64,000 nucleotides of DNA, from NCBI RefSeq assembly GCF_000378045.1, contig NZ_KB899090.1, positions 1-64,000 on the forward strand, in the 5' to 3' direction. The notes under the pieces are model-generated. The model made no database searches. It saw only the letters and a program-made list of their open reading frames with translations, and was not told the DNA's origin. This stretch comes from Marinobacterium rhizophilum DSM 18822. Lineage in GTDB: Bacteria > Pseudomonadota > Gammaproteobacteria > Pseudomonadales > Balneatricaceae. Below, one piece after another: positions 1-64,000 of the stretch. Numbering within the stretch: the first letter of the stretch is position 1; each line of letters opens with the position of its first letter. Made by a program: the position numbers and the translations under genes.

Positions 1-77
1 ATGAGGATCCGGACGCCTGGTCCGCTATACGTTTCGGCTTTGAAACCATCGTAAGAGCATTTTCCACCCGTTTGTGA
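1..77 (+). CDS. Possible C-terminal tail of an unidentified gene
   Basis: Frame 3 is open from the window edge to a TGA at 75-77 and encodes 24 residues (EDPDAWSAIRFGFE then TIVRAFSTRL). The composition looks coding, but the piece is too short to assign to a family. It could be the end of an upstream gene or chance. I do not recognise it. Confidence 0.2.
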   Translation, partial: EDPDAWSAIRFGFETIVRAFSTRL

Positions 78-815
78 TGCGGCATGTCACCTACATTCAA
101 CGAAGCCTTTTTCGGTAGCAAAATTGAGCCTTCCCATCGGACGTTTGAAGCCTTCTAAAACAATTCCACCATCAAAAACTATAATAATCAGACGGTTATA
201 CCTACTACTCGGTAGATATCACTCGACCATTCCCTCATCTCAGCAAGTTCCAGAACGTCTCTCAGCCTTGTATATATCGGGCCTTTCAGCTTTTCCTAAA
301 TTTCGTACTGTCGCACAAAATTTTACTCCATCTGTCACTTTGGTTGGTCTGGTATCTCTACCTGATCGAAGACACTGAGGGGCCCTGTCTCATCATTGGT
401 GCATGGTTCGGTCGCCTCCCGCAACGTCGCCTTCCTGGCACACTGACCCCACACCTACCTTCACAGATACCGCTATCTGAGAACATTTACGCAACGCATC
501 ATTCAGGATCGCCTATAATCCAAGAGGCTGTCCAACAGGACTCATCAACCGACTGCGAAGCACCTGACTCTTTAACACCGAGAGGATCTGCTTTTTGTGC
601 TGTTTTACGTTAATTAGTATTCCTATGCACAAGTTAAATTCCAGTAGCCCGCCCGGGGGTCGGCAAATGCTGTGTAAACCGGCAATCTTGCCGATTTCTT
701 GCCTTAAAACACCGCAAAAACAAGCTCAAATCAGCCATATCGCACTACGGCCAGCGTTATCGCACAGCCTGTCAAACAGTTGAATCCGTGAGCAAACATG
801 ACGAGGGACACGTTG
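78..815. other. Intergenic region, no gene recognised
   Basis: The short frames here have no credible ribosome-binding site or recognisable protein. A small perfect hairpin, CGGCAA-TC-TTGCCG, lies near 680-693. GAGGG at 803-807 is the likely ribosome-binding site of the next gene. Nothing else stands out. Confidence 0.5.
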
Positions 816-1796
816 ATGCTCCACCAACTTATGTCGCTGCTTTCGCTTCCCTTCAGCCGCAACAAGCTCAGCATCCTGAACTACCACCAGGTTCTCGCCA
901 AACCGGATCCGCTACGTCCCTGGGAACCGGACAGGACCAAATTCGACTGGCATATGGCACTGCTCAGCCGCCATTTTCGGCCACTGCCGCTCATCGAAGC
1001 GCTAGACCGTATCGAGGACGGTACCCTGCCAGCACGGGCGGTCTGCGTAACCCTGGACGATGGCTACCTGAACAATCTTGAAGTGGCTCTGCCAATCCTG
1101 GATCGATACCAGATCCCGGCAACCGTGTTTGTCGCCACGGCCTTCAGTGGCGGTGACAACATGTGGAATGACCGGATCATCGATTTGCTCGCCAGCATGA
1201 AAACCGACACCATCGACCTGGAACCGGTGGGACTTGGGCGCTGCACCCTCAACAGCGTCACAACGCGGCGACAACTGGCCAACCAGATCATCAGCCAGCT
1301 CAAGTATCTTGCCTTTGAAGATAGGCTGAAAAAGGTAGACGAACTCTATGCGGTCAACGGCTCCATATCCGAAACGCGCAAGATGATGCGTCCCGTGGAG
1401 GTGGCCAAGCTTTCCCGAGCGGGCATCGAAATTGGCGGTCATACCCACAATCACCCTATTCTAAAGGGGATGACGCCGGACCAGCAGCGCGAGGAGATCG
1501 GTCGCAACAAGGCTCTACTGGAGGCATGGACGGGCAAGCCGGTGCTGGGGTTTGCCTATCCCAATGGCCGCTTCGGCAAGGATATGGACACGCAGAACCT
1601 CTCCATGATCAGGGCGCTGGGATTCCGATATGCCGTCTCCACCGACGCAGGCTATACCACCCGGGACTCCGACCGTTTTGCCCTCAGGCGCTTCACGCCC
1701 TGGGACGCCATTGCGCTGAAATTCCATGCCCGTATGCTTTTGAACCTGTGGGCCAACGCTGCTCCTGGCAGTGACGATCGGGCGAAAACTTTCTGA
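816..1796 (+). CDS. Polysaccharide deacetylase (NodB domain, CE4)
   Basis: About 326 residues. CE4 esterases remove N- or O-acetyl groups from polysaccharides using a metal held by Asp and His residues. TLDDGY (the Asp-Asp motif) lies about 80 residues in, and GHTHNHP, the H-x3-H metal ligands, is near residue 215. The closing AYPNG and ALRRF segments fit the family. I place the start at 816 because GAGGG lies 8 bases upstream; an in-frame ATG at 798 has a poorer site. No clear signal peptide, although the N-terminus is mildly hydrophobic. It probably trims the EPS. It differs from the XrtA-type deacetylase at 36.5 kb. Family confident, substrate unknown. Confidence 0.85.
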   Translation: MLHQLMSLLSLPFSRNKLSILNYHQVLAKPDPLRPWEPDRTKFDWHMALLSRHFRPLPLIEALDRIEDGTLPARAVCVTLDDGYLNNLEVALPILDRYQIPATVFVATAFSGGDNMWNDRIIDLLASMKTDTIDLEPVGLGRCTLNSVTTRRQLANQIISQLKYLAFEDRLKKVDELYAVNGSISETRKMMRPVEVAKLSRAGIEIGGHTHNHPILKGMTPDQQREEIGRNKALLEAWTGKPVLGFAYPNGRFGKDMDTQNLSMIRALGFRYAVSTDAGYTTRDSDRFALRRFTPWDAIALKFHARMLLNLWANAAPGSDDRAKTF

Positions 1797-1824
1797 GGCC
1801 ATCGACTAGAGCGGAAAAGCCTGG

Positions 1825-2016
1825 ATGCAATCCGGCTTCTGGGGCTGGCACGCCGCCAAACTCATGTCGATCGGAACCAAGCCAAAACGATTGGAATTCT
1901 ATAACAAGGTTAGAGCGAGAGTTACTGAAACCTTAGCACCAAAAATAAACTTCATTTTCGAAACAACAAAGCTGCCAAAACGCCGGCCAGAAAATACCTG
2001 CAACCACCAAGTTTAA
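1825..2016 (+). CDS. Possible small basic protein, unrecognised
   Basis: A 63-residue frame rich in Lys and Arg with an aromatic start (QSGFWGWHAAKLM). GGAAA lies about 8 bases before the ATG. It begins 28 bases after the deacetylase stop. The front half looks like real protein, while the last 20 residues are low-quality and run into AT-rich DNA. It may be the remnant of a larger gene. I recognise no family. Confidence 0.25.
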   Translation: MQSGFWGWHAAKLMSIGTKPKRLEFYNKVRARVTETLAPKINFIFETTKLPKRRPENTCNHQV

Positions 2017-2027
2017 AACATCAGAAC

Positions 2028-2684
2028 TCATTCAATAGAAACTTGCCGTTCCAAGAGCAAGGCTTTGAGTCCGGGAAGCGGATATTTTTTATCATATGCC
2101 TTTCTGGCGTGAAATTCAGCTTTTTTCACATCGCCTAACTTCAGGTAAGCCAGCCCAAGATTATAATGGACCTCAGCAGAATCCCGTATAGAAAGCGACT
2201 TCGTATAATTTTCTATCGAACTTTTGTAATCACCTTTCCCAAAAAGATAAATCCCATAGATTTGATAAACCTTGTAATCAGAAGGCTTAAATTGTATTGC
2301 CCTAATAAAAAAGCAATTTATTTTCTCTTGAATAAATGGGTCATTTTTAACATCGTCCAAATCACTATATTTTATGATGGTCATCAAGGCAGGATAATGA
2401 TTAGGAAATTTTTTCAAAGTATATCCAACATCTCCCATTATTGACCCAGTTTCTCCTTCCTTCCTTAAGTTTTTGACATTTTCTGTAAAGTGTCGTTTCT
2501 CAACCACTCCAAGCATTTTATTTCTTTGCTTCTCGTCAGCGTAATCGTATGGACCATATTTTTCAGAAAAAACATCTCCGCAGGATCCATGAGAGTATGT
2601 AGAAAGAACCATCACCCCAAAAAATAATGCAACCCTATTAGAAAATAAAAAACTTGCCAGAAAACTCTTTCTATTTAGCACCAT
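2028..2684 (-). CDS. Secreted TPR-repeat protein
   Basis: 218 residues. The start at 2684 is set by AAGGAG 6 bases upstream; a TTG two codons earlier is less likely. A hydrophobic stretch at residues 8-30 ending near SHGSCGD suggests export. The C-terminal third has TPR helices (Y-N-LGLAYLKLGDVKKAE pattern), which usually mediate protein contacts. The gene is markedly AT-rich compared with its neighbours, suggesting recent acquisition, and it stands alone. Partner and function unknown. Confidence 0.7.
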   Translation of the reverse strand: MVLNRKSFLASFLFSNRVALFFGVMVLSTYSHGSCGDVFSEKYGPYDYADEKQRNKMLGVVEKRHFTENVKNLRKEGETGSIMGDVGYTLKKFPNHYPALMTIIKYSDLDDVKNDPFIQEKINCFFIRAIQFKPSDYKVYQIYGIYLFGKGDYKSSIENYTKSLSIRDSAEVHYNLGLAYLKLGDVKKAEFHARKAYDKKYPLPGLKALLLERQVSIE

Positions 2685-2919
2685 AACCAACTCCTTATTT
2701 CCTAAAAAAACCGAGTGAGGTTACCCGTGCAGCTTGATCGTCATCAGCTAGCCCTCAAACTCTTTGCATAGAGCCCTGAGATCGTTCGCCGCACACCGCT
2801 GCACACCCCACCCGTTTTCGCCGGAAACCGCCGGTGAAAGCATGACCACTTTTGTCACACCGCCTCTCGATAGTTCAGAATAGACTCTCACAAACTATAA
2901 GCCAAAAATCCAGGCAGCA

Positions 2920-4392
2920 TCATTTCACCTTCTGACGGAAAAGCGAAAGGCCGGTGCGATAAAGAACGCCGGTCAAACTGAGCACCTCTTTCTTCATGGG
3001 GTGCTGGAGGACGAATACCCCGACCAACCAACCTGCACCAGCCAACACGCCACTGACCGCCAGAATGGAGAAGTGGTAGTCTGAAAGACCGTTGTCTATG
3101 GCATAAAAAACCGTCAGTGCCGGACCGAAGCAAGCACAGGGAACCAGCATCAGAGACGGAAAGACAGCCCTTATATGGCCTGAAAAGCTCAGCCCGAAGG
3201 TACGATACAGGGCTCGCTGCACGCAAAGGATCTCGGCCAGAGTGACAACGCCGAACAGCATCACCACGTCTTCCAGGCTCAGCCAGATGGAACTGAGCAA
3301 CACGAGCATCTGGACCCCCTGTATCGCTGATTCAACCGCCAGATTGCGTTTCACTTCGCCGGCGGCGATCAAAGACAGGCTGTAAAAGGTATAGGGCGTC
3401 AACAGCATCGCATAGACGCAGATCAGCGACGCCAGGGGTACCGAACGTTCCCACTGATAACCAAACAGGAACAGGATGAGAGGCTCGGCTAAAACCGCCA
3501 TAACCGCAAGGACCGGCGCCATGATAGCAACCAGGTAACTCATCGACAGGCTGTACAGCTCGGCGCCATCCGCGCCCTGCCTGATCTCGCTGGCGAAGGT
3601 CGGAAAATAGACCGTGCGCACCAACGCAACGACCCTTGCGATCAGCATCTTCTTCAGGCCGTTGGCCCGGCTGAAGACGGCCACATCGACGAATCCGAGG
3701 GTACGTCCCAGGATAAGGTCAGGCGCCCCGCTGCCCAATTCCCGGATAATAGAGGCCAGACTGGTCAGCGAGCCGAATTTGACCGCCTCTCCTATGCCCC
3801 GGACGGTCGGCCACATAAAGATTTCCCCGGGTCTGACACAGTTCAGCCACACGACCTTGAAGACGTGTGCAACCAGTGCTCCCCAGGCCATGCTCAGGTA
3901 GCTTTGCCCTGCATAGGCACAGCCGATGGTTACCAGAGTCTGCACCAGATTTGTAAGCCACATGTTAGTGGCCAGGTACTGAAACTGGAGGTCCCGTTGC
4001 ATCAGCGCCAGCAGCGGCGTACCGAACGGGAGGATAAGAAAATTAACGCAGAGAATGCCCAGAACCTCGGCGACGCCAGGATGGCCATAAAGAAGCGAAA
4101 GCGGCTCTCGGGCGATAAACAGGATAAGCGCCAGCAACCAGGAGGAATAGAGTGTAACCGAAAATGCCGCCCGGAACTCCTGCCGTCCCACCTCTTCGGC
4201 CTGTATCAGATACTGGGCAACACCAAAGTCACGGAAAATATGCGCCACACCTAGTACTGCCACCGATACAGAATAAATACCGATTTCCGTCGGCGTCAGC
4301 AGACGCGATACCACGATCACGCTGCCTAAACTGAGGGCGAAGGAGATGAAATGGGCCACGCCCATCCGGCTAAGATTTTTCCTGACAGCCAT
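2920..4392 (-). CDS. Wzx-like oligosaccharide flippase
   Basis: 490 residues with 12-14 hydrophobic segments along its length and the layout of the polysaccharide transporter (MATE-like) superfamily: an N-terminal region with SRLLTPTEIGIYSV and a central FSRANGLKKM segment. Such proteins flip undecaprenyl-diphosphate-linked repeat units across the inner membrane. It is the last gene of the long minus-strand operon, 43 bases after the glycosyltransferase. GAGG lies about 10 bases before the ATG. It is likely the flippase of this EPS pathway, since no other is present in the window. Confidence 0.88.
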   Translation of the reverse strand: MAVRKNLSRMGVAHFISFALSLGSVIVVSRLLTPTEIGIYSVSVAVLGVAHIFRDFGVAQYLIQAEEVGRQEFRAAFSVTLYSSWLLALILFIAREPLSLLYGHPGVAEVLGILCVNFLILPFGTPLLALMQRDLQFQYLATNMWLTNLVQTLVTIGCAYAGQSYLSMAWGALVAHVFKVVWLNCVRPGEIFMWPTVRGIGEAVKFGSLTSLASIIRELGSGAPDLILGRTLGFVDVAVFSRANGLKKMLIARVVALVRTVYFPTFASEIRQGADGAELYSLSMSYLVAIMAPVLAVMAVLAEPLILFLFGYQWERSVPLASLICVYAMLLTPYTFYSLSLIAAGEVKRNLAVESAIQGVQMLVLLSSIWLSLEDVVMLFGVVTLAEILCVQRALYRTFGLSFSGHIRAVFPSLMLVPCACFGPALTVFYAIDNGLSDYHFSILAVSGVLAGAGWLVGVFVLQHPMKKEVLSLTGVLYRTGLSLFRQKVK

Positions 4393-4435
4393 AGACTCTA
4401 TACCTCACTTCCGGGCCTGGCCAGGCAAGGAGCGC

Positions 4436-5440
4436 CTACGCACTGGATCTCACCTTGTTCATCATTACCCGTAAGAGATTGGGAACGAACATCAAGATGA
4501 AGGCTGGATCGCTCCAGGACGCCCGAAGTACCAGTCTCCAGTCGCATTTCTGTCCCGTTTTCAGCAAGTGAACAATGCTGGCAACCAGTGAGTGCCGGGT
4601 ATCCGTCAACTGCTTGACGACAAAGGCGCGGTGGTTATCCTCAAGCCTCAACTCTGCCAGAATGCACTTGGAAAGCTTGAGGTAGTTGGTCAGCAGCACC
4701 AACGATTCAGGGGTCCCCCACCCGGCACTGTCAAAGATATTGACGCCGCGCCCCTCATCAACAAGGACCCGTGCAGCGAAAGCCACCTTATCGGTCTTCT
4801 GGCTCAGCGCAAGCTTAAACAGCCGGTCCTGACCATTGAACAGCCGGGTACTGAACCTCAATTCCGGTGCAATCTCTAGTCGATACACCAGCGCTGATGT
4901 GCTGATGATGTTGCTTCGCTTGATAGCGTAGCTAAAAAAGTCACCAGAGAACGCATGCAATGGATGTTCGCTGCCCAGGGATGGGTGATTGGCGGGTACC
5001 AGGTCAAGCCCCTCTTCAGATTTCCACTCAAATCGAGTATCGGCGAAGCCGATTCGGCGGCTGTTGGCAAAAAAGAGGTCATACCCGTGTTGCATGGCAT
5101 TCATGGCGTGGAGCAGGAAATCCTCCCGCCAACAGTCGTCGGAATCGATGAAAGCCACATACCGGGTATCATGCGGCATATGGTCCAGGCCGTTGTTTCT
5201 GGCCGCCCCAGGGCCTGCATTTTCCTGCACGATAATGGTTAGTCTGCGATCGTTCGAATACAGATCGGCCAACTCTTCGCTGGCCGGAACAGGAGAAGCG
5301 TCGTCGACGACGATGACTTGGATACAGAAACCTCCCTGCTGATAAAATATAGACTCAACACACTTCCTCAACAGCCCCCTCTCGTTCTGATAGTAGGGTA
5401 TGACAACGCTTATCAGCTGAGAAAAATCTAAATTCTCCAT
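4436..5440 (-). CDS. Family 2 glycosyltransferase
   Basis: About 334 residues. The N-terminus has the GT-A start ISVVIPYYQNERGLL, then VIVVDDASP and the DSDD metal/nucleotide-sugar motif (YVAFIDSDDCWRED), all typical of GT2. The ATG at 5440 is preferred; GTG codons just upstream are possible. It sits between the ligase-like and flippase genes and is co-transcribed with them. It likely adds one sugar to the lipid-linked repeat unit in the cytoplasm. Donor and acceptor cannot be told from sequence. Confidence 0.88.
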   Translation of the reverse strand: MENLDFSQLISVVIPYYQNERGLLRKCVESIFYQQGGFCIQVIVVDDASPVPASEELADLYSNDRRLTIIVQENAGPGAARNNGLDHMPHDTRYVAFIDSDDCWREDFLLHAMNAMQHGYDLFFANSRRIGFADTRFEWKSEEGLDLVPANHPSLGSEHPLHAFSGDFFSYAIKRSNIISTSALVYRLEIAPELRFSTRLFNGQDRLFKLALSQKTDKVAFAARVLVDEGRGVNIFDSAGWGTPESLVLLTNYLKLSKCILAELRLEDNHRAFVVKQLTDTRHSLVASIVHLLKTGQKCDWRLVLRASWSDPAFILMFVPNLLRVMMNKVRSSA

Positions 5441-5474
5441 ACATACCACCACCCATTTAATTCGTCACTTTTAC

Positions 5475-6776
5475 TCAAACACCGTGTCTGCAGGCTAGAT
5501 TTCGCTCCTCTTCAATAACGTTGATCTTCGCAAGCTCCTTTTGCACGATGACATAAACCGAGGTAATTGTAATCACGAAATGATAAGGCAAGTCAAAGTA
5601 TGCTAGTGACAAAAAAGCTCCGCCTACAAGGTAGGCGACCAAAGAAACCTGAAGATAACGGCAAAGCAACCCTGCCCACTTAAGCGACTCTATATTTTTT
5701 GTTATTTTAATTACCTTATTAGAAAGTCTCCAGGCGCAAAAAAACACCATCAGATAGCTGATAAACGCCATCCAGCCGTGTTTACCTAGAACCTGTATAT
5801 AGTTACTATGAAATGCAACAAAATCATTTGGATTTGGAGCATAAATAATGAAATTACTTGGCGTCTCAGCATTAAAACCTTGTGAAAAAGGATGTGAAAA
5901 GGACATATTTATACCTGCTCGCCATGCATTCAACCGACTTGCAGAGGAACCATCTCTTACTTCTCCGGCCTCTTCATCTACAATTATCGTACCCATTCTC
6001 TGATGCCAGTGCGCTGGCATAAAGGTATAAACAGCGGGCAGCAAAGCAAGAAGAATCACAAACGCAATGAGTTTCTTATTGGTTTTTGCCAATAAAAACA
6101 TAGTACATGCGATCACTGCAAGAAAAGCTCCCCGAGATTGAGACCCAAAAACCGCCACAACGATCAACAACGCACACAGTAAAAATATATATTTAAGGCG
6201 TTTATCAGACTGGATAGCACTGAAGTATACAAATACAGGAGCCACCATCAGATTGGTAACGGCCATCGCGTTATTTTCTTCAAAGAAGCTTGCACTCGGG
6301 CCATAAACACGGAACTCTCCTCCGGTAACAATTGTAAAAACACCACCTTTAATTCCGTAAAAACCTATACTCAACGCAACCACAAGCAAAGCCAACTCGA
6401 TTCTTTTTCTGGAGGTCAGCATCGTGAGTATGATCAGTGTAAAAAACTGAACTTTAAAAACTTTCAAAGCCAGTTCATTCACAAACGGTGTTTTGTCGTG
6501 AAGAAGCCAAGATAAAAATACCATGATATAAAATAAAAACAACCAAACAATAGGTTTTTCTAGAGGTATTTTTTTCGGCTCATTACTCAAAAAAAATGCA
6601 AAAATAGTAGAAACGCCGACCAGCATCGCCACTGGAAATTCAAACATAAAACCCCAGGTGTGACGTTGTGGCAGCATGTAACTTACCCAACACCACATAA
6701 GCACCCCGAAAAATGGACGCCTTAATATCAGAGGTATCGAACCAATGATAATTATAAAAAGGATGATATCGCGCAC
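5475..6776 (-). CDS. O-antigen-ligase-like protein, exosortase A-associated
   Basis: 433 residues with about ten membrane segments, a Wzy/WaaL-type architecture, and a large periplasmic loop near residues 260-330. It resembles the putative O-glycosylation ligase family found with exosortase A (N-terminal RRPFFGVLMWCWVSYMLPQ, later GGEFRVYGPSASFFEENN and SQSRGAF). Its role would be polymerising or transferring glycan in the periplasm, possibly onto PEP-CTERM proteins; that is inference. The start is GTG with GGAGA about 7 bases upstream. The gene is AT-rich relative to the rest of the operon. Confidence 0.82.
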   Translation of the reverse strand: MRDIILFIIIIGSIPLILRRPFFGVLMWCWVSYMLPQRHTWGFMFEFPVAMLVGVSTIFAFFLSNEPKKIPLEKPIVWLFLFYIMVFLSWLLHDKTPFVNELALKVFKVQFFTLIILTMLTSRKRIELALLVVALSIGFYGIKGGVFTIVTGGEFRVYGPSASFFEENNAMAVTNLMVAPVFVYFSAIQSDKRLKYIFLLCALLIVVAVFGSQSRGAFLAVIACTMFLLAKTNKKLIAFVILLALLPAVYTFMPAHWHQRMGTIIVDEEAGEVRDGSSASRLNAWRAGINMSFSHPFSQGFNAETPSNFIIYAPNPNDFVAFHSNYIQVLGKHGWMAFISYLMVFFCAWRLSNKVIKITKNIESLKWAGLLCRYLQVSLVAYLVGGAFLSLAYFDLPYHFVITITSVYVIVQKELAKINVIEEERNLACRHGV

Positions 6777-6801
6777 AAATATTTCTCCATGATGCGTATT
6801 G

Positions 6802-9066
6802 TCAACTCACCTCAGCTATTTTTATTCTAAAAATTTTTTTAATCTTGGAAAGTTCATTAATTAACAAAACAACCAGTCCTGAAAAACTACGATGGTTAAC
6901 AATTTGAACCCCATAAAGACATCGACTCCGGTCCATCCACTCCATTTTAAAAGTATCCAGACCGGTTAGAAAATCTAGTTTTTCGACGTTATCTATTTTT
7001 ATTACTCGTTCGATCATTTTCGTCGTAAGCACTGTGCCAGGCGATAGGTCTTTGTAAGCCCGATCATAGGCAAGCTTATAAATATAGGCCGTACGATTTG
7101 CTACCACCCACAGTTGTACTGCGATAGCCTTACCATCGATGTCAAGAATACCTAACCGAAGGTTATTTTTTTTAGCGCACATCCGTGCAAAGCCATTAAT
7201 AAACTCTGGATAGGGCTCATCGTTCTTCCAACTATTTTCGTAAACTCCATGATAGTCTCTTAATTTTGATTCAATCGTTTCCAAATCAGTATAGATGGAG
7301 AGAGCCCACCCGCCCACAGCATCCAGTTTCTTAAATTTTCTCTTAATTGTATTAACCACACGCGATGGACGGCTTGAAATATAGACTTCAAAGTCCTTAC
7401 AACTATCATGGTAGAAGTTCTTGGTAAGAAAATAGTCGAACTTCGAAATTCTTATCCCGCTTACCTTGAGTATATCGTCCCTGGCTTCGCGACTGACAGG
7501 ATAAATATCAACCAGGTCCCACCCCCGCATTTCTTCCCACAGATACTTTAAGAAACAATTGTACGCGTCCTCTCTGCTGGTAAGGCTAGCGTCAATAACG
7601 ACGTCAAATATCGGAGAGTAGTAGTTTGATAACCCGGTGAGTTTCCATACCTTGACTCCATGAAAACGCGCTTTGTGACGCCACATCGGCAGTATTGCCA
7701 CCGCACGACCACAATCGTCTGTCAGGCACAGGAAGAACACGTCTCCCACACCGGTCGCAACGGTAGCGCTGAAGTTTTCAAACCAATCGCGTCCCAAAAA
7801 TATCGAATCCTGCTCCTTTTTCTCGAGCAGGCTCAGGAACCCCTTGGGCAGCACATCAATCCTTGGGTAACTTGACACCGCCTTTTCGGGAGGGGCTTCC
7901 TCCTGTTTTCCCATCACGCGCTTGACCAGGGAACGCGACATCCGATAGAGCGCCTTGCGCGAGCATCGCAGGAAAGGCTTGAGATCTCGCCAGCTGAAAA
8001 AGCTGAATACTGGACGTTTGGCGTCACTGCGGCCAGGTACAAAGCGACCAAGGTATTTGATGGGTCCGAATGCATCCCTTTCGCTGTCAAACCAGATTGT
8101 AGGCGTGTAATCACTCGTGCTGGCTGGAACGGCCTGTCCCGTCGAGGCGAGGTACTCGATTGCCGGCAGATCACAGCCCGCACGTATGCAAAGACCAATC
8201 CAAAAATCGGTACGCCCGACCGTAGGTTCTATGATCCAGTAGCGTCCGGCCTCATCCCTTTTGAATTCCAGCGACACCGGTCCGCACAACCCCAGGCCGT
8301 CAAAGAAGGTTGTTGTCAATTCACGCAGTTCAGGCATATCGACAGAAACCGCAACCGTGGTCTGCCCGAGCGCCGGTGGGTAGGATGCCAGCTTATTACC
8401 CTCAAAGCTGACCAGCGGGAGCCCATTATCCAGGTAGAGCGCACAGAAATAGAGGTCCTTGTCGGTACCGCTTACCCACTCCTGGACGAGAAAAGGATAG
8501 TCGCCGGAAAAATGCTCGACCACGGCGTCGAGTTCCGTGACCGAGGTGCACTTGATCGCCTTGAATCCAGACTGGGGGTTGGCAGGCTTGATGATAAAAG
8601 GTGGTTTCAGCGATGCGACCTGAGATGTCAGGTCATCTCCGGTTTCCAGCACCACGGAAGCCGGGTAGTTGAGGCCGACCTCCCTGCACCGACCCTCGAT
8701 ATTGCTCTTGAGCAGATATTTTTGGACCTGATCGACGCAACCTTCCCAACTGAGGATAAAATCCCCCCTGAGCCGGTCGATGTTGCTGGCAATTATGCGC
8801 ACATTGTTATCGTTGGAGGGAAATAGCACGATGTCACGCGATGCTGGTATCCGTTGTCGAAAAGCAAGCAGGTCATCGACCAGGGAGTTGTCCTTGATGT
8901 TTTCCACATAATGGATATGGGCGGAATTGGTCAGCGCCCCCGGTATCGCCGAATTGGCTTCAAAGGCGTGTACTTCGATTCCCAGGCGTTGCAATGAGCG
9001 TGCAATAGCCAGTCCGTGACTGCAAAGGCCTATTACCAGTGCGCAAGGTGCGCTCTGAGGAAACAT
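6802..9066 (-). CDS. ATP-grasp / CelD-BcsL acetyltransferase fusion
   Basis: 754 residues. Residues 1-360 form an ATP-grasp enzyme: Rossmann-like start VIGLCSHGLAIARSL, ATP-site FIIKPANPQSG near 157-167, the VQEW hinge near 194, and the metal-binding IIEPTVGR near 278-285. A linker at about 360-405 leads to a GNAT domain of the CelD/BcsL type to the end (KNFYHD; SRPSRVVNTIKRKFKK; YIYKLAYDRAYKDLSPG). The start at 9066 has CAGGAG 9 bases upstream; an open extension upstream would overlap the next gene and is rejected. The two domains suggest sequential ligation and acylation of a sugar or amino-acid decoration. The GNAT half is clearly more AT-rich than the ATP-grasp half. Confidence 0.82.
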   Translation of the reverse strand: MFPQSAPCALVIGLCSHGLAIARSLQRLGIEVHAFEANSAIPGALTNSAHIHYVENIKDNSLVDDLLAFRQRIPASRDIVLFPSNDNNVRIIASNIDRLRGDFILSWEGCVDQVQKYLLKSNIEGRCREVGLNYPASVVLETGDDLTSQVASLKPPFIIKPANPQSGFKAIKCTSVTELDAVVEHFSGDYPFLVQEWVSGTDKDLYFCALYLDNGLPLVSFEGNKLASYPPALGQTTVAVSVDMPELRELTTTFFDGLGLCGPVSLEFKRDEAGRYWIIEPTVGRTDFWIGLCIRAGCDLPAIEYLASTGQAVPASTSDYTPTIWFDSERDAFGPIKYLGRFVPGRSDAKRPVFSFFSWRDLKPFLRCSRKALYRMSRSLVKRVMGKQEEAPPEKAVSSYPRIDVLPKGFLSLLEKKEQDSIFLGRDWFENFSATVATGVGDVFFLCLTDDCGRAVAILPMWRHKARFHGVKVWKLTGLSNYYSPIFDVVIDASLTSREDAYNCFLKYLWEEMRGWDLVDIYPVSREARDDILKVSGIRISKFDYFLTKNFYHDSCKDFEVYISSRPSRVVNTIKRKFKKLDAVGGWALSIYTDLETIESKLRDYHGVYENSWKNDEPYPEFINGFARMCAKKNNLRLGILDIDGKAIAVQLWVVANRTAYIYKLAYDRAYKDLSPGTVLTTKMIERVIKIDNVEKLDFLTGLDTFKMEWMDRSRCLYGVQIVNHRSFSGLVVLLINELSKIKKIFRIKIAEVS

Positions 9067-9157
9067 TATCCCAACTCCTGCCGTGCACTTGCTTTGCTCA
9101 TAGCTTAGACCTTTGGCAATGCCGTCTTGTAAATGCCTACTTGAACCTGACCGCTGC

Positions 9158-10009
9158 TTACTCGCTGAGGCTGGATACAAACGCCTGGGTCTGCCGGGCC
9201 AGCCAATCCTTCGCCTGCCGGGTCGAAAAAGTATGATCCGCACTCTCCAGGCAAACCCGGGACACCGATCGCTCCCCGACCAGTTGCGCCCAGGCAGAGT
9301 CTTGGGCGAGCTGCTGGGAAAATGCTTTAGCCGTCAGATCATTGCCGCTTAGCACCAACAGCACCCTGCCCGGGTATTTCCTCAAGCCCTCGAACATGCG
9401 CTGCTGATAGCAACTTTCAGAGGGTTCTTGCGCTTTGATTGTGCCTTTGTCACCGAGCAGTGCCTGCCAAAGCGTGCAAACGAACTCCCATACGCTGCCC
9501 ACAAGGTTTCCCTTGCCCTGCATCAACTTGCGCCAAAAGCCCGGATCCAGAAACCGGCGCGTGTAATAGTGGGAGACTTGAGCCCTGGCCTTCGCCTGGC
9601 GATTCTCCAGCCAGGGATTCAGTAGTACGAGACCGGCCAGGCGCGGATCCCGGTGAGCGTATATCAAGGCCGCTGAAGCGCCATCGCACAATCCCCAGAG
9701 CACGATTTTCTCGAGCTCGGGACAAAGTTCCTGGAAACAATTAACCGCAGCGGCAATGTCGGCATCCAGATCATCGAACACCTTCTTCTCCCCGCTGCTA
9801 TCCCCCATCCCTGTGACATCAAAGCGCAACACGGGGATTCCCTGGTCTGCCAGCGCCCTCGCTAAATGAACAAATTGGCGGTGACTCCCGACCCGATACT
9901 GCGGACCGCCCACCACTATGACGACCCCGATATCAGCGCGATCAACCGAGTGCAGGATAGCTGTCAGCTGTTGGCCCTGGCTTGTGAAACAGCATGCGTG
10001 CTCAGGCAT
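9158..10009 (-). CDS. Exosortase A-associated hydrolase 1 (alpha/beta hydrolase)
   Basis: 283 residues, alpha/beta-hydrolase fold: VVGGPQYRVGSHRQF near 32-46, FDVTGMGDSSG near 63-73, nucleophile elbow WGLCDG at 105-110, and a C-terminal ADHTF that can supply the His. The elbow carries Cys108 instead of Ser, which matches my recollection of this XrtA-linked family. It overlaps hydrolase 2 by 8 bases, so the two are probably translated together and may work as a pair. Likely acts on an acyl thioester or ester in EPS or lipid modification, but no substrate is known to me. Confidence 0.85.
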   Translation of the reverse strand: MPEHACCFTSQGQQLTAILHSVDRADIGVVIVVGGPQYRVGSHRQFVHLARALADQGIPVLRFDVTGMGDSSGEKKVFDDLDADIAAAVNCFQELCPELEKIVLWGLCDGASAALIYAHRDPRLAGLVLLNPWLENRQAKARAQVSHYYTRRFLDPGFWRKLMQGKGNLVGSVWEFVCTLWQALLGDKGTIKAQEPSESCYQQRMFEGLRKYPGRVLLVLSGNDLTAKAFSQQLAQDSAWAQLVGERSVSRVCLESADHTFSTRQAKDWLARQTQAFVSSLSE

Positions 10010-10814
10010 GGCACACCCCGTCGGCTTCCTTCAGACACTTCAGCGTCAATACACTCAGACTTTCCGCCTGGTAGGTATCCGGAACTTGCCAAAACGGAAC
10101 ACCGGTGCACACCTCTCTGGTCAGCCGGTCACCGGGCCATTGATCATGAAGCCCGCAGACATTCAGTGACACCTTCTCGCTCGCGGCCTCGATCCAGATA
10201 ACACTGACCGTTTCCATCCAGGCCGAAGGCTGTATAGAGAGAGCACTGATCTGAGAAACCAAACCTGAACTCATTGGGTATCCGGCCACTTCCACGGGCT
10301 CACCCTCAAGACAACGCCTGTACCAGTTAACCTGCTCGTCTCCTCGCCCCAGCATCATCTCGCTCATCTGCTTGAGACGAAAAAACTGGCTCATCATCTG
10401 GTGACCATTGATGACTGGCTTCCAGAGCAACAGACGGTTCACCACTTCTGCATCACGATCGTCAACGTAGCGGGCTGCCAACAAGGCTCCAAATCGCAAT
10501 CCCCAAAGCGTCACCGAGGAGCGCCGCTTTTGCCCGATCCACGTCAGCGTTGCTTCGATATCGTCGAGCCACCCCGGCACCGTGGCATCATCGATTTCCC
10601 CTTCACTGTCACCGGTACCGAAGTAATCAAGCAGCACGACAAAATAGCCAGCCTCAGTCAACATTCGGGCCTGCCTGGCCACCACGGCACGGGAGAGATT
10701 CATCTCTTCCGCAAAGGCAGGCAGGAACAGCACAGCGTGCTCGGCCGAGCAGTCGCCGAAGGTAGCCAGATAAAGGCGCCCCTGACCTCCGGCAATGAAG
10801 TGCCCCTGGTACAT
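10002..10814 (-). CDS. Exosortase A-associated hydrolase 2 (alpha/beta hydrolase-like)
   Basis: 270 residues. The start ATG at 10814 overlaps the stop of the acyl carrier protein as TGATG, which implies translational coupling; a GTG one codon upstream is possible. Fold features include LLDYFGTGDSEGE near 61-73 and the elbow WGLRFG at 104-109. The nucleophile position is Arg107, so by sequence it lacks the usual Ser or Cys and may be non-catalytic or use another mechanism. Its fixed place between the ACP and hydrolase 1 suggests handling of an ACP-bound acyl group; this is inference. Confidence 0.83.
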   Translation of the reverse strand: MYQGHFIAGGQGRLYLATFGDCSAEHAVLFLPAFAEEMNLSRAVVARQARMLTEAGYFVVLLDYFGTGDSEGEIDDATVPGWLDDIEATLTWIGQKRRSSVTLWGLRFGALLAARYVDDRDAEVVNRLLLWKPVINGHQMMSQFFRLKQMSEMMLGRGDEQVNWYRRCLEGEPVEVAGYPMSSGLVSQISALSIQPSAWMETVSVIWIEAASEKVSLNVCGLHDQWPGDRLTREVCTGVPFWQVPDTYQAESLSVLTLKCLKEADGVCHA

Positions 10815-11062
10815 CACTTGCCCAAATGCTCCGTCACAAAATTCACCAGTGCGCCCAGGGTTTCAAAGCATTCGACACTGACTTCATCGTCGCCGATAAT
10901 GATTCCGAACTCATCCTCCAGGGTGGTGAGAAAGGTTACAATGGCCATCGAGTCCAGTTCGGCAACATGTCCGATCAGCGGAGCATCGCGATCCATTGAA
11001 GCGATATCGCCCCTGGCCGTGGAGGCTACCAGCAGACTTTTAACAGTCGTTTCATAATCCAT
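10814..11062 (-). CDS. Acyl carrier protein, exosortase A-associated
   Basis: 82 residues, usual ACP length, with the phosphopantetheine attachment motif LDSM (Ser38) at the start of helix II and acidic helices after it. It would carry an acyl or aminoacyl group as a thioester in the cytoplasm. It lies between the asparagine-synthetase-like gene (18-base gap) and hydrolase 2 (overlapping stop/start). With the acyl-CoA ligase at 15.6 kb it forms a plausible acyl activation and transfer route. Confidence 0.9.
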   Translation of the reverse strand: MDYETTVKSLLVASTARGDIASMDRDAPLIGHVAELDSMAIVTFLTTLEDEFGIIIGDDEVSVECFETLGALVNFVTEHLGK

Positions 11063-11080
11063 ATTTTGGTTTCCCAGCGA

Positions 11081-12829
11081 TCAATAATTTCGATCGAGCC
11101 ACAACGCCAACACCATCAGCACCCACACCAGCTCACCATAATACGAAGCGTGCCCGCTCTTATGGCGGTTAATCGCCTCATCGATAAACTTCTTCTGGAA
11201 AAGGTCGTATCGACGCAGGGAGTCAATCGCCTCATAGGCCAGCTTTTGCAATTGTGGGTGGTCTTTGGTCCAGAGTCCGAATGGCAATCCAAATCCATGC
11301 TTGGTCTTGTGGAGAATCTTGTCCGGAAGAAAGCCGCCCATCGCCCGTTTGTACAGATGGCGCAGGTTGCCACGGGTCAGCTTGATGCTTGCCGGGACAC
11401 GCAGTGAATAATCCACCAGACGGTCGTCCAGCATTGGGTAGACCACGTCCACCCCGGCCAGCCGGCACATGCTGTTGACCTTGACCAGGTCATTGTCCGC
11501 CAGGGTATGTTTCCAGTCGAGGTAAAGCAGGCGATCCAGCGGGCTGGCATCGGGTAGCACATCGTAAAGCTGCTGGCACTGGCGGTCGGGTTCAAACAGG
11601 TCGACGCCCTTGACGACACTGGCCGAAAATATGGCTTTGCGGTCAAGCAGATTGAGAAAGTTGTAGTATTGGACGTTCTCCGGAATCGTCATCTTCAGCT
11701 GTCGGGTAAAACTCTTGGCTTTTCCCAGCAGCGCGGGAGAATCCGGTAGCGAAGAGCGCAGCAGGGTAAGATCCAGCATTCCAATCAGAGGCTTGAGCCT
11801 TTGCCGCCAGCGATCCCGCTGCAACTGCGTGGCATAGCGTTGGTTGCCGGCGAAGAGTTCGTCGCCACCGTCGCCGGCGATCAACCGGTTGACCCCTTGG
11901 GATCTGGCCAGTTGCGCGCAGAAATAGGTGGGAATGACCGAGCTGTTGCCGAAGGGCTGATCCATACTGCCGACCACCTGCGGCAGCGCCGCCACGACGT
12001 CTTGCGGTGTCATGCAATATTCATGACCGTTGAGGCCGAAGTGCTCGACCGCCGCACGGGCATAGTCGATCTCATTGTATTGTGCGATCGGGAAGCCGAT
12101 GGAGAATACTTCAGGGCTTGGAATCGATTGAGAGACCAGCCCGGCAAGACTGGAACTGTCCAGGCCGCCGCTGAGAAAACAGCCTGTTTTATCCTTGGTA
12201 CAATAATCAGCCACGACGTCCTGCATCAGTACAAACAATTCGTCGGCCAACTGCTGTTCGCTCTGCGACGTCTGCTGCTCAAACGCAGGCTGCCACCAAG
12301 TCTCGGTTGACAACGCTCCCTGGCGCCAGGTGACCCGCTGGGCCGGTTCAAGACAATAAACACCTTCATAGACAGTCTTCGGGCTCGGGATCATATGATG
12401 GTACAGATAGTTGACCACCGCCTGCCGGGAGAGGGTCAGAGGCTCTGTAACGGCGCCGCGCAGCGCTTGAAGGTTGTCCGCTATGATCAGGCCGCAGGAG
12501 AGTGATCGGTAGTAGAGCCGATGGGTCGCAAAGCGGTCGGCAAAAACATGGCAGGTGCCAGAGCGCCGGTCGTCGATGATCAAGGCGTAATGGCCGGTCA
12601 ACCCGTGAATAAACTCGCTGCCTTGAGCGCGATAGAGCTGCCCGATCAACCCGGGGGAGGCCGCAGTTCTGCATTCTTTTTGCAGCGGTTGCCCGTAACA
12701 GTAGACCTCACAGCCCTGCACCAACGCTCGTTGCCACTGGTTGCTGGCGTCGCGGTCATTCGAGTGATTGATGAGGACCTGAACCGCAGCACTCGCGGGC
12801 TCTCGTGTTAACTCCGCACTCTCCGGCAT
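11081..12829 (-). CDS. Asparagine synthetase-like protein lacking the glutaminase Cys
   Basis: 582 residues. The synthetase half is intact: pyrophosphate loop SGGLDSSS at 220-227, a later AGDGGDELFAGNQRY segment, and the C-terminal KHGFGLPFG motif. The N-terminal half keeps the glutaminase-like fold (GHYALIIDDRRSG; VFADRFATHRLYY), but there is no MCG start: the protein begins MPESAELT, so the catalytic Cys2 of class II amidotransferases is missing. Beta-lactam synthetase shows the same loss, so this enzyme may use free ammonia or another amine and form an amide by adenylation. It heads the minus-strand operon, immediately before the ACP. Family sure; reaction unknown. Confidence 0.85.
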   Translation of the reverse strand: MPESAELTREPASAAVQVLINHSNDRDASNQWQRALVQGCEVYCYGQPLQKECRTAASPGLIGQLYRAQGSEFIHGLTGHYALIIDDRRSGTCHVFADRFATHRLYYRSLSCGLIIADNLQALRGAVTEPLTLSRQAVVNYLYHHMIPSPKTVYEGVYCLEPAQRVTWRQGALSTETWWQPAFEQQTSQSEQQLADELFVLMQDVVADYCTKDKTGCFLSGGLDSSSLAGLVSQSIPSPEVFSIGFPIAQYNEIDYARAAVEHFGLNGHEYCMTPQDVVAALPQVVGSMDQPFGNSSVIPTYFCAQLARSQGVNRLIAGDGGDELFAGNQRYATQLQRDRWRQRLKPLIGMLDLTLLRSSLPDSPALLGKAKSFTRQLKMTIPENVQYYNFLNLLDRKAIFSASVVKGVDLFEPDRQCQQLYDVLPDASPLDRLLYLDWKHTLADNDLVKVNSMCRLAGVDVVYPMLDDRLVDYSLRVPASIKLTRGNLRHLYKRAMGGFLPDKILHKTKHGFGLPFGLWTKDHPQLQKLAYEAIDSLRRYDLFQKKFIDEAINRHKSGHASYYGELVWVLMVLALWLDRNY

Positions 12830-13026
12830 CGGCGTTGCCCTACCTCGTACACTTCAGAATAAACATGGCACAGTGTAGTACGCATCTTTATGGATGACCT
12901 GCGCGAACAAAAGATTCGCGAACACCTCCGCCCTGCACTATCTTTTTCCACGTGTGTATCAATCCCACTGCTACGTCTTGACGTTAACGGTTTCTAAGGT
13001 TCGCTAACTGCGGAAGGTTTTTGCAC

Positions 13027-14049
13027 ATGGTTGTGATCAAGCCACTGAACTTGAAGGAGCACGATCGTTGGGATCAGTTTGTCGCGACCTGCGAAGATGC
13101 CACGTTTTTCCATCGGGCCGGCTGGAAATCTGTGATCGAGTCGACGACCGATCACACCCCTTACTACCTCTATGCAGAGCAGGACGGCCAGATCTGTGGC
13201 ATTTTGCCGCTGGTTGAGGTCAAGAGTCTGCTGTTTGGCCATTCACTGGTCTCCACCCCGTTTTGCGTCTACGGTGGCGTGGCATCAACCAGCGGCGCGG
13301 CGACCGCCAAGCTTCTCGATCACGCCAAGACACTGGCGAAAACGCTGCGGGTCGACTATCTGGAACTCAGACACCGCCATGCCAAAACCCCGGACTGGCC
13401 CGCCAAGAGCAAGCACGCCACCTTTCGCCGCCCTCTGAGTGACGATGACGGCAACCTGCAGGCGATGAAACGCAAGCAGCGCGCGGTTATCCGACAGGCG
13501 ATCAGCAATGACCATACTGCAACCATTGAGACTGGCCTTGATCCGTTTTTTCATGTCTATTCCACCAGTGTCAGAAACCTGGGGACACCGGTTTTTTCAC
13601 GGCGTTTTTTCCAGGCCCTGCAGGCGGTTTTCAAGCACGATTGTGAAATACTTACCATCCATCACCAGGGCAGGCCGGTCAGTAGCCTGATGAGTTTTTA
13701 TTTCCGCGATGAGGTGCTGCCCTACTACGGGGGGGGACTGCCAGAATCGCGCAGCCTAAAAAGCATGGATTTCATGTATTGGAACCTGATGCAGCGTGCC
13801 ACAGCCAAGGGGCTTGCGACCTACGATTTCGGTCGCAGTAAAATTGACAGCGGCCCCTACCACTACAAGCGACACTGGGGCTTCGAACCCGAGCCGCTCT
13901 GTTACGAATACCACTTGGTCAAAGCGACCCAGCTACCGGACAACAGCCCCAATAACCCCAAGTACCGCTACTTTATCAAGCTCTGGCAGCGCCTGCCGCT
14001 GGGGTTGTCCCAGCAACTGGGCCCCTATCTGTCGAAGAACCTGGCATGA
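13027..14049 (+). CDS. FemAB-like protein, XrtA/PEP-CTERM-associated
   Basis: About 340 residues, related to FemAB/GNAT peptidyltransferases that move amino acids or acyl groups. Recognisable segments are FFHRAGWKSVIES near the start, GILPLVEVKS, STPFCVYGG, and YYGGGLPESRSLKSMDFMYW in the second half. GGAAGG lies 9 bases before the ATG at 13027; TTG at 13021 is an alternative. It is the first gene of the plus-strand XrtA operon and overlaps xrtA by 4 bases (ATGA). It starts about 200 bases from the divergent asparagine-synthetase-like gene, so the spacer holds both promoters. Target unknown. Confidence 0.85.
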   Translation: MVVIKPLNLKEHDRWDQFVATCEDATFFHRAGWKSVIESTTDHTPYYLYAEQDGQICGILPLVEVKSLLFGHSLVSTPFCVYGGVASTSGAATAKLLDHAKTLAKTLRVDYLELRHRHAKTPDWPAKSKHATFRRPLSDDDGNLQAMKRKQRAVIRQAISNDHTATIETGLDPFFHVYSTSVRNLGTPVFSRRFFQALQAVFKHDCEILTIHHQGRPVSSLMSFYFRDEVLPYYGGGLPESRSLKSMDFMYWNLMQRATAKGLATYDFGRSKIDSGPYHYKRHWGFEPEPLCYEYHLVKATQLPDNSPNNPKYRYFIKLWQRLPLGLSQQLGPYLSKNLA

Positions 14050-15587
14050 CCGCTTTCGATACCGCCATGAACCGCGATACGCCAAGCCGCCGACTCGAGC
14101 ACCGCAAAGCGCTGTGGACGCTGACTCTGCTGCTGATAGTTTATGCGGCAGTCTTCTGGTCCAGCCTGATGTCCATGGCGGCGATCTGGTGGCGCTCGGA
14201 AACCTATGCCCATGGAATGCTGATCCCCCTGATCAGTCTCTGGCTGATCATCCGCAAACGTTCTCATTTAACCACCCTCGAAACGGGACCGGACTGGGCA
14301 GCTCTGATTCCATTGCTGGGATTGTGCCTGGTCTGGCTGCTGGGGCGGGCCGCCGATGTGCTGGCGGTGGAGCAGATGGCCACCACACTGATCCTGATTA
14401 CGCTGGTGATCGTCGCCCTGGGCAGAACGGTCGCCCGGGCGCTGGCATTTCCCTTGGCCTATCTGATATTCGCCGTCCCCTTTGGCGATCAATTAACGCC
14501 ATACCTGCAGCAGATCACCGCAGATATCACGGTAAAAACGCTAAAGCTCAGCGGCGTGCCGGTCTATTTCAACGGCTTCCTTATCGAAATCCCCACCGGT
14601 CGTTTCGAGGTTGCCGAGGCCTGTAGCGGACTTCGCTATCTGATCGCTTCCGTTGCCATCGGGACCCTTTACGCTCACCTAACGTATCGTAGCCTGCACA
14701 AGCGCCTGGTCTTTATCGCCGCATCCGTATTGGTGCCAATACTCGCCAACGGCATTCGAGCCTACCTCATCGTGATGATCGCCCACCTTTCCGATATGAA
14801 ATATGCCACCGGGATCGATCATCTGATTTACGGCTGGCTGTTTTTCGGACTGGTGGTGATGCTGATGTTCTGGGTCGGCAGCTGGTGGCGAGATCCGGAG
14901 GCGGCATTCAATCCAGGAGAGGAGGCCAGCACCGTGAGCCGCTTGATGGGGGAGCGGTCGCGCTCCCAGGGCTATGCGACTTCGGCAGCTGCGCTAGTGA
15001 TTTTGCTGCTAACCTGTAGCTGGGGCCAGTTGATGAAACGCGCACCACAGTTTTCTGCGTTGCCCATTCAGCAATTCTCCTTGCCCCCCTGGATCCGGCA
15101 ACCCGCCGAAGCGCTGGACTGGCACCCGGATTTTGTCGGTGCCGACCGTATTTTCCATGCAACTTATCGAGTGGACCGCGACGACGCCATAGGTCTTTAT
15201 ATCGCCGATTATCAATCCGAACATCAGGGTAAGGAGCTGATTAACGACGTGAACCGGTGGTATACCGCGAATGTCTGGACACCAGTGGGCCACGCTACTC
15301 GAACGGTCCCGGTCGGTTCCGGTCAACTCGAGGTCAATGAACTCGAACTGAGGACGCTGGATGGCAACATGCGACGGATCTGGTACTGGTATTACGCCTA
15401 CATGCGGCCGGTCGCCAACCCCCTGGAGGTTAAGCTGCTGCAAGCCCTGAACAAACTGAGCGGGGCGCACGAAGTGGCCAGCGCCTACGCACTGGCGGTG
15501 GATTATGAGGACAGCCGCACCGCCGATGCGGTCCTGATCCGCTTCCTCAACGACAGCTGGCCCGAACTGGTGACAGCCAGCCCCTGA
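14046..15587 (+). CDS. xrtA: Exosortase A (XrtA) with C-terminal EpsI domain
   Basis: 513 residues. Residues 20-285 hold about eight membrane helices and the exosortase active site: Cys193 in EACSGLRY, Arg238 in NGIRAY, His259 in GIDHLIYGW. Residues 290-513 are an EpsI-type periplasmic domain after one more helix, ending in a globular part with DWHPDFVGADR and WYWYYAYMR. Exosortases are inner-membrane transpeptidase-like enzymes that cut PEP-CTERM proteins at their sorting tail. The start overlaps the FemAB stop by 4 bases. All three catalytic residues are present, so it should be active; a substrate is encoded at 39.9 kb. Confidence 0.95.
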   Translation: MTAFDTAMNRDTPSRRLEHRKALWTLTLLLIVYAAVFWSSLMSMAAIWWRSETYAHGMLIPLISLWLIIRKRSHLTTLETGPDWAALIPLLGLCLVWLLGRAADVLAVEQMATTLILITLVIVALGRTVARALAFPLAYLIFAVPFGDQLTPYLQQITADITVKTLKLSGVPVYFNGFLIEIPTGRFEVAEACSGLRYLIASVAIGTLYAHLTYRSLHKRLVFIAASVLVPILANGIRAYLIVMIAHLSDMKYATGIDHLIYGWLFFGLVVMLMFWVGSWWRDPEAAFNPGEEASTVSRLMGERSRSQGYATSAAALVILLLTCSWGQLMKRAPQFSALPIQQFSLPPWIRQPAEALDWHPDFVGADRIFHATYRVDRDDAIGLYIADYQSEHQGKELINDVNRWYTANVWTPVGHATRTVPVGSGQLEVNELELRTLDGNMRRIWYWYYAYMRPVANPLEVKLLQALNKLSGAHEVASAYALAVDYEDSRTADAVLIRFLNDSWPELVTASP

Positions 15588-15602
15588 ATTTCTGGACAGA
15601 CG

Positions 15603-17231
15603 ATGGATACGCACATGCACTATCTACTGCACCATCTGATCGAAACCGGGGCCGCGCGCACACCTGAACGGCCTGCCCTGTCCCACAAGCAGGACCAGGT
15701 CTGTTACGGGGAACTTTCTACCCGGGTGCAACAGCTTGCCGGGGGGCTGCGTGATCTGGGCCTGCAGCGCCATGAACGGGTAGCCATCTACCTGCCCAAA
15801 CAGCACGAAACCGTGATCAGCCTGTTCGCCGTCGCTCAGGCGGGTGGGGTTTTTGTACCGGTCAACCCGGTCCTCAAGGCGCCACAGGTCCAGCATATCC
15901 TCAACGACTGCAATGTCCGCATCCTGATCACCAGCCATGCACGTCTGCAGCAACTGGCCCCGAGTCTCGCGAGCCTGCGTGACTTGAAGCAGGTGGTTCT
16001 GGTAGATGACAATCCCCCCTCAGCACATGCACCCTACTCCGTTGCCACCTGGCATCAGCTCCAGGACGCGCCTGCCTGCAGCGCGCCACCCGGCGCCGTA
16101 ACCGACTCTGATATGGCTGCCATCCTCTATACCTCGGGCAGCACGGGAAAACCCAAGGGGGTGGTGCTGTCTCACCGCAACCTGATGGTCGGCGCCCAGA
16201 GCGTCGCGGGTTATCTCGGCAACCGGCCCGATGACCGAATCCTGGCGGTCCTGCCGCTGAGCTTCGATGCCGGCCTCAGTCAGATCACAACGGCGTTCGA
16301 AGCCGGTGCCTGCTGCTATCTGATGGACTTTCTGCTGCCCAACGATGTGCGGCGTCAGGTCACCCGACACCAGATAACCGGGATCACAGCGGTGCCTCCG
16401 TTATGGAGCCAGATCGCCGCGCTGAACTGGAACGATGAGACTGCAAGCTCGGTGCGCTACTTTGCCAATACCGGTGGACATATGCCGCGATCCCTGCTGG
16501 CCAGACTGCGCACCTTGTTCCCCAACGCCCAACCCTTTCTGATGTACGGTCTGACCGAGGCCTTCCGTTCCACCTATCTGCCACCGGACCAGATCGATCT
16601 CAAACCCGGATCCATCGGCAAAGCGATCCCCAACGCTGAGGTGCTGGTACTGCGGGAGGATGGGATCCCCTGCCTACCCCATGAGCCCGGGGAACTGGTA
16701 CACCGCGGCCCCCTGGTGAGCCAAGGCTACTGGAACGACCCGGAAAAGACTCGCGAGCGATTCAAACCCTTCCCCGGTCAGGCCGAAGGCCTGGTGTTCA
16801 AGGAGCTGGCGGTCTGGTCGGGCGATACGGTTACACGGGATGAGGAGGGCTATCTCTATTTTGTCGGTCGCCGGGATGAAATGATCAAGACCTCCGGCTA
16901 CCGGGTCAGCCCCAGCGAGATCGAAGAGATTGCCTACCAAAGCGGGCAGATCCGCGATGCCGTAGCTATCGGCGTGCCCCATGCAGCGCTCGGCCAGGCG
17001 ATCCTGCTGATCGTGACGGTTCCCGCAACACTGGACTCGGCAGCATTATCCATCGACGCCCTGCTGCTGCGCTGCCGTGAACAGCTGCCCAACTTCATGG
17101 TGCCGCACAAGTGTATCGTCGAAGCCGAACTGCCACGCAACCCCAACGGCAAAATCGACCGTCGATTGCTCGCCGAACGGTACGCGGAATTTTTCGATGA
17201 TCAGTCGGAGCCAGCCCATGCCGAAGGTTAA
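15603..17231 (+). CDS. Acyl-CoA ligase (AMP-forming), exosortase A-associated
   Basis: 542 residues, ANL superfamily. The P-loop YTSGSTGKPKG lies at 176-186, MYGLTEAFRS near 315, SGDTVTRDEEGYLYFVGRRDEMIK near 410-435 (split by the hinge), and the C-terminal catalytic Lys in NPNGKIDRR. It activates a carboxylic acid as the acyl adenylate and loads CoA or a carrier protein. It follows xrtA by 15 bases and overlaps the decarboxylase by 14. With the ACP at 10.8 kb it may supply an acyl group for EPS or lipid modification; the acid is not predictable here. Confidence 0.9.
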   Translation: MDTHMHYLLHHLIETGAARTPERPALSHKQDQVCYGELSTRVQQLAGGLRDLGLQRHERVAIYLPKQHETVISLFAVAQAGGVFVPVNPVLKAPQVQHILNDCNVRILITSHARLQQLAPSLASLRDLKQVVLVDDNPPSAHAPYSVATWHQLQDAPACSAPPGAVTDSDMAAILYTSGSTGKPKGVVLSHRNLMVGAQSVAGYLGNRPDDRILAVLPLSFDAGLSQITTAFEAGACCYLMDFLLPNDVRRQVTRHQITGITAVPPLWSQIAALNWNDETASSVRYFANTGGHMPRSLLARLRTLFPNAQPFLMYGLTEAFRSTYLPPDQIDLKPGSIGKAIPNAEVLVLREDGIPCLPHEPGELVHRGPLVSQGYWNDPEKTRERFKPFPGQAEGLVFKELAVWSGDTVTRDEEGYLYFVGRRDEMIKTSGYRVSPSEIEEIAYQSGQIRDAVAIGVPHAALGQAILLIVTVPATLDSAALSIDALLLRCREQLPNFMVPHKCIVEAELPRNPNGKIDRRLLAERYAEFFDDQSEPAHAEG

Positions 17232-18459
17232 CCCCCCATTAGGTCACGGGACCCGGTGGCCGGACATACGCCACAACGAGCTTTACATCGGCGGGCTGCC
17301 GCTGTCCCGGCTCGCCGCTCAAATGGCCCTAACCCCCTTCTACGCATACGACCGTCAGCTGATTGCCCAACGTATCGCAGAATTGCGCCGTCTGCTGCCT
17401 GCCGGTGTCCAGCTGCACTATGCGCTCAAGGCCAACCCAATGCCGGCGCTGGTGGACTTCATCGCGCCCCTGGTCGATGGTTTCGACGTTGCATCGCACC
17501 AGGAGATGCTGGTGGCGATCAATAGTGGTCAGCCAGCCAGTGAAATCAGCTTTGCCGGTCCCGGCAAGACCCGGCGCGAAATCGAAGCCGCGGTCGCCGC
17601 CGGCATTGTCATCAATGCCGAGTCCTTCGCTCAGGTCGAACAAGTGACGCTCGCCGGCGTCGCCCTGGGTGTCACACCCCGAGTTGCCATAAGGCTCAAT
17701 CCGGCGTTTGAATTGAAATCCTCCGGCATGCGCATGACCGGCGGCGCCAAGCCGTTCGGGATCGATACCGAGCAATTCCCCGAACTGATCGAGAGGATGC
17801 GGGATCTGGACCTGGAGCCAGAAGGGCTGCACCTGTTTGCCGGCTCCCAAAACCTGAATCCGGCAGCCATCTGCGAAGCACAACTGGCGACGATCAACCT
17901 TGCCTGCGAGCTGATTGAGCGCTTCGCGCTCAAGCTGCGTTTTATCAATATCGGGGGCGGCTTCGGTATTCCCTACTTTCCAGGAGAGTCGCCCCTGGAA
18001 CTAACTGGCATCACCGACCAGCTGCACCGGCTGCAAAGGCAAACCCGGCAGGTTTCACCAGAAACCGCGCTGGTGCTGGAACTGGGGCGTTACCTGGTGG
18101 GTGAAGCGGGAATCTATGTCTGCAGGGTGCTGGAGCGTAAAACCTCCCGGGGCACGGTCTACCTGATCACAGACGGCGGTCTGCACCATCACCTCGCCAA
18201 CTCCGGTAACTTCGGCCAGGTGCTGCGCAAGAATTATCCCGTACTGATCGGCAACCGCGTAGCGGGGGAAGAACAGGAAACAGTCACCATCGTTGGGCCA
18301 CTCTGCACCCCACTGGATATCCTCGCCGAGAAAGTGACGCTGCCAAAAGCGCAACCAGGGGATTGGGTGGTCGTTCGCCAGTCCGGCGCCTATGGCCTGA
18401 CCGCAAGTCCGCAACAGTTTTTGAGCCACCCTCGCGCAACAGAAGTGCTAATCGGGTGA
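17218..18459 (+). CDS. PLP-dependent decarboxylase, exosortase A-associated
   Basis: 413 residues, fold-type III (alanine-racemase-like barrel) of the diaminopimelate/ornithine decarboxylase family. Lys71 in LHYALKANP binds PLP; INIGGGFGIPY and the phosphate-binding GGFG follow; ELGRYLVGEAGIY and a late GPLCTPLD (Cys at the subunit interface) complete the active site. The start at 17218 is inside the end of the ligase gene; longer upstream starts are unlikely. Expected to decarboxylate an amino acid to an amine, possibly joined to an acyl group by the linked ligase. Substrate unknown. Confidence 0.9.
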   Translation: MPKVNPPLGHGTRWPDIRHNELYIGGLPLSRLAAQMALTPFYAYDRQLIAQRIAELRRLLPAGVQLHYALKANPMPALVDFIAPLVDGFDVASHQEMLVAINSGQPASEISFAGPGKTRREIEAAVAAGIVINAESFAQVEQVTLAGVALGVTPRVAIRLNPAFELKSSGMRMTGGAKPFGIDTEQFPELIERMRDLDLEPEGLHLFAGSQNLNPAAICEAQLATINLACELIERFALKLRFINIGGGFGIPYFPGESPLELTGITDQLHRLQRQTRQVSPETALVLELGRYLVGEAGIYVCRVLERKTSRGTVYLITDGGLHHHLANSGNFGQVLRKNYPVLIGNRVAGEEQETVTIVGPLCTPLDILAEKVTLPKAQPGDWVVVRQSGAYGLTASPQQFLSHPRATEVLIG

Positions 18460-18493
18460 TACAGTAGCCTTACAACGTCTACACTGATGGTAC

Positions 18494-18517
18494 CGATTCT
18501 CATGAGTCTGAGAATCG
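18494..18517. repeat. 9-bp inverted repeat after the XrtA operon
   Basis: CGATTCTCA (18494-18502) and TGAGAATCG (18509-18517) form a perfect stem with a 6-base loop, 35 bases after the decarboxylase stop. There is no T-run, so it is not a classic terminator. It may stabilise the mRNA end or be a protein site. The rest of the 18460-18811 spacer shows no gene. Confidence 0.45.
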
Positions 18518-18811
18518 TTGATTGGCCGGGACTGCAGGCGCTCTGGCGCGGACGTTACGGCAGGATGCCGAGATACAGCGAAATCCCCGACATTTTGACA
18601 CGATGCGTGTCGAGATAGTTTTCACACACTGGGCTGAATCGCTGCTTGAAGCGTCCGTACTCGACTTCCAGAATTTGCTATATCGTGATTCACGACCGCC
18701 CGACTTTCATCGCTAAGCGCTCGAAACAGCAAGATCGGACGAGCTGACAGCGATGGGAACTAGCCAGCAGCACTCCCGCCAAGCACAGACTTAAGAGAGA
18801 GAGCTGCTAGC

Positions 18812-20203
18812 ATGTTTGCACATCTGGCCGGTAACTTATCCGTCAAGCACACCTATGCGCTGTTGGCAATCAGCGAAGCCTTCGCGATGTTGTCATGCCT
18901 GTTCCTGAGCATGAACGACTCGCAACACAGTTTCTTCGATCACCTGAGTTGCCTGGGCTGTATCGTTTTTGTGATCATAGGTTTTCTCAGCATGGCAGCC
19001 ATGGGGCTGTATCGCCCGCTGCAGCGGGGCACCTCCAGAGAACAACTGGCGCGCATACTGCTCGGCTTCACCCTGGCCTCCGTCACCGAAGGGATTATCG
19101 TCTCTACCATCCCCATGACCAGTCTCCCGCTCAAAACGGTTTTCATGGCGCTGGGCCTGTCGTTCCTGGTGGTTTGCGCATTGCGGTTTGGATTCAACAA
19201 GCTCCATACCACCGACCTGTTCAAGCACCGTGTATTGGTGCTGGGCGCCGGGGAGCGTGCCTGTATTATCCAGGACAAATTGCGCCGTACCTCAGACCGT
19301 AAAGGCTTTCAGCTGATGGGCTATGTCAGAATCGAAGGTGATGCGGCAGGCATCCGACACCAGGACCAGTTAACAGTGGATCTCGATCATCTTGCCGAGT
19401 TTGTGGAACGCCACAAGATAAGAGAGGTGGTCTTGGCCGCCGATCAGCACCAGGCTTACCTGCCAATGACTGAACTCCACGAATGCCGGCTGGTCGGGGC
19501 CAACGTGATCGACATTGCCAGCTTTATCGAGCGTGAGAGTGGAAAAATCCCGTTGAGACTGATGCCCCCGAGCTGGATGGCCTGCGGCAATGGCTATCGG
19601 ATCAGCCGCCAGCTTGTGAGAATGGGCAAACGGCTCTTTGATATTCTGATCAGCCTGTTCTTGCTGATACTGGTCTGGCCGATCATGCTGGCGACGGCAT
19701 TGCTGATCAGGCTCGAAAGTGGCCCCGGGGAATCCATTCTTTACCAGCAAACCCGGGTTGGGCTCAGAGGAAAGCCTTTCAAAATCTATAAATTCCGCAG
19801 CATGAGGGTGGATGCCGAAGCCAATGGGCCGGTATGGGCCCGAAAGGGTGATCAGCGGGTGACCGCTGTGGGTACGTTCATTCGAAAGTACCGTATCGAT
19901 GAACTTCCCCAGCTCTTCAATATCCTGCACGGTGAAATGAGCTTTATCGGTCCGCGCCCAGAACGCCCGGAGTTCGTCGACAAACTCGCCCGCAGCCTGC
20001 CGTATTACGATGTCCGCCACCAGCTCAAACCGGGACTGACAGGATGGGCACAAATCTGTTACAGCTACGGCAGCAGTGAAGAGGATGCCCTGGAAAAACT
20101 TCAATACGATCTCTACTACGTCAAAAACTTCAGCTTTCTGCTGGACACCATGATTCTAATTCAGACCGTTGAGGTGATCCTGTTCGGCAAGGGCGCCCGT
20201 TGA
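18812..20203 (+). CDS. Undecaprenyl-phosphate sugar phosphotransferase, PEP-CTERM-associated (WcaJ/EpsB type)
   Basis: 463 residues. Four N-terminal membrane helices (about 10-130), a CoA-binding-like Rossmann part (HRVLVLGAGERA), one more helix near 275-300, then the catalytic domain: IYKFRSMRVDAE, KYRIDELPQLFNIL, GEMSFIGPRPERPEFV and KPGLTGWAQI. These enzymes start EPS repeat synthesis by moving a sugar-1-phosphate to undecaprenyl phosphate. Resembles the XrtA-linked sugar transferase family. GAGAGAG precedes the ATG. Very likely the priming enzyme of this locus. Confidence 0.92.
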   Translation: MFAHLAGNLSVKHTYALLAISEAFAMLSCLFLSMNDSQHSFFDHLSCLGCIVFVIIGFLSMAAMGLYRPLQRGTSREQLARILLGFTLASVTEGIIVSTIPMTSLPLKTVFMALGLSFLVVCALRFGFNKLHTTDLFKHRVLVLGAGERACIIQDKLRRTSDRKGFQLMGYVRIEGDAAGIRHQDQLTVDLDHLAEFVERHKIREVVLAADQHQAYLPMTELHECRLVGANVIDIASFIERESGKIPLRLMPPSWMACGNGYRISRQLVRMGKRLFDILISLFLLILVWPIMLATALLIRLESGPGESILYQQTRVGLRGKPFKIYKFRSMRVDAEANGPVWARKGDQRVTAVGTFIRKYRIDELPQLFNILHGEMSFIGPRPERPEFVDKLARSLPYYDVRHQLKPGLTGWAQICYSYGSSEEDALEKLQYDLYYVKNFSFLLDTMILIQTVEVILFGKGAR

Positions 20204-20320
20204 TTAACGCCGCTCACTGTTCGGCGGGCTGTCTATACCAGCCGGATAAAACGGCAGCATCCCGACGCTGCGCCTGCATCTATCATTTTATTTTGGCGTT
20301 CGGCACTAAATGAGGCTTCC

Positions 20321-21364
20321 ATGACCCGCTACGATCAGATTCAGCATGCACTCGCAGCCACTCCAAAAGTCTGGCTCATTACCGGCGTCGCCGGCTTCAT
20401 CGGCTCAAACCTGCTGGAAACCCTGCTCAAGCTTGGTCAGCACGTCATCGGCCTGGATAACTTCAGCACCGGTTACCAGCACAACCTCGACGAAGTCCAG
20501 TCCCTGGTTTCGACAGAGCAATGGTCCGGCTTCCACTTCATCCAGGGCGACATCTGCAGCCTCGACGACTGCCGCCGCGCCATGCGCCACCCCAGAAACC
20601 AGACCGGCACAGTGGACTACGTCCTCCACCAGGCCGCCCTGGGCTCCGTCCCCCGATCCATCGCCGACCCGATCACGAGCAATGCCACCAATGTCACCGG
20701 CTTCCTGAACATGCTGGTAGCCGCACGCGATGCCGACGTCAAAAGCTTTACCTACGCCGCATCGAGCGCCACTTACGGCGATCACCCGGCGCTGCCCAAG
20801 GTGGAAGAGACCATCGGCAAGCCGCTGTCGCCTTACACGGTGACAAAGTACGTGAACGAGCTATACGCCGAGGTCTTTGCCAAGGCCTACGGCTTCAAAA
20901 CCATCGGCCTGCGCTACTTCAACGTCTTTGGCAAGCGCCAGGATCCGAACGGCGCCTATGCCGCGGTAATTCCAAAATGGACGGCGGCGATGATTCACGG
21001 CGAGGATGTGTTTATCTATGGCGATGGAAATACCAGCCGGGATTTCTGTTTTATCGACAACACCGTGCAGATGAATATCCTCGCCGCTACCGCGCCGGAT
21101 GACGCCAAGAATGAGGTTTACAACGTGGCGCTGGGAGACAGGACCAGCCTGAATACCCTGTTCGACGCCCTGAAAACAGCCCTGCTCGACTGCGGTGTGA
21201 GTTACGCCAAGATCCCGGTTTACGGAGACTTTCGCGCAGGGGATGTACGCCATTCCCAGGCCGATATCAGCAAAGCACAAACCAAACTGGGCTACGCCCC
21301 CATTCACCGTATTTACGACGGTATCGACCAGGCCATGCCCTGGTATGTGCAATCACTGAGTTAG
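20321..21364 (+). CDS. UDP-N-acetylglucosamine 4-epimerase (WbpP/TviC family)
   Basis: 347 residues, extended short-chain dehydrogenase. NAD-binding GVAGFIGS lies near 22-29, the SSATYGD catalytic Ser region near 147-153, and the Tyr/Lys pair in SPYTVTKY near 170. The long N-terminus and [24 protein letters not shown] are typical of the UDP-HexNAc epimerases that convert UDP-GlcNAc to UDP-GalNAc. GAGG is 5 bases before the ATG. With the TviB-type dehydrogenase at 55.7 kb it would give UDP-GalNAc-uronic acid, as in Vi antigen synthesis; the pairing is inference. Confidence 0.9.
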
Positions 21365-21532
21365 CGACAACAGCCCGCGGCGTACCGACCCGCAGCCCGT
21401 AATGACGCGACACAATTTCCGGGAATCGCTTGTCCAAAGCGAAGTGCTCGACGTGGTCCCTTGGGAGCTCTTTCCAGCCTATAATTTGCACTGGACCATT
21501 CTCTGCTCCACCTCCAGGATTCAAGGAGATAT

Positions 21533-22569
21533 ATGAAGGTTCTGGTGACTGGCGGTGCCGGCTATATCGGATCACACACCGTGGTCGAGCTGCTCGGCGC
21601 CGGCCATGAAGTGCTGGTGTTGGATAACCACTGCAACAGCTCGCCGACTGCCCTGGAGCACATGGCACGAATAGTGACGGATGCCAGCAGGCGCCACAAC
21701 TGCTCGCCATTGAAGGTGATATCCGCGACCGGGTTCTGCTCGATCGGCTGTTCACCCAGCACCGCATTGACAGCGTCATCCATTTTGCCGGCCTGAAGGC
21801 CGTCGGCGAGAGCGTGGTGCAGCCGCTGGACTATTACGAGAACAATGTTGCCGGTACCGTCACGCTGTGTCAGGCGATGCAGGCGGCCCGCGTGCTGAAC
21901 CTGGTGTTCAGCTCCTCGGCCACCGTCTATGGCGAACCGCCAGAAATGCCGATCCGCGAGGACTTTCCCACCGCTGCGCCGACCAATCCCTATGGCCGCT
22001 CCAGGCTGATGGTCGAGGAACTACTGCAAGATCTGGCCCACTCGGACGCGCGCTGGTCCAGCGCCATGCTGCGCTTTTTCAATCCCGCCGGCGCGCACAG
22101 CAGTGGCCTGATCGGCGAGGATCCTCATGGCATCCCGAACAACCTGGTACCCTATATCGGCCAGGTGGCGAACGGCCAGCGGGATAAGCTCTTGGTGTAT
22201 GGCGGTGACTATCCGACGCCCGACGGTACCGGGGTGCGAGACTATATCCATGTCGTGGACCTGGCTCTCGGCCACCTGGCGGCACTGAGCTGGATACGGA
22301 GAAATCAGGGCGCAGGCATCTGGAACCTCGGCACCGGCCAGGGTTATTCGGTGCTGGAAATGGTGCGGGCCTTCGAGCAGGCCAGTGGCCGATCGATACC
22401 CTATGCCATTGTCGCGCGACGTCCCGGCGATATCGCCGAAGGCTGGGCCGACCCGACCCGCGCCGAATTGGAGCTGGGCTGGAAGGCGGCGCGGGGGCTC
22501 AAAGAAATGATGGTCGATACCTGGCGCTGGCAGTCGATGAGCCCGCTGGGGGTATGGCCAAAAAGGTAA
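21533..22569 (+). pseudogene. galE: Frameshifted UDP-glucose 4-epimerase (galE)
   Basis: The start is good (AAGGAG 7 bases before the [19 protein letters not shown]), but the frame shifts by one base between about 21680 and 21700. From there the GalE sequence continues in another frame ([32 protein letters not shown]) to the normal C-terminus at 22569. The original frame stops at 21796. The catalytic Tyr-x3-Lys motif reads YGRSR, with Arg in place of Lys. Two independent defects argue for a real pseudogene, though the shift alone could be a sequencing error. The adjacent epimerase at 20.3 kb is intact. Confidence 0.85.
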
Positions 22570-22959
22570 AAGCGCGTAGGCTGGAATGGACCAAAAGCGA
22601 ACTCCAGGGGCGAATTTGTCAGTCTTACAGGCCCCAATGATCGAGCCAATTTGGCGGGCCCTTGCTGTCCTGCCACTGTTCGGCAGATCTGCGTGGTGCG
22701 CGGGATTGGCGTCAGGATGCAACCTCCTTTTGGAAAGCGTGACCCGCTTATCGCGGGGAAACCCGGTGGGGCAGACACCTGGAATGAACCTGTAAGGTTA
22801 CACTCCAGCTGCGGGTCTGCACGATTGAGACGGTACGGCTCATTCCATACGTGGCAGGAGAGGCGAAACTTGCAGCAACTACTGGAGCAGACTATGGTTC
22901 ATCCATGATTGTTAAGAGCAGACTCCAGTTGTATATATGAGCACGGAGAGTAGAAAATC
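22570..22959 (+). other. Long leader/intergenic region before the export operon
   Basis: 390 bases without a convincing gene. It includes CCCGC-TTATC-GCGGG and other small stems near 22750-22775, and the promoter candidate at 22909-22937. No riboswitch class is recognisable to me. Confidence 0.4.
22909..22937 (+). promoter_or_regulatory. Sigma-70-type promoter candidate for the export operon
   Basis: TTGTTA (22909-22914), 17-base spacer, TATATA (22932-22937). The predicted transcript would start near 22944, just before GGAGAG and the ATG at 22960, so the leader is very short. The spacing is ideal, but the short leader lowers confidence. Confidence 0.35.
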
Positions 22960-23604
22960 ATGAAAGGAATGAGGCCCCTGTGGCTGACGTGTACTGCGGC
23001 AATCATTTCGCTCGTCCAATTGACCGGCTGCACGAGCAACCCATATCCTTCTTTAGCTACCGCTGTCGCAAAACATCCCCGAACTACCGACCCCGCCCAG
23101 TACAACTACCTGATTGGCCCGGGGGACAGTCTGAATATTTTCGTCTGGGGCAGCCCGGAAGTATCCGAAACGGTAACGGTACGCCCCGACGGCAAGATCA
23201 CCACACCCCTGGTCGAAGATGTCGCGGTAAGTGGGTTGACGCCAACGCAGGTCGCGCGAAAACTTGAGGAGAGCCTTGGCCTCTATATCAAGGAACCGAT
23301 CGTTACCGTCATCGTCCAGGGTTTTGTGGGCCCCTACTCCGAGCAGGTGCGGATTATCGGCGAAGCGGATGAACCCCAGGCCCTGCCCTACCGGGAGGAC
23401 ATGACGCTGCTGGATGTCATTATAGCGGTTGGCGGTCTCACTGAATTTGCCAACGGCAACGGTGCCAGCGTGGTACGTATTGTGGACGGCGAGCAACAAC
23501 AGTACGGCATCCGTATAGACGACCTCGTTGAGGATGGTGATATCTCCGCCAACGTCCATATCCTGCCCGGCGATATTATCATTATCCCGGAAGCGTGGTT
23601 TTAG
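22960..23604 (+). CDS. Polysaccharide export lipoprotein (Wza-like, XrtA type)
   Basis: 214 residues. Signal peptide with lipobox LTGC, lipidated Cys24. A Poly_export domain follows (YLIGPGDSLNIFVWGSPE near 50-66; VRPDGKITTPL), then a SLBB-like segment (VRIIGEADEPQALPY) and PGDIIIIPEAWF at the end. It is shorter than Wza and lacks the C-terminal transmembrane helix, like others found with XrtA, so the barrel at 26.2 kb may provide the outer-membrane pore. First gene of the export operon. Confidence 0.92.
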   Translation: MKGMRPLWLTCTAAIISLVQLTGCTSNPYPSLATAVAKHPRTTDPAQYNYLIGPGDSLNIFVWGSPEVSETVTVRPDGKITTPLVEDVAVSGLTPTQVARKLEESLGLYIKEPIVTVIVQGFVGPYSEQVRIIGEADEPQALPYREDMTLLDVIIAVGGLTEFANGNGASVVRIVDGEQQQYGIRIDDLVEDGDISANVHILPGDIIIIPEAWF

Positions 23605-23625
23605 TGGCGCATCGGAGCATTATCC

Positions 23626-25278
23626 ATGCAAGATATTATTGAACAGACAGTCTCCTACCTGCGCGGGATTTGGGTCCATAAATGGATCGCCTTGGTATTA
23701 TTTTGGGTCCTGTGTCTGATCGGCTGGCCGTTTGTCCTGAAAATGCCGAACCAATACGTCTCCGAAGCAAAGGTGTATGTTGATACCCAGTCTCTGCTGG
23801 CGCCCCTGCTGCGGGGCCTGACCGTTCAGACCAACCCCGAACAGCAGGTGCAGCTGATTGTCAAAACGTTGCTGACCCGTCCCAATCTGGAAAAAATCAC
23901 CCGCTTGGCTGACCTGGATATCCAGGCAGAAAGTGACGCTGATTTCGATGTCATCATTGCTCAGCTGGAAGACAACCTCACACTGAGCCGAGCGGGCCGG
24001 GAAAACATCTATGCCATCTCCTATACAAGCCACTCGGCAGAAGTAGCCAAAAATGTGGTTGAGGCGACCTTGACTACGCTGGTCGAAAACACCCTGGGAA
24101 ACAAACGGGAAGACAGTACCACCGCAACCAACTTCCTGGATCGGCAGATCGCCGAATACGAATCACGTCTGAATGAAGCGGACAACCAGCTCAAAGAATT
24201 CAAGCAGAGAAACTATGAGCTGATGAGTTCTGACAGTGGGTTTTATAGTCGTATCAATACTCTAAAAGGCCAGACCCGGTCCATAGAGCTGGAGCTGCGT
24301 GAAGCCAAGACCCGTCTGGCTTCACTTGAAAAGCAGTTGGCGGGTGAAGCACCAAACTTTGGCATCATGGAAGAAGAACTCGCTGCTTCCTCCTACGACT
24401 TTGTCTCCAGTTACGATGGACGAATCGACACCCTGGAAAATCAACTGGATCAGCTGCGATTGAAATACACGGATCAGCATCCAGACATTCGGGAGACAGA
24501 ACTTATTCTGAAAGACCTCCAGAAGAAGAGAGCGCAGGAGCGACGTGTACGACAACAGGCGATGCAAGCCAGCCAGACTGCACGAGACGGAGGATTGAAC
24601 GAAAACCCGGTTTATCAACAGCTAAAACTCTCACACGCCAATGAAGAAACCACCGTGCGATCTCTGGAGGTTCGCCTGGCAGATTATCAACAGCAGCTGG
24701 ATAGGCTACAGAACAATGCCAACACCATTCCGGAGCTAGAGGCGGAACTTCAAGCGCTGCAACGAGGGTATTCTATTACCCAACAGCAGTATAATGAACT
24801 GCTGTCGCGCCGCGAGTCGGCGCACCTGTCGGAACAGGCAGACGCCAGCGCAGATGGAATTAAATTTCGCATCATCGAACCACCACGTCTGCCAGCAACG
24901 CCCACTGGCCCCAACCGTCCCCTGATCCTGTCCGGAGTGCTGGCAGGCGCAGCCGGCATTGGCATCGCAGTCGCCTTCCTCATCTCTCAGCTCAGACCAG
25001 TCTTTTTTGACCCCAAACAACTGTTCCAGGTCACAGGTTATCCCGTACTGGGGGTGATCACCATGATCAGGGACCCGCTATTGCTGAGCCAAAAGCGCCG
25101 GAAAACCCGTCTCTTTATCGCCCTGGCAGGATCATTGCTGGCGTTTTACGGGATGCTGATGTTCTTGCAGCTGCTTCCCGACACTAATGAACAGTTGCTT
25201 GCCTACGTTCCCGATCTCCCGAATACCTGGTTCCGCCAACTCCAGCAATTAGCCTACAGAATTCTCAACTATTTCTAG
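23626..25278 (+). CDS. Polysaccharide chain-length determinant (Wzz-like, XrtA type)
   Basis: 550 residues. N-terminal Wzz domain with a membrane helix near 20-40, VSEAKVYVDTQSLLAPLLRG, long coiled coils from about 170 to 400, GNVR-type end (QQYNELLSRRESA), then helices near 430-450 and 490-515. It acts in the inner membrane with the kinase encoded 9 bases downstream to set polymer length. GGAG lies 8 bases before the ATG. It is a split-type Wzc: the membrane part without the kinase domain. Confidence 0.92.
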   Translation: MQDIIEQTVSYLRGIWVHKWIALVLFWVLCLIGWPFVLKMPNQYVSEAKVYVDTQSLLAPLLRGLTVQTNPEQQVQLIVKTLLTRPNLEKITRLADLDIQAESDADFDVIIAQLEDNLTLSRAGRENIYAISYTSHSAEVAKNVVEATLTTLVENTLGNKREDSTTATNFLDRQIAEYESRLNEADNQLKEFKQRNYELMSSDSGFYSRINTLKGQTRSIELELREAKTRLASLEKQLAGEAPNFGIMEEELAASSYDFVSSYDGRIDTLENQLDQLRLKYTDQHPDIRETELILKDLQKKRAQERRVRQQAMQASQTARDGGLNENPVYQQLKLSHANEETTVRSLEVRLADYQQQLDRLQNNANTIPELEAELQALQRGYSITQQQYNELLSRRESAHLSEQADASADGIKFRIIEPPRLPATPTGPNRPLILSGVLAGAAGIGIAVAFLISQLRPVFFDPKQLFQVTGYPVLGVITMIRDPLLLSQKRRKTRLFIALAGSLLAFYGMLMFLQLLPDTNEQLLAYVPDLPNTWFRQLQQLAYRILNYF

Positions 25279-25287
25279 GGGGTTCTA

Positions 25288-26208
25288 ATGAGCACAATCG
25301 AGCGCGCACTTGAAAAAAGCCAGCAGTTGGACGCGGAAAAGCGGGTAATTGCCAGCGCCGACAATCACCACTCTTTCGACGACACCCCAACAGAGACCCC
25401 GGAACCGCCGTCGACACCGACGGACGGACAGCCGCAAAAGGATGACTCAACCGACACCAGCCGCAACCTGACGCACGATCGAGAGCAACTATACATCGAT
25501 ACAGATCATCTGGAACAGCTGGGCCTGGTCACCCCTACCGAAAATTTCACCCCGATCAAAGAAGAATATCGCTATATCAAGCGCCCATTGCTCGATAATG
25601 CCTTCGGAGCCAATGCAGCACAACTGACCCACCCCAACCTCGTTCTGGTCTCGAGCTGTTATGCCGGAGAGGGAAAAACGTTTACTGCGCTGAATCTGGC
25701 ACTGAGCATGGTTGCCGAACATGACCGCTGCGTATTACTGGTGGACGCCGATGTGATCAAACCGAGTCTCAGTCGCAAGCTGAATATTTCCGACCAGGCG
25801 CTGGGTTTACTGGATTACCTGAATGGCAAAGCCGAAGTCAGGGACATCATTCAGAGCACCAGTATTCCTAACTTCAAGGTTGTGTCCGCCGGTACCCGCC
25901 ACCATCATGCGACGGAGATGATTGCCAGTGAAAGAATGAAACAATTTATGAAGGAGCTGTCCAGCCGCTACAGCGACCGAATCGTGATCTTCGATACCTC
26001 ACCGCTGCTTGGGGCCAGTGAAACCAGCGTGCTGGCACAGATGACGGGGCAAGCCCTGATTGTCGTAGAAGAGGGCCGCACCTCGCAACGCCAAGTGGAA
26101 CGGGCACTGAGCCTGCTCAAGCCAAAAATGGCAATTGGTCTGGTCTTGAATAAATCCAGGACCAGACAAAAGGATTATTATGGCTATTATGGCGCTTCTC
26201 AGCGATAA
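25288..26208 (+). CDS. Tyrosine autokinase for polysaccharide export (CpsD/EpsG-like)
   Basis: 306 residues. BY-kinase: Walker A AGEGKT at 126-131, Walker A' VLLVDAD at 149-155, Walker B-like IVIFDTSPLL, and a Tyr-rich tail (KDYYGYYG) that is the expected autophosphorylation cluster. Residues 25-65 are a disordered, Pro/Asp-rich linker. It partners with the Wzz-like protein upstream to cycle EPS assembly. The last 29 bases overlap the next gene, so the Tyr tail and the barrel's start share DNA. Confidence 0.92.
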   Translation: MSTIERALEKSQQLDAEKRVIASADNHHSFDDTPTETPEPPSTPTDGQPQKDDSTDTSRNLTHDREQLYIDTDHLEQLGLVTPTENFTPIKEEYRYIKRPLLDNAFGANAAQLTHPNLVLVSSCYAGEGKTFTALNLALSMVAEHDRCVLLVDADVIKPSLSRKLNISDQALGLLDYLNGKAEVRDIIQSTSIPNFKVVSAGTRHHHATEMIASERMKQFMKELSSRYSDRIVIFDTSPLLGASETSVLAQMTGQALIVVEEGRTSQRQVERALSLLKPKMAIGLVLNKSRTRQKDYYGYYGASQR

Positions 26209-27688
26209 CCAGGTGCGTTGGCTTGCGATCCGGTTAACAACCACGGCCCTGTTGACACCGGTAGCGACAGCCCAGGCCAGCGACTGGAAGTTTACCCCTG
26301 AGATACAGGTCACCGAGCATTACACCAGTAATCTCAACCTGACCTCGAGTGACGAAGAGGCGAGTCTTATTTCCGAGGTGCGTCCCGGTTTTTCCCTCTC
26401 CAAACAGGGAAGCCACCTGCAGGCCAACATGGATTACCGGCTCCAATACCTGAACTACTCATCCGACCAGGCCAGCGATGACTACCATCATCAACTGGGT
26501 CTTTCGGCCAACTCCGAGCTGATCGACGACCGGCTGTTTCTGGATGCCAGAAGCACCTACAGCCAGCAGCTGATCAACAATCGCAGTGCCAGCGCCGGTG
26601 ACTCCTTGAGCGCCCCCGATAACTTTACCGACACCTTTACGTTCCAGATCACCCCCCGCTGGCGACAACGGCTGGGACGGTACAGCACGTTCGGGGCGGA
26701 TTTTTCCTACGATATGGTACGGTACGATGGCGTCAATGATAACAGCGACGGTTATCGCACCAACTTTTTCCTCGACAATCAGTCTAACCCCAGCAAGTTT
26801 TACTGGGCACTCAATCTCGATACCAACCAGGCGACACCCGATACCTCCGCAACGAGCCAATCAGAGACTCTGGATATCGAGTTGGGGTACCGATACAGTC
26901 ATCAACTGGACGGCAAGCTTCGTTATGGCTATGTCGACAACCACCTCGACAATCCAACCCAGTCCGAGGCACAAGCAGGCGATTTCTGGGGTGCGGACCT
27001 TAGCTGGAACCCAAGCTCCAGAACATCACTCAGCGCCTCCTACAATAGCCGGCTGCAATCCAATCAGAGTTATGGATTGACCTTCAATCACCGGCAAAGA
27101 CATACCAACTGGTCGCTAGCCTACAACAAGAATATCAGCAGTGTTCGTGAGGAACTTCTGCAACTCACCCCCATCGGCACCCTGATCTGCCCATCAACTG
27201 CCTCCTTCGCCATTACCGACTGCAGGCTGGTCGGTGGGGGCAGCCCCGTTCTACCTGGCCCCGGTGAGCGGGCTATCACCCTGGTCACTCCGCTGCCCAC
27301 GCTCTCCGAAGAGCAGTTTATCCAACAAAGCCTGAACGCCAACCTGGTGATCAGCAAAGGCAAAAGTCTGTGGACCCTGGGCCTGTTCAGAACGGAACGA
27401 GAATTTCAGGTGCAAGCCCGTACCGAGGAAGATATGGGCGCCAACGCCGGCTGGACGATACAGGTGTCTGGGCGAACCAGCCTGAGCACCCTTTATACCT
27501 GGTCTCGCCTGGAAGCGGACTTAGGGACCACGGATTACCAGCAGGCGCTCTCGTTAAACATGGTTCGGCAGCTAGATGCGGACAGCTCACTCAACCTCGC
27601 CGTAAAGAGCACCGAGCGGGACTCTGCGGATGATAACCGTACTTTCCAGGAGTTTCGAATGACACTCGGATTCAGCCATCTCTTTTAG
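26180..27688 (+). CDS. Outer-membrane beta-barrel protein, PEP-CTERM system-associated
   Basis: 502 residues. Signal peptide ending near ATAQAS, then repeated alternating strands (DYRLQYLNYSSDQ; GADFSYDMVRYDG; LSASYNSRLQSN), ending in a C-terminal Phe (GFSHLF), as outer-membrane barrels do. It resembles the XrtA-linked outer-membrane family located between the kinase and ATPase genes. Likely the EPS pore or porin partner of the short Wza-like lipoprotein; inferred. The start lies inside the kinase gene, with AAGGA 5 bases before the ATG. Confidence 0.88.
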   Translation: MAIMALLSDNQVRWLAIRLTTTALLTPVATAQASDWKFTPEIQVTEHYTSNLNLTSSDEEASLISEVRPGFSLSKQGSHLQANMDYRLQYLNYSSDQASDDYHHQLGLSANSELIDDRLFLDARSTYSQQLINNRSASAGDSLSAPDNFTDTFTFQITPRWRQRLGRYSTFGADFSYDMVRYDGVNDNSDGYRTNFFLDNQSNPSKFYWALNLDTNQATPDTSATSQSETLDIELGYRYSHQLDGKLRYGYVDNHLDNPTQSEAQAGDFWGADLSWNPSSRTSLSASYNSRLQSNQSYGLTFNHRQRHTNWSLAYNKNISSVREELLQLTPIGTLICPSTASFAITDCRLVGGGSPVLPGPGERAITLVTPLPTLSEEQFIQQSLNANLVISKGKSLWTLGLFRTEREFQVQARTEEDMGANAGWTIQVSGRTSLSTLYTWSRLEADLGTTDYQQALSLNMVRQLDADSSLNLAVKSTERDSADDNRTFQEFRMTLGFSHLF

Positions 27689-27701
27689 CGAGCATTTATC
27701 T

Positions 27702-28730
27702 ATGTATACGTCATATTTCGGCTTTACCGCCAAACCCTTCCAGTTGAGTCCGGCGACGGAGTTTTTCTTTAAAAGCAGGAGCCACAAACGCGCCCTATCC
27801 TATCTGCACTACGGACTGAGCCAGGGCGAAGGGTTTATTGTGATCACCGGTGAGATCGGCACCGGTAAAACCACCTTGATGCGCAAACTCTGGACCACGA
27901 TCGATCGTGACAATCTCGTCACCGCCCAACTGGTAACAACCAAGCTGGAAGCCGACGACCTGCTGCGCATGATCTGCAGCGCCTTCGGACTACCTGCGGA
28001 AAATAAGCCCAAGGCGGTGTTGCTACAGCAATTTCAGGACTTTTTGCAGTCGACTCATCTGGCCAAGAAACGGGTCCTCTTACTGGTGGATGAAGCTCAA
28101 AATCTGTCGGCCAGCGCGATTGAAGAGTTGCGAATGCTTTCCAATTTTCAGGTCAATGATACGCCGCTGATGCAGAGTTTCCTGCTGGGTCAGCCGGAGT
28201 TGCGGGCGATTATCCAGGATCCGAACATGGAACAGTTTCGGCAACGCGTCATCGCGGCCTTCCACCTGCACCCCCTGAGCGAAGCGGAGGTCAAGGCGTA
28301 CATCCTTTGGCGCCTCGGGGTAGCCGGCTGGGCAGAAAAGCCCGGCTTCAGCGATGGTGCATTCAAGGAAATCTACCGGCATACCAAGGGAATACCAAGA
28401 AAAATCAACGTATTCTGCGATCGCCTGTTACTGCTCTGCTTTCTCGAGGAGTTTACGATGGTGGATGAGAATACCGTCACTACGGTGGCAGAAGAACTCG
28501 CAGACGAGTTCTCCCCCCAGTTGAATCAACTTCAACCGGCCCCCACAGAAGGCAATGCAGATCAACTTCTGACACTTATTACGAGTGATGTATCTGAATT
28601 GCAGAGAAAAATTACACTCATCAACAAATATCTAAGCATCATGGTTAATGAGAAGATTGAACTGTTGAACACCCTGGACAGAAAACTCAAACAGGAGGTC
28701 GATAAAACGCTAGAAGATTACGAAAGATGA
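27702..28730 (+). CDS. AAA ATPase, XrtA/PEP-CTERM-associated (ExeA-like)
   Basis: 342 residues. Starts MYTSYFGFTAKPFQLSP like ExeA/GspA ATPases. Walker A GEIGTGKTT at 50-58, Walker B LLLVDEAQN at 126-134, sensor region SFLLGQPELR, then a C-terminal coiled coil from about 280 on. Found next to the chain-length and kinase genes in XrtA loci; likely powers or regulates a step of export on the cytoplasmic side. Last gene of the export operon. It converges with the minus-strand HPr-related module. Confidence 0.92.
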   Translation: MYTSYFGFTAKPFQLSPATEFFFKSRSHKRALSYLHYGLSQGEGFIVITGEIGTGKTTLMRKLWTTIDRDNLVTAQLVTTKLEADDLLRMICSAFGLPAENKPKAVLLQQFQDFLQSTHLAKKRVLLLVDEAQNLSASAIEELRMLSNFQVNDTPLMQSFLLGQPELRAIIQDPNMEQFRQRVIAAFHLHPLSEAEVKAYILWRLGVAGWAEKPGFSDGAFKEIYRHTKGIPRKINVFCDRLLLLCFLEEFTMVDENTVTTVAEELADEFSPQLNQLQPAPTEGNADQLLTLITSDVSELQRKITLINKYLSIMVNEKIELLNTLDRKLKQEVDKTLEDYER

Positions 28731-28760
28731 CCGAGCGGCGTAAACGCGCAGAACGGCCTG

Positions 28761-29837
28761 CTAATCCCTGCCGACAGGTATTGAACGCACTAACTTTCGA
28801 AGCAGATGAGGTACCAATACCGCAACGGGCATTTTCAGCAGGTGACCACGCCAGTAAAGCATAGACTTTGCCAAACTGTACCCCGGCTGCTTAGCCAGAG
28901 AATGATGGGGAATGAGTACGCGGGTGAACAGTATGTCTGCCATACGCAGTTGCAAAGCGTTCGGAGTTCCAGCATCTTTCGCCGTCCAGATATCATCCGG
29001 TATCGGGCTGGACAAACAGTATCGGCAATACCTTAAAGCGTAGAACAGAGGTCTGGCCAACTGCAATTCCTGTGCTCGGTGCTTGAGTTTCAGCCAGTCA
29101 TCCGACTTCAACTCTCGAAAGAGAAGATCCATATCCGAAAGATCTCTCAGGCCGTTCTCGAACTCGCCTTCAAAGAATAGATGCGTGGCACTATGAATAA
29201 TCATATCGTACAGATGCAAAATCCCCACGCCATCAGCATCAAAGCAAACCTGATCCATTAATCTGTCAATATCAATCCGAAAGCGAAGCACGGGGAAGAT
29301 GTTGTGATGAATATCCAGCACTGTCTGTCTTTTATAGTGGATCAATGGCGGAATTTCATGGGTCCATTCTCGATAATAATGCTGATCGTAATCATCGACT
29401 TTATCGGAATACCAACCGACAGCTTTCAGGTGACGCTCAATTTTGGACAGTTCCTCCTTTCGCACCAGCACATCAATATCATTCAGGGTACGGCCTTGCC
29501 CGGCTGCCTTGTTCGCATAAATGTAAGCGCCACCTTTCAACAAAATGGGCCGCACCCCGATACTTTGCAGTTCCTTCGCCAGCAGTTTAACTTCCCACTG
29601 CACCTGCGAGCGCTGCTTCTGTGCCTGAAGCGAGGCCGAGACCAGGTGATGATACGCCTTTTGCGGAACCGCTTTCAGTAGATCGTTGTCGGCCAGTAAC
29701 TGGTACAACCGTGCCAGCAGGTTGGCGGACCGTCCCAACCGGATCGTCCGGTCCCACTGCTCATCCGAGTACTCCATCGCCAGCAAGGGATTACCCAACA
29801 GCGCCTCAACCACCCCGTGATCCTTCGCACAACCCAT
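28761..29837 (-). CDS. Nucleotidyltransferase family protein (NTP_transf_5-like)
   Basis: About 358 residues. The key motif is LLKGGAYIYA followed by TLNDIDVLV, giving the G-G and D-x-D residues of a nucleotidyltransferase fold; the rest is helical. The start at 29837 gives a 32-base overlap with the kinase gene; a longer frame exists but would overlap more. It is the last gene of the HPr-rel-A module and is expected to add a nucleotide group to a partner protein or small molecule. Target unknown. Confidence 0.8.
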   Translation of the reverse strand: MGCAKDHGVVEALLGNPLLAMEYSDEQWDRTIRLGRSANLLARLYQLLADNDLLKAVPQKAYHHLVSASLQAQKQRSQVQWEVKLLAKELQSIGVRPILLKGGAYIYANKAAGQGRTLNDIDVLVRKEELSKIERHLKAVGWYSDKVDDYDQHYYREWTHEIPPLIHYKRQTVLDIHHNIFPVLRFRIDIDRLMDQVCFDADGVGILHLYDMIIHSATHLFFEGEFENGLRDLSDMDLLFRELKSDDWLKLKHRAQELQLARPLFYALRYCRYCLSSPIPDDIWTAKDAGTPNALQLRMADILFTRVLIPHHSLAKQPGYSLAKSMLYWRGHLLKMPVAVLVPHLLRKLVRSIPVGRD

Positions 29838-30735
29838 CGAAAAATTCAAAAACCTCTTCAAACCGACTGTACTCCAGCGTGAAACAGTCACATCGGTCCA
29901 CCAACCTGCAGGCCGTATCGAAACCCGCCTTGCCATGAATATGATAATTGAAGCTGTTGCCGATTAACGCCATAAATGCAGCCGGTTTTCGGCATGCGCT
30001 GACACTCAAAGTGCTACCCGGCAAGTAGCGAGGAGTAATTATATGGGTCGGCATCGCTCCCACAGATGCCCGGGAAGCCGTTTCGGCCGTTGGCTTCATC
30101 AGCGCTACCACCCCTTTAGACGTGTCGTAGAATTTTTCCGTCAGCTGCGCCTGGGGAAATATCTGATGCAGCAGATCAATCGACTCGTTTTTCAGATTGA
30201 CCGGACGCCCGATTGGTATCGCACGCGCCGTTGAGGGCTCCACCATCAGGATCTCGTCCGAGAATAAGCGCCAACCGTGCTGCATTAATGCTGCTGCCAG
30301 CGTGCTCTTGCCAGACCCCGGCGGAGCCGGGAGAATCACCATGACCCCGTTTTTTTCGACGCCAGCCGCATGGAAATGCAAATACCGGTGGTACTGATTG
30401 GCGATACACCAGTTCAAGCCCCATTCAAACAGTGGAACCGCCTGCCGAGCTGGCAGGGGTTTGAAAGGAGCGAAGCCATCAAGATAAAAATTTACCTGTG
30501 GACGAACCCAACGTCGCAATGAAGCCGACCGCTCTACCCGGATACGGAAGTCAATGAACGCCGGCCGGGCCACTGTTTCTCGAAACGGCTGGTAAAGAAA
30601 GGGAATCCACTTTTTGACGGTGTCGACGCGGGAGGTCAGTTCGACCGTGAAGGTACCCAACTCGAAATACCAGGTGCTATCCCCGTCGGCATCCGGATGA
30701 TACAGGCGCCTCAAAGCGCGCGCACCAGTTGGCAC
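29806..30735 (-). CDS. HprK-related kinase A (HPr-rel-A system)
   Basis: 309 residues. C-terminal HPr kinase-like domain: P-loop GSGKST at 140-145, then SDE at 159-161, and GRPVNLKNES, resembling HprK. The N-terminal half has no match to HprK. There is no PTS HPr gene in the window, so the target is probably not HPr. It overlaps the PqqD-like gene by 25 bases and the nucleotidyltransferase by 32, so the three form one translational unit. Likely a serine-type protein kinase of unknown target. Confidence 0.88.
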   Translation of the reverse strand: MPTGARALRRLYHPDADGDSTWYFELGTFTVELTSRVDTVKKWIPFLYQPFRETVARPAFIDFRIRVERSASLRRWVRPQVNFYLDGFAPFKPLPARQAVPLFEWGLNWCIANQYHRYLHFHAAGVEKNGVMVILPAPPGSGKSTLAAALMQHGWRLFSDEILMVEPSTARAIPIGRPVNLKNESIDLLHQIFPQAQLTEKFYDTSKGVVALMKPTAETASRASVGAMPTHIITPRYLPGSTLSVSACRKPAAFMALIGNSFNYHIHGKAGFDTACRLVDRCDCFTLEYSRFEEVFEFFDGLCEGSRGG

Positions 30736-31013
30736 TCCTGCAGAGAGTGCAGGGTGTCGCCAACTATCCGCGGTAGCTCCTCAATCTCAACATACAACGC
30801 TGCGGCTTGCACGATCAGCGACTCGGTTGTCTGCGGCGGCTGCCCATCCAGGCAACACAATAGATAGTCGGCGAGTCCGTTAAGCTCGAAAGTATCACCG
30901 GATAACGGATGAAACACCACCGCGCCATCCTGCCAGCGCCTGGAAGCCTCCACGTAGCTAAAATCCAGACACCACCTCACCTCACCCATGTAGTATTGAC
31001 CTATATCGTACAC
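30711..31013 (-). CDS. PqqD-like protein of the HPr-rel-A system
   Basis: 100 residues. PqqD fold: strand-rich start, VVFHPLSGDTFELNGLADYLL (the conserved segment), then two helices. PqqD-type proteins hold peptides for modifying enzymes, so this one may present a substrate to the kinase. Overlaps both neighbours (13 bases upstream, 25 downstream). Confidence 0.82.
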   Translation of the reverse strand: MYDIGQYYMGEVRWCLDFSYVEASRRWQDGAVVFHPLSGDTFELNGLADYLLCCLDGQPPQTTESLIVQAAALYVEIEELPRIVGDTLHSLQECQLVRAL

Positions 31014-31678
31014 CGCTGCATCAACGCAGCACTTTCAGCATAATTTGCGTTGAAGTGGGCCAAAACTCCCTCCAATTGGATTTCCTTCGTCACATCTCCA
31101 TTGACAGTTACCAACACCTCGGCGATCTCCCGCGGCGAATACGGATAAGTAACACCTGAGTGCAGGGCATTCAGTAAGGCGGCGCAAGCCTGCTGGGCAT
31201 AAGCATCACTACCAAGCAGGTACCCCATTATCGGGAGCGTAAAACCACCCGTCCAAATAAGAGAGGAGCCAGACGTGCTCAGTACCTGTGAGATCACGCT
31301 ATCAAGAGTGGTTCCGTTTTCATAGGTATAAGTGTTATCCGATAGCACACGGCCCTGAGCATCACACTCTTTGCAGGGATCGAGTTTCTTTCTCGCGGGG
31401 GGCTTGTACATGGTCCCAAACTCGAGCGTCATGGAGGTGTCCGCAGGCCAGCAGGCGGGATGGGTCTTCCAATACTCCGGCGTCTTGCCATCCCCAAGCG
31501 TGCGACATTCATGCAGGTGGTTGGAAAGGTTGCCGCTAAGCATGCCCGATATGGAGCACTCCTGCCCCCACGCCGACCGACTTGGCAAGGATGCCATTAT
31601 GGGTGTACCGGCCAGCCCGATCAGCAATCGACGCCGGGTTGAATCTGACTTCTTGGTTTTTTTCTCGTCGGTAGCCAT
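31001..31678 (-). CDS. Exported protein with GYWKNHP-type domain, HPr-rel-A operon
   Basis: About 225 residues from ATG 31678. Twin-arginine-like signal: RRRLLIG at 15-21, then a hydrophobic stretch and SAWGQE near 35-40. The mature part has TPEYWKTHPACWP at 66-78, related to the GYWKNHPE-AWP domain of many surface proteins, and a closing LLNALHSG-TYPYSPREIAEV part also seen with that domain. Paired Cys residues (41, 58, 76 and a CKEC) suggest disulfides or metal. It heads the module downstream of a sigma-54-like promoter and may be its substrate. Function unknown. Confidence 0.7.
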   Translation of the reverse strand: MATDEKKTKKSDSTRRRLLIGLAGTPIMASLPSRSAWGQECSISGMLSGNLSNHLHECRTLGDGKTPEYWKTHPACWPADTSMTLEFGTMYKPPARKKLDPCKECDAQGRVLSDNTYTYENGTTLDSVISQVLSTSGSSLIWTGGFTLPIMGYLLGSDAYAQQACAALLNALHSGVTYPYSPREIAEVLVTVNGDVTKEIQLEGVLAHFNANYAESAALMQRCTI

Positions 31679-31753
31679 AATAGAAAATCCACGTCGTCTG
31701 GGGGGCCCCACCTGACGCTAAATCTCGAGTATCAGGCCTTTATTAAATAGTAG

Positions 31754-31768
31754 GCAATATTCAAGCCA
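31754..31768 (-). promoter_or_regulatory. Sigma-54 (-24/-12) promoter candidate for the HPr-rel-A operon
   Basis: Reading the minus strand: TGGCTT-GAATA-TTGC, matching the consensus TGGCAC-N5-TTGC at 8 of 10 positions, with invariant GG and GC and exact spacing. Predicted start near 31742, 64 bases before the ATG at 31678. The neighbouring gene encodes PrsR, a sigma-54 activator. Confidence 0.55.
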
Positions 31769-31880
31769 TAGAATTATTTACTTGAAAAACAAAACGTTGA
31801 CGCAATTCCATTCGACCACTGTAATAAAAACTGACACCTTGGCAAGCCCATGTGGCTTCGACCTGAGAAACGGGGCAACT

Positions 31881-33260
31881 TCACCGGTCGCACTGGATTG
31901 CATGCTTTTCAAGCAACGCATATAAAGTCGGTCGGGTAATGCCGAGCAACTCGGAGGCCCGGGAAATATTGTTGTCGGTAAACCCCAGCGCCCTCACGAT
32001 CGCTCGCTTTTCCTCGATATCGCGAACCTGCTTGAGATTCAGTGGCCAGACGTCCTGCGACTCCCCTAACGACAATCCCAGATCGCTGGCCGTGACCTGG
32101 CTGCCATCTGCCATGATCACCGCGCGTTTGATCCTGTTCTCCAGCTGGCGTACGTTCCCCGGCCAGGAATATTCCTCCACCGCCTGACAGGCCTCCTCAC
32201 TAAAGCCCTTCAGCGGCCGCCCCAGCTCTTTGCAGTACCGGTTAAAAAAGGCGCGGGCTATGAGTATAGCATCGCCTGGACGTGCCCGTAGTGGCGGAAT
32301 AGTGATCACGAACTCGCTGAGCCGGTAGTAGAGGTCCTCCCGGAAACGACCGTCGCGGGTCATTTCTTCCAGATCCTGATGCGTCGCGCTGATAATCCGC
32401 ACGTCCACCTCGATCTCCTGGCGTCCACCGAGTCGTTCGATGCGCCTTTCCTGAAGAAAACGCAACAGCTTGGACTGAAGCGGCATCGGCATATCACCGA
32501 TTTCGTCCAGGAACAATGTGCCACGATGGGCAGTTTCGACCTTCCCCGGAGTTTGTTTGACCGCCCCGGTAAAAGCCCCCTTCTCGTAGCCGAAAAGCTC
32601 ACTTTCCAACAAGTTTTCCGGTATAGAGGCGCAGTTGATCGCAACAAACCGCTGACTGGCCCGATCACTCAGGGCGTGGATCGCTGTGGCCAGAACCTCC
32701 TTGCCGGTACCGCTTTCTCCCAGCAAGAGAGCACTGATATTGGCTGGCGCGATGCGTTCGACAAGCTTGCAGACCTCAAGCATCTCCGCGGAGGCCGCGA
32801 TCACGCCCTGCAGTGGCGAATGTTGCAAATGAATGGTCGCCAGCCTGCGATTCTCTTTTTCCAACTCGCGGAGCAGGAAAGCACGTTCGAGTATCAAGCC
32901 CAGCGTATCCAGATCCATGGGCTTTTGGCAGTAGTCATAAGCACCCAGGCCGACCGAATTAACCGCATTGATTTTGTCATCATTGCCGGTGAGGACAATG
33001 ACCTTAGACTCGGGGTGAAGCTGCATTATTTCCTGCAACACCTGCATCCCCACCGAGGCATTGGCGGGATCAGGCGGCAACCCCAGGTCCAGGGTGATCA
33101 CATCCGGTTCATATCGCCTTACTTGCGCGATGGCGGTTTCACGATCGGTTGCAAACACCAACTCGTACTGCTCCAACCCCCACTTGAGCTGTTTCTGAAG
33201 CCCCGGGTCGTCCTCGACAACCAAAAGGAGCTTCTTGTCCCTTTCCCGGCCATTGCTCAT
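31881..33260 (-). CDS. prsR: PrsR: sigma-54-dependent response regulator of the PEP-CTERM system
   Basis: 459 residues. Receiver domain 8-125 with Asp58 ([10 protein letters not shown]) and Lys113; AAA+ domain with Walker A GESGTGKE 181-188, the sigma-54-contacting GAFTGA 228-233, and LFLDEI 249-254; C-terminal Fis-type helix-turn-helix ([19 protein letters not shown]). PrsR activates sigma-54 promoters in XrtA systems. It overlaps prsK by 4 bases and is downstream of it. Confidence 0.95.
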
Positions 33261-35386
33261 ACCGCTTTACCTATCTCTGCTTCCAGCCCCCCATGCACCT
33301 CATACGCCGGCAGTGCCACGCGAAATTCACTGCCCTCCCCCGGCGCACTCCTGACCTCTAGGGATCCCTGGTTCTGGACAACGAACTGGCGGGTCTCGTA
33401 GACGCCGATCCCCATCCCCGCGCGCCCCTTGGTGGTATCAAAAGGTTTAAAAAGCCGCTCACGCTGGAACTGCTCGCTCATGCCGCAACCATTGTCCATC
33501 ACACTAAAGATAGCCATCCCATCCCGATTGTCTACCAGCAAACGGACGAAACCCTCCGCCGGGGTCGCCTCCTGAGCATTCTGGACCAGATGGCCCAGCA
33601 CCGAAATGAGCTTGTCGCGCTCGGTCTTTAGCTTTAACGCCGCAATTGGGCCATCGGGAATCACCAACTCCACCTCTGGAAGCCGGTCCTTCTGGTTTTG
33701 CTGGACGGCCCTGGCTATATCGAGCGCATTAACGACCTCTGCGTGCGCCGCGAGCGCGCCCTGCTGCTTGAGCTGGCTCAACATCCTGTTCATGCGCTGC
33801 ACTGCATTGGCCAGGGTCTCCAGGGCATCGTCCACAAACTCGGGATTGCGCTTGTGCCGTTCTGCGTTCCTGACCACCAGGGAGAGTTGAGCCACCACGT
33901 TCTTGATATCGTGAACCACAAACGCCGAGAAACGATAATAGGCCTCGAACTGATTCGTGGCCGCTAGCTGATCCGTCGTGTCTCTAAGGGTGATCAGGGC
34001 AGCCAATTGGGAGCCGAGCGCCTTCAACAGATCGTGATCCTCCCAGTTGAGGGTGCGTTCTGCCCGCGGGTGGGCCAAACCAACCAGTCCGTTAAGCACG
34101 CCCTGATGCAGTAACGGCACCAAAAGCCAAAGCTGCTGCCCCTCCAACAGTCGATCGGCAATTTGAAGGTCACCATAGTGAGCTGGCGCAACCAGGTACT
34201 CCGGCACCTCGATGACCCAGCCACTCTCCTGACAAAAGTCGAGCAAGGCCCCATCTTCACGGCTCGACAGATTGGGCAGCGGCTTGACACTGCTCCAGCC
34301 TTTGACGACAAACTCCCCGCCTTCGCGCACCCAGATAATACCTCCCAGGCTATCCAGGGGATCAGCCATGCCCTGAATCAATTGCTCGTAATAGAAGTTA
34401 TCCAGCGGCAGCGCGGAAAAGCGTTCGTTGGCCTTCATCCATTCCTCACGATAATCGTATTTGTAGGATAAAAAGTGCTTGCTGACCCAGACAGCGACGA
34501 TCGAGCGGAAACGTCCCGAGCCAACCAGCAGGCACAGGAACGAAAGTGCCACGACAACAAACACAACCCGGAACGCGCTGCCCTGGCTGGATTCGAACCA
34601 GCGCAGGTAGTAGCCGACCATCGACATGACCAGCAGATAGATGCCCGCCAAAAACAGACCGGTGGAGAAAAACACCGCCCGATGAGACAGGCGCAACTGG
34701 CGATCCCCCGCTTTGATTCGGGCGATGGAAACCGCCATCAGCGGCGCCATCACCGCGCATACAAACCCCCGTACCTGCCATAGGGTCGCGTCCACCCGGT
34801 TAAACAACAGTGCCTCTGAGTAGAGCAGGAAATCGTAGCCGAACACCACAGCCGTCCCAACACAGAAAAACTTGACCGACCAGCGCCGCTCCCGGGGTAT
34901 ATTGCGGTACCACTGTTCCAGTAGAATGAGCACCAGAATCACCAGCAAAAAAGGGCTCACGAGGGCGAGGGAGATTGGCAGAACGTTGCCCGTCTCTCCC
35001 ATCGATAATTGCAGTAGATTTCCCAGCATCAAGGCGATCAGCAGTAGAAAAAACCCCCACAGCCACCCACTGGACCAAAAATTTCGTGAGCCGATTCCCT
35101 GATTGCTCGCGTGCAGCCGCCACAACAGCATGACCCAACCGGCATCGCGCATGATCTCCAGAAAAAATTGATTCGGGTCTGGCACCGCAGAACCCGGGAC
35201 GCCGAGAAGCCCCCCGCCGCTTTTCAGACCCAGATAGCCGGACCAAACAACCATCAGCCCCAGGGCCAGCAGCAACCAGCCCCCCTGCAGCCGCCCCCGC
35301 CAGAGAAACAGGGTCAGCACCAGAACGGTGGCATACACCAGAGTCGCGGCCAGATAACTGAACTCGGCAACCATCATTGGAAGCAT
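33257..35386 (-). CDS. prsK: PrsK: PEP-CTERM system histidine kinase
   Basis: 709 residues. About eight N-terminal membrane helices (residues 8-290), a GAF-like part near 330-480, then the phosphoacceptor His492 in VVHDIKNVVAQLSL. ATPase boxes are QNAQEATP, DNGCGMS and GMGIGVYETRQF. Matches the XrtA-linked kinase, cognate of PrsR. The signal sensed is unknown. It lies 51 bases after the protease gene. Confidence 0.95.
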   Translation of the reverse strand: MLPMMVAEFSYLAATLVYATVLVLTLFLWRGRLQGGWLLLALGLMVVWSGYLGLKSGGGLLGVPGSAVPDPNQFFLEIMRDAGWVMLLWRLHASNQGIGSRNFWSSGWLWGFFLLLIALMLGNLLQLSMGETGNVLPISLALVSPFLLVILVLILLEQWYRNIPRERRWSVKFFCVGTAVVFGYDFLLYSEALLFNRVDATLWQVRGFVCAVMAPLMAVSIARIKAGDRQLRLSHRAVFFSTGLFLAGIYLLVMSMVGYYLRWFESSQGSAFRVVFVVVALSFLCLLVGSGRFRSIVAVWVSKHFLSYKYDYREEWMKANERFSALPLDNFYYEQLIQGMADPLDSLGGIIWVREGGEFVVKGWSSVKPLPNLSSREDGALLDFCQESGWVIEVPEYLVAPAHYGDLQIADRLLEGQQLWLLVPLLHQGVLNGLVGLAHPRAERTLNWEDHDLLKALGSQLAALITLRDTTDQLAATNQFEAYYRFSAFVVHDIKNVVAQLSLVVRNAERHKRNPEFVDDALETLANAVQRMNRMLSQLKQQGALAAHAEVVNALDIARAVQQNQKDRLPEVELVIPDGPIAALKLKTERDKLISVLGHLVQNAQEATPAEGFVRLLVDNRDGMAIFSVMDNGCGMSEQFQRERLFKPFDTTKGRAGMGIGVYETRQFVVQNQGSLEVRSAPGEGSEFRVALPAYEVHGGLEAEIGKAV

Positions 35387-35437
35387 ACTCCCTTGACCAA
35401 ATTACTTATGGCCGCTCCGGCGAGCCCTCGACGGCGT

Positions 35438-36223
35438 TCAGCCGCCCGTCTGACGGGCAAGTAACTCTCGCAAATAACGCACCGGAATCGCATAGCTGAT
35501 GCCGCTGGGGTGACTCAAGACATCCTCTTTGGTTGATTTGATATAGACCCCGTTGAGAATTCCGACCACAGTTCCGTCGTCCGGGTCATAGAGTGGGCTG
35601 CCACTGTTGCCGGGGTACGCGGTGGCGTCCAGCTGGTACACCATCAACGGCTGCCGCAGCTGCTGGATTTTATGTGCCGTTAATTGTCCCGATGATGGCG
35701 CCGGTATTGCCATCGGCGTGATGCTGGAAATCATGCCACGGTGGGTCACAGGATAAAGGCCCAGAACGGCGCCCAGCGGAAACCCGGTAAAGGCGTAGTT
35801 CTCCCCCTCGCGGACCGTCTTCCTGTTCGAGAGTCTCATGGCCGGCAGCCTGTCGGAGACTTTCAGCAGCGCCAGATCATGCTGCGGTTCAGAGGCGACG
35901 ATCTTCGCCTGAATCACCCGTGGACTATTCCCGATACCGACAAAAACCACCAACTGCTCCTTCTTACGGTCGTCGATCTCGATATCAACAACATGGGCGT
36001 TGGTCGCAACATGGTGCCCATCACCCACGACAAAGCCGGTGCCCAACAAGCGCGAGGGAGGGCGGCGGCCTGGCAAGTAGGTCCCGATGCCGACGATCGA
36101 CGGTTTGACAGCCGAGACGGTGTCAGCCAGTTCAGACGCCTGACCGTAGCCAATGCTGAGGCCCGTCACCAGGATCAGTCCGAGCCAGGCCCAGGAGTAC
36201 CGATGCATTCGCCGATCCATCAT
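35438..36223 (-). CDS. Secreted trypsin-like serine protease
   Basis: 261 residues from ATG 36223, chosen for GGGGA 5 bases upstream; a start at 36241 is possible. Signal peptide ending near YGQAS. The catalytic triad is complete: His77 (NAHVV), Asp116 (HDLALL), Ser207 (GNSGSP), as in HtrA/DegP-like enzymes, but no PDZ domain follows. Acts in the periplasm. Just upstream of prsK and on the same strand, so it may be co-transcribed and modulate the sensor or degrade misprocessed exported proteins; inference. Confidence 0.88.
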   Translation of the reverse strand: MMDRRMHRYSWAWLGLILVTGLSIGYGQASELADTVSAVKPSIVGIGTYLPGRRPPSRLLGTGFVVGDGHHVATNAHVVDIEIDDRKKEQLVVFVGIGNSPRVIQAKIVASEPQHDLALLKVSDRLPAMRLSNRKTVREGENYAFTGFPLGAVLGLYPVTHRGMISSITPMAIPAPSSGQLTAHKIQQLRQPLMVYQLDATAYPGNSGSPLYDPDDGTVVGILNGVYIKSTKEDVLSHPSGISYAIPVRYLRELLARQTGG

Positions 36224-36524
36224 GCCATTCCCCAACCCCATTCAATACCGCCAAGCAAGCAGCAATCGAAGAGAAGTATAGTCACGAAGCGCGATCTCTG
36301 TCGCTCACACATCCAAGGTTCTGCAGGATCCGGGAAGACCTTATAGAGAAGTCTATTTCTCGAGCAGGGACGTTCCATCAAGCGGTCTCTCTCGCTACAG
36401 GCAGGCTTTAGCCTGTTCCACCTTCGACTACACTTATCGAACACCGCTACCGAGCAAGACGCCAGTCAATAATCTATCGCTTGCGCGATCATCCTCCCAT
36501 CAGAGCGACAAGGAGTTCAGAGTT
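36224..36524. other. Divergent spacer between the protease and deacetylase genes
   Basis: About 300 bases that must hold promoters for both directions. It shows a short hairpin (CAGGCT-TT-AGCCTG, 36402-36415), a common kind of intergenic repeat. I see no clear -24/-12 site. Confidence 0.4.
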
Positions 36525-37400
36525 ATGCTCCCTGAGCGGCACCCGGTGAAATCGACGGACTATGCGATCACTATCGATGTCGAGGACTACTTCCACGTGG
36601 CGGCGTTTGAAACGGTTATTTCTCCCGATCGCTGGGACCAGTATCCCTGTCACATTGAAGCCAACGTCCAGCGCATTATCGCGTCATTGGACGCCACGTC
36701 GGAACAGGCGACCAAAGCCACCTTTTTCGTCCTCGGCTGGGTCGCGGAGCGTTACCCTGCCCTGATCCGGGAGATCGCAGCTCTTGGCCATGAAATCGCC
36801 AGTCACGGCTACCATCACCAACGCCTGAACCGTCTTTCTCAACGCGAATTCAGGCAGGATATCACCCGGTCCAAAGCGCTGCTGGAAGATCTCGTCGGTG
36901 CGCCGGTGGCAGGCTATCGGGCCCCCAGCTTTTCGTTTGACGAAAACAGGCCCTGGATTCAGGATGAACTTCGAGAAGCAGGATACCGGTACAGCTCCAG
37001 CATTAACCCTGTGCCGCATGATCTGTATGGTTACAGGAAAGCTCCGCGCACGCCTTTCCTGTGGGACAATGGTCTGCTCGAAGTCCCGGTGGCCACGGCG
37101 GAGGTGTTCAACCGACGTATTCCCTGTGCCGGTGGCGGCTACTTCAGACTCTACCCTTATGCCCTGTCGAAACGGCTGCTGCAAAAGGCCGCCCGGCAGT
37201 TGGCCGGGCCGGTCGTTTTTTACGTTCATCCCTGGGAAATCGCACCCGACCAGCCAAGGATTCAGGCCGCTTCGGTCAAATCCAGGTTTCGGCATTATCT
37301 GAACCTGCACCGGACCCTGCCTAGACTGGAGCGGCTGCTCAGCGATTTCCATTGGGGAAAAATGTGTGATCTGCCGGTCGTCGTTCGGTACCTGGAGTAA
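36525..37400 (+). CDS. Polysaccharide deacetylase, XrtA/PEP-CTERM-associated (DUF3473)
   Basis: 291 residues. NodB domain with Asp18 in TIDVEDYFHV and metal ligands His94/His98 (SHGYHH), then RAPSFS, and a C-terminal DUF3473-like section (PVATAEVFNRRIPCAGGGYFRLYP; YVHPWEIAPDQP). This is the XrtA-type deacetylase. AAGGAG is 9 bases before the ATG. Expected to deacetylate the EPS. Divergent from the protease/prsKR unit. Confidence 0.93.
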   Translation: MLPERHPVKSTDYAITIDVEDYFHVAAFETVISPDRWDQYPCHIEANVQRIIASLDATSEQATKATFFVLGWVAERYPALIREIAALGHEIASHGYHHQRLNRLSQREFRQDITRSKALLEDLVGAPVAGYRAPSFSFDENRPWIQDELREAGYRYSSSINPVPHDLYGYRKAPRTPFLWDNGLLEVPVATAEVFNRRIPCAGGGYFRLYPYALSKRLLQKAARQLAGPVVFYVHPWEIAPDQPRIQAASVKSRFRHYLNLHRTLPRLERLLSDFHWGKMCDLPVVVRYLE

Positions 37401-37474
37401 ATCTATGGGTATGGCGACCCGCCACGACCCGTTGCGACCAAGCAAACAAGGTTCTTCGCGCCTTAGGCGTATTT

Positions 37475-37942
37475 CGTAAGATGGGTGGAGCCGTAGTGGC
37501 AATCCTCTGTCGGTACGCAAATGTCTTGCTACGCGTAACCACCATGGACGATGTGAATGCTGTCATTGCAGGAGCAAATGGTAGTGAACCGATTAATAAT
37601 GCCTCCGGTTGCCGCGGCGCTGAACCGATGTTTCATGGGATCGGGATAAAGTACTACCCATGCTGCACAACCGGTGTAATGCTGTCCGTGCCGCCCGAAA
37701 CACAGGCGACTTTGGCCCATGATGGGTTACACCGCCGTCAGGGGTCTGTGCCAATGGAAAGGATACGCCGATGTGGCGGCTGAACTGGAAGCGGATCAAG
37801 GGATTTAATCTGCTGACCCTCTTGATCAACAACGTGAAATTCAAGGACGGCGAGCAAGTACAGGATCAGTCGGACAGGAATGCCGCCTGATCCCGTACAC
37901 CAGAGTTGTACAATAACTCGTGGCGGCTCCACCCACCCTACG
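37475..37942. repeat. Imperfect inverted repeat flanking an insertion relic
   Basis: CGTAAGATGGGTGGAGCCG (37475-37493) and the reverse complement of 37924-37942 match at 17 of 19 positions. They bracket a 468-bp segment that contains the IS256-like relic. This may be a dispersed intergenic repeat or a second mobile element the IS landed in. Confidence 0.45.
37771..37918 (+). mobile_element. Relic of an IS256-family insertion sequence (3' end)
   Basis: A 39-codon fragment (37771-37890) reads WKRIKGFNLLTLLINNV then KFKDGE, ending DQSDRNAA. This is the typical last part of IS256-family transposases. It is followed at once by GTACAATAACTC, similar to the end of many IS256 elements. The front and catalytic parts are gone, so it is inactive. 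Confidence 0.55.
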
Positions 37943-37963
37943 TATCTACGTATCTGGAAAAAT

Positions 37964-38000
37964 AAAATGCCTCCTCGAACTAGGTTCGAGGAGGCATTTT
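37964..38000. terminator. Strong bidirectional rho-independent terminator
   Basis: A 17-bp perfect stem (37964-37980 with 37984-38000) and a 3-base loop, core GCCTCCTCGAAC, flanked by A-rich and T-rich ends on both sides. It lies 23 bases past the stop of the minus-strand gene ending at 38024, so it ends that operon, and can also stop leftover plus-strand transcripts. Confidence 0.9.
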
Positions 38001-38023
38001 TTCGACCTGACGATTTAACCCGA

Positions 38024-39724
38024 TTACTTCAGATCAAAGCCAGTCAGGGGATGGATCTGGAAGTTGCCGCCGTTGATATATCCATACACCTCGTAGATCA
38101 GGTCGTCCTTGTTGATATTGGTGACCTCGCCGTCCGCATTGAAGGTGGGCACGACACCCTCGTAGATCCGGATATGGTAGAAATCGCCACAGCCGCAGTC
38201 GGCGACATTGTCGGTGACCGGGGGATCGGCGAAGGGATCGTTGCCGGAGCCCTTTTCGGGACAGACAGCGCCGTCTTCCGCCTTGTTGCCGGGCTCGCCC
38301 AGATCCTCGATATGGACCTGGAACCAGTGGTAGGTCGCCGGATCCTGGCCGGGCTTGTTGCCCACCGGCTCAGGCTGGATATCGTAGAACGCCGCATCCA
38401 CCACACCCACACTGTGGGTCACTTCGGGGTTCTTCCAGCTGAGGTTCTTGAAAGTGCCGATACCGACGAAGTCGATCTGCTTGTTGGGCGCAGGCCTGGC
38501 AGGGAAGCAGAAACCGGCATCGGTGCAGATGATCTCGTCGATCTCGGTGCCGTCCGGCGCGCTGGCAGTGCCGGCATGGAAGGTGAATTTCAGACTGTTC
38601 GGGCTATTGTGGTTGGAGTGGGTCCACTCGCCCTTGGGCTGGGGTTGCTGCGCCGTGTTGGCGCCGGCCTGGCCGCCCATGGTGTAGCGATAGGGCTCCA
38701 GCTCACCATTGCCGTTCAATTGCTGGGTTTTCTTGCCCCTGCCATTGCCGTTGGTCACAGTGGGGGTAATCAGCCCCTCGGCAACGGTGCCGTCCCAGCC
38801 CGCTGCGCCGTTCTCGAAAATCCCCGCGGTGTCATTGCCTCCGCCGGTCACCCGGCAGGCCAGTTCCGGAGGGATAAACTCGAAGGCGTTGTTGGGGTCG
38901 ATTTGAAGGAGAAGGTCGGGCCCCGTCAGGCCATTGACCACGCCCGTGTCGACGGGGTCGAGCGCCCCACCACCGGGGTTCAGGGAAAAGTTCATGGATG
39001 GGTTGGTCTGCTTGAAGCTTACTACCTGGCTGTTGTTGAAGGGGAGTATGGTGCCCAGGTCGACGCCGCTGGGGAAGAAGTCCTTGTCCACGGACTGCAC
39101 AAGCACGGCGAGTTGTTGGGAGCCTTGCCCCGAAATGGTCTGTGTCCCGGGCCAGTTGTTGGCGCCGAACTCATCCAGATCCTCGAAGGGCGAGTCCTGG
39201 TTGCTGGCTGTAAAGTTACCCGACAAAGCCGTCAGTTGCCCGGAGAGGATCAGGTGGCCGTCACGGAACCCGGTGCCCCCCAGGGGATTCGCATTGGGAT
39301 TGTCATCGTAGTACATCTCGAAGCTATTGTCCCCGTTGGCGGGGTCCAGCGCGAGCAGCACGACGGTGCCGTCGAGGTTGGTAGTGATCTCGACGCCGTT
39401 GGCCAGGAATGCGGTGATTTCGTAACTTACGTTGAGCCCGGGCGGATTGATAACGATCCCGTCAGGATCTACCGCGGCGGCCAGCGCAGAGTGGGCGTAC
39501 GCCTGGGCAGACACCGTGGAATCATCTTCCAGCGGGATTTCGTCCTTGATCACGGTGCTGCCCGGTAACCAGTCCAGGGAACCGATGGTAAAGGCGCCAC
39601 CACCACCCTGGCCGTCCGGGTCGAACTCAACCGGTGTGGATGCGTGAGCGTACGCCAAAGGCAGGCACAAACCGATGGCCAATGCCATTGGGAATAACCT
39701 GTTAGTAAAACGTCTAATGTTCAT
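38024..39724 (-). CDS. Secreted paralog of the PEP-CTERM protein, without sorting tail
   Basis: About 566 residues from ATG 39724 (AAGGAG 7 bases upstream). Signal peptide ending near YAHAS. Residues 25-300 match the neighbour at 39.9 kb: FDPDG, GSLDWLPGST, MYYDD, GTGFRDGHLILS, SGNFTA, QTNPSMNF, LTGPDLL. The neighbour's PEP-CTERM segment is absent; instead about 270 extra residues follow, with AFYDIQPEP, WFQVHIEDLGEPG and CGCGDFYHIRI, ending GFDLK. It is therefore probably released or held by partners rather than anchored by XrtA. Function unknown. Confidence 0.75.
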   Translation of the reverse strand: MNIRRFTNRLFPMALAIGLCLPLAYAHASTPVEFDPDGQGGGGAFTIGSLDWLPGSTVIKDEIPLEDDSTVSAQAYAHSALAAAVDPDGIVINPPGLNVSYEITAFLANGVEITTNLDGTVVLLALDPANGDNSFEMYYDDNPNANPLGGTGFRDGHLILSGQLTALSGNFTASNQDSPFEDLDEFGANNWPGTQTISGQGSQQLAVLVQSVDKDFFPSGVDLGTILPFNNSQVVSFKQTNPSMNFSLNPGGGALDPVDTGVVNGLTGPDLLLQIDPNNAFEFIPPELACRVTGGGNDTAGIFENGAAGWDGTVAEGLITPTVTNGNGRGKKTQQLNGNGELEPYRYTMGGQAGANTAQQPQPKGEWTHSNHNSPNSLKFTFHAGTASAPDGTEIDEIICTDAGFCFPARPAPNKQIDFVGIGTFKNLSWKNPEVTHSVGVVDAAFYDIQPEPVGNKPGQDPATYHWFQVHIEDLGEPGNKAEDGAVCPEKGSGNDPFADPPVTDNVADCGCGDFYHIRIYEGVVPTFNADGEVTNINKDDLIYEVYGYINGGNFQIHPLTGFDLK

Positions 39725-39856
39725 ATTAGAGCTCCTTGTAACCGATCTCGTAATAACCAAGTTTCTAAGAGCCATCCGATAGCCTGGTGAAAAAAGGATT
39801 GTGACATCACTGGCACAACCCTTGTCGATACTTACTTGTTACTTGCCTGCAGGCGA

Positions 39857-40891
39857 TTAACTCCTTCTGGCGAATTGGTTCCTGCTTCCAAACCCCAGGA
39901 ACAGCAGTCCCAGAGCAAAGAGCAGTACCGTGCTGGGCTCAGGAACTTCCGTGGTTACAAAGCCAGAGTTGGCGTCCGTCTGGAACAGGATATCGGGCCC
40001 GCTGAAGCCGTTGACAGCGCCAATGTCAGGGATGATGACTGAACCGTCAAATTGCATGGACGGATTGGTTTGCGCGAACGGCAGTATATTGGAGGTATTG
40101 AAGAACAGGTCCTGCACCAGAGCCGAGACATCGGATATAAAGAAATCGTAGTCCTGGAAGGTCACGTCAGCCACCAGTTGGGTGGAACCTTCGCCGGTGA
40201 TGGTTTGCTGTCCACCCCATTGGTCTGCGCCAAATTGGTCCAGGAGGGTGGTTTGCAGGATGTCGCCGGCATTGAAGTCTCCACTGTTGTCAACATCCAC
40301 GAATGTGAAGTCTGCGGTGAAGTTACCGCTGAGGCTGACCAACTCGGCGCTCAGGATCAACTCCCCGTCACGATAACCAGTACCCGCCAGCGGGTCGTTT
40401 TGTGAGCCGACAGAAAAATCGTCGTAATAGATTTCGAAGAAATTGACAGTTTGGGTGCCGGCCTCCACCAGGGTGATGGTCTGGGAGAAGGTGTAAATAT
40501 CGTTGCCGCCGCCAAGGCCGTCACCGCCATCGCTCACCAATACAGTGGCCGAGGTTTCTACGCTATCGATGGTTTCCGTAAAGCCCGCGACAAAGGTGAT
40601 TTCAAAATTGGTATTAAGCCCGCTTGGCGCTATGCCGATGCCGTTTTCATTGACCAAGATGCCCAGGGATGCGTGGGAGTAGGATATGATGTCGTCTCCC
40701 TCGCCAGTAGGAATGGTGTCAACGGACAGGGTGCTGCCCGGCGCCCAATCAAATGAACCTACATCAAGGGTACCGTTGGCAACTTCACCCGTGCCATCGG
40801 GGTCAAACATGATTGTGTCGGTGGCGAACACCTGCGCCGACAGAGTGCAGGCCAGGGCGAAACCCGCGGCCAAGAGTGTTTTCTTGTTCAT
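39857..40891 (-). CDS. PEP-CTERM sorting-signal protein (exosortase substrate)
   Basis: 344 residues from ATG 40891 (AGGTG 6 bases upstream; GTG at 40900 is a poorer alternative). Signal peptide ending near VFATDT. The C-terminus is a textbook PEP-CTERM tail at residues 316-344: VPEPST, a hydrophobic stretch (VLLFALGLLFLGFG) and a basic end (RNQFARRS). Secreted, then expected to be cut by XrtA. The middle part is acidic and repetitive (GNDIYTF; DVDNSGDF) and may be glycosylated or structural. It could be related to the flocculation protein PepA of Zoogloea, but I cannot confirm this. Confidence 0.92.
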   Translation of the reverse strand: MNKKTLLAAGFALACTLSAQVFATDTIMFDPDGTGEVANGTLDVGSFDWAPGSTLSVDTIPTGEGDDIISYSHASLGILVNENGIGIAPSGLNTNFEITFVAGFTETIDSVETSATVLVSDGGDGLGGGNDIYTFSQTITLVEAGTQTVNFFEIYYDDFSVGSQNDPLAGTGYRDGELILSAELVSLSGNFTADFTFVDVDNSGDFNAGDILQTTLLDQFGADQWGGQQTITGEGSTQLVADVTFQDYDFFISDVSALVQDLFFNTSNILPFAQTNPSMQFDGSVIIPDIGAVNGFSGPDILFQTDANSGFVTTEVPEPSTVLLFALGLLFLGFGSRNQFARRS

Positions 40892-40982
40892 GTGCGTCAC
40901 CTACTTAGGTTGCCCGTCAGGTTGCCAGCCTGCGTGGATATTTGAACTCGACTCGAAGAGTCAACTGAACACTCAATACAAA

Positions 40983-40997
40983 GCACAACCCATGCCC
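40983..40997 (-). promoter_or_regulatory. Weak sigma-54 promoter candidate for the PEP-CTERM gene
   Basis: Minus strand GGGCAT-GGGTT-GTGC: 7 of 10 matches to TGGCAC-N5-TTGC, with GG and GC at the right spacing. It would give a transcript starting near 40971, about 80 bases before the ATG. PrsR control of PEP-CTERM genes is known, but this site is not strong. Confidence 0.3.
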
Positions 40998-41114
40998 TTT
41001 TCATTATTTCTTTTAAAAACAAAGGTATGGATTTTTTTTGACAGGCTCACAGATGGGCCTTGGGGGGAGGGTGTAAAAAAAGCTGACGCGATACTAACAG
41101 ACATCTGGAGATTA

Positions 41115-41789
41115 CTAAGCCGCCGTGGTCTGAGCCTTGAGCAGGCGGGCAGGATTGCCGCCCCAAATTTCCCCGGGGGCGATGTGGGTGCCCTTGCCCA
41201 CCACGGCGCCCGCCGCCACCATGGCTCCATCACCGATGGTCACGCCGCTCATCACTATGGCCTTGGCGCCCACAGTGACATTATCGCCGATGCGGATCCG
41301 GGCATGTGACAACCGGTTGCCTTCCAGGGCATGGCTGAACAGCACCGCGTCGTGCCCGATCAGGCTATTGGCCCCGAGTTCCGTGAGCGGGGGGTCCATA
41401 ATAACCCCAGCGCTGTAGCTGTTGTCCCCCAGGCGGGCGCCCAGGGCCTGGTAGAGCAGGCGCATCAGGGGAGTGGGCAGCAGGTGATTGCGGGTCAGGG
41501 GGTAGAACAGGAGCAGATAAAACAGCAGGTACACATGATAGGAAAACTCCTCCCGGGAGTGCTCGGCAATTTCGCCTTCGCGGATAGGATAGCAGCGCAG
41601 GAAAACCCGATAAACGGCGATACCGTACACATACACCAGAAGAACCCAGCCAAGGGCCATGAACACGCCACGAAAATCCCCCAGCGGAAACCAGCCCAAC
41701 AGAAGATAGTTGGTGACCGTGGCCAGGGCCACGATAAACGAAAGCAAAAGGACAAAGGTCAGGATCGGAGCTGCGGTAATCTTGCGCAT
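41115..41789 (-). CDS. Hexapeptide-repeat acyltransferase, membrane-anchored
   Basis: 224 residues. Three hydrophobic segments (7-35, 42-65, 85-105) then a left-handed beta-helix (DNVTVGAKAIVMSGVTIGD; GAMVAAGAVVGKG), which binds acetyl- or acyl-CoA. The layout resembles the C-terminal acyltransferase part of Pls/PosA-type synthetases, here as a stand-alone gene. It likely transfers an acyl group to a sugar, peptide or lipid at the inner membrane. It is on the same strand as prsT but 409 bases downstream, with a terminator between. Confidence 0.75.
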   Translation of the reverse strand: MRKITAAPILTFVLLLSFIVALATVTNYLLLGWFPLGDFRGVFMALGWVLLVYVYGIAVYRVFLRCYPIREGEIAEHSREEFSYHVYLLFYLLLFYPLTRNHLLPTPLMRLLYQALGARLGDNSYSAGVIMDPPLTELGANSLIGHDAVLFSHALEGNRLSHARIRIGDNVTVGAKAIVMSGVTIGDGAMVAAGAVVGKGTHIAPGEIWGGNPARLLKAQTTAA

Positions 41790-41886
41790 GGCTATACCTT
41801 AGAACCTGTCGGACTTAACACTGATCTACTCGGCTCGGGCATCCTGCTTCGCCCTATCTCCTGCATCCATGCAGTCGTTCGGAAAA

Positions 41887-41913
41887 GCCGCCTCTCTTCG
41901 GTAAAGAGGGGGC
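41887..41913 (-). terminator. Terminator-like hairpin after prsT
   Basis: Minus strand reading: GCCCCCTCTT-TACCG-AAGAGAGGCGGC followed by TTTT. The stem has a mismatch or two. In the plus direction it is also followed by a T-run. It sits 286 bases past the prsT stop. Confidence 0.5.
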
Positions 41914-41947
41914 ATTTTTGTATACTCTTTCATCGAACCACTATTCA

Positions 41948-42107
41948 CAAGCTACATCCCTGTAGCTTGCGCGGTGGGCAGCTGACGCTGTGTTAATCGG
42001 CAATCCAGTCGATTTATCGTCTCAAAAGAGCTCAAAAACTGACTCATTCAATCGTCGGGAGCGATTGAACGTGCAAACCCCGAAGGGGTGAAGCACATGG
42101 ATGTGCT
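41948..42107. repeat. Cluster of four small perfect hairpins
   Basis: CAAGCTACA/TGTAGCTTG (41948-41969), TTCAATCG/CGATTGAA (42047-42069), CCCC-GAA-GGGG (about 42079-42089) and GCACAT-GG-ATGTGC (about 42094-42107). Such runs occur in dispersed intergenic repeats or structured RNAs. No gene is present. Confidence 0.4.
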
Positions 42108-42198
42108 GAGCAAAACGGTCTTCCCCTCGCTACGGCCAGCATTCTCAGACAGCCTCCCAGACGCTTGGCTCGTCGGGATGTTACGCCGGCACCCACGG

Positions 42199-45012
42199 TC
42201 AACCACTCAGTTCATCCAGTAATTTCTGCGCCTGCTGCTTGCCGGGGAACACCGCCTTGCTGTTCAACAACTCGGTCAGCACCTGGGTTGCCCGCTGCTT
42301 GTCCCCGCTTTGCACCAGGGCCTGGGCCAGGTGGAAATGGATCTCGGCATTTCCCGGGGCCTGCTGCAGGGCATTTTCCAGCAGCCGCACGGCGCGCGCC
42401 TCCTGCCCCGGCTGGGCCAGCAGAATCATCGCCAGGGTATCCTGAACCGGCGCCGTCGGGGATAGCTTATAGGCCTGTTCCGCGTAGGCAACCGCCTTTT
42501 TGGGCTCGGTATCCCTGAGCAGCCAGGCGAGGTTGTTCAGGGCAATGATATGGTCCGGATTGCTGTCGAGTATATTGCTAAACGCCTCCCTGGCTTCGGA
42601 TTTGCGGTCCGCCAGCAGGTAGAGAGTGGCCAGGTTGTACCTCACCACGCCATCATTCGGGTGCTTGTCGAGCCAGTCCTCCATGGGTTTGAAGGCCTGT
42701 TCCCGCTGCCCCGCCTGCCACAGGGCGAGCCCGTATTTCACCACCAGGTCATTCCGGTCTGGCGCCAGTTCCAGGGCCTGTCGGTAAGCCTCGACCGCCT
42801 TCCCGGGGTCGTTAAGCGCGGTTGACAATTGAGCGTCCTGGACATGGACCTCCGGATTGCCCGGGTGGTCCTGTTTCAGTTTATCTACCAATTCCCGGGC
42901 CTGGTCCCACTGCTGGCGCTGCATCAGCAGGCCGACCATGGCAATTTGGATCTCGAGATGAGTCGGATCCAGTTGATACGCTTTTTCCAGGACGGCGGCG
43001 AAATTTTTCCTGTCCCCGTTCTTGTAGTAGGCCTGGGCCAGAAGATAGTGGTCGGGGGCCGATTCCGGCTTCTGGGCGGTCAGGCGTTGGTAAGTCGAGA
43101 CAGCGCCACGGTAATCCCCGGTTTCCGCCTGGGCCGTGCCCAGAACCCTGAGCACCGCCGGGTCCTGCGGGGTCACTCTGGCCGCTTCCCGGATCAGCCT
43201 CAGTGCCCGCCCCGCATCCCCTTGGCGCAGCAACAACTTGCCGAGTAACGCGGCGGGTTCGGCGTCCCCGGGCTGCTGTTCCCATACCTTTTCCAGCAGC
43301 GGCAGGGCTTTTTCATCCTGGCCGGTCAGCAGATGGAGCTTGGCCAGCGCAAGGCTGATACGTGGATGACCCGGGTGGTGCTTCAGGCTTTCCTCGTAGT
43401 AGCTCAGGGCCTGTTTGATATCGCCCCGCTGCAGGGCAAAAACCGCCAGGTTGTGGGAGGCGCTGGGGTTGCCCGGTGACAACTCCAGTACTTTTTCGAA
43501 GGTCCACAGGGCCTGGTCCCCCATCCGGTTGGCGAGGAAGGCCCACGCCAGGCTGAGATGGGCCGGGACACTTCGCGAGCTCTTGTCCACCCACCGCTCG
43601 GCGGATTCCAGTGCCTTGGCATTTTCGCCGGCCTGCAATTGGCCCATGACCAGGCGCAATTCGTGTTCGTCCGCGCCCGGTTCAAGTGCGATCGCCTTTT
43701 CCAGTTCGGCTGTGGCCTGGTCGACCTCCCCCTGCGCCATCAGGGCAAGTCCGAGTTTGGAGCGCAGGTCGGCCGAGTCCGGATTCAGGGCCAACAGTCG
43801 CTCCAGCTTTTCGATCGCCTGGTCCGGCTTGCCCTGCATCATTTCCAGACCAGCCATCAGCTCCAGGGCCTGGCGGTTGTCCGGATCCCGCTCCAGCACC
43901 GATTCGAGCAGCGGCTGTGCTTTCTCCAGATCCCCCTTGCGCAACTGCATGCCCGCCAGCACATTCGCTGCATTGCCGGATTCCGGTACCAGGTTGAGAA
44001 CATTCTTGAGGTAAGTGTCCGCCTGCTGTTCATTGCCCAGGAGCAGGTGGGTAAGGCCCAGGTAGTACTGCAACGGGGCATAGGCGCCGTAACCATTCAG
44101 GGCCTGTTCGAAAGCGGTCTGCGCGTCCCGATACTCCTTTCGCTGGAAATGGACCAGGCCCTGGGCGAAATGTTTGCCGGGATATTTGTCCGAAAGCTTT
44201 TCGATATCCTTTTCGGCGCCTTCGATGTCCTCGCGGTGGATGCGCAGGAATGCCCGCTGGGCGATGTATTTCGGCTTGTTGGCCGCAGTGTCGATGGCCC
44301 GGGTATAGGCCTCCTCCGCCGCCTCTAGGTTGCCGTCGGCTTCTTCGACCCGGCCCAGCTGGCTCAGGGCTTCCGGGTTATCGGGCTGAATCTTCAGCGC
44401 CTGGTCGACCCAGTCCCGCGTGGCAACCAGGTTTCCTTTCGCTTGGTCGATCTGTGACTGGCCAAGTAAAGCCGTAACGGAGCGACTGTCAAGTTCCAGG
44501 GCTTTGTTCAGCTCCAACCGGGCCTGCGCGATATTGCCGGCTTGTAATAGGCTCTTGCCCCGGACGGCCAGCAGTTCAGCCTGTTGTTCCGGGGAAAGTG
44601 AATCCACGAGAGTGTAGTTTTTGAGGACTTCGTCATATTCCTGCTGGAGAAACAATGCATTGGCCAGGGGAACCAGGACGGTCTCCTCGGCTATCCCCTT
44701 GCTCCGTGCCTGGCGCAGCTCCTTTTCCGCGGAGGCGCCGTCCCCCAGTTCGATATAGGCCTGGCCCAGCAACAGACGGGCCTGGGCATTGTCCGGGTTG
44801 GTCTTGAGGGCGTTCTTAAACTCGATGACGGCGCTCTGCATTTCGCCCCGGGCCGTGGCCTCCCGGGCCCGCTGGAGGTACTCCTCGTCCGTCAGTCCCC
44901 CCGGGCCGCAACCTTGCAGCATGAGTAACAGGATCCCGCACAGCAGGGCCGGCCTGGTCTTTTTTTGCAGGGGAAGCATGGCTGAACGATTCACCAATTC
45001 CGAGCGATACAT
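42199..45012 (-). CDS. prsT: PrsT: TPR lipoprotein of the PEP-CTERM system
   Basis: 937 residues from ATG 45012 (GGAG 10 bases upstream); a start at 45117 is possible but would hide the signal. Lipobox LQGC with Cys35, so it is a lipoprotein. The rest is a run of at least 20 TPR units (A-ARLLLGQAYIELGD; ALNNLAWLLRD). Similar giants are found in XrtA loci, and may hold EPS or protein-sorting parts together in the periplasm. Third gene after the ThiF fusion and glycosyltransferase, 108 bases from the latter. Confidence 0.93.
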   Translation of the reverse strand: MYRSELVNRSAMLPLQKKTRPALLCGILLLMLQGCGPGGLTDEEYLQRAREATARGEMQSAVIEFKNALKTNPDNAQARLLLGQAYIELGDGASAEKELRQARSKGIAEETVLVPLANALFLQQEYDEVLKNYTLVDSLSPEQQAELLAVRGKSLLQAGNIAQARLELNKALELDSRSVTALLGQSQIDQAKGNLVATRDWVDQALKIQPDNPEALSQLGRVEEADGNLEAAEEAYTRAIDTAANKPKYIAQRAFLRIHREDIEGAEKDIEKLSDKYPGKHFAQGLVHFQRKEYRDAQTAFEQALNGYGAYAPLQYYLGLTHLLLGNEQQADTYLKNVLNLVPESGNAANVLAGMQLRKGDLEKAQPLLESVLERDPDNRQALELMAGLEMMQGKPDQAIEKLERLLALNPDSADLRSKLGLALMAQGEVDQATAELEKAIALEPGADEHELRLVMGQLQAGENAKALESAERWVDKSSRSVPAHLSLAWAFLANRMGDQALWTFEKVLELSPGNPSASHNLAVFALQRGDIKQALSYYEESLKHHPGHPRISLALAKLHLLTGQDEKALPLLEKVWEQQPGDAEPAALLGKLLLRQGDAGRALRLIREAARVTPQDPAVLRVLGTAQAETGDYRGAVSTYQRLTAQKPESAPDHYLLAQAYYKNGDRKNFAAVLEKAYQLDPTHLEIQIAMVGLLMQRQQWDQARELVDKLKQDHPGNPEVHVQDAQLSTALNDPGKAVEAYRQALELAPDRNDLVVKYGLALWQAGQREQAFKPMEDWLDKHPNDGVVRYNLATLYLLADRKSEAREAFSNILDSNPDHIIALNNLAWLLRDTEPKKAVAYAEQAYKLSPTAPVQDTLAMILLAQPGQEARAVRLLENALQQAPGNAEIHFHLAQALVQSGDKQRATQVLTELLNSKAVFPGKQQAQKLLDELSG

Positions 45013-45120
45013 GGTTGTTGTTCTCCACCTTATGGTTGATTCCCTGAGACCAACTTGGCCTTGAACAGCGGCCGGGCCAATAGAGCTTTGATAACTGTAG
45101 TTCAATACAGTCGTCATTTC

Positions 45121-46383
45121 TCAGGCCGTAGAGAGCTCCCGCGCAACCAGGTTTGCAAAGTGTCTTTCCGGCGCATAGGTCGCAACCTGTTGCATTACCG
45201 CCATGGCACAATCCCGATAACTGTCATTCCCCATCATCGTTTCGACTAGCTGTCGCAGCCTGGAAACGGTGGTTTGACCTGCTCGCATCAGGATGCCCAC
45301 CCCGGCCTGTTCGAGATAGGACATATTCAGATACTGGTCCAGATTACTGGCGATACCGACGACCGGTACGCCAGCAGCCAGTGCTTGCATGGTGGTGGGG
45401 CTGCCGCCATTGCAGATCACCAGGCTGGCGCGCGATACCGCCTGCTCACCGGGCAAAAAATCCGCCACCCAGGCGTTGTGCGGCTTTCGCTCCAGCTGGA
45501 TCAGGCCTGCAGTCGCAACAACAGGGGTCACCGGCAACTGCGCTAACGCGCCCAGGACCCTGGGCAACAGCTCGCTCTGTCCGGAGCTGCCCAGGGTGAC
45601 ATAGATGATTGGCTTGTCGGCAGGCAGTTGATCCCACCATTGCGGTAGCGCAACGCTGGGCGACCAATTGATTGGGCCGATGTACCGGTGCGTCGCTGGG
45701 CGTTCAAACGTCGGTACGAGTTCGGGGAGATCGGCATACAGCGTCTGGTCGGCATCGGTATAGATGCGCCTGAGATCCAGTCCCAGTGATGGCAGCCCGT
45801 ATTGCTTCCTGACCCTGTTTAGCGGCAGGGTATGCAGCGCAAAAGCCAGGGGACGTGCCAGTTTAAAGAGTGCACCGGCCACCCTGGCGCCGAAAAACCG
45901 AGTAATTGGCAACTCGGGCACCCGATAATGTGGCCTGGCGTAAGGGCTCCAGTAGGCATTGGTGATGGTCATATAGGGGATATCCACAAGGCGCGCGCTG
46001 ACCGACAGGGACAGGCGGAAGTCTCCGACGATCAGATCCGGGGAGATCTCCCTGATCACCTCAAGATCTTCTTTTACGTACGCCTGTAGAGTGTCACGGC
46101 TATAGAGTGGGCGTCCCTTGGCCAAGGCCTCCAGAAACTCCCGGCTGGTAATGGATTGGATGGGCCGCCAGGGCCTTTTCAGCGTGCGGAACAGATCGCA
46201 ATAGCGGGGATGGCAGGCAAAGTGAACCTCATAACCTGCGTCCTCCAGGACATGGGCCAGAACCATCGGTCTTGCCACGTGGGCCAGGGTGGCCGCTTCG
46301 GCGAAAAACAGCACACGCCTTTTGTGGTTGGCGATATTTTTCTGGTGTTTTTTTTCGGGCGAATCCGCAAGACTCTCATTCAT
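45121..46383 (-). CDS. UGT-like glycosyltransferase (GT1)
   Basis: 420 residues. GT-B fold: N-terminal FFAEAATLAHVARPMVLAH, middle IYVTLGSSGQSELLP, C-terminal ICNGGSPTTMQALAAGVP and SNLDQYLN, a donor-binding pattern of the MGT/UGT (GT1) family. GT1 enzymes usually glycosylate small lipophilic compounds rather than extend EPS. Its start overlaps the ThiF fusion's stop by 4 bases, so it likely modifies the same product. Donor unknown. Confidence 0.85.
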   Translation of the reverse strand: MNESLADSPEKKHQKNIANHKRRVLFFAEAATLAHVARPMVLAHVLEDAGYEVHFACHPRYCDLFRTLKRPWRPIQSITSREFLEALAKGRPLYSRDTLQAYVKEDLEVIREISPDLIVGDFRLSLSVSARLVDIPYMTITNAYWSPYARPHYRVPELPITRFFGARVAGALFKLARPLAFALHTLPLNRVRKQYGLPSLGLDLRRIYTDADQTLYADLPELVPTFERPATHRYIGPINWSPSVALPQWWDQLPADKPIIYVTLGSSGQSELLPRVLGALAQLPVTPVVATAGLIQLERKPHNAWVADFLPGEQAVSRASLVICNGGSPTTMQALAAGVPVVGIASNLDQYLNMSYLEQAGVGILMRAGQTTVSRLRQLVETMMGNDSYRDCAMAVMQQVATYAPERHFANLVARELSTA

Positions 46384-48389
46384 TTTGCCAGCCTGTCGTC
46401 TGATTGCTCATCGGCGGATTTGTCCGAAATAATCAATTCCTTCAGATCAAGCCTCAGGGAACGGGAGGCCGGCAACGGGCTTTCACCTATCCGCCCGATA
46501 AAGACAGCCTGCTCCGTCTCTGCTTCCATCAGTTGCCTGAATTTTTCGGCGCAAGCGCCGGCCAGACGTTCCACCGACGGGGTTCGGGTAAACGGGATAC
46601 CGAGACGCAGAAAGCGGGCGAAGATCAGCGGTGTCATCTCCGGCTGCAGTCCCAGCCCCAGCCGGGTGGACGTCAGCCACAGCCGCTGCATTGCGCGGCC
46701 CGCCTGCAGATAGTCCTCCAGGGTTTCGGGAGCCTTGGGCGCGACGATGGCAAAGTGTGCGGCGCAGCGGAGCCCGGGAAGCAGATCCAATTGCAACCGT
46801 GGTACCAGGGTACCGGCCAGGTAACGGTTTACAAAGGCGACCCGCTCCCAGCTTTGCATCACCCAGCGCATCAGTTTGGCGGTCAGGGGGTCTACCCCTA
46901 CCGCCTGCTCGGGAATTCGGTCTTCACTGAACTGCTGCCCCCAGTCGATGACCTGGCTGTGCACCGAATACGCCTCCGGCATGGTGAGCCGCACCTTGGC
47001 GTTGGCAAACATAAGCCGTGCCACCTGCCAGCGATCCTTCGGTCGCTCAAACCAGCGCACCCGATATCCCTCGGGCAGGCTCTGCTCGAGCTGAGCCCGC
47101 TCGGTAACGGTCAAGGGTCGGGGGCTCATCGGCCGGCGCTGCACCGAACGAACCCTCAAGTAGAAGGCCAGGGGATTGGGCGCCAGGTCGTTATCAGGCC
47201 GCAAAGTGACATCAAAGGTGGGGGTCTGCTCCGGCAGATCGGGACGCCGCTGGATCTCGGCTCTCAGGCCAAGGGTTGAGGCGGCCATCTCGATAGATTC
47301 CAAAAGAGCACCGATCGCCATCTGGCTGGCTCGACCATCGAGGTCGTAAACCACGGTGTCACGGGTATCGGAGCCGTGCACCACCAAAGCGTTTTCGTCC
47401 ACCAGCTCGAATCGCCAAGGCTGGGTGTTATCGCCACTCGGCGCCCAGCGTGCCAAATCCAACACTTTCTCGGCGGCCGTGACCGGAGTGTAGGCGTCCG
47501 CTTCTTTGGATTTTGAGTTTTTATCCAGGTTTTCCAGATACTGCTTCTTGCCGATACTGATGGCCAGCTTCTGCAAGGGGTTGTTGTTTCCGCCAGGCCG
47601 CCAGGTCTTGGTCGACCGGTTGGTATAGGCGTCAAACTGCAACCCCCAGGGGGCAGCTACCACCCTACCCCGCTTTAACAACAGTTTTAATACCTGGCTG
47701 GCCGCCGCTCCGGCGCAGAGCTCACAGCCAATCGCCGAAGACGGCCCCTTCCTGGCGAAGGCATCGATACGCTCCGGATCCACCAGGTAACCACTGTGGA
47801 GTCGGGCGGGCGCCAGCCCGACAAAAAAGCGTAAATACTGCTCCTCTTCCGAAAACCCGTCCAAACGAAAATATTCCTCAAAGGTCATTTTCCCAGGCAG
47901 GAAGTTCAGCACGGCGGTACCCATGCCCAGGGGCGCGGCCGTTGTGGCCGGAATTCCCAGACGGTCGCAAGCGGCAAATACCGCCTTTCGCGCCGCCAAG
48001 GCAAAGAAATCCAGTCCGTCGACATACACATCGACGTCCTGCAGAAAAGTCTCCACGTTTTCGCTGGAAACGCCGTCGGGAAAAGTGCGGATATCCAGCT
48101 CCGGGTTGATATCCAGGGCCCTGTTGACCAGGGTTTCGAGCTTGGGTTGACCGACCGAGGAGAGGCTTGCACCCGCCTGGCGATTAAAATTTTCGATGCC
48201 AAACTCGTCGAAGTCCGAGAGGTTGAAGGCGCCGATACCCAGGCGAGTAAGGGTTAACAGATGGCTGCCGCCCACCCCGCCGAGGCCTGCGATCGCCACA
48301 CGTCTGGTTTTCAGCAACCGCTGCTCCGCTTCCGTTACCCAGCCGATATTGCGTGAAAATGCAAGATCATAGTCAAAATCCGTATTCAT
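46380..48389 (-). CDS. ThiF/E1-like adenylyltransferase fused to nitroreductase domain
   Basis: 669 residues from ATG 48389. Domain 1 (about 1-260): E1-type adenylation with GLGGVGG at 35-41, DFDEFGIENFNRQ at 59-71 and a CELC pair (Cys222, Cys225). Domain 2 (about 305-660): nitroreductase-like flavin domain beginning DLARWAPSGDNTQPWRF, with a later PLGMRWF-like cluster missing. Similar fusions are known from mycobacteria (Rv1355c type). The pair suggests adenylation and then reduction or oxidation of a carboxylate or peptide terminus. Translationally coupled to the glycosyltransferase. Product unknown. Confidence 0.82.
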   Translation of the reverse strand: MNTDFDYDLAFSRNIGWVTEAEQRLLKTRRVAIAGLGGVGGSHLLTLTRLGIGAFNLSDFDEFGIENFNRQAGASLSSVGQPKLETLVNRALDINPELDIRTFPDGVSSENVETFLQDVDVYVDGLDFFALAARKAVFAACDRLGIPATTAAPLGMGTAVLNFLPGKMTFEEYFRLDGFSEEEQYLRFFVGLAPARLHSGYLVDPERIDAFARKGPSSAIGCELCAGAAASQVLKLLLKRGRVVAAPWGLQFDAYTNRSTKTWRPGGNNNPLQKLAISIGKKQYLENLDKNSKSKEADAYTPVTAAEKVLDLARWAPSGDNTQPWRFELVDENALVVHGSDTRDTVVYDLDGRASQMAIGALLESIEMAASTLGLRAEIQRRPDLPEQTPTFDVTLRPDNDLAPNPLAFYLRVRSVQRRPMSPRPLTVTERAQLEQSLPEGYRVRWFERPKDRWQVARLMFANAKVRLTMPEAYSVHSQVIDWGQQFSEDRIPEQAVGVDPLTAKLMRWVMQSWERVAFVNRYLAGTLVPRLQLDLLPGLRCAAHFAIVAPKAPETLEDYLQAGRAMQRLWLTSTRLGLGLQPEMTPLIFARFLRLGIPFTRTPSVERLAGACAEKFRQLMEAETEQAVFIGRIGESPLPASRSLRLDLKELIISDKSADEQSDDRLAK

Positions 48390-48520
48390 AATAATGTGAG
48401 AGACTCCAACCCGATTCCTGTTAAGCCAAATTCCAGGTGCTGGCAATCAACCGCCTTCGTGGCCTTGTAGCACGCCAGTCCTTCCGGCAAGACGATACCG
48501 CCGGGCAAGTTGGCCATGCT

Positions 48521-48536
48521 GTTTGCCCGGGCAAAC
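48521..48536. promoter_or_regulatory. Perfect 16-bp palindrome, possible operator
   Basis: GTTTGCCCGGGCAAAC reads the same on both strands. It lies 132 bases upstream of the ThiF-fusion start in an otherwise gene-free 376-base spacer (48390-48765), a sensible place for a dimeric regulator. No regulator gene is nearby. Another inverted pair (GTGCTGG / CCAGCAC) lies at about 48600-48660. Confidence 0.35.
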
Positions 48537-48765
48537 ATTTTCCGAGAGGATCAGATCCCCGGGGCACAGGACAGGTGCGCCTGCATTTTGGAAAATCCGC
48601 GTGCTGGTGCCAAAAGCTGAACAAATAACGAGCACCTGGGCGGTGTTACCTGCCAGCACTGACTATAACCGAGCAAAGGGTGATTTATTCGCAGATTCCG
48701 TAAACGATACGAAGTCTGCCTCTCTGGCGCTCAATCGGAGGTCAGGCATTGCAGCCGGTCGACTC

Positions 48766-50013
48766 TCAGAAGTACCGGGTCAGCTGGATTTCAAGGTAAT
48801 CATCATCCCTGATCTGACGGAGGGGGTCTTCCTCGTCCACATTGGTAAAGAGTCGCATTTCCAGGCCAAGAACCCAGTGCTCACTCAAGCGCCGTGAGGC
48901 TTCCACATTGGCGAAGGTGGAATCAGAGCCTGTGTCGACGGTAACCCCCGCAAGAATGCGGGTATTATGAACATCGTTATCGGTAAATCGGACCCCGAAA
49001 AAGATATCGTCCTGCAGTACCGTCGTCGCGCTATCACCCCGTTCGTCGTAGTTGTACTCCAGCAGCCAACCCAGGTCGACTGCACTGCCCGCTATACCAA
49101 ATTGTGTGAACTCAAAACCGCCGACGTAGGCGTAATAGTCGTCGACCTTATTCTGGTTGTAGATTGCCTCGAGCTTCCAAAGCCATGCGCCCTTCGTAGC
49201 CTGAACGTCGAGGCTGGTCTGGTCGATCTGCAGGTAAAGGGGGCGCAGGCTGGGCCTGGGGCCTGAGTCGTCAAGTATCAGCAGCGGTTCGCGGCTGGTT
49301 CCGCTGAAATGCGCGATACCGATATCCCAGTCACCGAAATAGTGGGACCAGCGCAAGGCGAAATCGACATGGTGTTCCTCGTCGCCGGACTCGTAAATTG
49401 CAGCATCGGTATCGATCGCAGGCTCAGTGCGCAGGCGGCCATCCTTTCCAGGGAAGGTGCGCTCCCTGAAGTAGGGCAACAGGTAAGCCTGCCAGGTGCC
49501 CCAGTCATTCAGGTAGCCGAGGTTGAGCATGGGCTGCCCCAGTTTGTCCTCCCGATCGATATTTTCCACCAGGTCGGTCTGGTTGATGATATCGACCAGA
49601 TGTTGCGACTCCGCCACGCCCCAGAAAACAGTGTCGACCCCGGCCTTGAAGACGAATTGTTCAGTTTCCATGCGCCAGAACAGTTCCCGTATATCGGCAT
49701 GAGTACGCTCGTCGTCATTGGCGTCAAGGCGTAAAAACGGGGTAAACGCGAAGGTTTGCGTTCCGTCGTCCCAGTTCCGATAGTATTCGGGCTGGAATAC
49801 TGCTGACAGGTTCTGGTCATCCTGGGCCGGATGGACCGGGCCGTGGAAAAACAGCCGAGGTTCCAGGCTGACATAGCCTGTCCATTCGCTCGAAGCGCTA
49901 TCGGTGCTTGAATTGGCAGAATCGTCTGCCGCTGCAGCGACAAATTGCCCATATGCAAGCAACGGAACCAGGATCAGGGATGAAAAGTCGATACGGCGCA
50001 CTTTATGCTTCAA
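48766..50013 (-). CDS. Outer-membrane beta-barrel protein (DUF1302-like)
   Basis: About 415 residues. I place the start at TTG 50013, with GGAAAG 5 bases upstream, just after the stop of the previous gene; the ATG at 50064 lies inside that gene and has no site. A signal peptide ends near FVAAAA. The mature part has repeated amphipathic strands (YVSLEPRLFF; FALRWSHYFGDWDIGI; DLGWLLEYNYDER) and ends LTRYF, a barrel end. Third gene of the RND exporter trio; it likely serves as its outer-membrane outlet or lipid receptor. Confidence 0.8.
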   Translation of the reverse strand: MKHKVRRIDFSSLILVPLLAYGQFVAAAADDSANSSTDSASSEWTGYVSLEPRLFFHGPVHPAQDDQNLSAVFQPEYYRNWDDGTQTFAFTPFLRLDANDDERTHADIRELFWRMETEQFVFKAGVDTVFWGVAESQHLVDIINQTDLVENIDREDKLGQPMLNLGYLNDWGTWQAYLLPYFRERTFPGKDGRLRTEPAIDTDAAIYESGDEEHHVDFALRWSHYFGDWDIGIAHFSGTSREPLLILDDSGPRPSLRPLYLQIDQTSLDVQATKGAWLWKLEAIYNQNKVDDYYAYVGGFEFTQFGIAGSAVDLGWLLEYNYDERGDSATTVLQDDIFFGVRFTDNDVHNTRILAGVTVDTGSDSTFANVEASRRLSEHWVLGLEMRLFTNVDEEDPLRQIRDDDYLEIQLTRYF

Positions 50014-50026
50014 AATGGCTTTCCTA

Positions 50027-50872
50027 TTATCGAATGCGCGACAGTGCACTGCGATTGAAATCACTGTCCGTCAGGCCGGTGCGGAACCGGTAATCCTCGA
50101 ATATCAGGGTAGTACTTTTCTCATTCTGGTGATTCTTCATGATCATTTTTGCCGGGCGCCAGTACTGCTCCAGGTACTGCCTGTAACCTGCCAGCGTCAT
50201 GGTCTTGAGCAGTTCGCCCTTGCGATCGTAGTAGTCCACGCGCCGGAGCCGGTATTCGCTCTGGTCCACCCAGGTTACCTGGCGCGTGTAGCCAGATTTT
50301 GAGTCGACGGGAACACGTTCGACCACGAAGCAAGGTTCGCCGTCCACGGGTTCGTCCCGCAGGTAAGTGTAGGTATATTTCTCGACTTCCTGCGAGGACA
50401 GATCCTCATAAGCAAACTCGCTGCCCATGAACGGCCCCGACTTGTCGGCGGAAGAGATTCGTTTTACGCGCTTGAGCGCCGGCAGATAGAGCCACTGGTC
50501 ATCGTTGCCGACTTTGTGTGTAAAGGTCAGTATGGCCGTTCCCTTGAGATCCCGAGGCCTGTCAAACACCATGATACTCTTGTCACCGTCGCCCTCGACT
50601 TCCAGCGTCAATTGGCGCATTTCCCGGCGCACCTCCTCGGTTCCGGAAAGGTTCAGCAGCATGGCGAGGTTGACTGTCGTATCCCCGAAACCACGATCGC
50701 GCCGGTCTGCCTCCAGTGCGATGGCCAGTCCTTGCTCAGGCGCTGACTCTTTCAAAGCGGGCTCTTTCGAAGCTGGCTCCTGCGAAAACACCGGACCACA
50801 AAAAATAGCCAGGCAGATAACGGCGAATACTGATCGGTGGAAGCCTGCTCGACTGAACTGTTTTACTTTCAT
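50027..50872 (-). CDS. Outer membrane lipoprotein-sorting protein (LolA-like fold)
   Basis: 281 residues from ATG 50872 (GGGAG 6 bases upstream). Signal peptide ending near PVFSQ. Contains DKSIMVFDRPRDLKGTAIL, QWLYLPALKRVKRIS and SDFNRSALSRIR, typical of the LolA-like family that sits with MMPL exporters. It is periplasmic and probably shuttles a lipid from the RND pump to the barrel encoded next. Spaced 19 bases from the RND stop and 13 from the barrel's start. Confidence 0.88.
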   Translation of the reverse strand: MKVKQFSRAGFHRSVFAVICLAIFCGPVFSQEPASKEPALKESAPEQGLAIALEADRRDRGFGDTTVNLAMLLNLSGTEEVRREMRQLTLEVEGDGDKSIMVFDRPRDLKGTAILTFTHKVGNDDQWLYLPALKRVKRISSADKSGPFMGSEFAYEDLSSQEVEKYTYTYLRDEPVDGEPCFVVERVPVDSKSGYTRQVTWVDQSEYRLRRVDYYDRKGELLKTMTLAGYRQYLEQYWRPAKMIMKNHQNEKSTTLIFEDYRFRTGLTDSDFNRSALSRIR

Positions 50873-50891
50873 ACACATCTCCCGTTCGGGC

Positions 50892-53213
50892 CTACCCACC
50901 GATGATAGTCGTTTTCGCCGCCTGGGGCAGCAGCCAGCGATCAGCCTTGATCAATACGGTCGGTAGAAACAACAGATCCAGAATGATGGCAATAGCGATG
51001 GTCATGGCGACCAGCAGGCCCGATGTGGAGTTTACGGAAAAATCCGATTGTACTAGCGCCAGGAAGCCGATCGCCAGGACAATCGAGGTGGAGAGCAGGG
51101 CACTGCCCACTGCCGCAAAGGCGTACCTGATCGCCTGCTCCGCATCCAGGTTCCGTTCCTGCCTGGCCTCCAGGTATTTCACGAGGAAGTGGGTTGTGTC
51201 ATCCACAATGATGCCCAGGGTCAGACTGAACACCACGGAGGCGGCGATGTTCACCTCACCGACCACTGCCCCCCATAGCCCGAGGGTAACGAAGGCGGGA
51301 AACAGGTTAGGTATGCAACTGACCAGCCCGAACCGGATCGAGCGGAAGGCAACGATCAAGCAGAGCGAGACAAGCGCGATCGCCGCCAGGGATCCGAGGA
51401 GCATGCTGTTGATGTTGCGCAGGCCGACATTCGCAAAGCTGATGGATTGACCCGCCCCGCGGGTGACCATGCCCGGCAGATGGTCCTGCATCCACCGCCT
51501 GCTCCGCGCCTCGAATGCAATGAGACCTTGTGATTGCTGGTTCTTCAGCGTTGCCGCCACCTTGAGGGAGGATTTGTCCGCGCTTATCTGATGTGTGACA
51601 TCCTGCCCATAAGGAACGGATATCTCATAGAGCAGGACATACTGCGCCGCCAGCTCTCTGCTGTCCGGAAGTTTGTGCCACTCCTGGGCCCCGCCATGCA
51701 TCACCTGGTTCAGCCGCTTCAGCGTATCGGTAAATGACTCCACGTTGACCACTTCGGATTGCGCCCTGAGCCAGGAGACAAACGAATCGATATCGGCAAG
51801 AAAGCGGGGATCGGCGATACCCTGCTCCTGCCCGCTATCAAACGAGTAGTAAACCGACTGGGTTCCCGAGAGCTTTCGCTCGATGACGTCAATGGCTTGC
51901 GTTAGAGGAACCGAGTCAGAAAAATAGCCGGTTGGGTCGTCGTTGAGCTCAATGCGCGGAATAAAACTCACTGTCAGACCAATGAGTAACAACGAACTCC
52001 AGAAAATGCGGTTGTTATGGCGAATCACCCAGTTGGCGAGACCACCCAGTGGTATGCCGGTTGTTACTCCCCCCGACTTTCTGAAGGGTAGTATCTGCAC
52101 CAGGCCGGGAAGAATGGTTACCGTCACCCATAGCGCGCCCAAGACACCCACAGCGGCTATGGTGCCGAGTTCACGGAACGGTGGCGACTCGCTGAAATTC
52201 ATGCTCAGAAAACCCAGCGCCGTGGTGAGGCTGGTGAGCACAATCGGATAGAGCGTATGATCCAGAGCGCCCCATAGTGCATCCGCTTTCTCCTGGCCGT
52301 TCCTGAGGCGGGTCAGGAATACGCTCAGCAGGTGGATGCAGTCCGCAATGGCCAGCGTCATGATGATCGTCGGCGCCGAGACGTTGACGCTGTTGAGGCT
52401 TATACCCGCCCATCCAGCAAAGCCCATACCGCAAAGGATGCTAAGAAATATCGTTACCACCGTGCAGATCGAAGCCATCACGGAGCGCAGTAACAGGGCG
52501 ATGAAGACCAGAACCAGGACAAAAAGTGCCGGCAGGAGGGTTATCGAGTCGCGGGCAGTGACTTCAGCAAGGGTCTGCTCGGTCAAGGCCCGCCCGGCAA
52601 GGCGAACTTCAATGGCGGGATTTGAACTTTCAACTTCAGTCGCCAACTCCCTTGCATATCTCACGGCCTGGTCAATGGCGGCCGCCTGTTCATCTTCCGG
52701 TAAATTCAGGGTGACATTGACCGCGGCGACCTGACCGTCATTGGCCAGCAGGCGCCCTATCAGTACCTGTTGTGACATCGCGATGTCCTTAATGCGTCGG
52801 CGGTCTTCGCTTGTCAGTGCATCCGCATTTTCAACCAGCTTGTCGATAACGATGTCGTCGCCGTCCACCTCGGGATAGAGGAAGTTGGTGACGGAGTCAA
52901 CACGCCTCGCGTGGGGCATGAGCCATGACTTTTCGGTAATGGTCTGAACAGACGACAGATTGTTGGCTTCGAATATGTCACCGCCGCGGGTGTCTATGAC
53001 GAACAGTACGTTGTCCTCACGGCCGTACGTTCGCTTTAGCTCGCGGTCTGCAATAAGGTTCGGGTCGTCCTCACTGAAAAAGACATCGATGCCCGACTCA
53101 ACGGTCAATCGGCTGCCACCAAACCCGATGCCCAGGATCAAGACAAGGCCGACCAGTATTATCCGGTAGGGGTAGCGAACAAGCGCTGTGATCAAGCGGT
53201 CCTTGAGTGCCAT
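50892..53213 (-). CDS. RND/MMPL family exporter
   Basis: 773 residues with 12 membrane helices in the two-fold MMPL/HpnN layout: one helix, a periplasmic loop (about 40-220), five helices, then the same again. Motifs include GISLNSVNVSAPTIIMTLAIAD split over two helices, and its repeat GIIVDDTTHF in the second half. Such pumps extract lipids or hydrophobic molecules and push them to the periplasm. Heads a three-gene operon with LolA-like and barrel proteins. Substrate not known; the neighbouring acyltransferases suggest an acylated small molecule. Confidence 0.88.
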   Translation of the reverse strand: MALKDRLITALVRYPYRIILVGLVLILGIGFGGSRLTVESGIDVFFSEDDPNLIADRELKRTYGREDNVLFVIDTRGGDIFEANNLSSVQTITEKSWLMPHARRVDSVTNFLYPEVDGDDIVIDKLVENADALTSEDRRRIKDIAMSQQVLIGRLLANDGQVAAVNVTLNLPEDEQAAAIDQAVRYARELATEVESSNPAIEVRLAGRALTEQTLAEVTARDSITLLPALFVLVLVFIALLLRSVMASICTVVTIFLSILCGMGFAGWAGISLNSVNVSAPTIIMTLAIADCIHLLSVFLTRLRNGQEKADALWGALDHTLYPIVLTSLTTALGFLSMNFSESPPFRELGTIAAVGVLGALWVTVTILPGLVQILPFRKSGGVTTGIPLGGLANWVIRHNNRIFWSSLLLIGLTVSFIPRIELNDDPTGYFSDSVPLTQAIDVIERKLSGTQSVYYSFDSGQEQGIADPRFLADIDSFVSWLRAQSEVVNVESFTDTLKRLNQVMHGGAQEWHKLPDSRELAAQYVLLYEISVPYGQDVTHQISADKSSLKVAATLKNQQSQGLIAFEARSRRWMQDHLPGMVTRGAGQSISFANVGLRNINSMLLGSLAAIALVSLCLIVAFRSIRFGLVSCIPNLFPAFVTLGLWGAVVGEVNIAASVVFSLTLGIIVDDTTHFLVKYLEARQERNLDAEQAIRYAFAAVGSALLSTSIVLAIGFLALVQSDFSVNSTSGLLVAMTIAIAIILDLLFLPTVLIKADRWLLPQAAKTTIIGG

Positions 53214-53864
53214 GGCGAGTTTCTCGAGACAGGTTCGATTGAAGTCAGGGGACTGAACCTGACCTTAAACTTAGTGTAGTGGTTCAACGAACCCGGACAC
53301 CGTTTTAGGTGGTACAGTCGTGACCAAAGAAGAGAGGAGCCTGAGCTGTGATACTGAAGGTTTGTCGCCGATACGCAACAGATTGAATTAACCCTCTCTA
53401 TTCAATTATCGACTTACTCATCAGTGTCTTATCGAACTTAACATTTCGATTTTGTACAGGAATCGCAGGACTTATATCTCCCCTTGATCCGATTTTTTCG
53501 TTGCATCTTTTGATTACCTGACTGGAGCCAGGTTCAGAGTACGCAGATAGCTGAACTATGAAGCAATCGACTGCCTCCAGAAAGCGTCATTTTAAATAAT
53601 TGATTTTATTACGTTTTATTTATTCTAGAGATACCTGTCCCTGATTGATGACATTTTGTGGAAGCATTTGCGGGAAAATCGACGACGAAACGGAAAAAAG
53701 CCATATAACCTATTGATTATTATAAATAAATAAAATCAGGCTCGGTTTTTGCTGATTTTTCCGAAATTTGACTGCGTGATTCAAGCACCAGTTGCTTGGC
53801 AATGATCGGATCAGGGTGTATCCGACTGGCAAAAACGACTCACGAAGGTTGAGGGAAATACCCA
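53214..53864. other. AT-rich spacer, 650 bp, no gene
   Basis: No coding frame is credible. TGATTTTATTA near 53601 and its inverse TAAATAAAATCA near 53731 form a long-range inverted repeat around 120 bases apart. It must hold the promoters of the RND trio and the LuxI-like gene, which are divergent. No Vibrio-type lux box could be picked out. Confidence 0.4.
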
Positions 53865-54467
53865 ATGTCAATTCGCTTTGAATTCAGTAAAAAGCCGCAG
53901 TTGCTTGCCCAGTACTATAAAATCCGGGAGGCCTGTTTTCGCAAAGAACTGGGACTCGAATCCTTTGATGGTTCGGAAGACGAAGACGATCGAGCGGGAC
54001 ATATTTTGATTGCCATGGATGTTGATCGCTGCATCGGTGGCGCCCGGTTCTCTGGCAGCCCTGCCTCCAACCCGACGCGCTTACCCATGGAAGACGACGA
54101 CTTTGTGCTCGAGAAGATCTTCCCCGAACTGGCGCAACAATCCTACGGCCAGTGGACGCGTTTGTGCCTTTTGCCTGAGTACAGGACGACGGAGATGTTA
54201 CGTGATCAATGCCGGGCGATGGTCAGAGGAAGTGTGGAGCTGAATTACAGCTATGGCTTTAATGTTGCGGGCTTAGCCCGTGCGCGTCTCTATAAGCGCC
54301 TGCATACAGTCCTCGGTTATGACTACAAGATTTATGATCAAATCGGCATTCCTGCAGAGCAGGGATTTACGCACCTGCCACACCTGCTTTCCATCGCCTT
54401 TCTCCAACCTGAGGCCAGGGCGTTGAAGTGCGCCGACGGTTCAACACTTACCCAATGCGCGGCCTAG
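53865..54467 (+). CDS. LuxI/N-acyl amino acid synthase-like GNAT acyltransferase
   Basis: 200 residues. The start has the LuxI-like pattern IREACF (Arg21, Phe25, the R-x3-F of LuxI), an acidic stretch (GSEDEDDRAGH), GGARFSG, and WTRLCLLPEYR. These enzymes join a fatty acyl group from ACP to homoserine lactone or an amino acid. Such synthases have been reported linked to PEP-CTERM systems. It faces the second acyltransferase tail to tail. Whether the product is a lactone or an N-acyl amino acid cannot be told; no LuxR gene is nearby, favouring the latter. Confidence 0.7.
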   Translation: MSIRFEFSKKPQLLAQYYKIREACFRKELGLESFDGSEDEDDRAGHILIAMDVDRCIGGARFSGSPASNPTRLPMEDDDFVLEKIFPELAQQSYGQWTRLCLLPEYRTTEMLRDQCRAMVRGSVELNYSYGFNVAGLARARLYKRLHTVLGYDYKIYDQIGIPAEQGFTHLPHLLSIAFLQPEARALKCADGSTLTQCAA

Positions 54468-54530
54468 CCGCCTGCTGCATTTGTTCTTGGAGTTTCTCAT
54501 CACTGAAGTACCCCGGGACCAAGCAGGCGG
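54468..54530. terminator. Inverted repeat between convergent genes, possible terminator
   Basis: CCGCCTGCT (54468-54476) and AGCAGGCGG (54522-54530) are perfect complements with a 45-base loop, and AAAA follows. The loop is long for a standard terminator, so this is tentative. Confidence 0.3.
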
Positions 54531-54561
54531 AAAAGTATTAGCGTTACACGCTGAATACCAT

Positions 54562-55296
54562 TCATTTAGGTAGCTGCTTCTCAAGCTGGGCATAGATGTC
54601 GTCAAACATTTCCCGAATCGGGGGGATCAGGTGCTCTAATAGGATATCCGGTGATATATAATAAGGGGCCCTGATTCCATGGTACTTGATCGGCTCCCCC
54701 GCCCGCTGAAATCGGATGCCGACCCGAGACACCCCCCTAGCGAGCCTGGGTTCCATCATCACCACCACATAATGATATTTCTGGAGCACGCACAGCGCCG
54801 CGGCTCCCAGATAAAGGCCAACGGCGATATAGGGGAAATTCTTGGCATGATCGGATATATCTGTCCGCATACCTTCGAAGATAAAGGGCCTGCCCTTTTC
54901 CCCGGAACGGCGCCGGAACTGGGCGGAAACCGCCAACCGTGAAACTTCGGCGATGGAGCCACGCGCCTGGGCCTTCAGATCGAAAAGACTGGGATCGAAG
55001 GCGTGGCTGCAATATTTCTCCAACGGTAATATCTGCTCAGGCATTGAGGTCGAGGTGTGCACGAAACGCACCGTACCGACAAAATTCTGGCTACTGTTAT
55101 GCACAAGAAGCAGATGATCGGAGATAGAATCGAACGCATCCCGTTCCAACCCGTCGGGAAACGCATCCTTCTCCTCGAATCCCAGCTCATCGCAATAGAC
55201 TTCATAACGAATCCTGAACGCCTCTCGACGTTGCGCTTGCGTATCCGCCAGCCGAATGCTGAAGTACTTTTTGAAATTAATTGGGATTTCGTGCAT
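54562..55296 (-). CDS. PEP-CTERM/exosortase system-associated acyltransferase
   Basis: 244 residues. N-acyl amino acid synthase-like GNAT: FRIRYEVYCDELGFE near 26-40, FVGTVRFV near 71-78, AEVSRLAVSAQFRRR near 115-130. This matches the acyltransferase family defined by its co-occurrence with XrtA. Long-chain N-acyl amino acid synthases of this kind have been described as linked to PEP-CTERM systems. The product may act as a signal or membrane lipid. The ACP at 10.8 kb is a possible acyl donor. Confidence 0.85.
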   Translation of the reverse strand: MHEIPINFKKYFSIRLADTQAQRREAFRIRYEVYCDELGFEEKDAFPDGLERDAFDSISDHLLLVHNSSQNFVGTVRFVHTSTSMPEQILPLEKYCSHAFDPSLFDLKAQARGSIAEVSRLAVSAQFRRRSGEKGRPFIFEGMRTDISDHAKNFPYIAVGLYLGAAALCVLQKYHYVVVMMEPRLARGVSRVGIRFQRAGEPIKYHGIRAPYYISPDILLEHLIPPIREMFDDIYAQLEKQLPK

Positions 55297-55692
55297 CGAT
55301 CGTCCCGCCGCGATGAAATACTCACCATGAATCAGCTGGATTCACTACCGTTAAACGTCGCAAGCCGGCAGCTTAAGCGAGCTGAGGAAATGACCGTGAA
55401 CTAGTTCCATAATGCCTCAGGCCAAGCCGATACTCGGAAGTGTAGACACAGCACGTTGAAATAGATTCCGTCGAAGTTGCCCCCAGCGCATTTGAGAAAC
55501 CCACTTAATCAAGTGGCGCAATAAATGAACCACCTTTCAATATCGCTTTTTATTTCAAAGAGTTGCAATGCGCTTGCGAGACCAGCTTTAGCATGACTGT
55601 AAAGTTTTTTGACACTTTCCTACCTTATAACCACGGTGTAGCCTTGAGGCGCGTAAAGGACGCGGGCTCTGTGTGCACGTCCTCACCGACGC
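55297..55692. other. Spacer between acyltransferase and TviB-like genes
   Basis: About 400 bases, no gene. CACTTAATCAAGTG is a small perfect hairpin. AGGACG/CGTCCT near 55640-55680 might end transcription of the minus-strand operon that stops at 55693, but the T-run is poor. Confidence 0.3.
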
Positions 55693-56970
55693 CTACAATC
55701 GCAGATCCGAGTCGCCCGGCGGCAGGACATACTTGAGATCGTAGAGAAGATGTTCAGGTTTCCCCAGCACATGTATCCGTGTGGCCCCCATATCAACGAA
55801 CTGCTCATGGGCCACAGCCAGGATGATTCCGTCGTAAACGCCCGTCTCGAGCTTCTGCAACGGACAGATACCGTAGGCGCGTTGCGTCTCCTCAAGATCC
55901 ACCCAGGGGTCGTAGACGTCCGCTAGAACGCCATAGGATTCCAGCTCGGTGAGGATATCGATCACTTTGGTATTGCGGATATCGGGGCAATTTTCCTTGA
56001 ACGTCAGCCCCATCACCAGCACCCTGCCGCCGGTCACCTGAATCCCCCGCTTGAGCATCCCTTTCACCAGTTCGCCGGCGACGTAGCGGCCCATGCCATC
56101 GTTGACACGGCGGCCGGCCAGAATCATCTCCGGGTGGTACCCCACCTCCTGAGCCTTGTGGGTCATATAGTAGGGATCGACCCCGATGCAGTGGCCGCCA
56201 ACCAGTCCGGGCCTGAAGGGCAGGAAGTTCCACTTGGTGCCCGCCGCCCGCAGCACGTCTTCGGTGTCGATTCCCAGGCGGTTAAAAATCATCGCGAGCT
56301 CGTTGACCAGCGCGATATTAATATCGCGTTGGGTATTCTCGATCGCCTTGGCAGCCTCGGCGACGCGGATGCTGGTTGCTTTATAGGTCCCCGCGGAAAT
56401 GACGCTTTTATAAAGGATGTCGATAAATTCAGAGATTTCGACGGTAGACCCGGAAGTAACCTTTAAAATATCCGCGACCCTGTGGTCCTTGTCCCCGGGA
56501 TTAATTCGCTCGGGGCTATAGCCGACGAAAAAACCCTCGTTAAGCTTGAGCCCGGAGCCTCTCTCAAGCAAAGGAACGCAAACCTCTTCGGTGGCGCCGG
56601 GGTACACCGTGGACTCATAGATCACCACATCCCCCTGCCTGATCAGTCCACTCAACAGCTCGCTAGCGCGCTGTAGCGGCCCGAGATCGGGTCTTTTATG
56701 ACGGTCGATCGGCGTCGGAACCGTGACGATATAGACCTGACAGCTCCTGATATCCTCGGGATCCGCACTATAGCTCAGAGCCGGTACCGCACCCAGCTCC
56801 TCGACGCTCATCTCAAGCGTGCTGTCTATCTGATCCTTCAACGCATTGATACGCTCGGCATCAATATCAAATCCCACAACGTCGAACTTCTTGGCAAACG
56901 CCACCGCCAGGGGTAACCCCACATAGCCCAGGCCTATTACCGCCACCTTCACGTCATCAATCGTATTCAC
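55693..56970 (-). CDS. UDP-N-acetylhexosamine 6-dehydrogenase (TviB/WbpO-like)
   Basis: 425 residues. NAD-binding [15 protein letters not shown] near 9-23, middle [13 protein letters not shown], and the catalytic Cys in [16 protein letters not shown]. This Cys performs the two-step oxidation of the sugar's C6 to a carboxylate. Closest in features to TviB, which oxidises UDP-GalNAc or UDP-GlcNAc. The start is GTG, after a G-rich site (GGAGGGGG). Next to it lies the WecC-like gene (41-base gap). Substrate is likely from the 4-epimerase at 20.3 kb. Confidence 0.92.
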
Positions 56971-57011
56971 AGCCCACCCCCTCCCTCATTGGAATCACTT
57001 GATCCCATCGC

Positions 57012-58274
57012 TCAATGGCTGAGTACCCCAGCGACATCGATCACCACTTTCTCGTTCAGAAAATCACTGGACAATCCGTTAAACTCCTTGTGCGCCACCA
57101 GCATCAGGATGATATTGGCGCGCTCCAGCGCCTCGCTATGGTGGACCTTTTCAATGCCCTGCCTGCTTAAGGCGTCCGGCAGTTGAACGACATTGGGCTC
57201 CACGACCAGGATTTCAGCCACCTTGGCATCGACCAGCGCCCGGGTAATCGAAAGTGCGGGGCTTTCCCGAAGATCATCGATATCGGGTTTGAAGGAAAGA
57301 CCGAAACAGGCGATCACTGGCTGCTTGAACTGGTTGGCGGCCTTGAGTGCTTTGTTGATCACGTAGTTCGGCTTGCCATCATTCACTTCTCTGGCCGTGC
57401 GGATCAGGCGCGCCTCGTCCGGCGCCGCACTGACGATAAACCAGGGATCCACCGCAATGCAGTGCCCCCCCACCCCGGGCCCGGGATTCAGGATGTTGAC
57501 CCGCGGATGGCGGTTCGAGAGCCTGATCAGCTCCCAGACATTGATCTTAAGCCGGTCGCAAATAATCGACAGTTCATTGGCAAAACCGATATTCACATCC
57601 CGGTAGGCATTTTCCGTCAGCTTGGCCATTTCAGCGGTACGGGCATGGGTGAGCAGGCACTCCCCCCGCACGAAAATTTGATAGAGCCCCGCCGCCCGCG
57701 CTGCGCAGCGGGGGGTCATGCCGCCGATAATGCGATCGTTCGCCACCAGCTCCTGCAGCACATTCCCGGGCAAAACCCGCTCCGGACAATAAGCAATATT
57801 GATGTCGGCCTTCTCCCCCTGCTGCTGGGGAAAGGAGAGGTCTTCACGACAGTGCGCCAACCAGCCAGCCAGCTGCTCCGTAGTGCCAACCGGGGAGGTC
57901 GATTCGAGAATCACCAGATTGCCGGGTTGCAAAACCGCAGCGATGGTTTCAGCGGCGGCTTTGATGAAGCTGAGGTCCGGTTGATGGCCCTCTGTAAAGG
58001 GCGTGGGTACGGCGATAATAAAAGCCTCGGCCGCTTGCGGCACCAGCGTGGCCTTGAGATTACCGGTCGAGACCACGCTACGGACAACGATGTCCAGATC
58101 CGGCTCGACGATGTGGATTTTACCGGCGTTGATGGTTTCTATGGCATGCTCAGAAACGTCGATACCGATCACCTGAAGCCCTCGCGACGCCAGAACGGCC
58201 GCTGTCGGCAGGCCTATATAGCCCAGCCCCACCACAGATACGGTGTTAAATGTCTCATCTGCTTCGTTGCTCAT
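57012..58274 (-). CDS. wecC: UDP-N-acetyl-D-mannosamine dehydrogenase (WecC)
   Basis: About 420 residues. NAD-binding VVGLGYIGLPTAAVL near 15-29, ESTSPVGTTEQL, NIAYCPERVLPG, and the catalytic Cys in GGHCIAVDPWF. WecC oxidises UDP-ManNAc to UDP-ManNAc-uronic acid. AGAGG is 7 bases before the ATG at 58274; ATG 58280 is also possible. Lies 37 bases after wecB, with which it makes the ManNAcA route from UDP-GlcNAc. Both are needed for ECA-like or capsular sugars. Confidence 0.93.
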   Translation of the reverse strand: MSNEADETFNTVSVVGLGYIGLPTAAVLASRGLQVIGIDVSEHAIETINAGKIHIVEPDLDIVVRSVVSTGNLKATLVPQAAEAFIIAVPTPFTEGHQPDLSFIKAAAETIAAVLQPGNLVILESTSPVGTTEQLAGWLAHCREDLSFPQQQGEKADINIAYCPERVLPGNVLQELVANDRIIGGMTPRCAARAAGLYQIFVRGECLLTHARTAEMAKLTENAYRDVNIGFANELSIICDRLKINVWELIRLSNRHPRVNILNPGPGVGGHCIAVDPWFIVSAAPDEARLIRTAREVNDGKPNYVINKALKAANQFKQPVIACFGLSFKPDIDDLRESPALSITRALVDAKVAEILVVEPNVVQLPDALSRQGIEKVHHSEALERANIILMLVAHKEFNGLSSDFLNEKVVIDVAGVLSH

Positions 58275-58311
58275 CACCATGCCTCTTCAGGTTAAAGGTA
58301 TACAGGCCCCA

Positions 58312-59499
58312 TCAAAGCGAGCTTTTTAGCGTTTGGCCATGAGCATCGACGATCGTCTGGCAAATACGTTCACTGGCTTTCCCATCCCCGTAGGGATTAT
58401 GGGCGAAACTCATCGCCCGGTAGGCGTCCTCATCATCGAGCAGTTCGCAGGTTTCGGTCATGATCCGGTCAATGTCGGTGCCTACCAGCCTGACCGTCCC
58501 GGCGCTGACCGCTTCCGGCCTTTCGGTTGTGTCGCGCATCACCAGCACCGGCTTGCCCAGTGACGGCGCTTCTTCCTGAACCCCACCAGAGTCGGTCAAA
58601 ATGATATGGGCCCGACTCATCAGGAAAACAAAGGGCAGATACTCGAGGGGCTCGATCAGGTGGACATTCTTTTTGCCGCTCAGGATGCGAAACACCGGTT
58701 CCCGCACCTGAGGGTTCAGGTGTACCGGATAGACAATCTCGACATCATCGCGGCCCGCCAGTTCGCCCAGCGCGCTACAGATTCTTTCAAAACCACCACC
58801 AAAGCTTTCCCGGCGATGGCCGGTCACCAGGATGATTCTTTTACCTTCAGGACCTCCGTCACCGTCACTCTCAACCGGGTTTAGAAAAGGGAACAGCTGT
58901 TGCATCTGCGCCCGTAACTGCGAATCTCGCCTGAGTTTCCCCTGGACGACAAGCAGCGCGTCTATCACGGTATTGCCGGTGACCCGGATACGGGTCTGTG
59001 CGATGCCTTCTCGCAGCAGGTTGGCCCTGGCCATCTCGGTGGGCGCGAAATGCAGGTCGGTGAGGGCGCCGGTCAGCTTGCGATTCGCCTCTTCCGGCCA
59101 GGGCGAGTAGAGGTCGCCGGTGCGCAGTCCAGCTTCGACATGCCCGACGGGAATCTGTCGATAATAGGCTGCCAGGGTGGCGGCCAGCGTCGTGGTCGTA
59201 TCGCCGTGCACCAGGACCCTGGCCGGCTCAAAGGCTTGCAGCACGGGGCCTAAGCCACTCAGTACGGCACAGGTCACTTCGGTCAGGTCCTGCCCGGGTT
59301 TCATGATATTCAGGTCGTAATCGGGAATGATCTGGAACAGCGCCAGGACCTGATCCAGCATCTGCCGGTGCTGGGCGGTAACGCAGACCCGGGCCTCAAA
59401 ACGTGCGTCCGCTTGCAGTGCCTGCACCACCGGCGCCATCTTGATCGCTTCAGGGCGGGTACCAAACACCAGCAGTATCTTAATCGGATCTTTCATCAC
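58312..59499 (-). CDS. wecB: UDP-N-acetylglucosamine 2-epimerase, non-hydrolysing (WecB)
   Basis: 395 residues. [18 protein letters not shown] at the start, [41 protein letters not shown] and [16 protein letters not shown] are the hallmark segments. It turns UDP-GlcNAc into UDP-ManNAc for WecC. AGGAGG lies 8 bases before the GTG at 59499 (11 before an ATG at 59496). The gene is followed downstream by wecC. Upstream lies the manC relic. Confidence 0.95.
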
Positions 59500-59605
59500 C
59501 GCGACTACCTCCTGTAGAGGTTATTTGACGAGTGTCGGCGTTTTCTCGGTGGTCTGTCGTTGGACTATCGATGCTAGCAGCCTGTCTGGCTTGGCCAGCC
59601 GTAGC

Positions 59606-59689
59606 GGGGGAAAGTTGCTTGGAGTACTGCTTGCTGGAAAGCGGCCAAAGCCGGGTTCCGGGTCCGCCGGGGAAAATGACGGGTACCAT
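59606..59689 (-). pseudogene. Stub of mannose-1-phosphate guanylyltransferase (manC)
   Basis: From ATG 59689 (AAGGA 6 bases upstream) the frame reads MVPVIFPGGPGTRLWPL then SSKQYSKQLSP. This is the N-terminus of the ManC/RfbM nucleotidyltransferases (the GGxGTRLWP substrate loop). Homology stops after about 28 residues, and the rest of the frame is unrelated and runs into wecB. Only the first 7% of the gene is left. Evidence of a deletion in this locus. Confidence 0.75.
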
Positions 59690-59777
59690 ATTCTATCCTT
59701 CATTGACTATCGGCATGGAACTCAGGCCTGAAGCAAAGCATAGGCGACGGTTCAGGAGTCAACAAAGTATTAGGCAA

Positions 59778-60218
59778 TTATCCATGGCCGGGGCTTTGCG
59801 CGCGCACGAACAGGTAACGGTAGAGTGCGATTCCCAGCAGTGCACCAAACAGGTCCAGCGCCCAATCGGCCAGGCTGCCATAACGCCCGGGAATCCCCAT
59901 CTGGAACCACTCATCGTAAGCCCCATACCCGCCCGTCAGCAGCAGCACCGCGACTGCTCCCCCGGCCGTTTTCGGCAGCACATGGCGCCAAAGTACTGCC
60001 AACACCGCGAAAGCAGGGATATGTAGCAGGTTCTGAATCGCAGGCGTCAAGGCAAAGTAGACAAGATCTACAGCCCCTGGCGATTCCACCTTGCCCGGAA
60101 TCGACGACAGCCGATGCAGCAGCGCCATGTAGGCCAGCGCAGCGCTCAGGGTCCCGGCGCAATGTACCAGCCGCCGTCGCCCGCTGTTTTTCATCGATCT
60201 TTTGAAATTGATGTCCAC
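59778..60218 (-). CDS. VanZ-like membrane protein
   Basis: About 146 residues from GTG 60218 (GGGAG 7 bases upstream); ATG 60194 is the alternative. Four hydrophobic helices, with DEWFQMGIPGRYGSLADWALDLFGALLGI in the last two, the VanZ-type signature (E-WxQ, R-x-x-S-x-x-D). VanZ-like genes are common near EPS loci, with no proven biochemical role. It lies on the minus strand between the wecB end and the divergent glycosyltransferase. Confidence 0.85.
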   Translation of the reverse strand: MDINFKRSMKNSGRRRLVHCAGTLSAALAYMALLHRLSSIPGKVESPGAVDLVYFALTPAIQNLLHIPAFAVLAVLWRHVLPKTAGGAVAVLLLTGGYGAYDEWFQMGIPGRYGSLADWALDLFGALLGIALYRYLFVRAQSPGHG

Positions 60219-60483
60219 ACAGAAACTCCCTGTTGTACAGGTTACCCCGAATCCTGCCCGACCTCGTCTAACCATGGTGGGACAACTGCATTTTTGCACG
60301 CAGGCAGTCCATAGCCTAGACTGATCCGTGCCGCGCAACCAAGCACTGGCGCCACAGTACGCTGCCGGTCTGACCTTCGCCTAACTCATGTAAACAGGAG
60401 AATGCGGGCTCCACACCGCTGGCGGCACAAACTCCAGCACTAGAGAAATAAGCGTCAGGCATCGGGCTAAGGAATCAGGGGAA

Positions 60484-61695
60484 ATGGAGCATATTGTCTT
60501 TCTGGTCCACCGCATTCCTTATCCACCCAACAAGGGCGATAAGATCCGCTCCTATCATCTGCTGCAGGCGCTTGCCAGGCAGTACAAGGTGCATCTCGGC
60601 TGTTTCGTCGATGACCCTCTGGATTGGGAGCACGCCGATAAACTGCTACCGTTCTGCGAATCTATTAACTGCGTACCGCTCAAAAAGTCTTCGCGCTATT
60701 TCAAGGGACTTGAGGCCTTGACCCGCGGCAAGCCGATCACCCTTCCCTACTATCGAACTTCACAGATGCAGCAGTGGGTCACTCGAACGATCGAGCAGCA
60801 CGCCATCGAGCGCGCGCTGGTGTTCTCCTCATCGATGGCGCAGTACCTGGAAGGGAAGCGTTTCTCCCACCTGAAACGGGTGATCGATTTCGTGGATGTG
60901 GATTCCGACAAATGGGCGCAGTACGCAGATAAAAAACACGGCCTCGCCCGGTGGGTTTACCTGCGCGAGCACCGTACTCTGCGCCGTTATGAAAATCGAA
61001 TTGCCCAGATTTTCGACAACTGCGTGTTCGTCTCCAACGAAGAGGCGCGCCTGTTCTGCAACCAGCTTCCCGCCTCCCTGGCGTCCAAGGTGGTTCACCT
61101 GCTAAACGGCGTCGATACGCATTACTTCAATCCGTCGACAGGTTTTGACGCCCCGGAAATCTGCTGTCAGAGCCCCTACCTGGTGTTTACCGGGGCTATG
61201 GATTACTGGGCCAATGTCGACGCCACAGGCTGGTTTTGTCAGCAGGTGTGGCCCAGATTAAAACAACGATACCCTGACCTTAATTTTTATATCGTCGGCG
61301 GCAACCCCACGGCAGAAACCCGCGCGCTCGAACGCTTACCCGGGGTCCATGTAACCGGACGTGTGCTGGACGTTCGGCCCTATTTGCATGACGCAGAACT
61401 GGTGGTGGCCCCCCTGCAAATTGCTCGAGGCATTCAGAACAAGGTGCTGGAAGCCATGGCCATGGGCAAGCCGATCGTGGCCACTTCCATGGCCATGGAG
61501 GGGATTCATCACCACTCGGGCCTCTGTCTCGAGATCGCCGACTCGCCCGGCGACTTCGCCAGCGCCTGTAACCGCCTGCTGGAGCGGCAATACCCCGGGA
61601 ACAACACAGCCAACAGAGCCTGGGTCGTCAACCAGTTCGGCTGGGAAAAAACGCTGGGCCCGCTGTCGACCTTGCTGGAAGGCGCCGCGACATGA
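60484..61695 (+). CDS. Sugar transferase, PEP-CTERM/EpsH1-associated (GT4-like)
   Basis: 403 residues. GT-B enzyme of the stp1 family: FLVHRIPYPPNKGDKIRSYHLL at the start (with KGDK), FVDVDSDKWAQYA near 139-151, LNGVDTHYF, then donor-binding ARGIQNKVLEAMAMGKPIVA. It adds a sugar to the lipid-linked repeat unit. AGGGGAA precedes the ATG. The 265-base spacer upstream is shared with the VanZ-like gene. The stub of a second transferase overlaps its end. Confidence 0.92.
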   Translation: MEHIVFLVHRIPYPPNKGDKIRSYHLLQALARQYKVHLGCFVDDPLDWEHADKLLPFCESINCVPLKKSSRYFKGLEALTRGKPITLPYYRTSQMQQWVTRTIEQHAIERALVFSSSMAQYLEGKRFSHLKRVIDFVDVDSDKWAQYADKKHGLARWVYLREHRTLRRYENRIAQIFDNCVFVSNEEARLFCNQLPASLASKVVHLLNGVDTHYFNPSTGFDAPEICCQSPYLVFTGAMDYWANVDATGWFCQQVWPRLKQRYPDLNFYIVGGNPTAETRALERLPGVHVTGRVLDVRPYLHDAELVVAPLQIARGIQNKVLEAMAMGKPIVATSMAMEGIHHHSGLCLEIADSPGDFASACNRLLERQYPGNNTANRAWVVNQFGWEKTLGPLSTLLEGAAT

Positions 61696-61826
61696 AGATC
61701 CCCGGCCCTTTCACCGATATCACCCATATCGCCCATATCCAAAGCCGCTTCGGCACCGGTGGCCTGGATACTTGGGTAGCAAGATACCGAGGCCTTGAGC
61801 ACGCCTCAAACGTAGCCTCGGATTAA
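61692..61826 (+). pseudogene. Stub of a second PEP-CTERM-associated glycosyltransferase
   Basis: The ATG at 61692 overlaps the previous stop (ATGA). It reads MKIPGPF, then HIAHIQSRFGTGGLD, resembling the RFDTGGLEN start of stp2-type sugar transferases that usually follow stp1 in XrtA loci. The homology ends after about 26 residues; 18 unrelated codons and a TAA follow. Truncation by deletion is the simplest reading. Confidence 0.6.
61787..61821 (+). repeat. Hairpin just before the amidotransferase ribosome-binding site
   Basis: CCGAGGC (61787-61793) and GCCTCGG (61815-61821) pair; CTTGAG and CTCAAA extend the stem with one mismatch and a 4-base bulge. It ends 3 bases before AAGGAG of the next gene, so it may affect translation, or mark the deletion scar. 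Confidence 0.4.
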
Positions 61827-61835
61827 GGAGCCTTT

Positions 61836-63749
61836 ATGTGCGGAATCGCTGGACTGCTTAATCTGGATCTCCAATCGGTCGACGCCGGACAGCTACAACA
61901 AATGAACGACATCCAGATCCACCGCGGGCCGGACGCCGGCGACACCTACATTGCCGGCCCCCTGGGATTGGCCCACCGACGCCTGTCGATCATCGACATC
62001 GCCAGCGGCCAGCAGCCGCTGGTCAACGTCGAGAACAACGCGGTCATCGTCTTCAACGGCGAGATCTACAACTTTGCATCCCTGCGTGAAGAGCTCATAG
62101 GTCTCGGCGCTGGATTTCGCACCCACTCGGACACCGAGGTCATCCTGCAAGCCTGGAAGGTCTGGGGCAAGGCGTGCGTCAAGAGACTGCGCGGCATGTT
62201 CGCCTTTGCCATCTGGGATAAGAACAGCGAGCAACTCTTCATCGCCCGCGACCGGCTGGGAATCAAACCGCTCTACTACAGCCTGATCAATGGCCGCCAG
62301 CTGGCCTTTGCCTCCGAGCTAAAGGCACTGCAGTGTCTGCCACAGCTCGACCGTCAGCTCGACTCCCGCGCCATTGCCGACTACTTCACCTTTGGCTACA
62401 TACCTGACCCCAAATCGATCTTGGCCGGTGTCCACAAACTGCCACCGGGCCATACGCTGCTGCTGGAACGGGGCCAGACTCAACCCACTATCGAGCAGTA
62501 CTGGGACGCCAGCTTTGCCGACCCCTTTACGGTCCGCGACCAACGGCAACTCGATGAGGAGCTGATCGAACGGCTGCGCGAGGCGGTTGGGATCCGTCTT
62601 GTCGCCGAGGTACCGATCGGCGCCTTCCTCTCCGGCGGGGTCGACTCCAGTGCCGTGGTTGCCCTGATGGCCGGGTTGATGGAGCAGCCGGTCAACACCT
62701 GCTCCATCGGTTTCGATGTTCCCAGCTTCAACGAAACCGAGTTCGCACGCCAGGTGGCCGAGCGCTACCAGACCAATCACCAGGAGCACCAGGTGGCAGT
62801 GGACGATTTCGGCCTGCTCGACACCCTATCGGGCCTCTACGACGAACCCTACGCCGACAGCTCGGCGATCCCGACCTACCGGGTCTGCGAGCAGGCCAAA
62901 AAGCGGGTAACGGTTTGCCTGTCCGGCGACGGCGGCGACGAGCTGTTCGCGGGCTATCGGCGCTACCGCTGGCATCTGCTCGAGGAGCGTATCCGCGGCC
63001 TGGTCCCGTCGGCGATTCGCCAGCCGGTGTTCGGCCTGCTGGGCAACTACTACCCCAAACTGGACCGGGCGCCCAGGTATCTGCGTGCCAAGTCGACTTT
63101 CCAGGCCCTGCAGCGCGAGGCGCTGGCCGCCTATCTGCATACTGTATCCTTCACGCCAGAGCCGGTTTTCAAGCAACTGTTCACGCCCGAATTCAACAAG
63201 CGACTGAACGGCTACCGTCCCCTGGAGGTGTTCGAAGGCTATCAACAGCAGTTCGATGGCGACGACCCGCTGTCGCTGATCCAGTATCTGGATATGAAGA
63301 CCTACCTGCCCGGCGACATCCTCACCAAGGTAGATCGCGCCAGCATGGCCCACAGCCTGGAGGTGCGGGTGCCGCTCCTGGACCACGAATTTTTGGGCTG
63401 GGCCAACCGCATTCCCGCACGCCTGAAACTGCACCGCAGAGAGGGCAAACACATATTCAAGCGCGCGCTGGAACCACACCTGCCGCGCAACGTGCTCTAC
63501 AGACCCAAGATGGGATTTGGTGTGCCCGTCGCTCGCTGGATACGTGGCCCTCTGGCCGACACCCTGCGCCAACGCATCCTGCAGGGGCATCTGCAGACCC
63601 TGGGAATCTTCAATCAGAAGACGCTGGAGCGCCTCGCCGACGAACATATCCGCGGAACGAGCGATCACAGCGTTACGCTTTGGGCGTTGCTGATGTTCGA
63701 GGCCAGCATCAGACGCTCGATGACCGGCGACCAGGTAGCCGCGGCATGA
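61836..63749 (+). CDS. XrtA-associated amidotransferase (asparagine synthetase family)
   Basis: 637 residues. Full class II enzyme: catalytic Cys2 (MCGIAGLL), IHRGPDAGD near 29-37, VFNGEIYNF near 72-80, pyrophosphate loop LSGGVDSSA, LSGDGGDELFAGYRRYRW, and PKMGFGVPVARW near the end. It uses glutamine ammonia to turn a carboxylate, perhaps the EPS uronic acid, into an amide. AAGGAG is 5 bases before the ATG. Overlaps the next gene by 4 bases. Unlike the 11.1 kb relative it has the complete glutaminase. Confidence 0.94.
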   Translation: MCGIAGLLNLDLQSVDAGQLQQMNDIQIHRGPDAGDTYIAGPLGLAHRRLSIIDIASGQQPLVNVENNAVIVFNGEIYNFASLREELIGLGAGFRTHSDTEVILQAWKVWGKACVKRLRGMFAFAIWDKNSEQLFIARDRLGIKPLYYSLINGRQLAFASELKALQCLPQLDRQLDSRAIADYFTFGYIPDPKSILAGVHKLPPGHTLLLERGQTQPTIEQYWDASFADPFTVRDQRQLDEELIERLREAVGIRLVAEVPIGAFLSGGVDSSAVVALMAGLMEQPVNTCSIGFDVPSFNETEFARQVAERYQTNHQEHQVAVDDFGLLDTLSGLYDEPYADSSAIPTYRVCEQAKKRVTVCLSGDGGDELFAGYRRYRWHLLEERIRGLVPSAIRQPVFGLLGNYYPKLDRAPRYLRAKSTFQALQREALAAYLHTVSFTPEPVFKQLFTPEFNKRLNGYRPLEVFEGYQQQFDGDDPLSLIQYLDMKTYLPGDILTKVDRASMAHSLEVRVPLLDHEFLGWANRIPARLKLHRREGKHIFKRALEPHLPRNVLYRPKMGFGVPVARWIRGPLADTLRQRILQGHLQTLGIFNQKTLERLADEHIRGTSDHSVTLWALLMFEASIRRSMTGDQVAAA

Positions 63750-64000
63750 AGATACTGCACATTTTTGACCATTCCATTCCCTTGCATAGCGGCTATACGT
63801 TTCGCAGTCGTGCGATCCTGGAAAACCAGCGCGCTCAGGGACTGCAAACCTGTCACCTTACCAGCCCCAAACAAGGAAGCGCCGCCGCGTCAAAAGAGCA
63901 GGTGGAGGGTCTGGACTTCTACCGCTGTGAAGACATCCCCGGTTGGCTAGAAGCAGTACCCTTTGTCAATCAATTGGCCATCATTCCGGTATTGAGCCGC
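63746..64000 (+). CDS. PEP-CTERM/exosortase A-associated glycosyltransferase (5' part)
   Basis: The first 85 codons are in the window and the gene continues past its edge. Starts in ATGA overlap with the amidotransferase. MKILHIFDHSIPLHSGYTFRS then HLTSPKQGSAA fit the XrtA-associated glycosyltransferase family (Daro_2409 type) with its HSGYTFR loop. It would extend the EPS repeat unit. The C-terminal donor site lies outside the window. Confidence 0.85.
   Translation, partial: MKILHIFDHSIPLHSGYTFRSRAILENQRAQGLQTCHLTSPKQGSAAASKEQVEGLDFYRCEDIPGWLEAVPFVNQLAIIPVLSR

Follow-up and report, generated by a model that had tools for sequence, protein, structure and literature searches.

What does a cluster of acyltransferase genes make within an exosortase locus, and where does its product go? 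The stretch analyzed here, the window, comprises 64,000 nucleotides of Marinobacterium rhizophilum DSM 18822 (contig NZ_KB899090.1, positions 1 to 64,000), and it is an XrtA/PEP-CTERM locus: XrtA, PrsK, PrsT and a PEP-CTERM protein are all found in it. Craig, Cherry and Brady reportedly linked N-acyl amino acid synthases (NAS) to PEP-CTERM/exosortase systems in 2011; relative to an exosortase-linked NAS as such, the window adds a ThiF-nitroreductase fusion and an export trio. We consider it rather likely that these genes encode an acyl-oxazolone/N-acyl-dehydroamino-acid pathway set in an XrtA locus and provided with a Lol-like export route.

Genes of the module and their assignment

All nine module genes are genuine open frames, seven of them confirmed by family models, with the support for ACYL2 and the barrel coming from profile comparison. 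They are given here, followed by other genes of the XrtA setting:

54562..55296, minus strand: ACYL1, LuxI/NAS-like acyltransferase (TIGR03694, 243.7 bits, cut-off 112; Acetyltransf_5; FeeM, 45.4 bits)
53865..54467, plus strand: ACYL2, divergent LuxI/NAS-like acyltransferase (HHalign to the ACYL1 family and one BLAST match)
50892..53213, minus strand: MMPL/RND pump, HAE3-type (PF03176, 141 bits; TIGR00921, 165 bits against a cut-off of 352)
50027..50899, minus strand: LolA-like periplasmic carrier (PF17131, 230 bits, cut-off 30)
48766..50064, minus strand: putative outer-membrane barrel, DUF1302-type (local DUF1302-seeded profile; C-terminal EIQLTRYF)
46380..48446, minus strand: ThiF-nitroreductase fusion (ThiF-NR), oxazolone-synthetase-like (PRK08223, 415.4 bits, cut-off 266; nitroreductase)
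45121..46383, minus strand: GT1/UGT-like glycosyltransferase, accessory (PF06722, PF04101 and PF00201, all above cut-off)
42199..45117, minus strand: PrsT, XrtA-system TPR protein, context (TIGR02917, 702.5 bits)
41115..41789, minus strand: hexapeptide acyltransferase with a hydrophobic N-terminus, accessory (PF00132, 44.5 bits)
39857..40900, minus strand: PEP-CTERM protein, context (C-terminus VPEPSTVLLFALGLLFLGFGSRNQFARRS)
36525..37400, plus strand: XrtA-system polysaccharide deacetylase, context (TIGR03006, 385 bits)
14046..15587, plus strand: XrtA exosortase, context (TIGR03109, 358 bits at 14118-14894)

Family models bear out the hexapeptide, ThiF/nitroreductase, UGT-like, MMPL/RND, LolA-like and PrsT assignments of the original prediction, which had also named two LuxI/NAS-like acyltransferases and a barrel. 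ACYL1 is secure as the first acyltransferase: it passes the cut-off of TIGR03694, the exosortase-associated acyltransferase family, and is 36% identical to the synthase of Thalassotalea sp. PP2-459, a thalassotalic acid producer. The case for ACYL2, which has no TIGR03694 match and which no Pfam or NCBIfam model matched at E 0.001, is weaker. Its N-terminal 105 aa align with the LuxI/NAS family of ACYL1 in HHalign (prob 88, E 3e-6), and a single BLAST match to that family covers 125 aa at 28%; it reads QWTRL where the ACYL1 family has E-x-S-R-L, the conserved Glu being replaced by Gln. The ACYL2 structure model (pLDDT 30.6, from 2 sequences) was too poor to use. The barrel found no match among Pfam/NCBIfam models but scores 125.7 bits against a local profile started from a DUF1302 protein (PF06980); this profile was iterated and may already include the barrel. 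The C-terminal residue of the barrel is Phe, as in outer-membrane barrels. The MMPL and LolA-like genes overlap or abut, and the true start of ThiF-NR is probably the ATG near 48389.

The ThiF-NR fusion and its probable chemistry

Judged by sequence, the domain make-up of ThiF-NR is that of an oxazolone synthetase (OxzB, TrzS, or TyzB plus TyzC). Within its ThiF domain (domain numbering), GxGGxG, N66, R69, Q70, K82 and D126 are invariant and D58 is invariant or nearly so; these conserved residues line up with ThiF and TcdA, and we take them to be the catalytic, ATP-activating residues. The motif APSGDNxQxW is conserved across 23 fused ThiF-NR proteins, and the nitroreductase domain matches Acg (2YMV) both in sequence (E 2e-6) and in fold (E 3e-11). 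The structure model of the fusion (pLDDT 82.8) matches ThiF, MoeB, MccB and Acg structures. ThiF-NR belongs with the PRK08223 ThiF family (NF006077) and falls below the cut-off of the Rv1355c/TrzS family (NF005901; 181.6 vs 476 bits). The ThiF of Thalassotalea sp. PP2-459 is 65% identical to that of the window, whereas its nitroreductase is only 23% identical.

Among the top fold matches are ThiF, MoeB, MccB and UBA5-type E1 structures, as might be expected if the ThiF domain worked like an E1 on a protein substrate, such as the tail of a PEP-CTERM protein. We regard this as very improbable: the best PDB sequence match of the domain is TcdA, whose substrate is the carbamoyl-threonine carboxylate on tRNA, the scanned neighbours (frames of at least 100 aa) include no ubiquitin-like protein, and fusion or adjacency to a flavin oxidase and an NAS fits the oxazolone enzymes.

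To judge from published relatives, for which acylation, cyclisation and desaturation have been demonstrated, acyl-oxazolone ring chemistry is already known from other bacteria. In TyzABC (PMC10404671) and TrzAS (PMC12856293), an N-acyl amino acid is cyclised with ATP and desaturated with O2, so the corresponding step in the window would comprise activation and ring closure together with an oxidation rather than a reduction; the wording of the original prediction, 'adenylated or reduced', does not hold. The oxazolone ring is opened by acid as well as by methanol (PMC12856293). By analogy with these enzymes ACYL1, perhaps with ACYL2, would N-acylate an amino acid, probably an aromatic one, with a fatty acyl group; the ThiF domain would activate the carboxylate of the N-acyl amino acid with ATP, closing the oxazolone ring, and the nitroreductase-type domain would desaturate the oxazolone with O2. 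In the lineage of the window the UGT may then glycosylate the product, and the hexapeptide enzyme may acylate it.

OxzAB of Pseudoalteromonas rubra, TyzABC and TrzAS of mycobacteria share with the window an acyltransferase, a ThiF-like cyclase and a nitroreductase-superfamily flavin oxidase, the latter two being fused in OxzB and TrzS as they are in ThiF-NR. Unlike these systems, the window has its enzymes inside an XrtA locus, next to genes for a LolA-like carrier, a barrel and a pump; the sole comparable transporter named for oxazolone systems, in the parts of the literature covered, is mmpL9 beside tyz (PMC10404671). The thalassotalic acid, kyonggic acid and stieleriacine clusters likewise combine NAS, ThiF and nitroreductase (PMC12479983). 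That paper names Thalassotalea sp. PP2-459 and its cluster, in which we find the three genes consecutive (L071; TIGR03694 260.8 bits, PRK08223 404 bits), and its main text never mentions exosortase, PEP-CTERM, transporter or export. Clusters of the biosynthetic genes are thus already described. What looks new is the association of oxazolone chemistry with protein sorting and with a dedicated export route.

Linkage across genomes

The nine genes are kept in unchanged order, at 68-92% identity, in two other genomes (G001 and G003), which argues for more than chance. In a survey of 303 genomes, ThiF matches below the PRK08223 cut-off were treated as general ThiF/MoeB relatives and left uncounted (188 of the 303 match at E 1e-20). 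XrtA accompanies ThiF in 26/28 cases (p 2e-20) and TIGR03694 does so in 21/28 (p 1.6e-17); conversely, ThiF is present in 26 of 54 XrtA genomes, about half. Of the 28 loci of this class, 23 have an NAS no more than 12 kb from ThiF, in three cases one of the FeeM type instead of TIGR03694, and 14 have an NAS within 1 kb; the distance between ACYL1 and ThiF-NR in the window is 6.1 kb. A LolA-like gene lies within 12 kb at 16 loci against 0.53 expected (p 4e-22 before allowing for relatedness), and the exporter trio is complete at 15. Within the same distance, and with some contigs short, 5 loci are without NAS, 11 without a motor and 10 without a nitroreductase. This linkage speaks for the original proposal of an acyl-lipid module that has a likely route of its own from inner to outer membrane.

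The accessory genes behave differently from the core. UGT genes occur near ThiF at 3/28 class loci (21 of 80 named loci) and the hexapeptide protein at 2/28; both are lineage-specific and were rejected as core parts, so ThiF and the glycosyltransferase do not form a pair that holds in general. A sister genome (G004) keeps the UGT, the exporter and both acyltransferases and is without ThiF-NR alone, so the exporter is independent of ring closure. Gene neighbourhoods had been proposed as the check on whether these parts scatter independently of the acyltransferases: for the trio and ThiF this refuting outcome mostly did not appear, while the rarity of the glycosyltransferase and the G004 locus count against the proposal. 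UGT and methyltransferase as alternative tailoring steps, present within 8 kb of ThiF at 26 and 10 of 120 loci and together at none, were also rejected (p 0.08, uncorrected for relatedness). Three loci that duplicate others (L048, L076 and L078) were left out of this test and of the tree below and remain among the 80 named loci. Shared control through sigma-54 sites was rejected too, with 37 matches where shuffled sequences led one to expect 38.

The same linkage bears on whether the product diffuses freely. The enzymes might make an oxazolone or dehydro-acyl amino acid that serves as a diffusible, AHL-like signal or as an antimicrobial controlling the matrix, with the trio moving other cargo or merely secreting; PMC12856293 and PMC12479983 raise signalling and antimicrobial action as possibilities for published relatives. 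Disruption of an exosortase-type NAS in Methylomonas LW13 abolished normal polysaccharide band formation and was complemented (PMC11072679), and a signal would fit that result too. The LolA-like linkage stands against it and suggests a membrane-bound product, and we see the diffusible product as the less likely reading, though one to be taken seriously.

An exporter serving the whole XrtA system, with PEP-CTERM proteins, EPS or lipoproteins as cargo, would also sit in such loci. PrsT lies within 12 kb of ThiF at 15/28 class loci and a PEP-CTERM gene within 5 kb at 14/26 (simple tail rule; the window, with its nearest PEP-CTERM gene at 5.5 kb, and G388, at 2.9 kb, are left out of the 26), and the ABC version of the motor, for which two permeases were scanned, scores best against lolCE. 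Against this, in 25 XrtA genomes lacking both ThiF and TIGR03694, the contig that bears the over-cut-off XrtA never carries a LolA-like gene (E 1e-20), a result that led us to reject an exporter in every XrtA locus, and 8 of the 25 have no LolA-like gene anywhere. On a single contig, LolA-like genes lie within 60 kb of XrtA in 7/26 genomes with ThiF vs 0/25 (p 0.01), a comparison counted by eye with a limit set post hoc and weakened by contig breaks. In G388, where ThiF is 439 kb from XrtA, the exporter goes with ThiF. We therefore consider a system-wide exporter unlikely.

Exporter nearness itself is labile. In a quick ThiF tree of 120 tips, at least 24 changes are needed to account for whether a motor lies within 12 kb, and at least 4 to account for motor type in the 41 tips that bear one; G417 has no LolA-like gene within 59 kb of ThiF. 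Testing exporter against NAS by independent pairs had no power on this tree.

A probable Lol-like route with exchangeable motors

The motor at the 28 loci is MMPL/RND in 11 and a LolCE-like ABC pair in 6, never both; that the carrier and DUF1302-type barrel are accompanied by one or the other favours export. Under the lipid-export reading, the MMPL pump would pull the lipid out of the inner membrane, the LolA-like protein would ferry it through the periplasm and the barrel would take it up at the outer membrane. ApeL-ApeM-ApeN, proposed to deliver aryl polyene lipids to the outer membrane, similarly pairs a LolA-like carrier with an RND pump (PMC8253772); its outer-membrane partner is LolB-like (DUF3261), in contrast to the DUF1302-type barrel of the window, and among relatives of the window module, unlike in ApeL-ApeM-ApeN, the motor can be LolCE-like instead. 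In Thalassolituus, long-chain alkanes increase the level of a protein that combines an MMPL with a LolA-like domain and whose gene neighbours one for a predicted porin; PMC6304351 reads this protein as uptake-related. MMPL/LolA-like/porin trios are thus not tied to acyl-lipid cargo.

A bolder extension, which we think improbable, is that the oxazolone, once exported, acts as a reactive acyl donor and covalently lipidates the matrix or the PEP-CTERM proteins at the outer membrane. The ring would open onto free amines of deacetylated EPS or, alternatively, onto the nucleophile, or the processed end, that XrtA sorting employs. The 2006 exosortase model is said to invoke an 'unknown periplasmic nucleophile', to which the acyl donor, if real, would be one answer in 26 of 54 XrtA genomes.

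Implications

The module unites oxazolone lipid chemistry, an exosortase-linked NAS and a Lol-like carrier with exchangeable motors. By analogy with the characterized enzymes, the PRK08223 ThiF family, a 'hypothetical protein' in NCBIfam, gains a probable function. The physiological role of oxazolone lipids is called a major unresolved question in PMC12856293; this locus suggests where they probably go and offers a setting in which to test their role, the biofilm matrix and the exosortase.

The module within the XrtA locus

By its gene families, the window is an exopolysaccharide locus of the XrtA/PEP-CTERM type, with the following members and neighboring acyl-lipid genes.

14046-15587, XrtA (family model)
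25-29 kb, genes for an XrtA-system tyrosine kinase, an outer-membrane protein and an ATPase
PrsK, a deacetylase and PrsT, members of the XrtA locus (family models)
41115-41789 (-), hexapeptide acyltransferase
45121-46383 (-), UGT-like glycosyltransferase (UGT)
46380-48446 (-), fusion of ThiF and nitroreductase (NR), ThiF-NR
48766-50064 (-), DUF1302-type barrel
50027-50899 (-), LolA-like carrier
50892-53213 (-), MMPL/RND pump
53865-54467 (+), divergent LuxI-like acyltransferase, ACYL2
54562-55296 (-), TIGR03694 N-acyl amino acid synthase (NAS), ACYL1

All nine genes (the acyl-lipid genes and PrsT) have open frames. The families named in the original prediction were confirmed by family models for seven of them (ACYL1, ThiF-NR, LolA-like, MMPL, UGT-like, hexapeptide and PrsT); ACYL2 and the barrel matched no family model and were assigned by profile comparison, for the barrel with an iterated profile that may already have included the barrel itself. 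The closest named record among the matches listed (best 80 of at least 528) is Marinobacterium sedimentorum OS208, whose ThiF is 91% identical. MMPL and ACYL2 point away from each other, and the 650 bases that separate them (53214-53864) are visibly AT-rich and likely a control region. Elsewhere in the window, two adjacent PepA-like proteins (38024-39775 and 39857-40900) both score below the family cut-off, and one carries a PEP-CTERM tail while the other (583 aa) does not. An HprK-related kinase A (28761-31013) and two further genes, one of them for a 100-aa protein, lie inside the XrtA locus; the kinase is kept in four comparison genomes (G001, G003, G018 and G043).

ThiF-NR resembles oxazolone synthetases

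The ThiF part of the fusion is a member of PRK08223 (415 bits). The residues lining the ATP site of ThiF/TcdA, which we take to be catalytic, align with both proteins and are conserved in 15 ThiF domains and 23 fused proteins, the window protein among them. The C-terminal part carries the FMN motif of nitroreductases, Acg is matched in both sequence and fold, and both folds are visible in the predicted structure (pLDDT 82.8). Because it scores below the Rv1355c/TrzS family cut-off, the window protein is classed as a relative of that subfamily, not a member.

The same domain make-up is found fused in OxzB and TrzS and split in two in TyzB and TyzC. N-acylation, ATP-dependent ring closure and O2-dependent desaturation have been demonstrated for TyzABC (PMC10404671) and TrzAS (PMC12856293); OxzAB is known here as cited in those two papers. 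From its make-up we propose that the window ThiF-NR probably carries out the last two of these reactions, ring closure and desaturation, and we infer the amino acid used and any sugar attached.

Three of the 28 ThiF-containing genomes of the class carry, near ThiF, a FeeM-type NAS (410-437 aa) in place of TIGR03694. At one locus (L143:5342-6583) a Pfam scan found the FeeM synthase fused to a cyclic-nucleotide-binding (cNMP-binding) domain, and we know of no synthase described as being under cNMP control. Nine FeeM-profile matches, L143 included, have similar lengths (398-438 aa; among them L140:10881-12110, L146:5911-7221 and L109:14641-15891), the fusion being read from L143 alone. Ten of 120 loci (L104:11954-12829 and nine others) have a methyltransferase no more than 8 kb from ThiF, none of them with UGT; it is possibly an alternative tailoring step by analogy with stieleriacines.

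Linkage of ThiF, NAS and the exporter

Among 303 class genomes from 235 genera, XrtA, PRK08223 (hereafter ThiF) and TIGR03694 were over cut-off in 54, 28 and 35, respectively. XrtA was present in 26 of the 28 ThiF genomes (Fisher p 2e-20) and TIGR03694 in 21 (p 1.6e-17), both p values being too small owing to kinship among the genomes.

Within 12 kb of the 28 class ThiF genes, several of them on short contigs, we found any NAS in 23, NR in 18, LolA-like in 16, and DUF1302-type barrel, PrsT and the complete exporter trio (motor, carrier and barrel) in 15 each; UGT (3) and hexapeptide (2) were rare. At least two acyltransferases occur in 11 loci, including the window, whose ACYL2 was added by hand. 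By a hand-compiled list, LolA-like places over cut-off number 68, spread over 26 of the 28 genomes, and the 16 genomes with one within 12 kb of ThiF compare with 0.53 expected by chance (p 4e-22, uncorrected for kinship).

ThiF was found in 23 of 144 relatives, with a long fusion alignment in six; 15 of their loci were read, with NAS within 12 kb in 14 and LolA-like in 4. Eighty named loci, the top matches out of at least 528 and so a set biased to near relatives, with three duplicates and many short contigs, contained NAS (58), NR (64), UGT (21), LolA-like (13), MMPL (7) and ABC (13), never both motors.

Might the exporter instead follow NAS or XrtA? Of 14 genomes with TIGR03694 and no ThiF, loci were read in 12 (all but G227 and G234): the exporter was present in one, G347, which has XrtA, and in none of the nine from genomes without XrtA over cut-off. 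In 25 XrtA genomes lacking both ThiF and TIGR03694, no LolA-like gene (E 1e-20) lay on the XrtA contig, and eight had none anywhere. Counted by eye, LolA-like lies within 60 kb of XrtA in 7 of the 26 XrtA genomes with ThiF; in G388 the exporter lies with ThiF, 439 kb from XrtA. Against a tie between exporter and ThiF we count G417, with no LolA-like gene within 59 kb of ThiF, and at least 24 changes in motor presence near ThiF on the ThiF tree.

A natural absence of ThiF-NR

Within Marinobacterium, the window genome, G001, G003 and G004 each carry XrtA together with TIGR03694, and neither has a match in G002, G005 or G006. In the sister genome G004 the two acyltransferases, the exporter (MMPL, LolA-like, barrel), UGT, PrsT and hexapeptide are all retained (67-86% identity); only ThiF-NR is missing, and the UGT-barrel interval (L168:11615-12177, about 560 bases) gave no match. 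The exporter and UGT therefore persist where ThiF-NR cannot cyclize the product. A literature parallel is Massilia umbonata, which reportedly makes saturated kyonggic acids only and has candidate clusters without ThiF and nitroreductase genes (PMC12479983).

Relation to published systems

Oxazolone chemistry and the NAS-exosortase link are already known; what we add directly is gene content, motifs, the ThiF-NR folds, linkage, motor exchange and the natural absence of ThiF-NR. Our literature search found no report linking ThiF-NR with exosortase and with a Lol-like exporter; Craig 2011 and de Rond 2021 lay outside its coverage, so an earlier mention is possible. The sole match for exosortase with ThiF concerns, by its listing, Geobacter IHF; none was found for PEP-CTERM with MMPL, or for exosortase, PEP-CTERM and 'lipid anchor' together, and among the matches listed the only joint use of oxazolone and exosortase terms stands in unrelated places. 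The words 'exosortase' and 'PEP-CTERM' are absent from the text of PMC10404671, PMC12856293 and PMC12479983.

NAS-ThiF-nitroreductase genes have been linked to N-acyl dehydrotyrosines, of which Thalassotalea sp. PP2-459 is one producer (PMC12479983); in the record of this strain (L071), NAS, ThiF and NR stand in a row, adjoined by homologues of some genes from the window XrtA locus. In Methylomonas LW13, disruption of an exosortase-associated NAS stops normal polysaccharide band formation, which complementation restores (PMC11072679); NAS, ThiF and NR lie together in a Methylomonas MAG (L094). The acceptor in exosortase sorting was left as an unknown periplasmic nucleophile in Haft 2006 (PMC1569441).

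Exchange of the exporter motor

The carrier and barrel are accompanied by one of two motors: of 17 class loci with a motor within 12 kb of ThiF, 11 have MMPL, six ABC and none both. Both ABC permeases scanned at one locus (L132) have lolCE as their best match, at 126 and 106 bits against a cut-off of 362, and 12 of the 19 ABC loci carry a LolD-like ATPase no more than 12 kb away. Because LolCDE/MacB-class transporters are known exporters, this exchange argues for the export direction. As the original prediction proposed, the lipid would then be exported, with the outer membrane as its probable destination, and we infer its role in the same conditional way.
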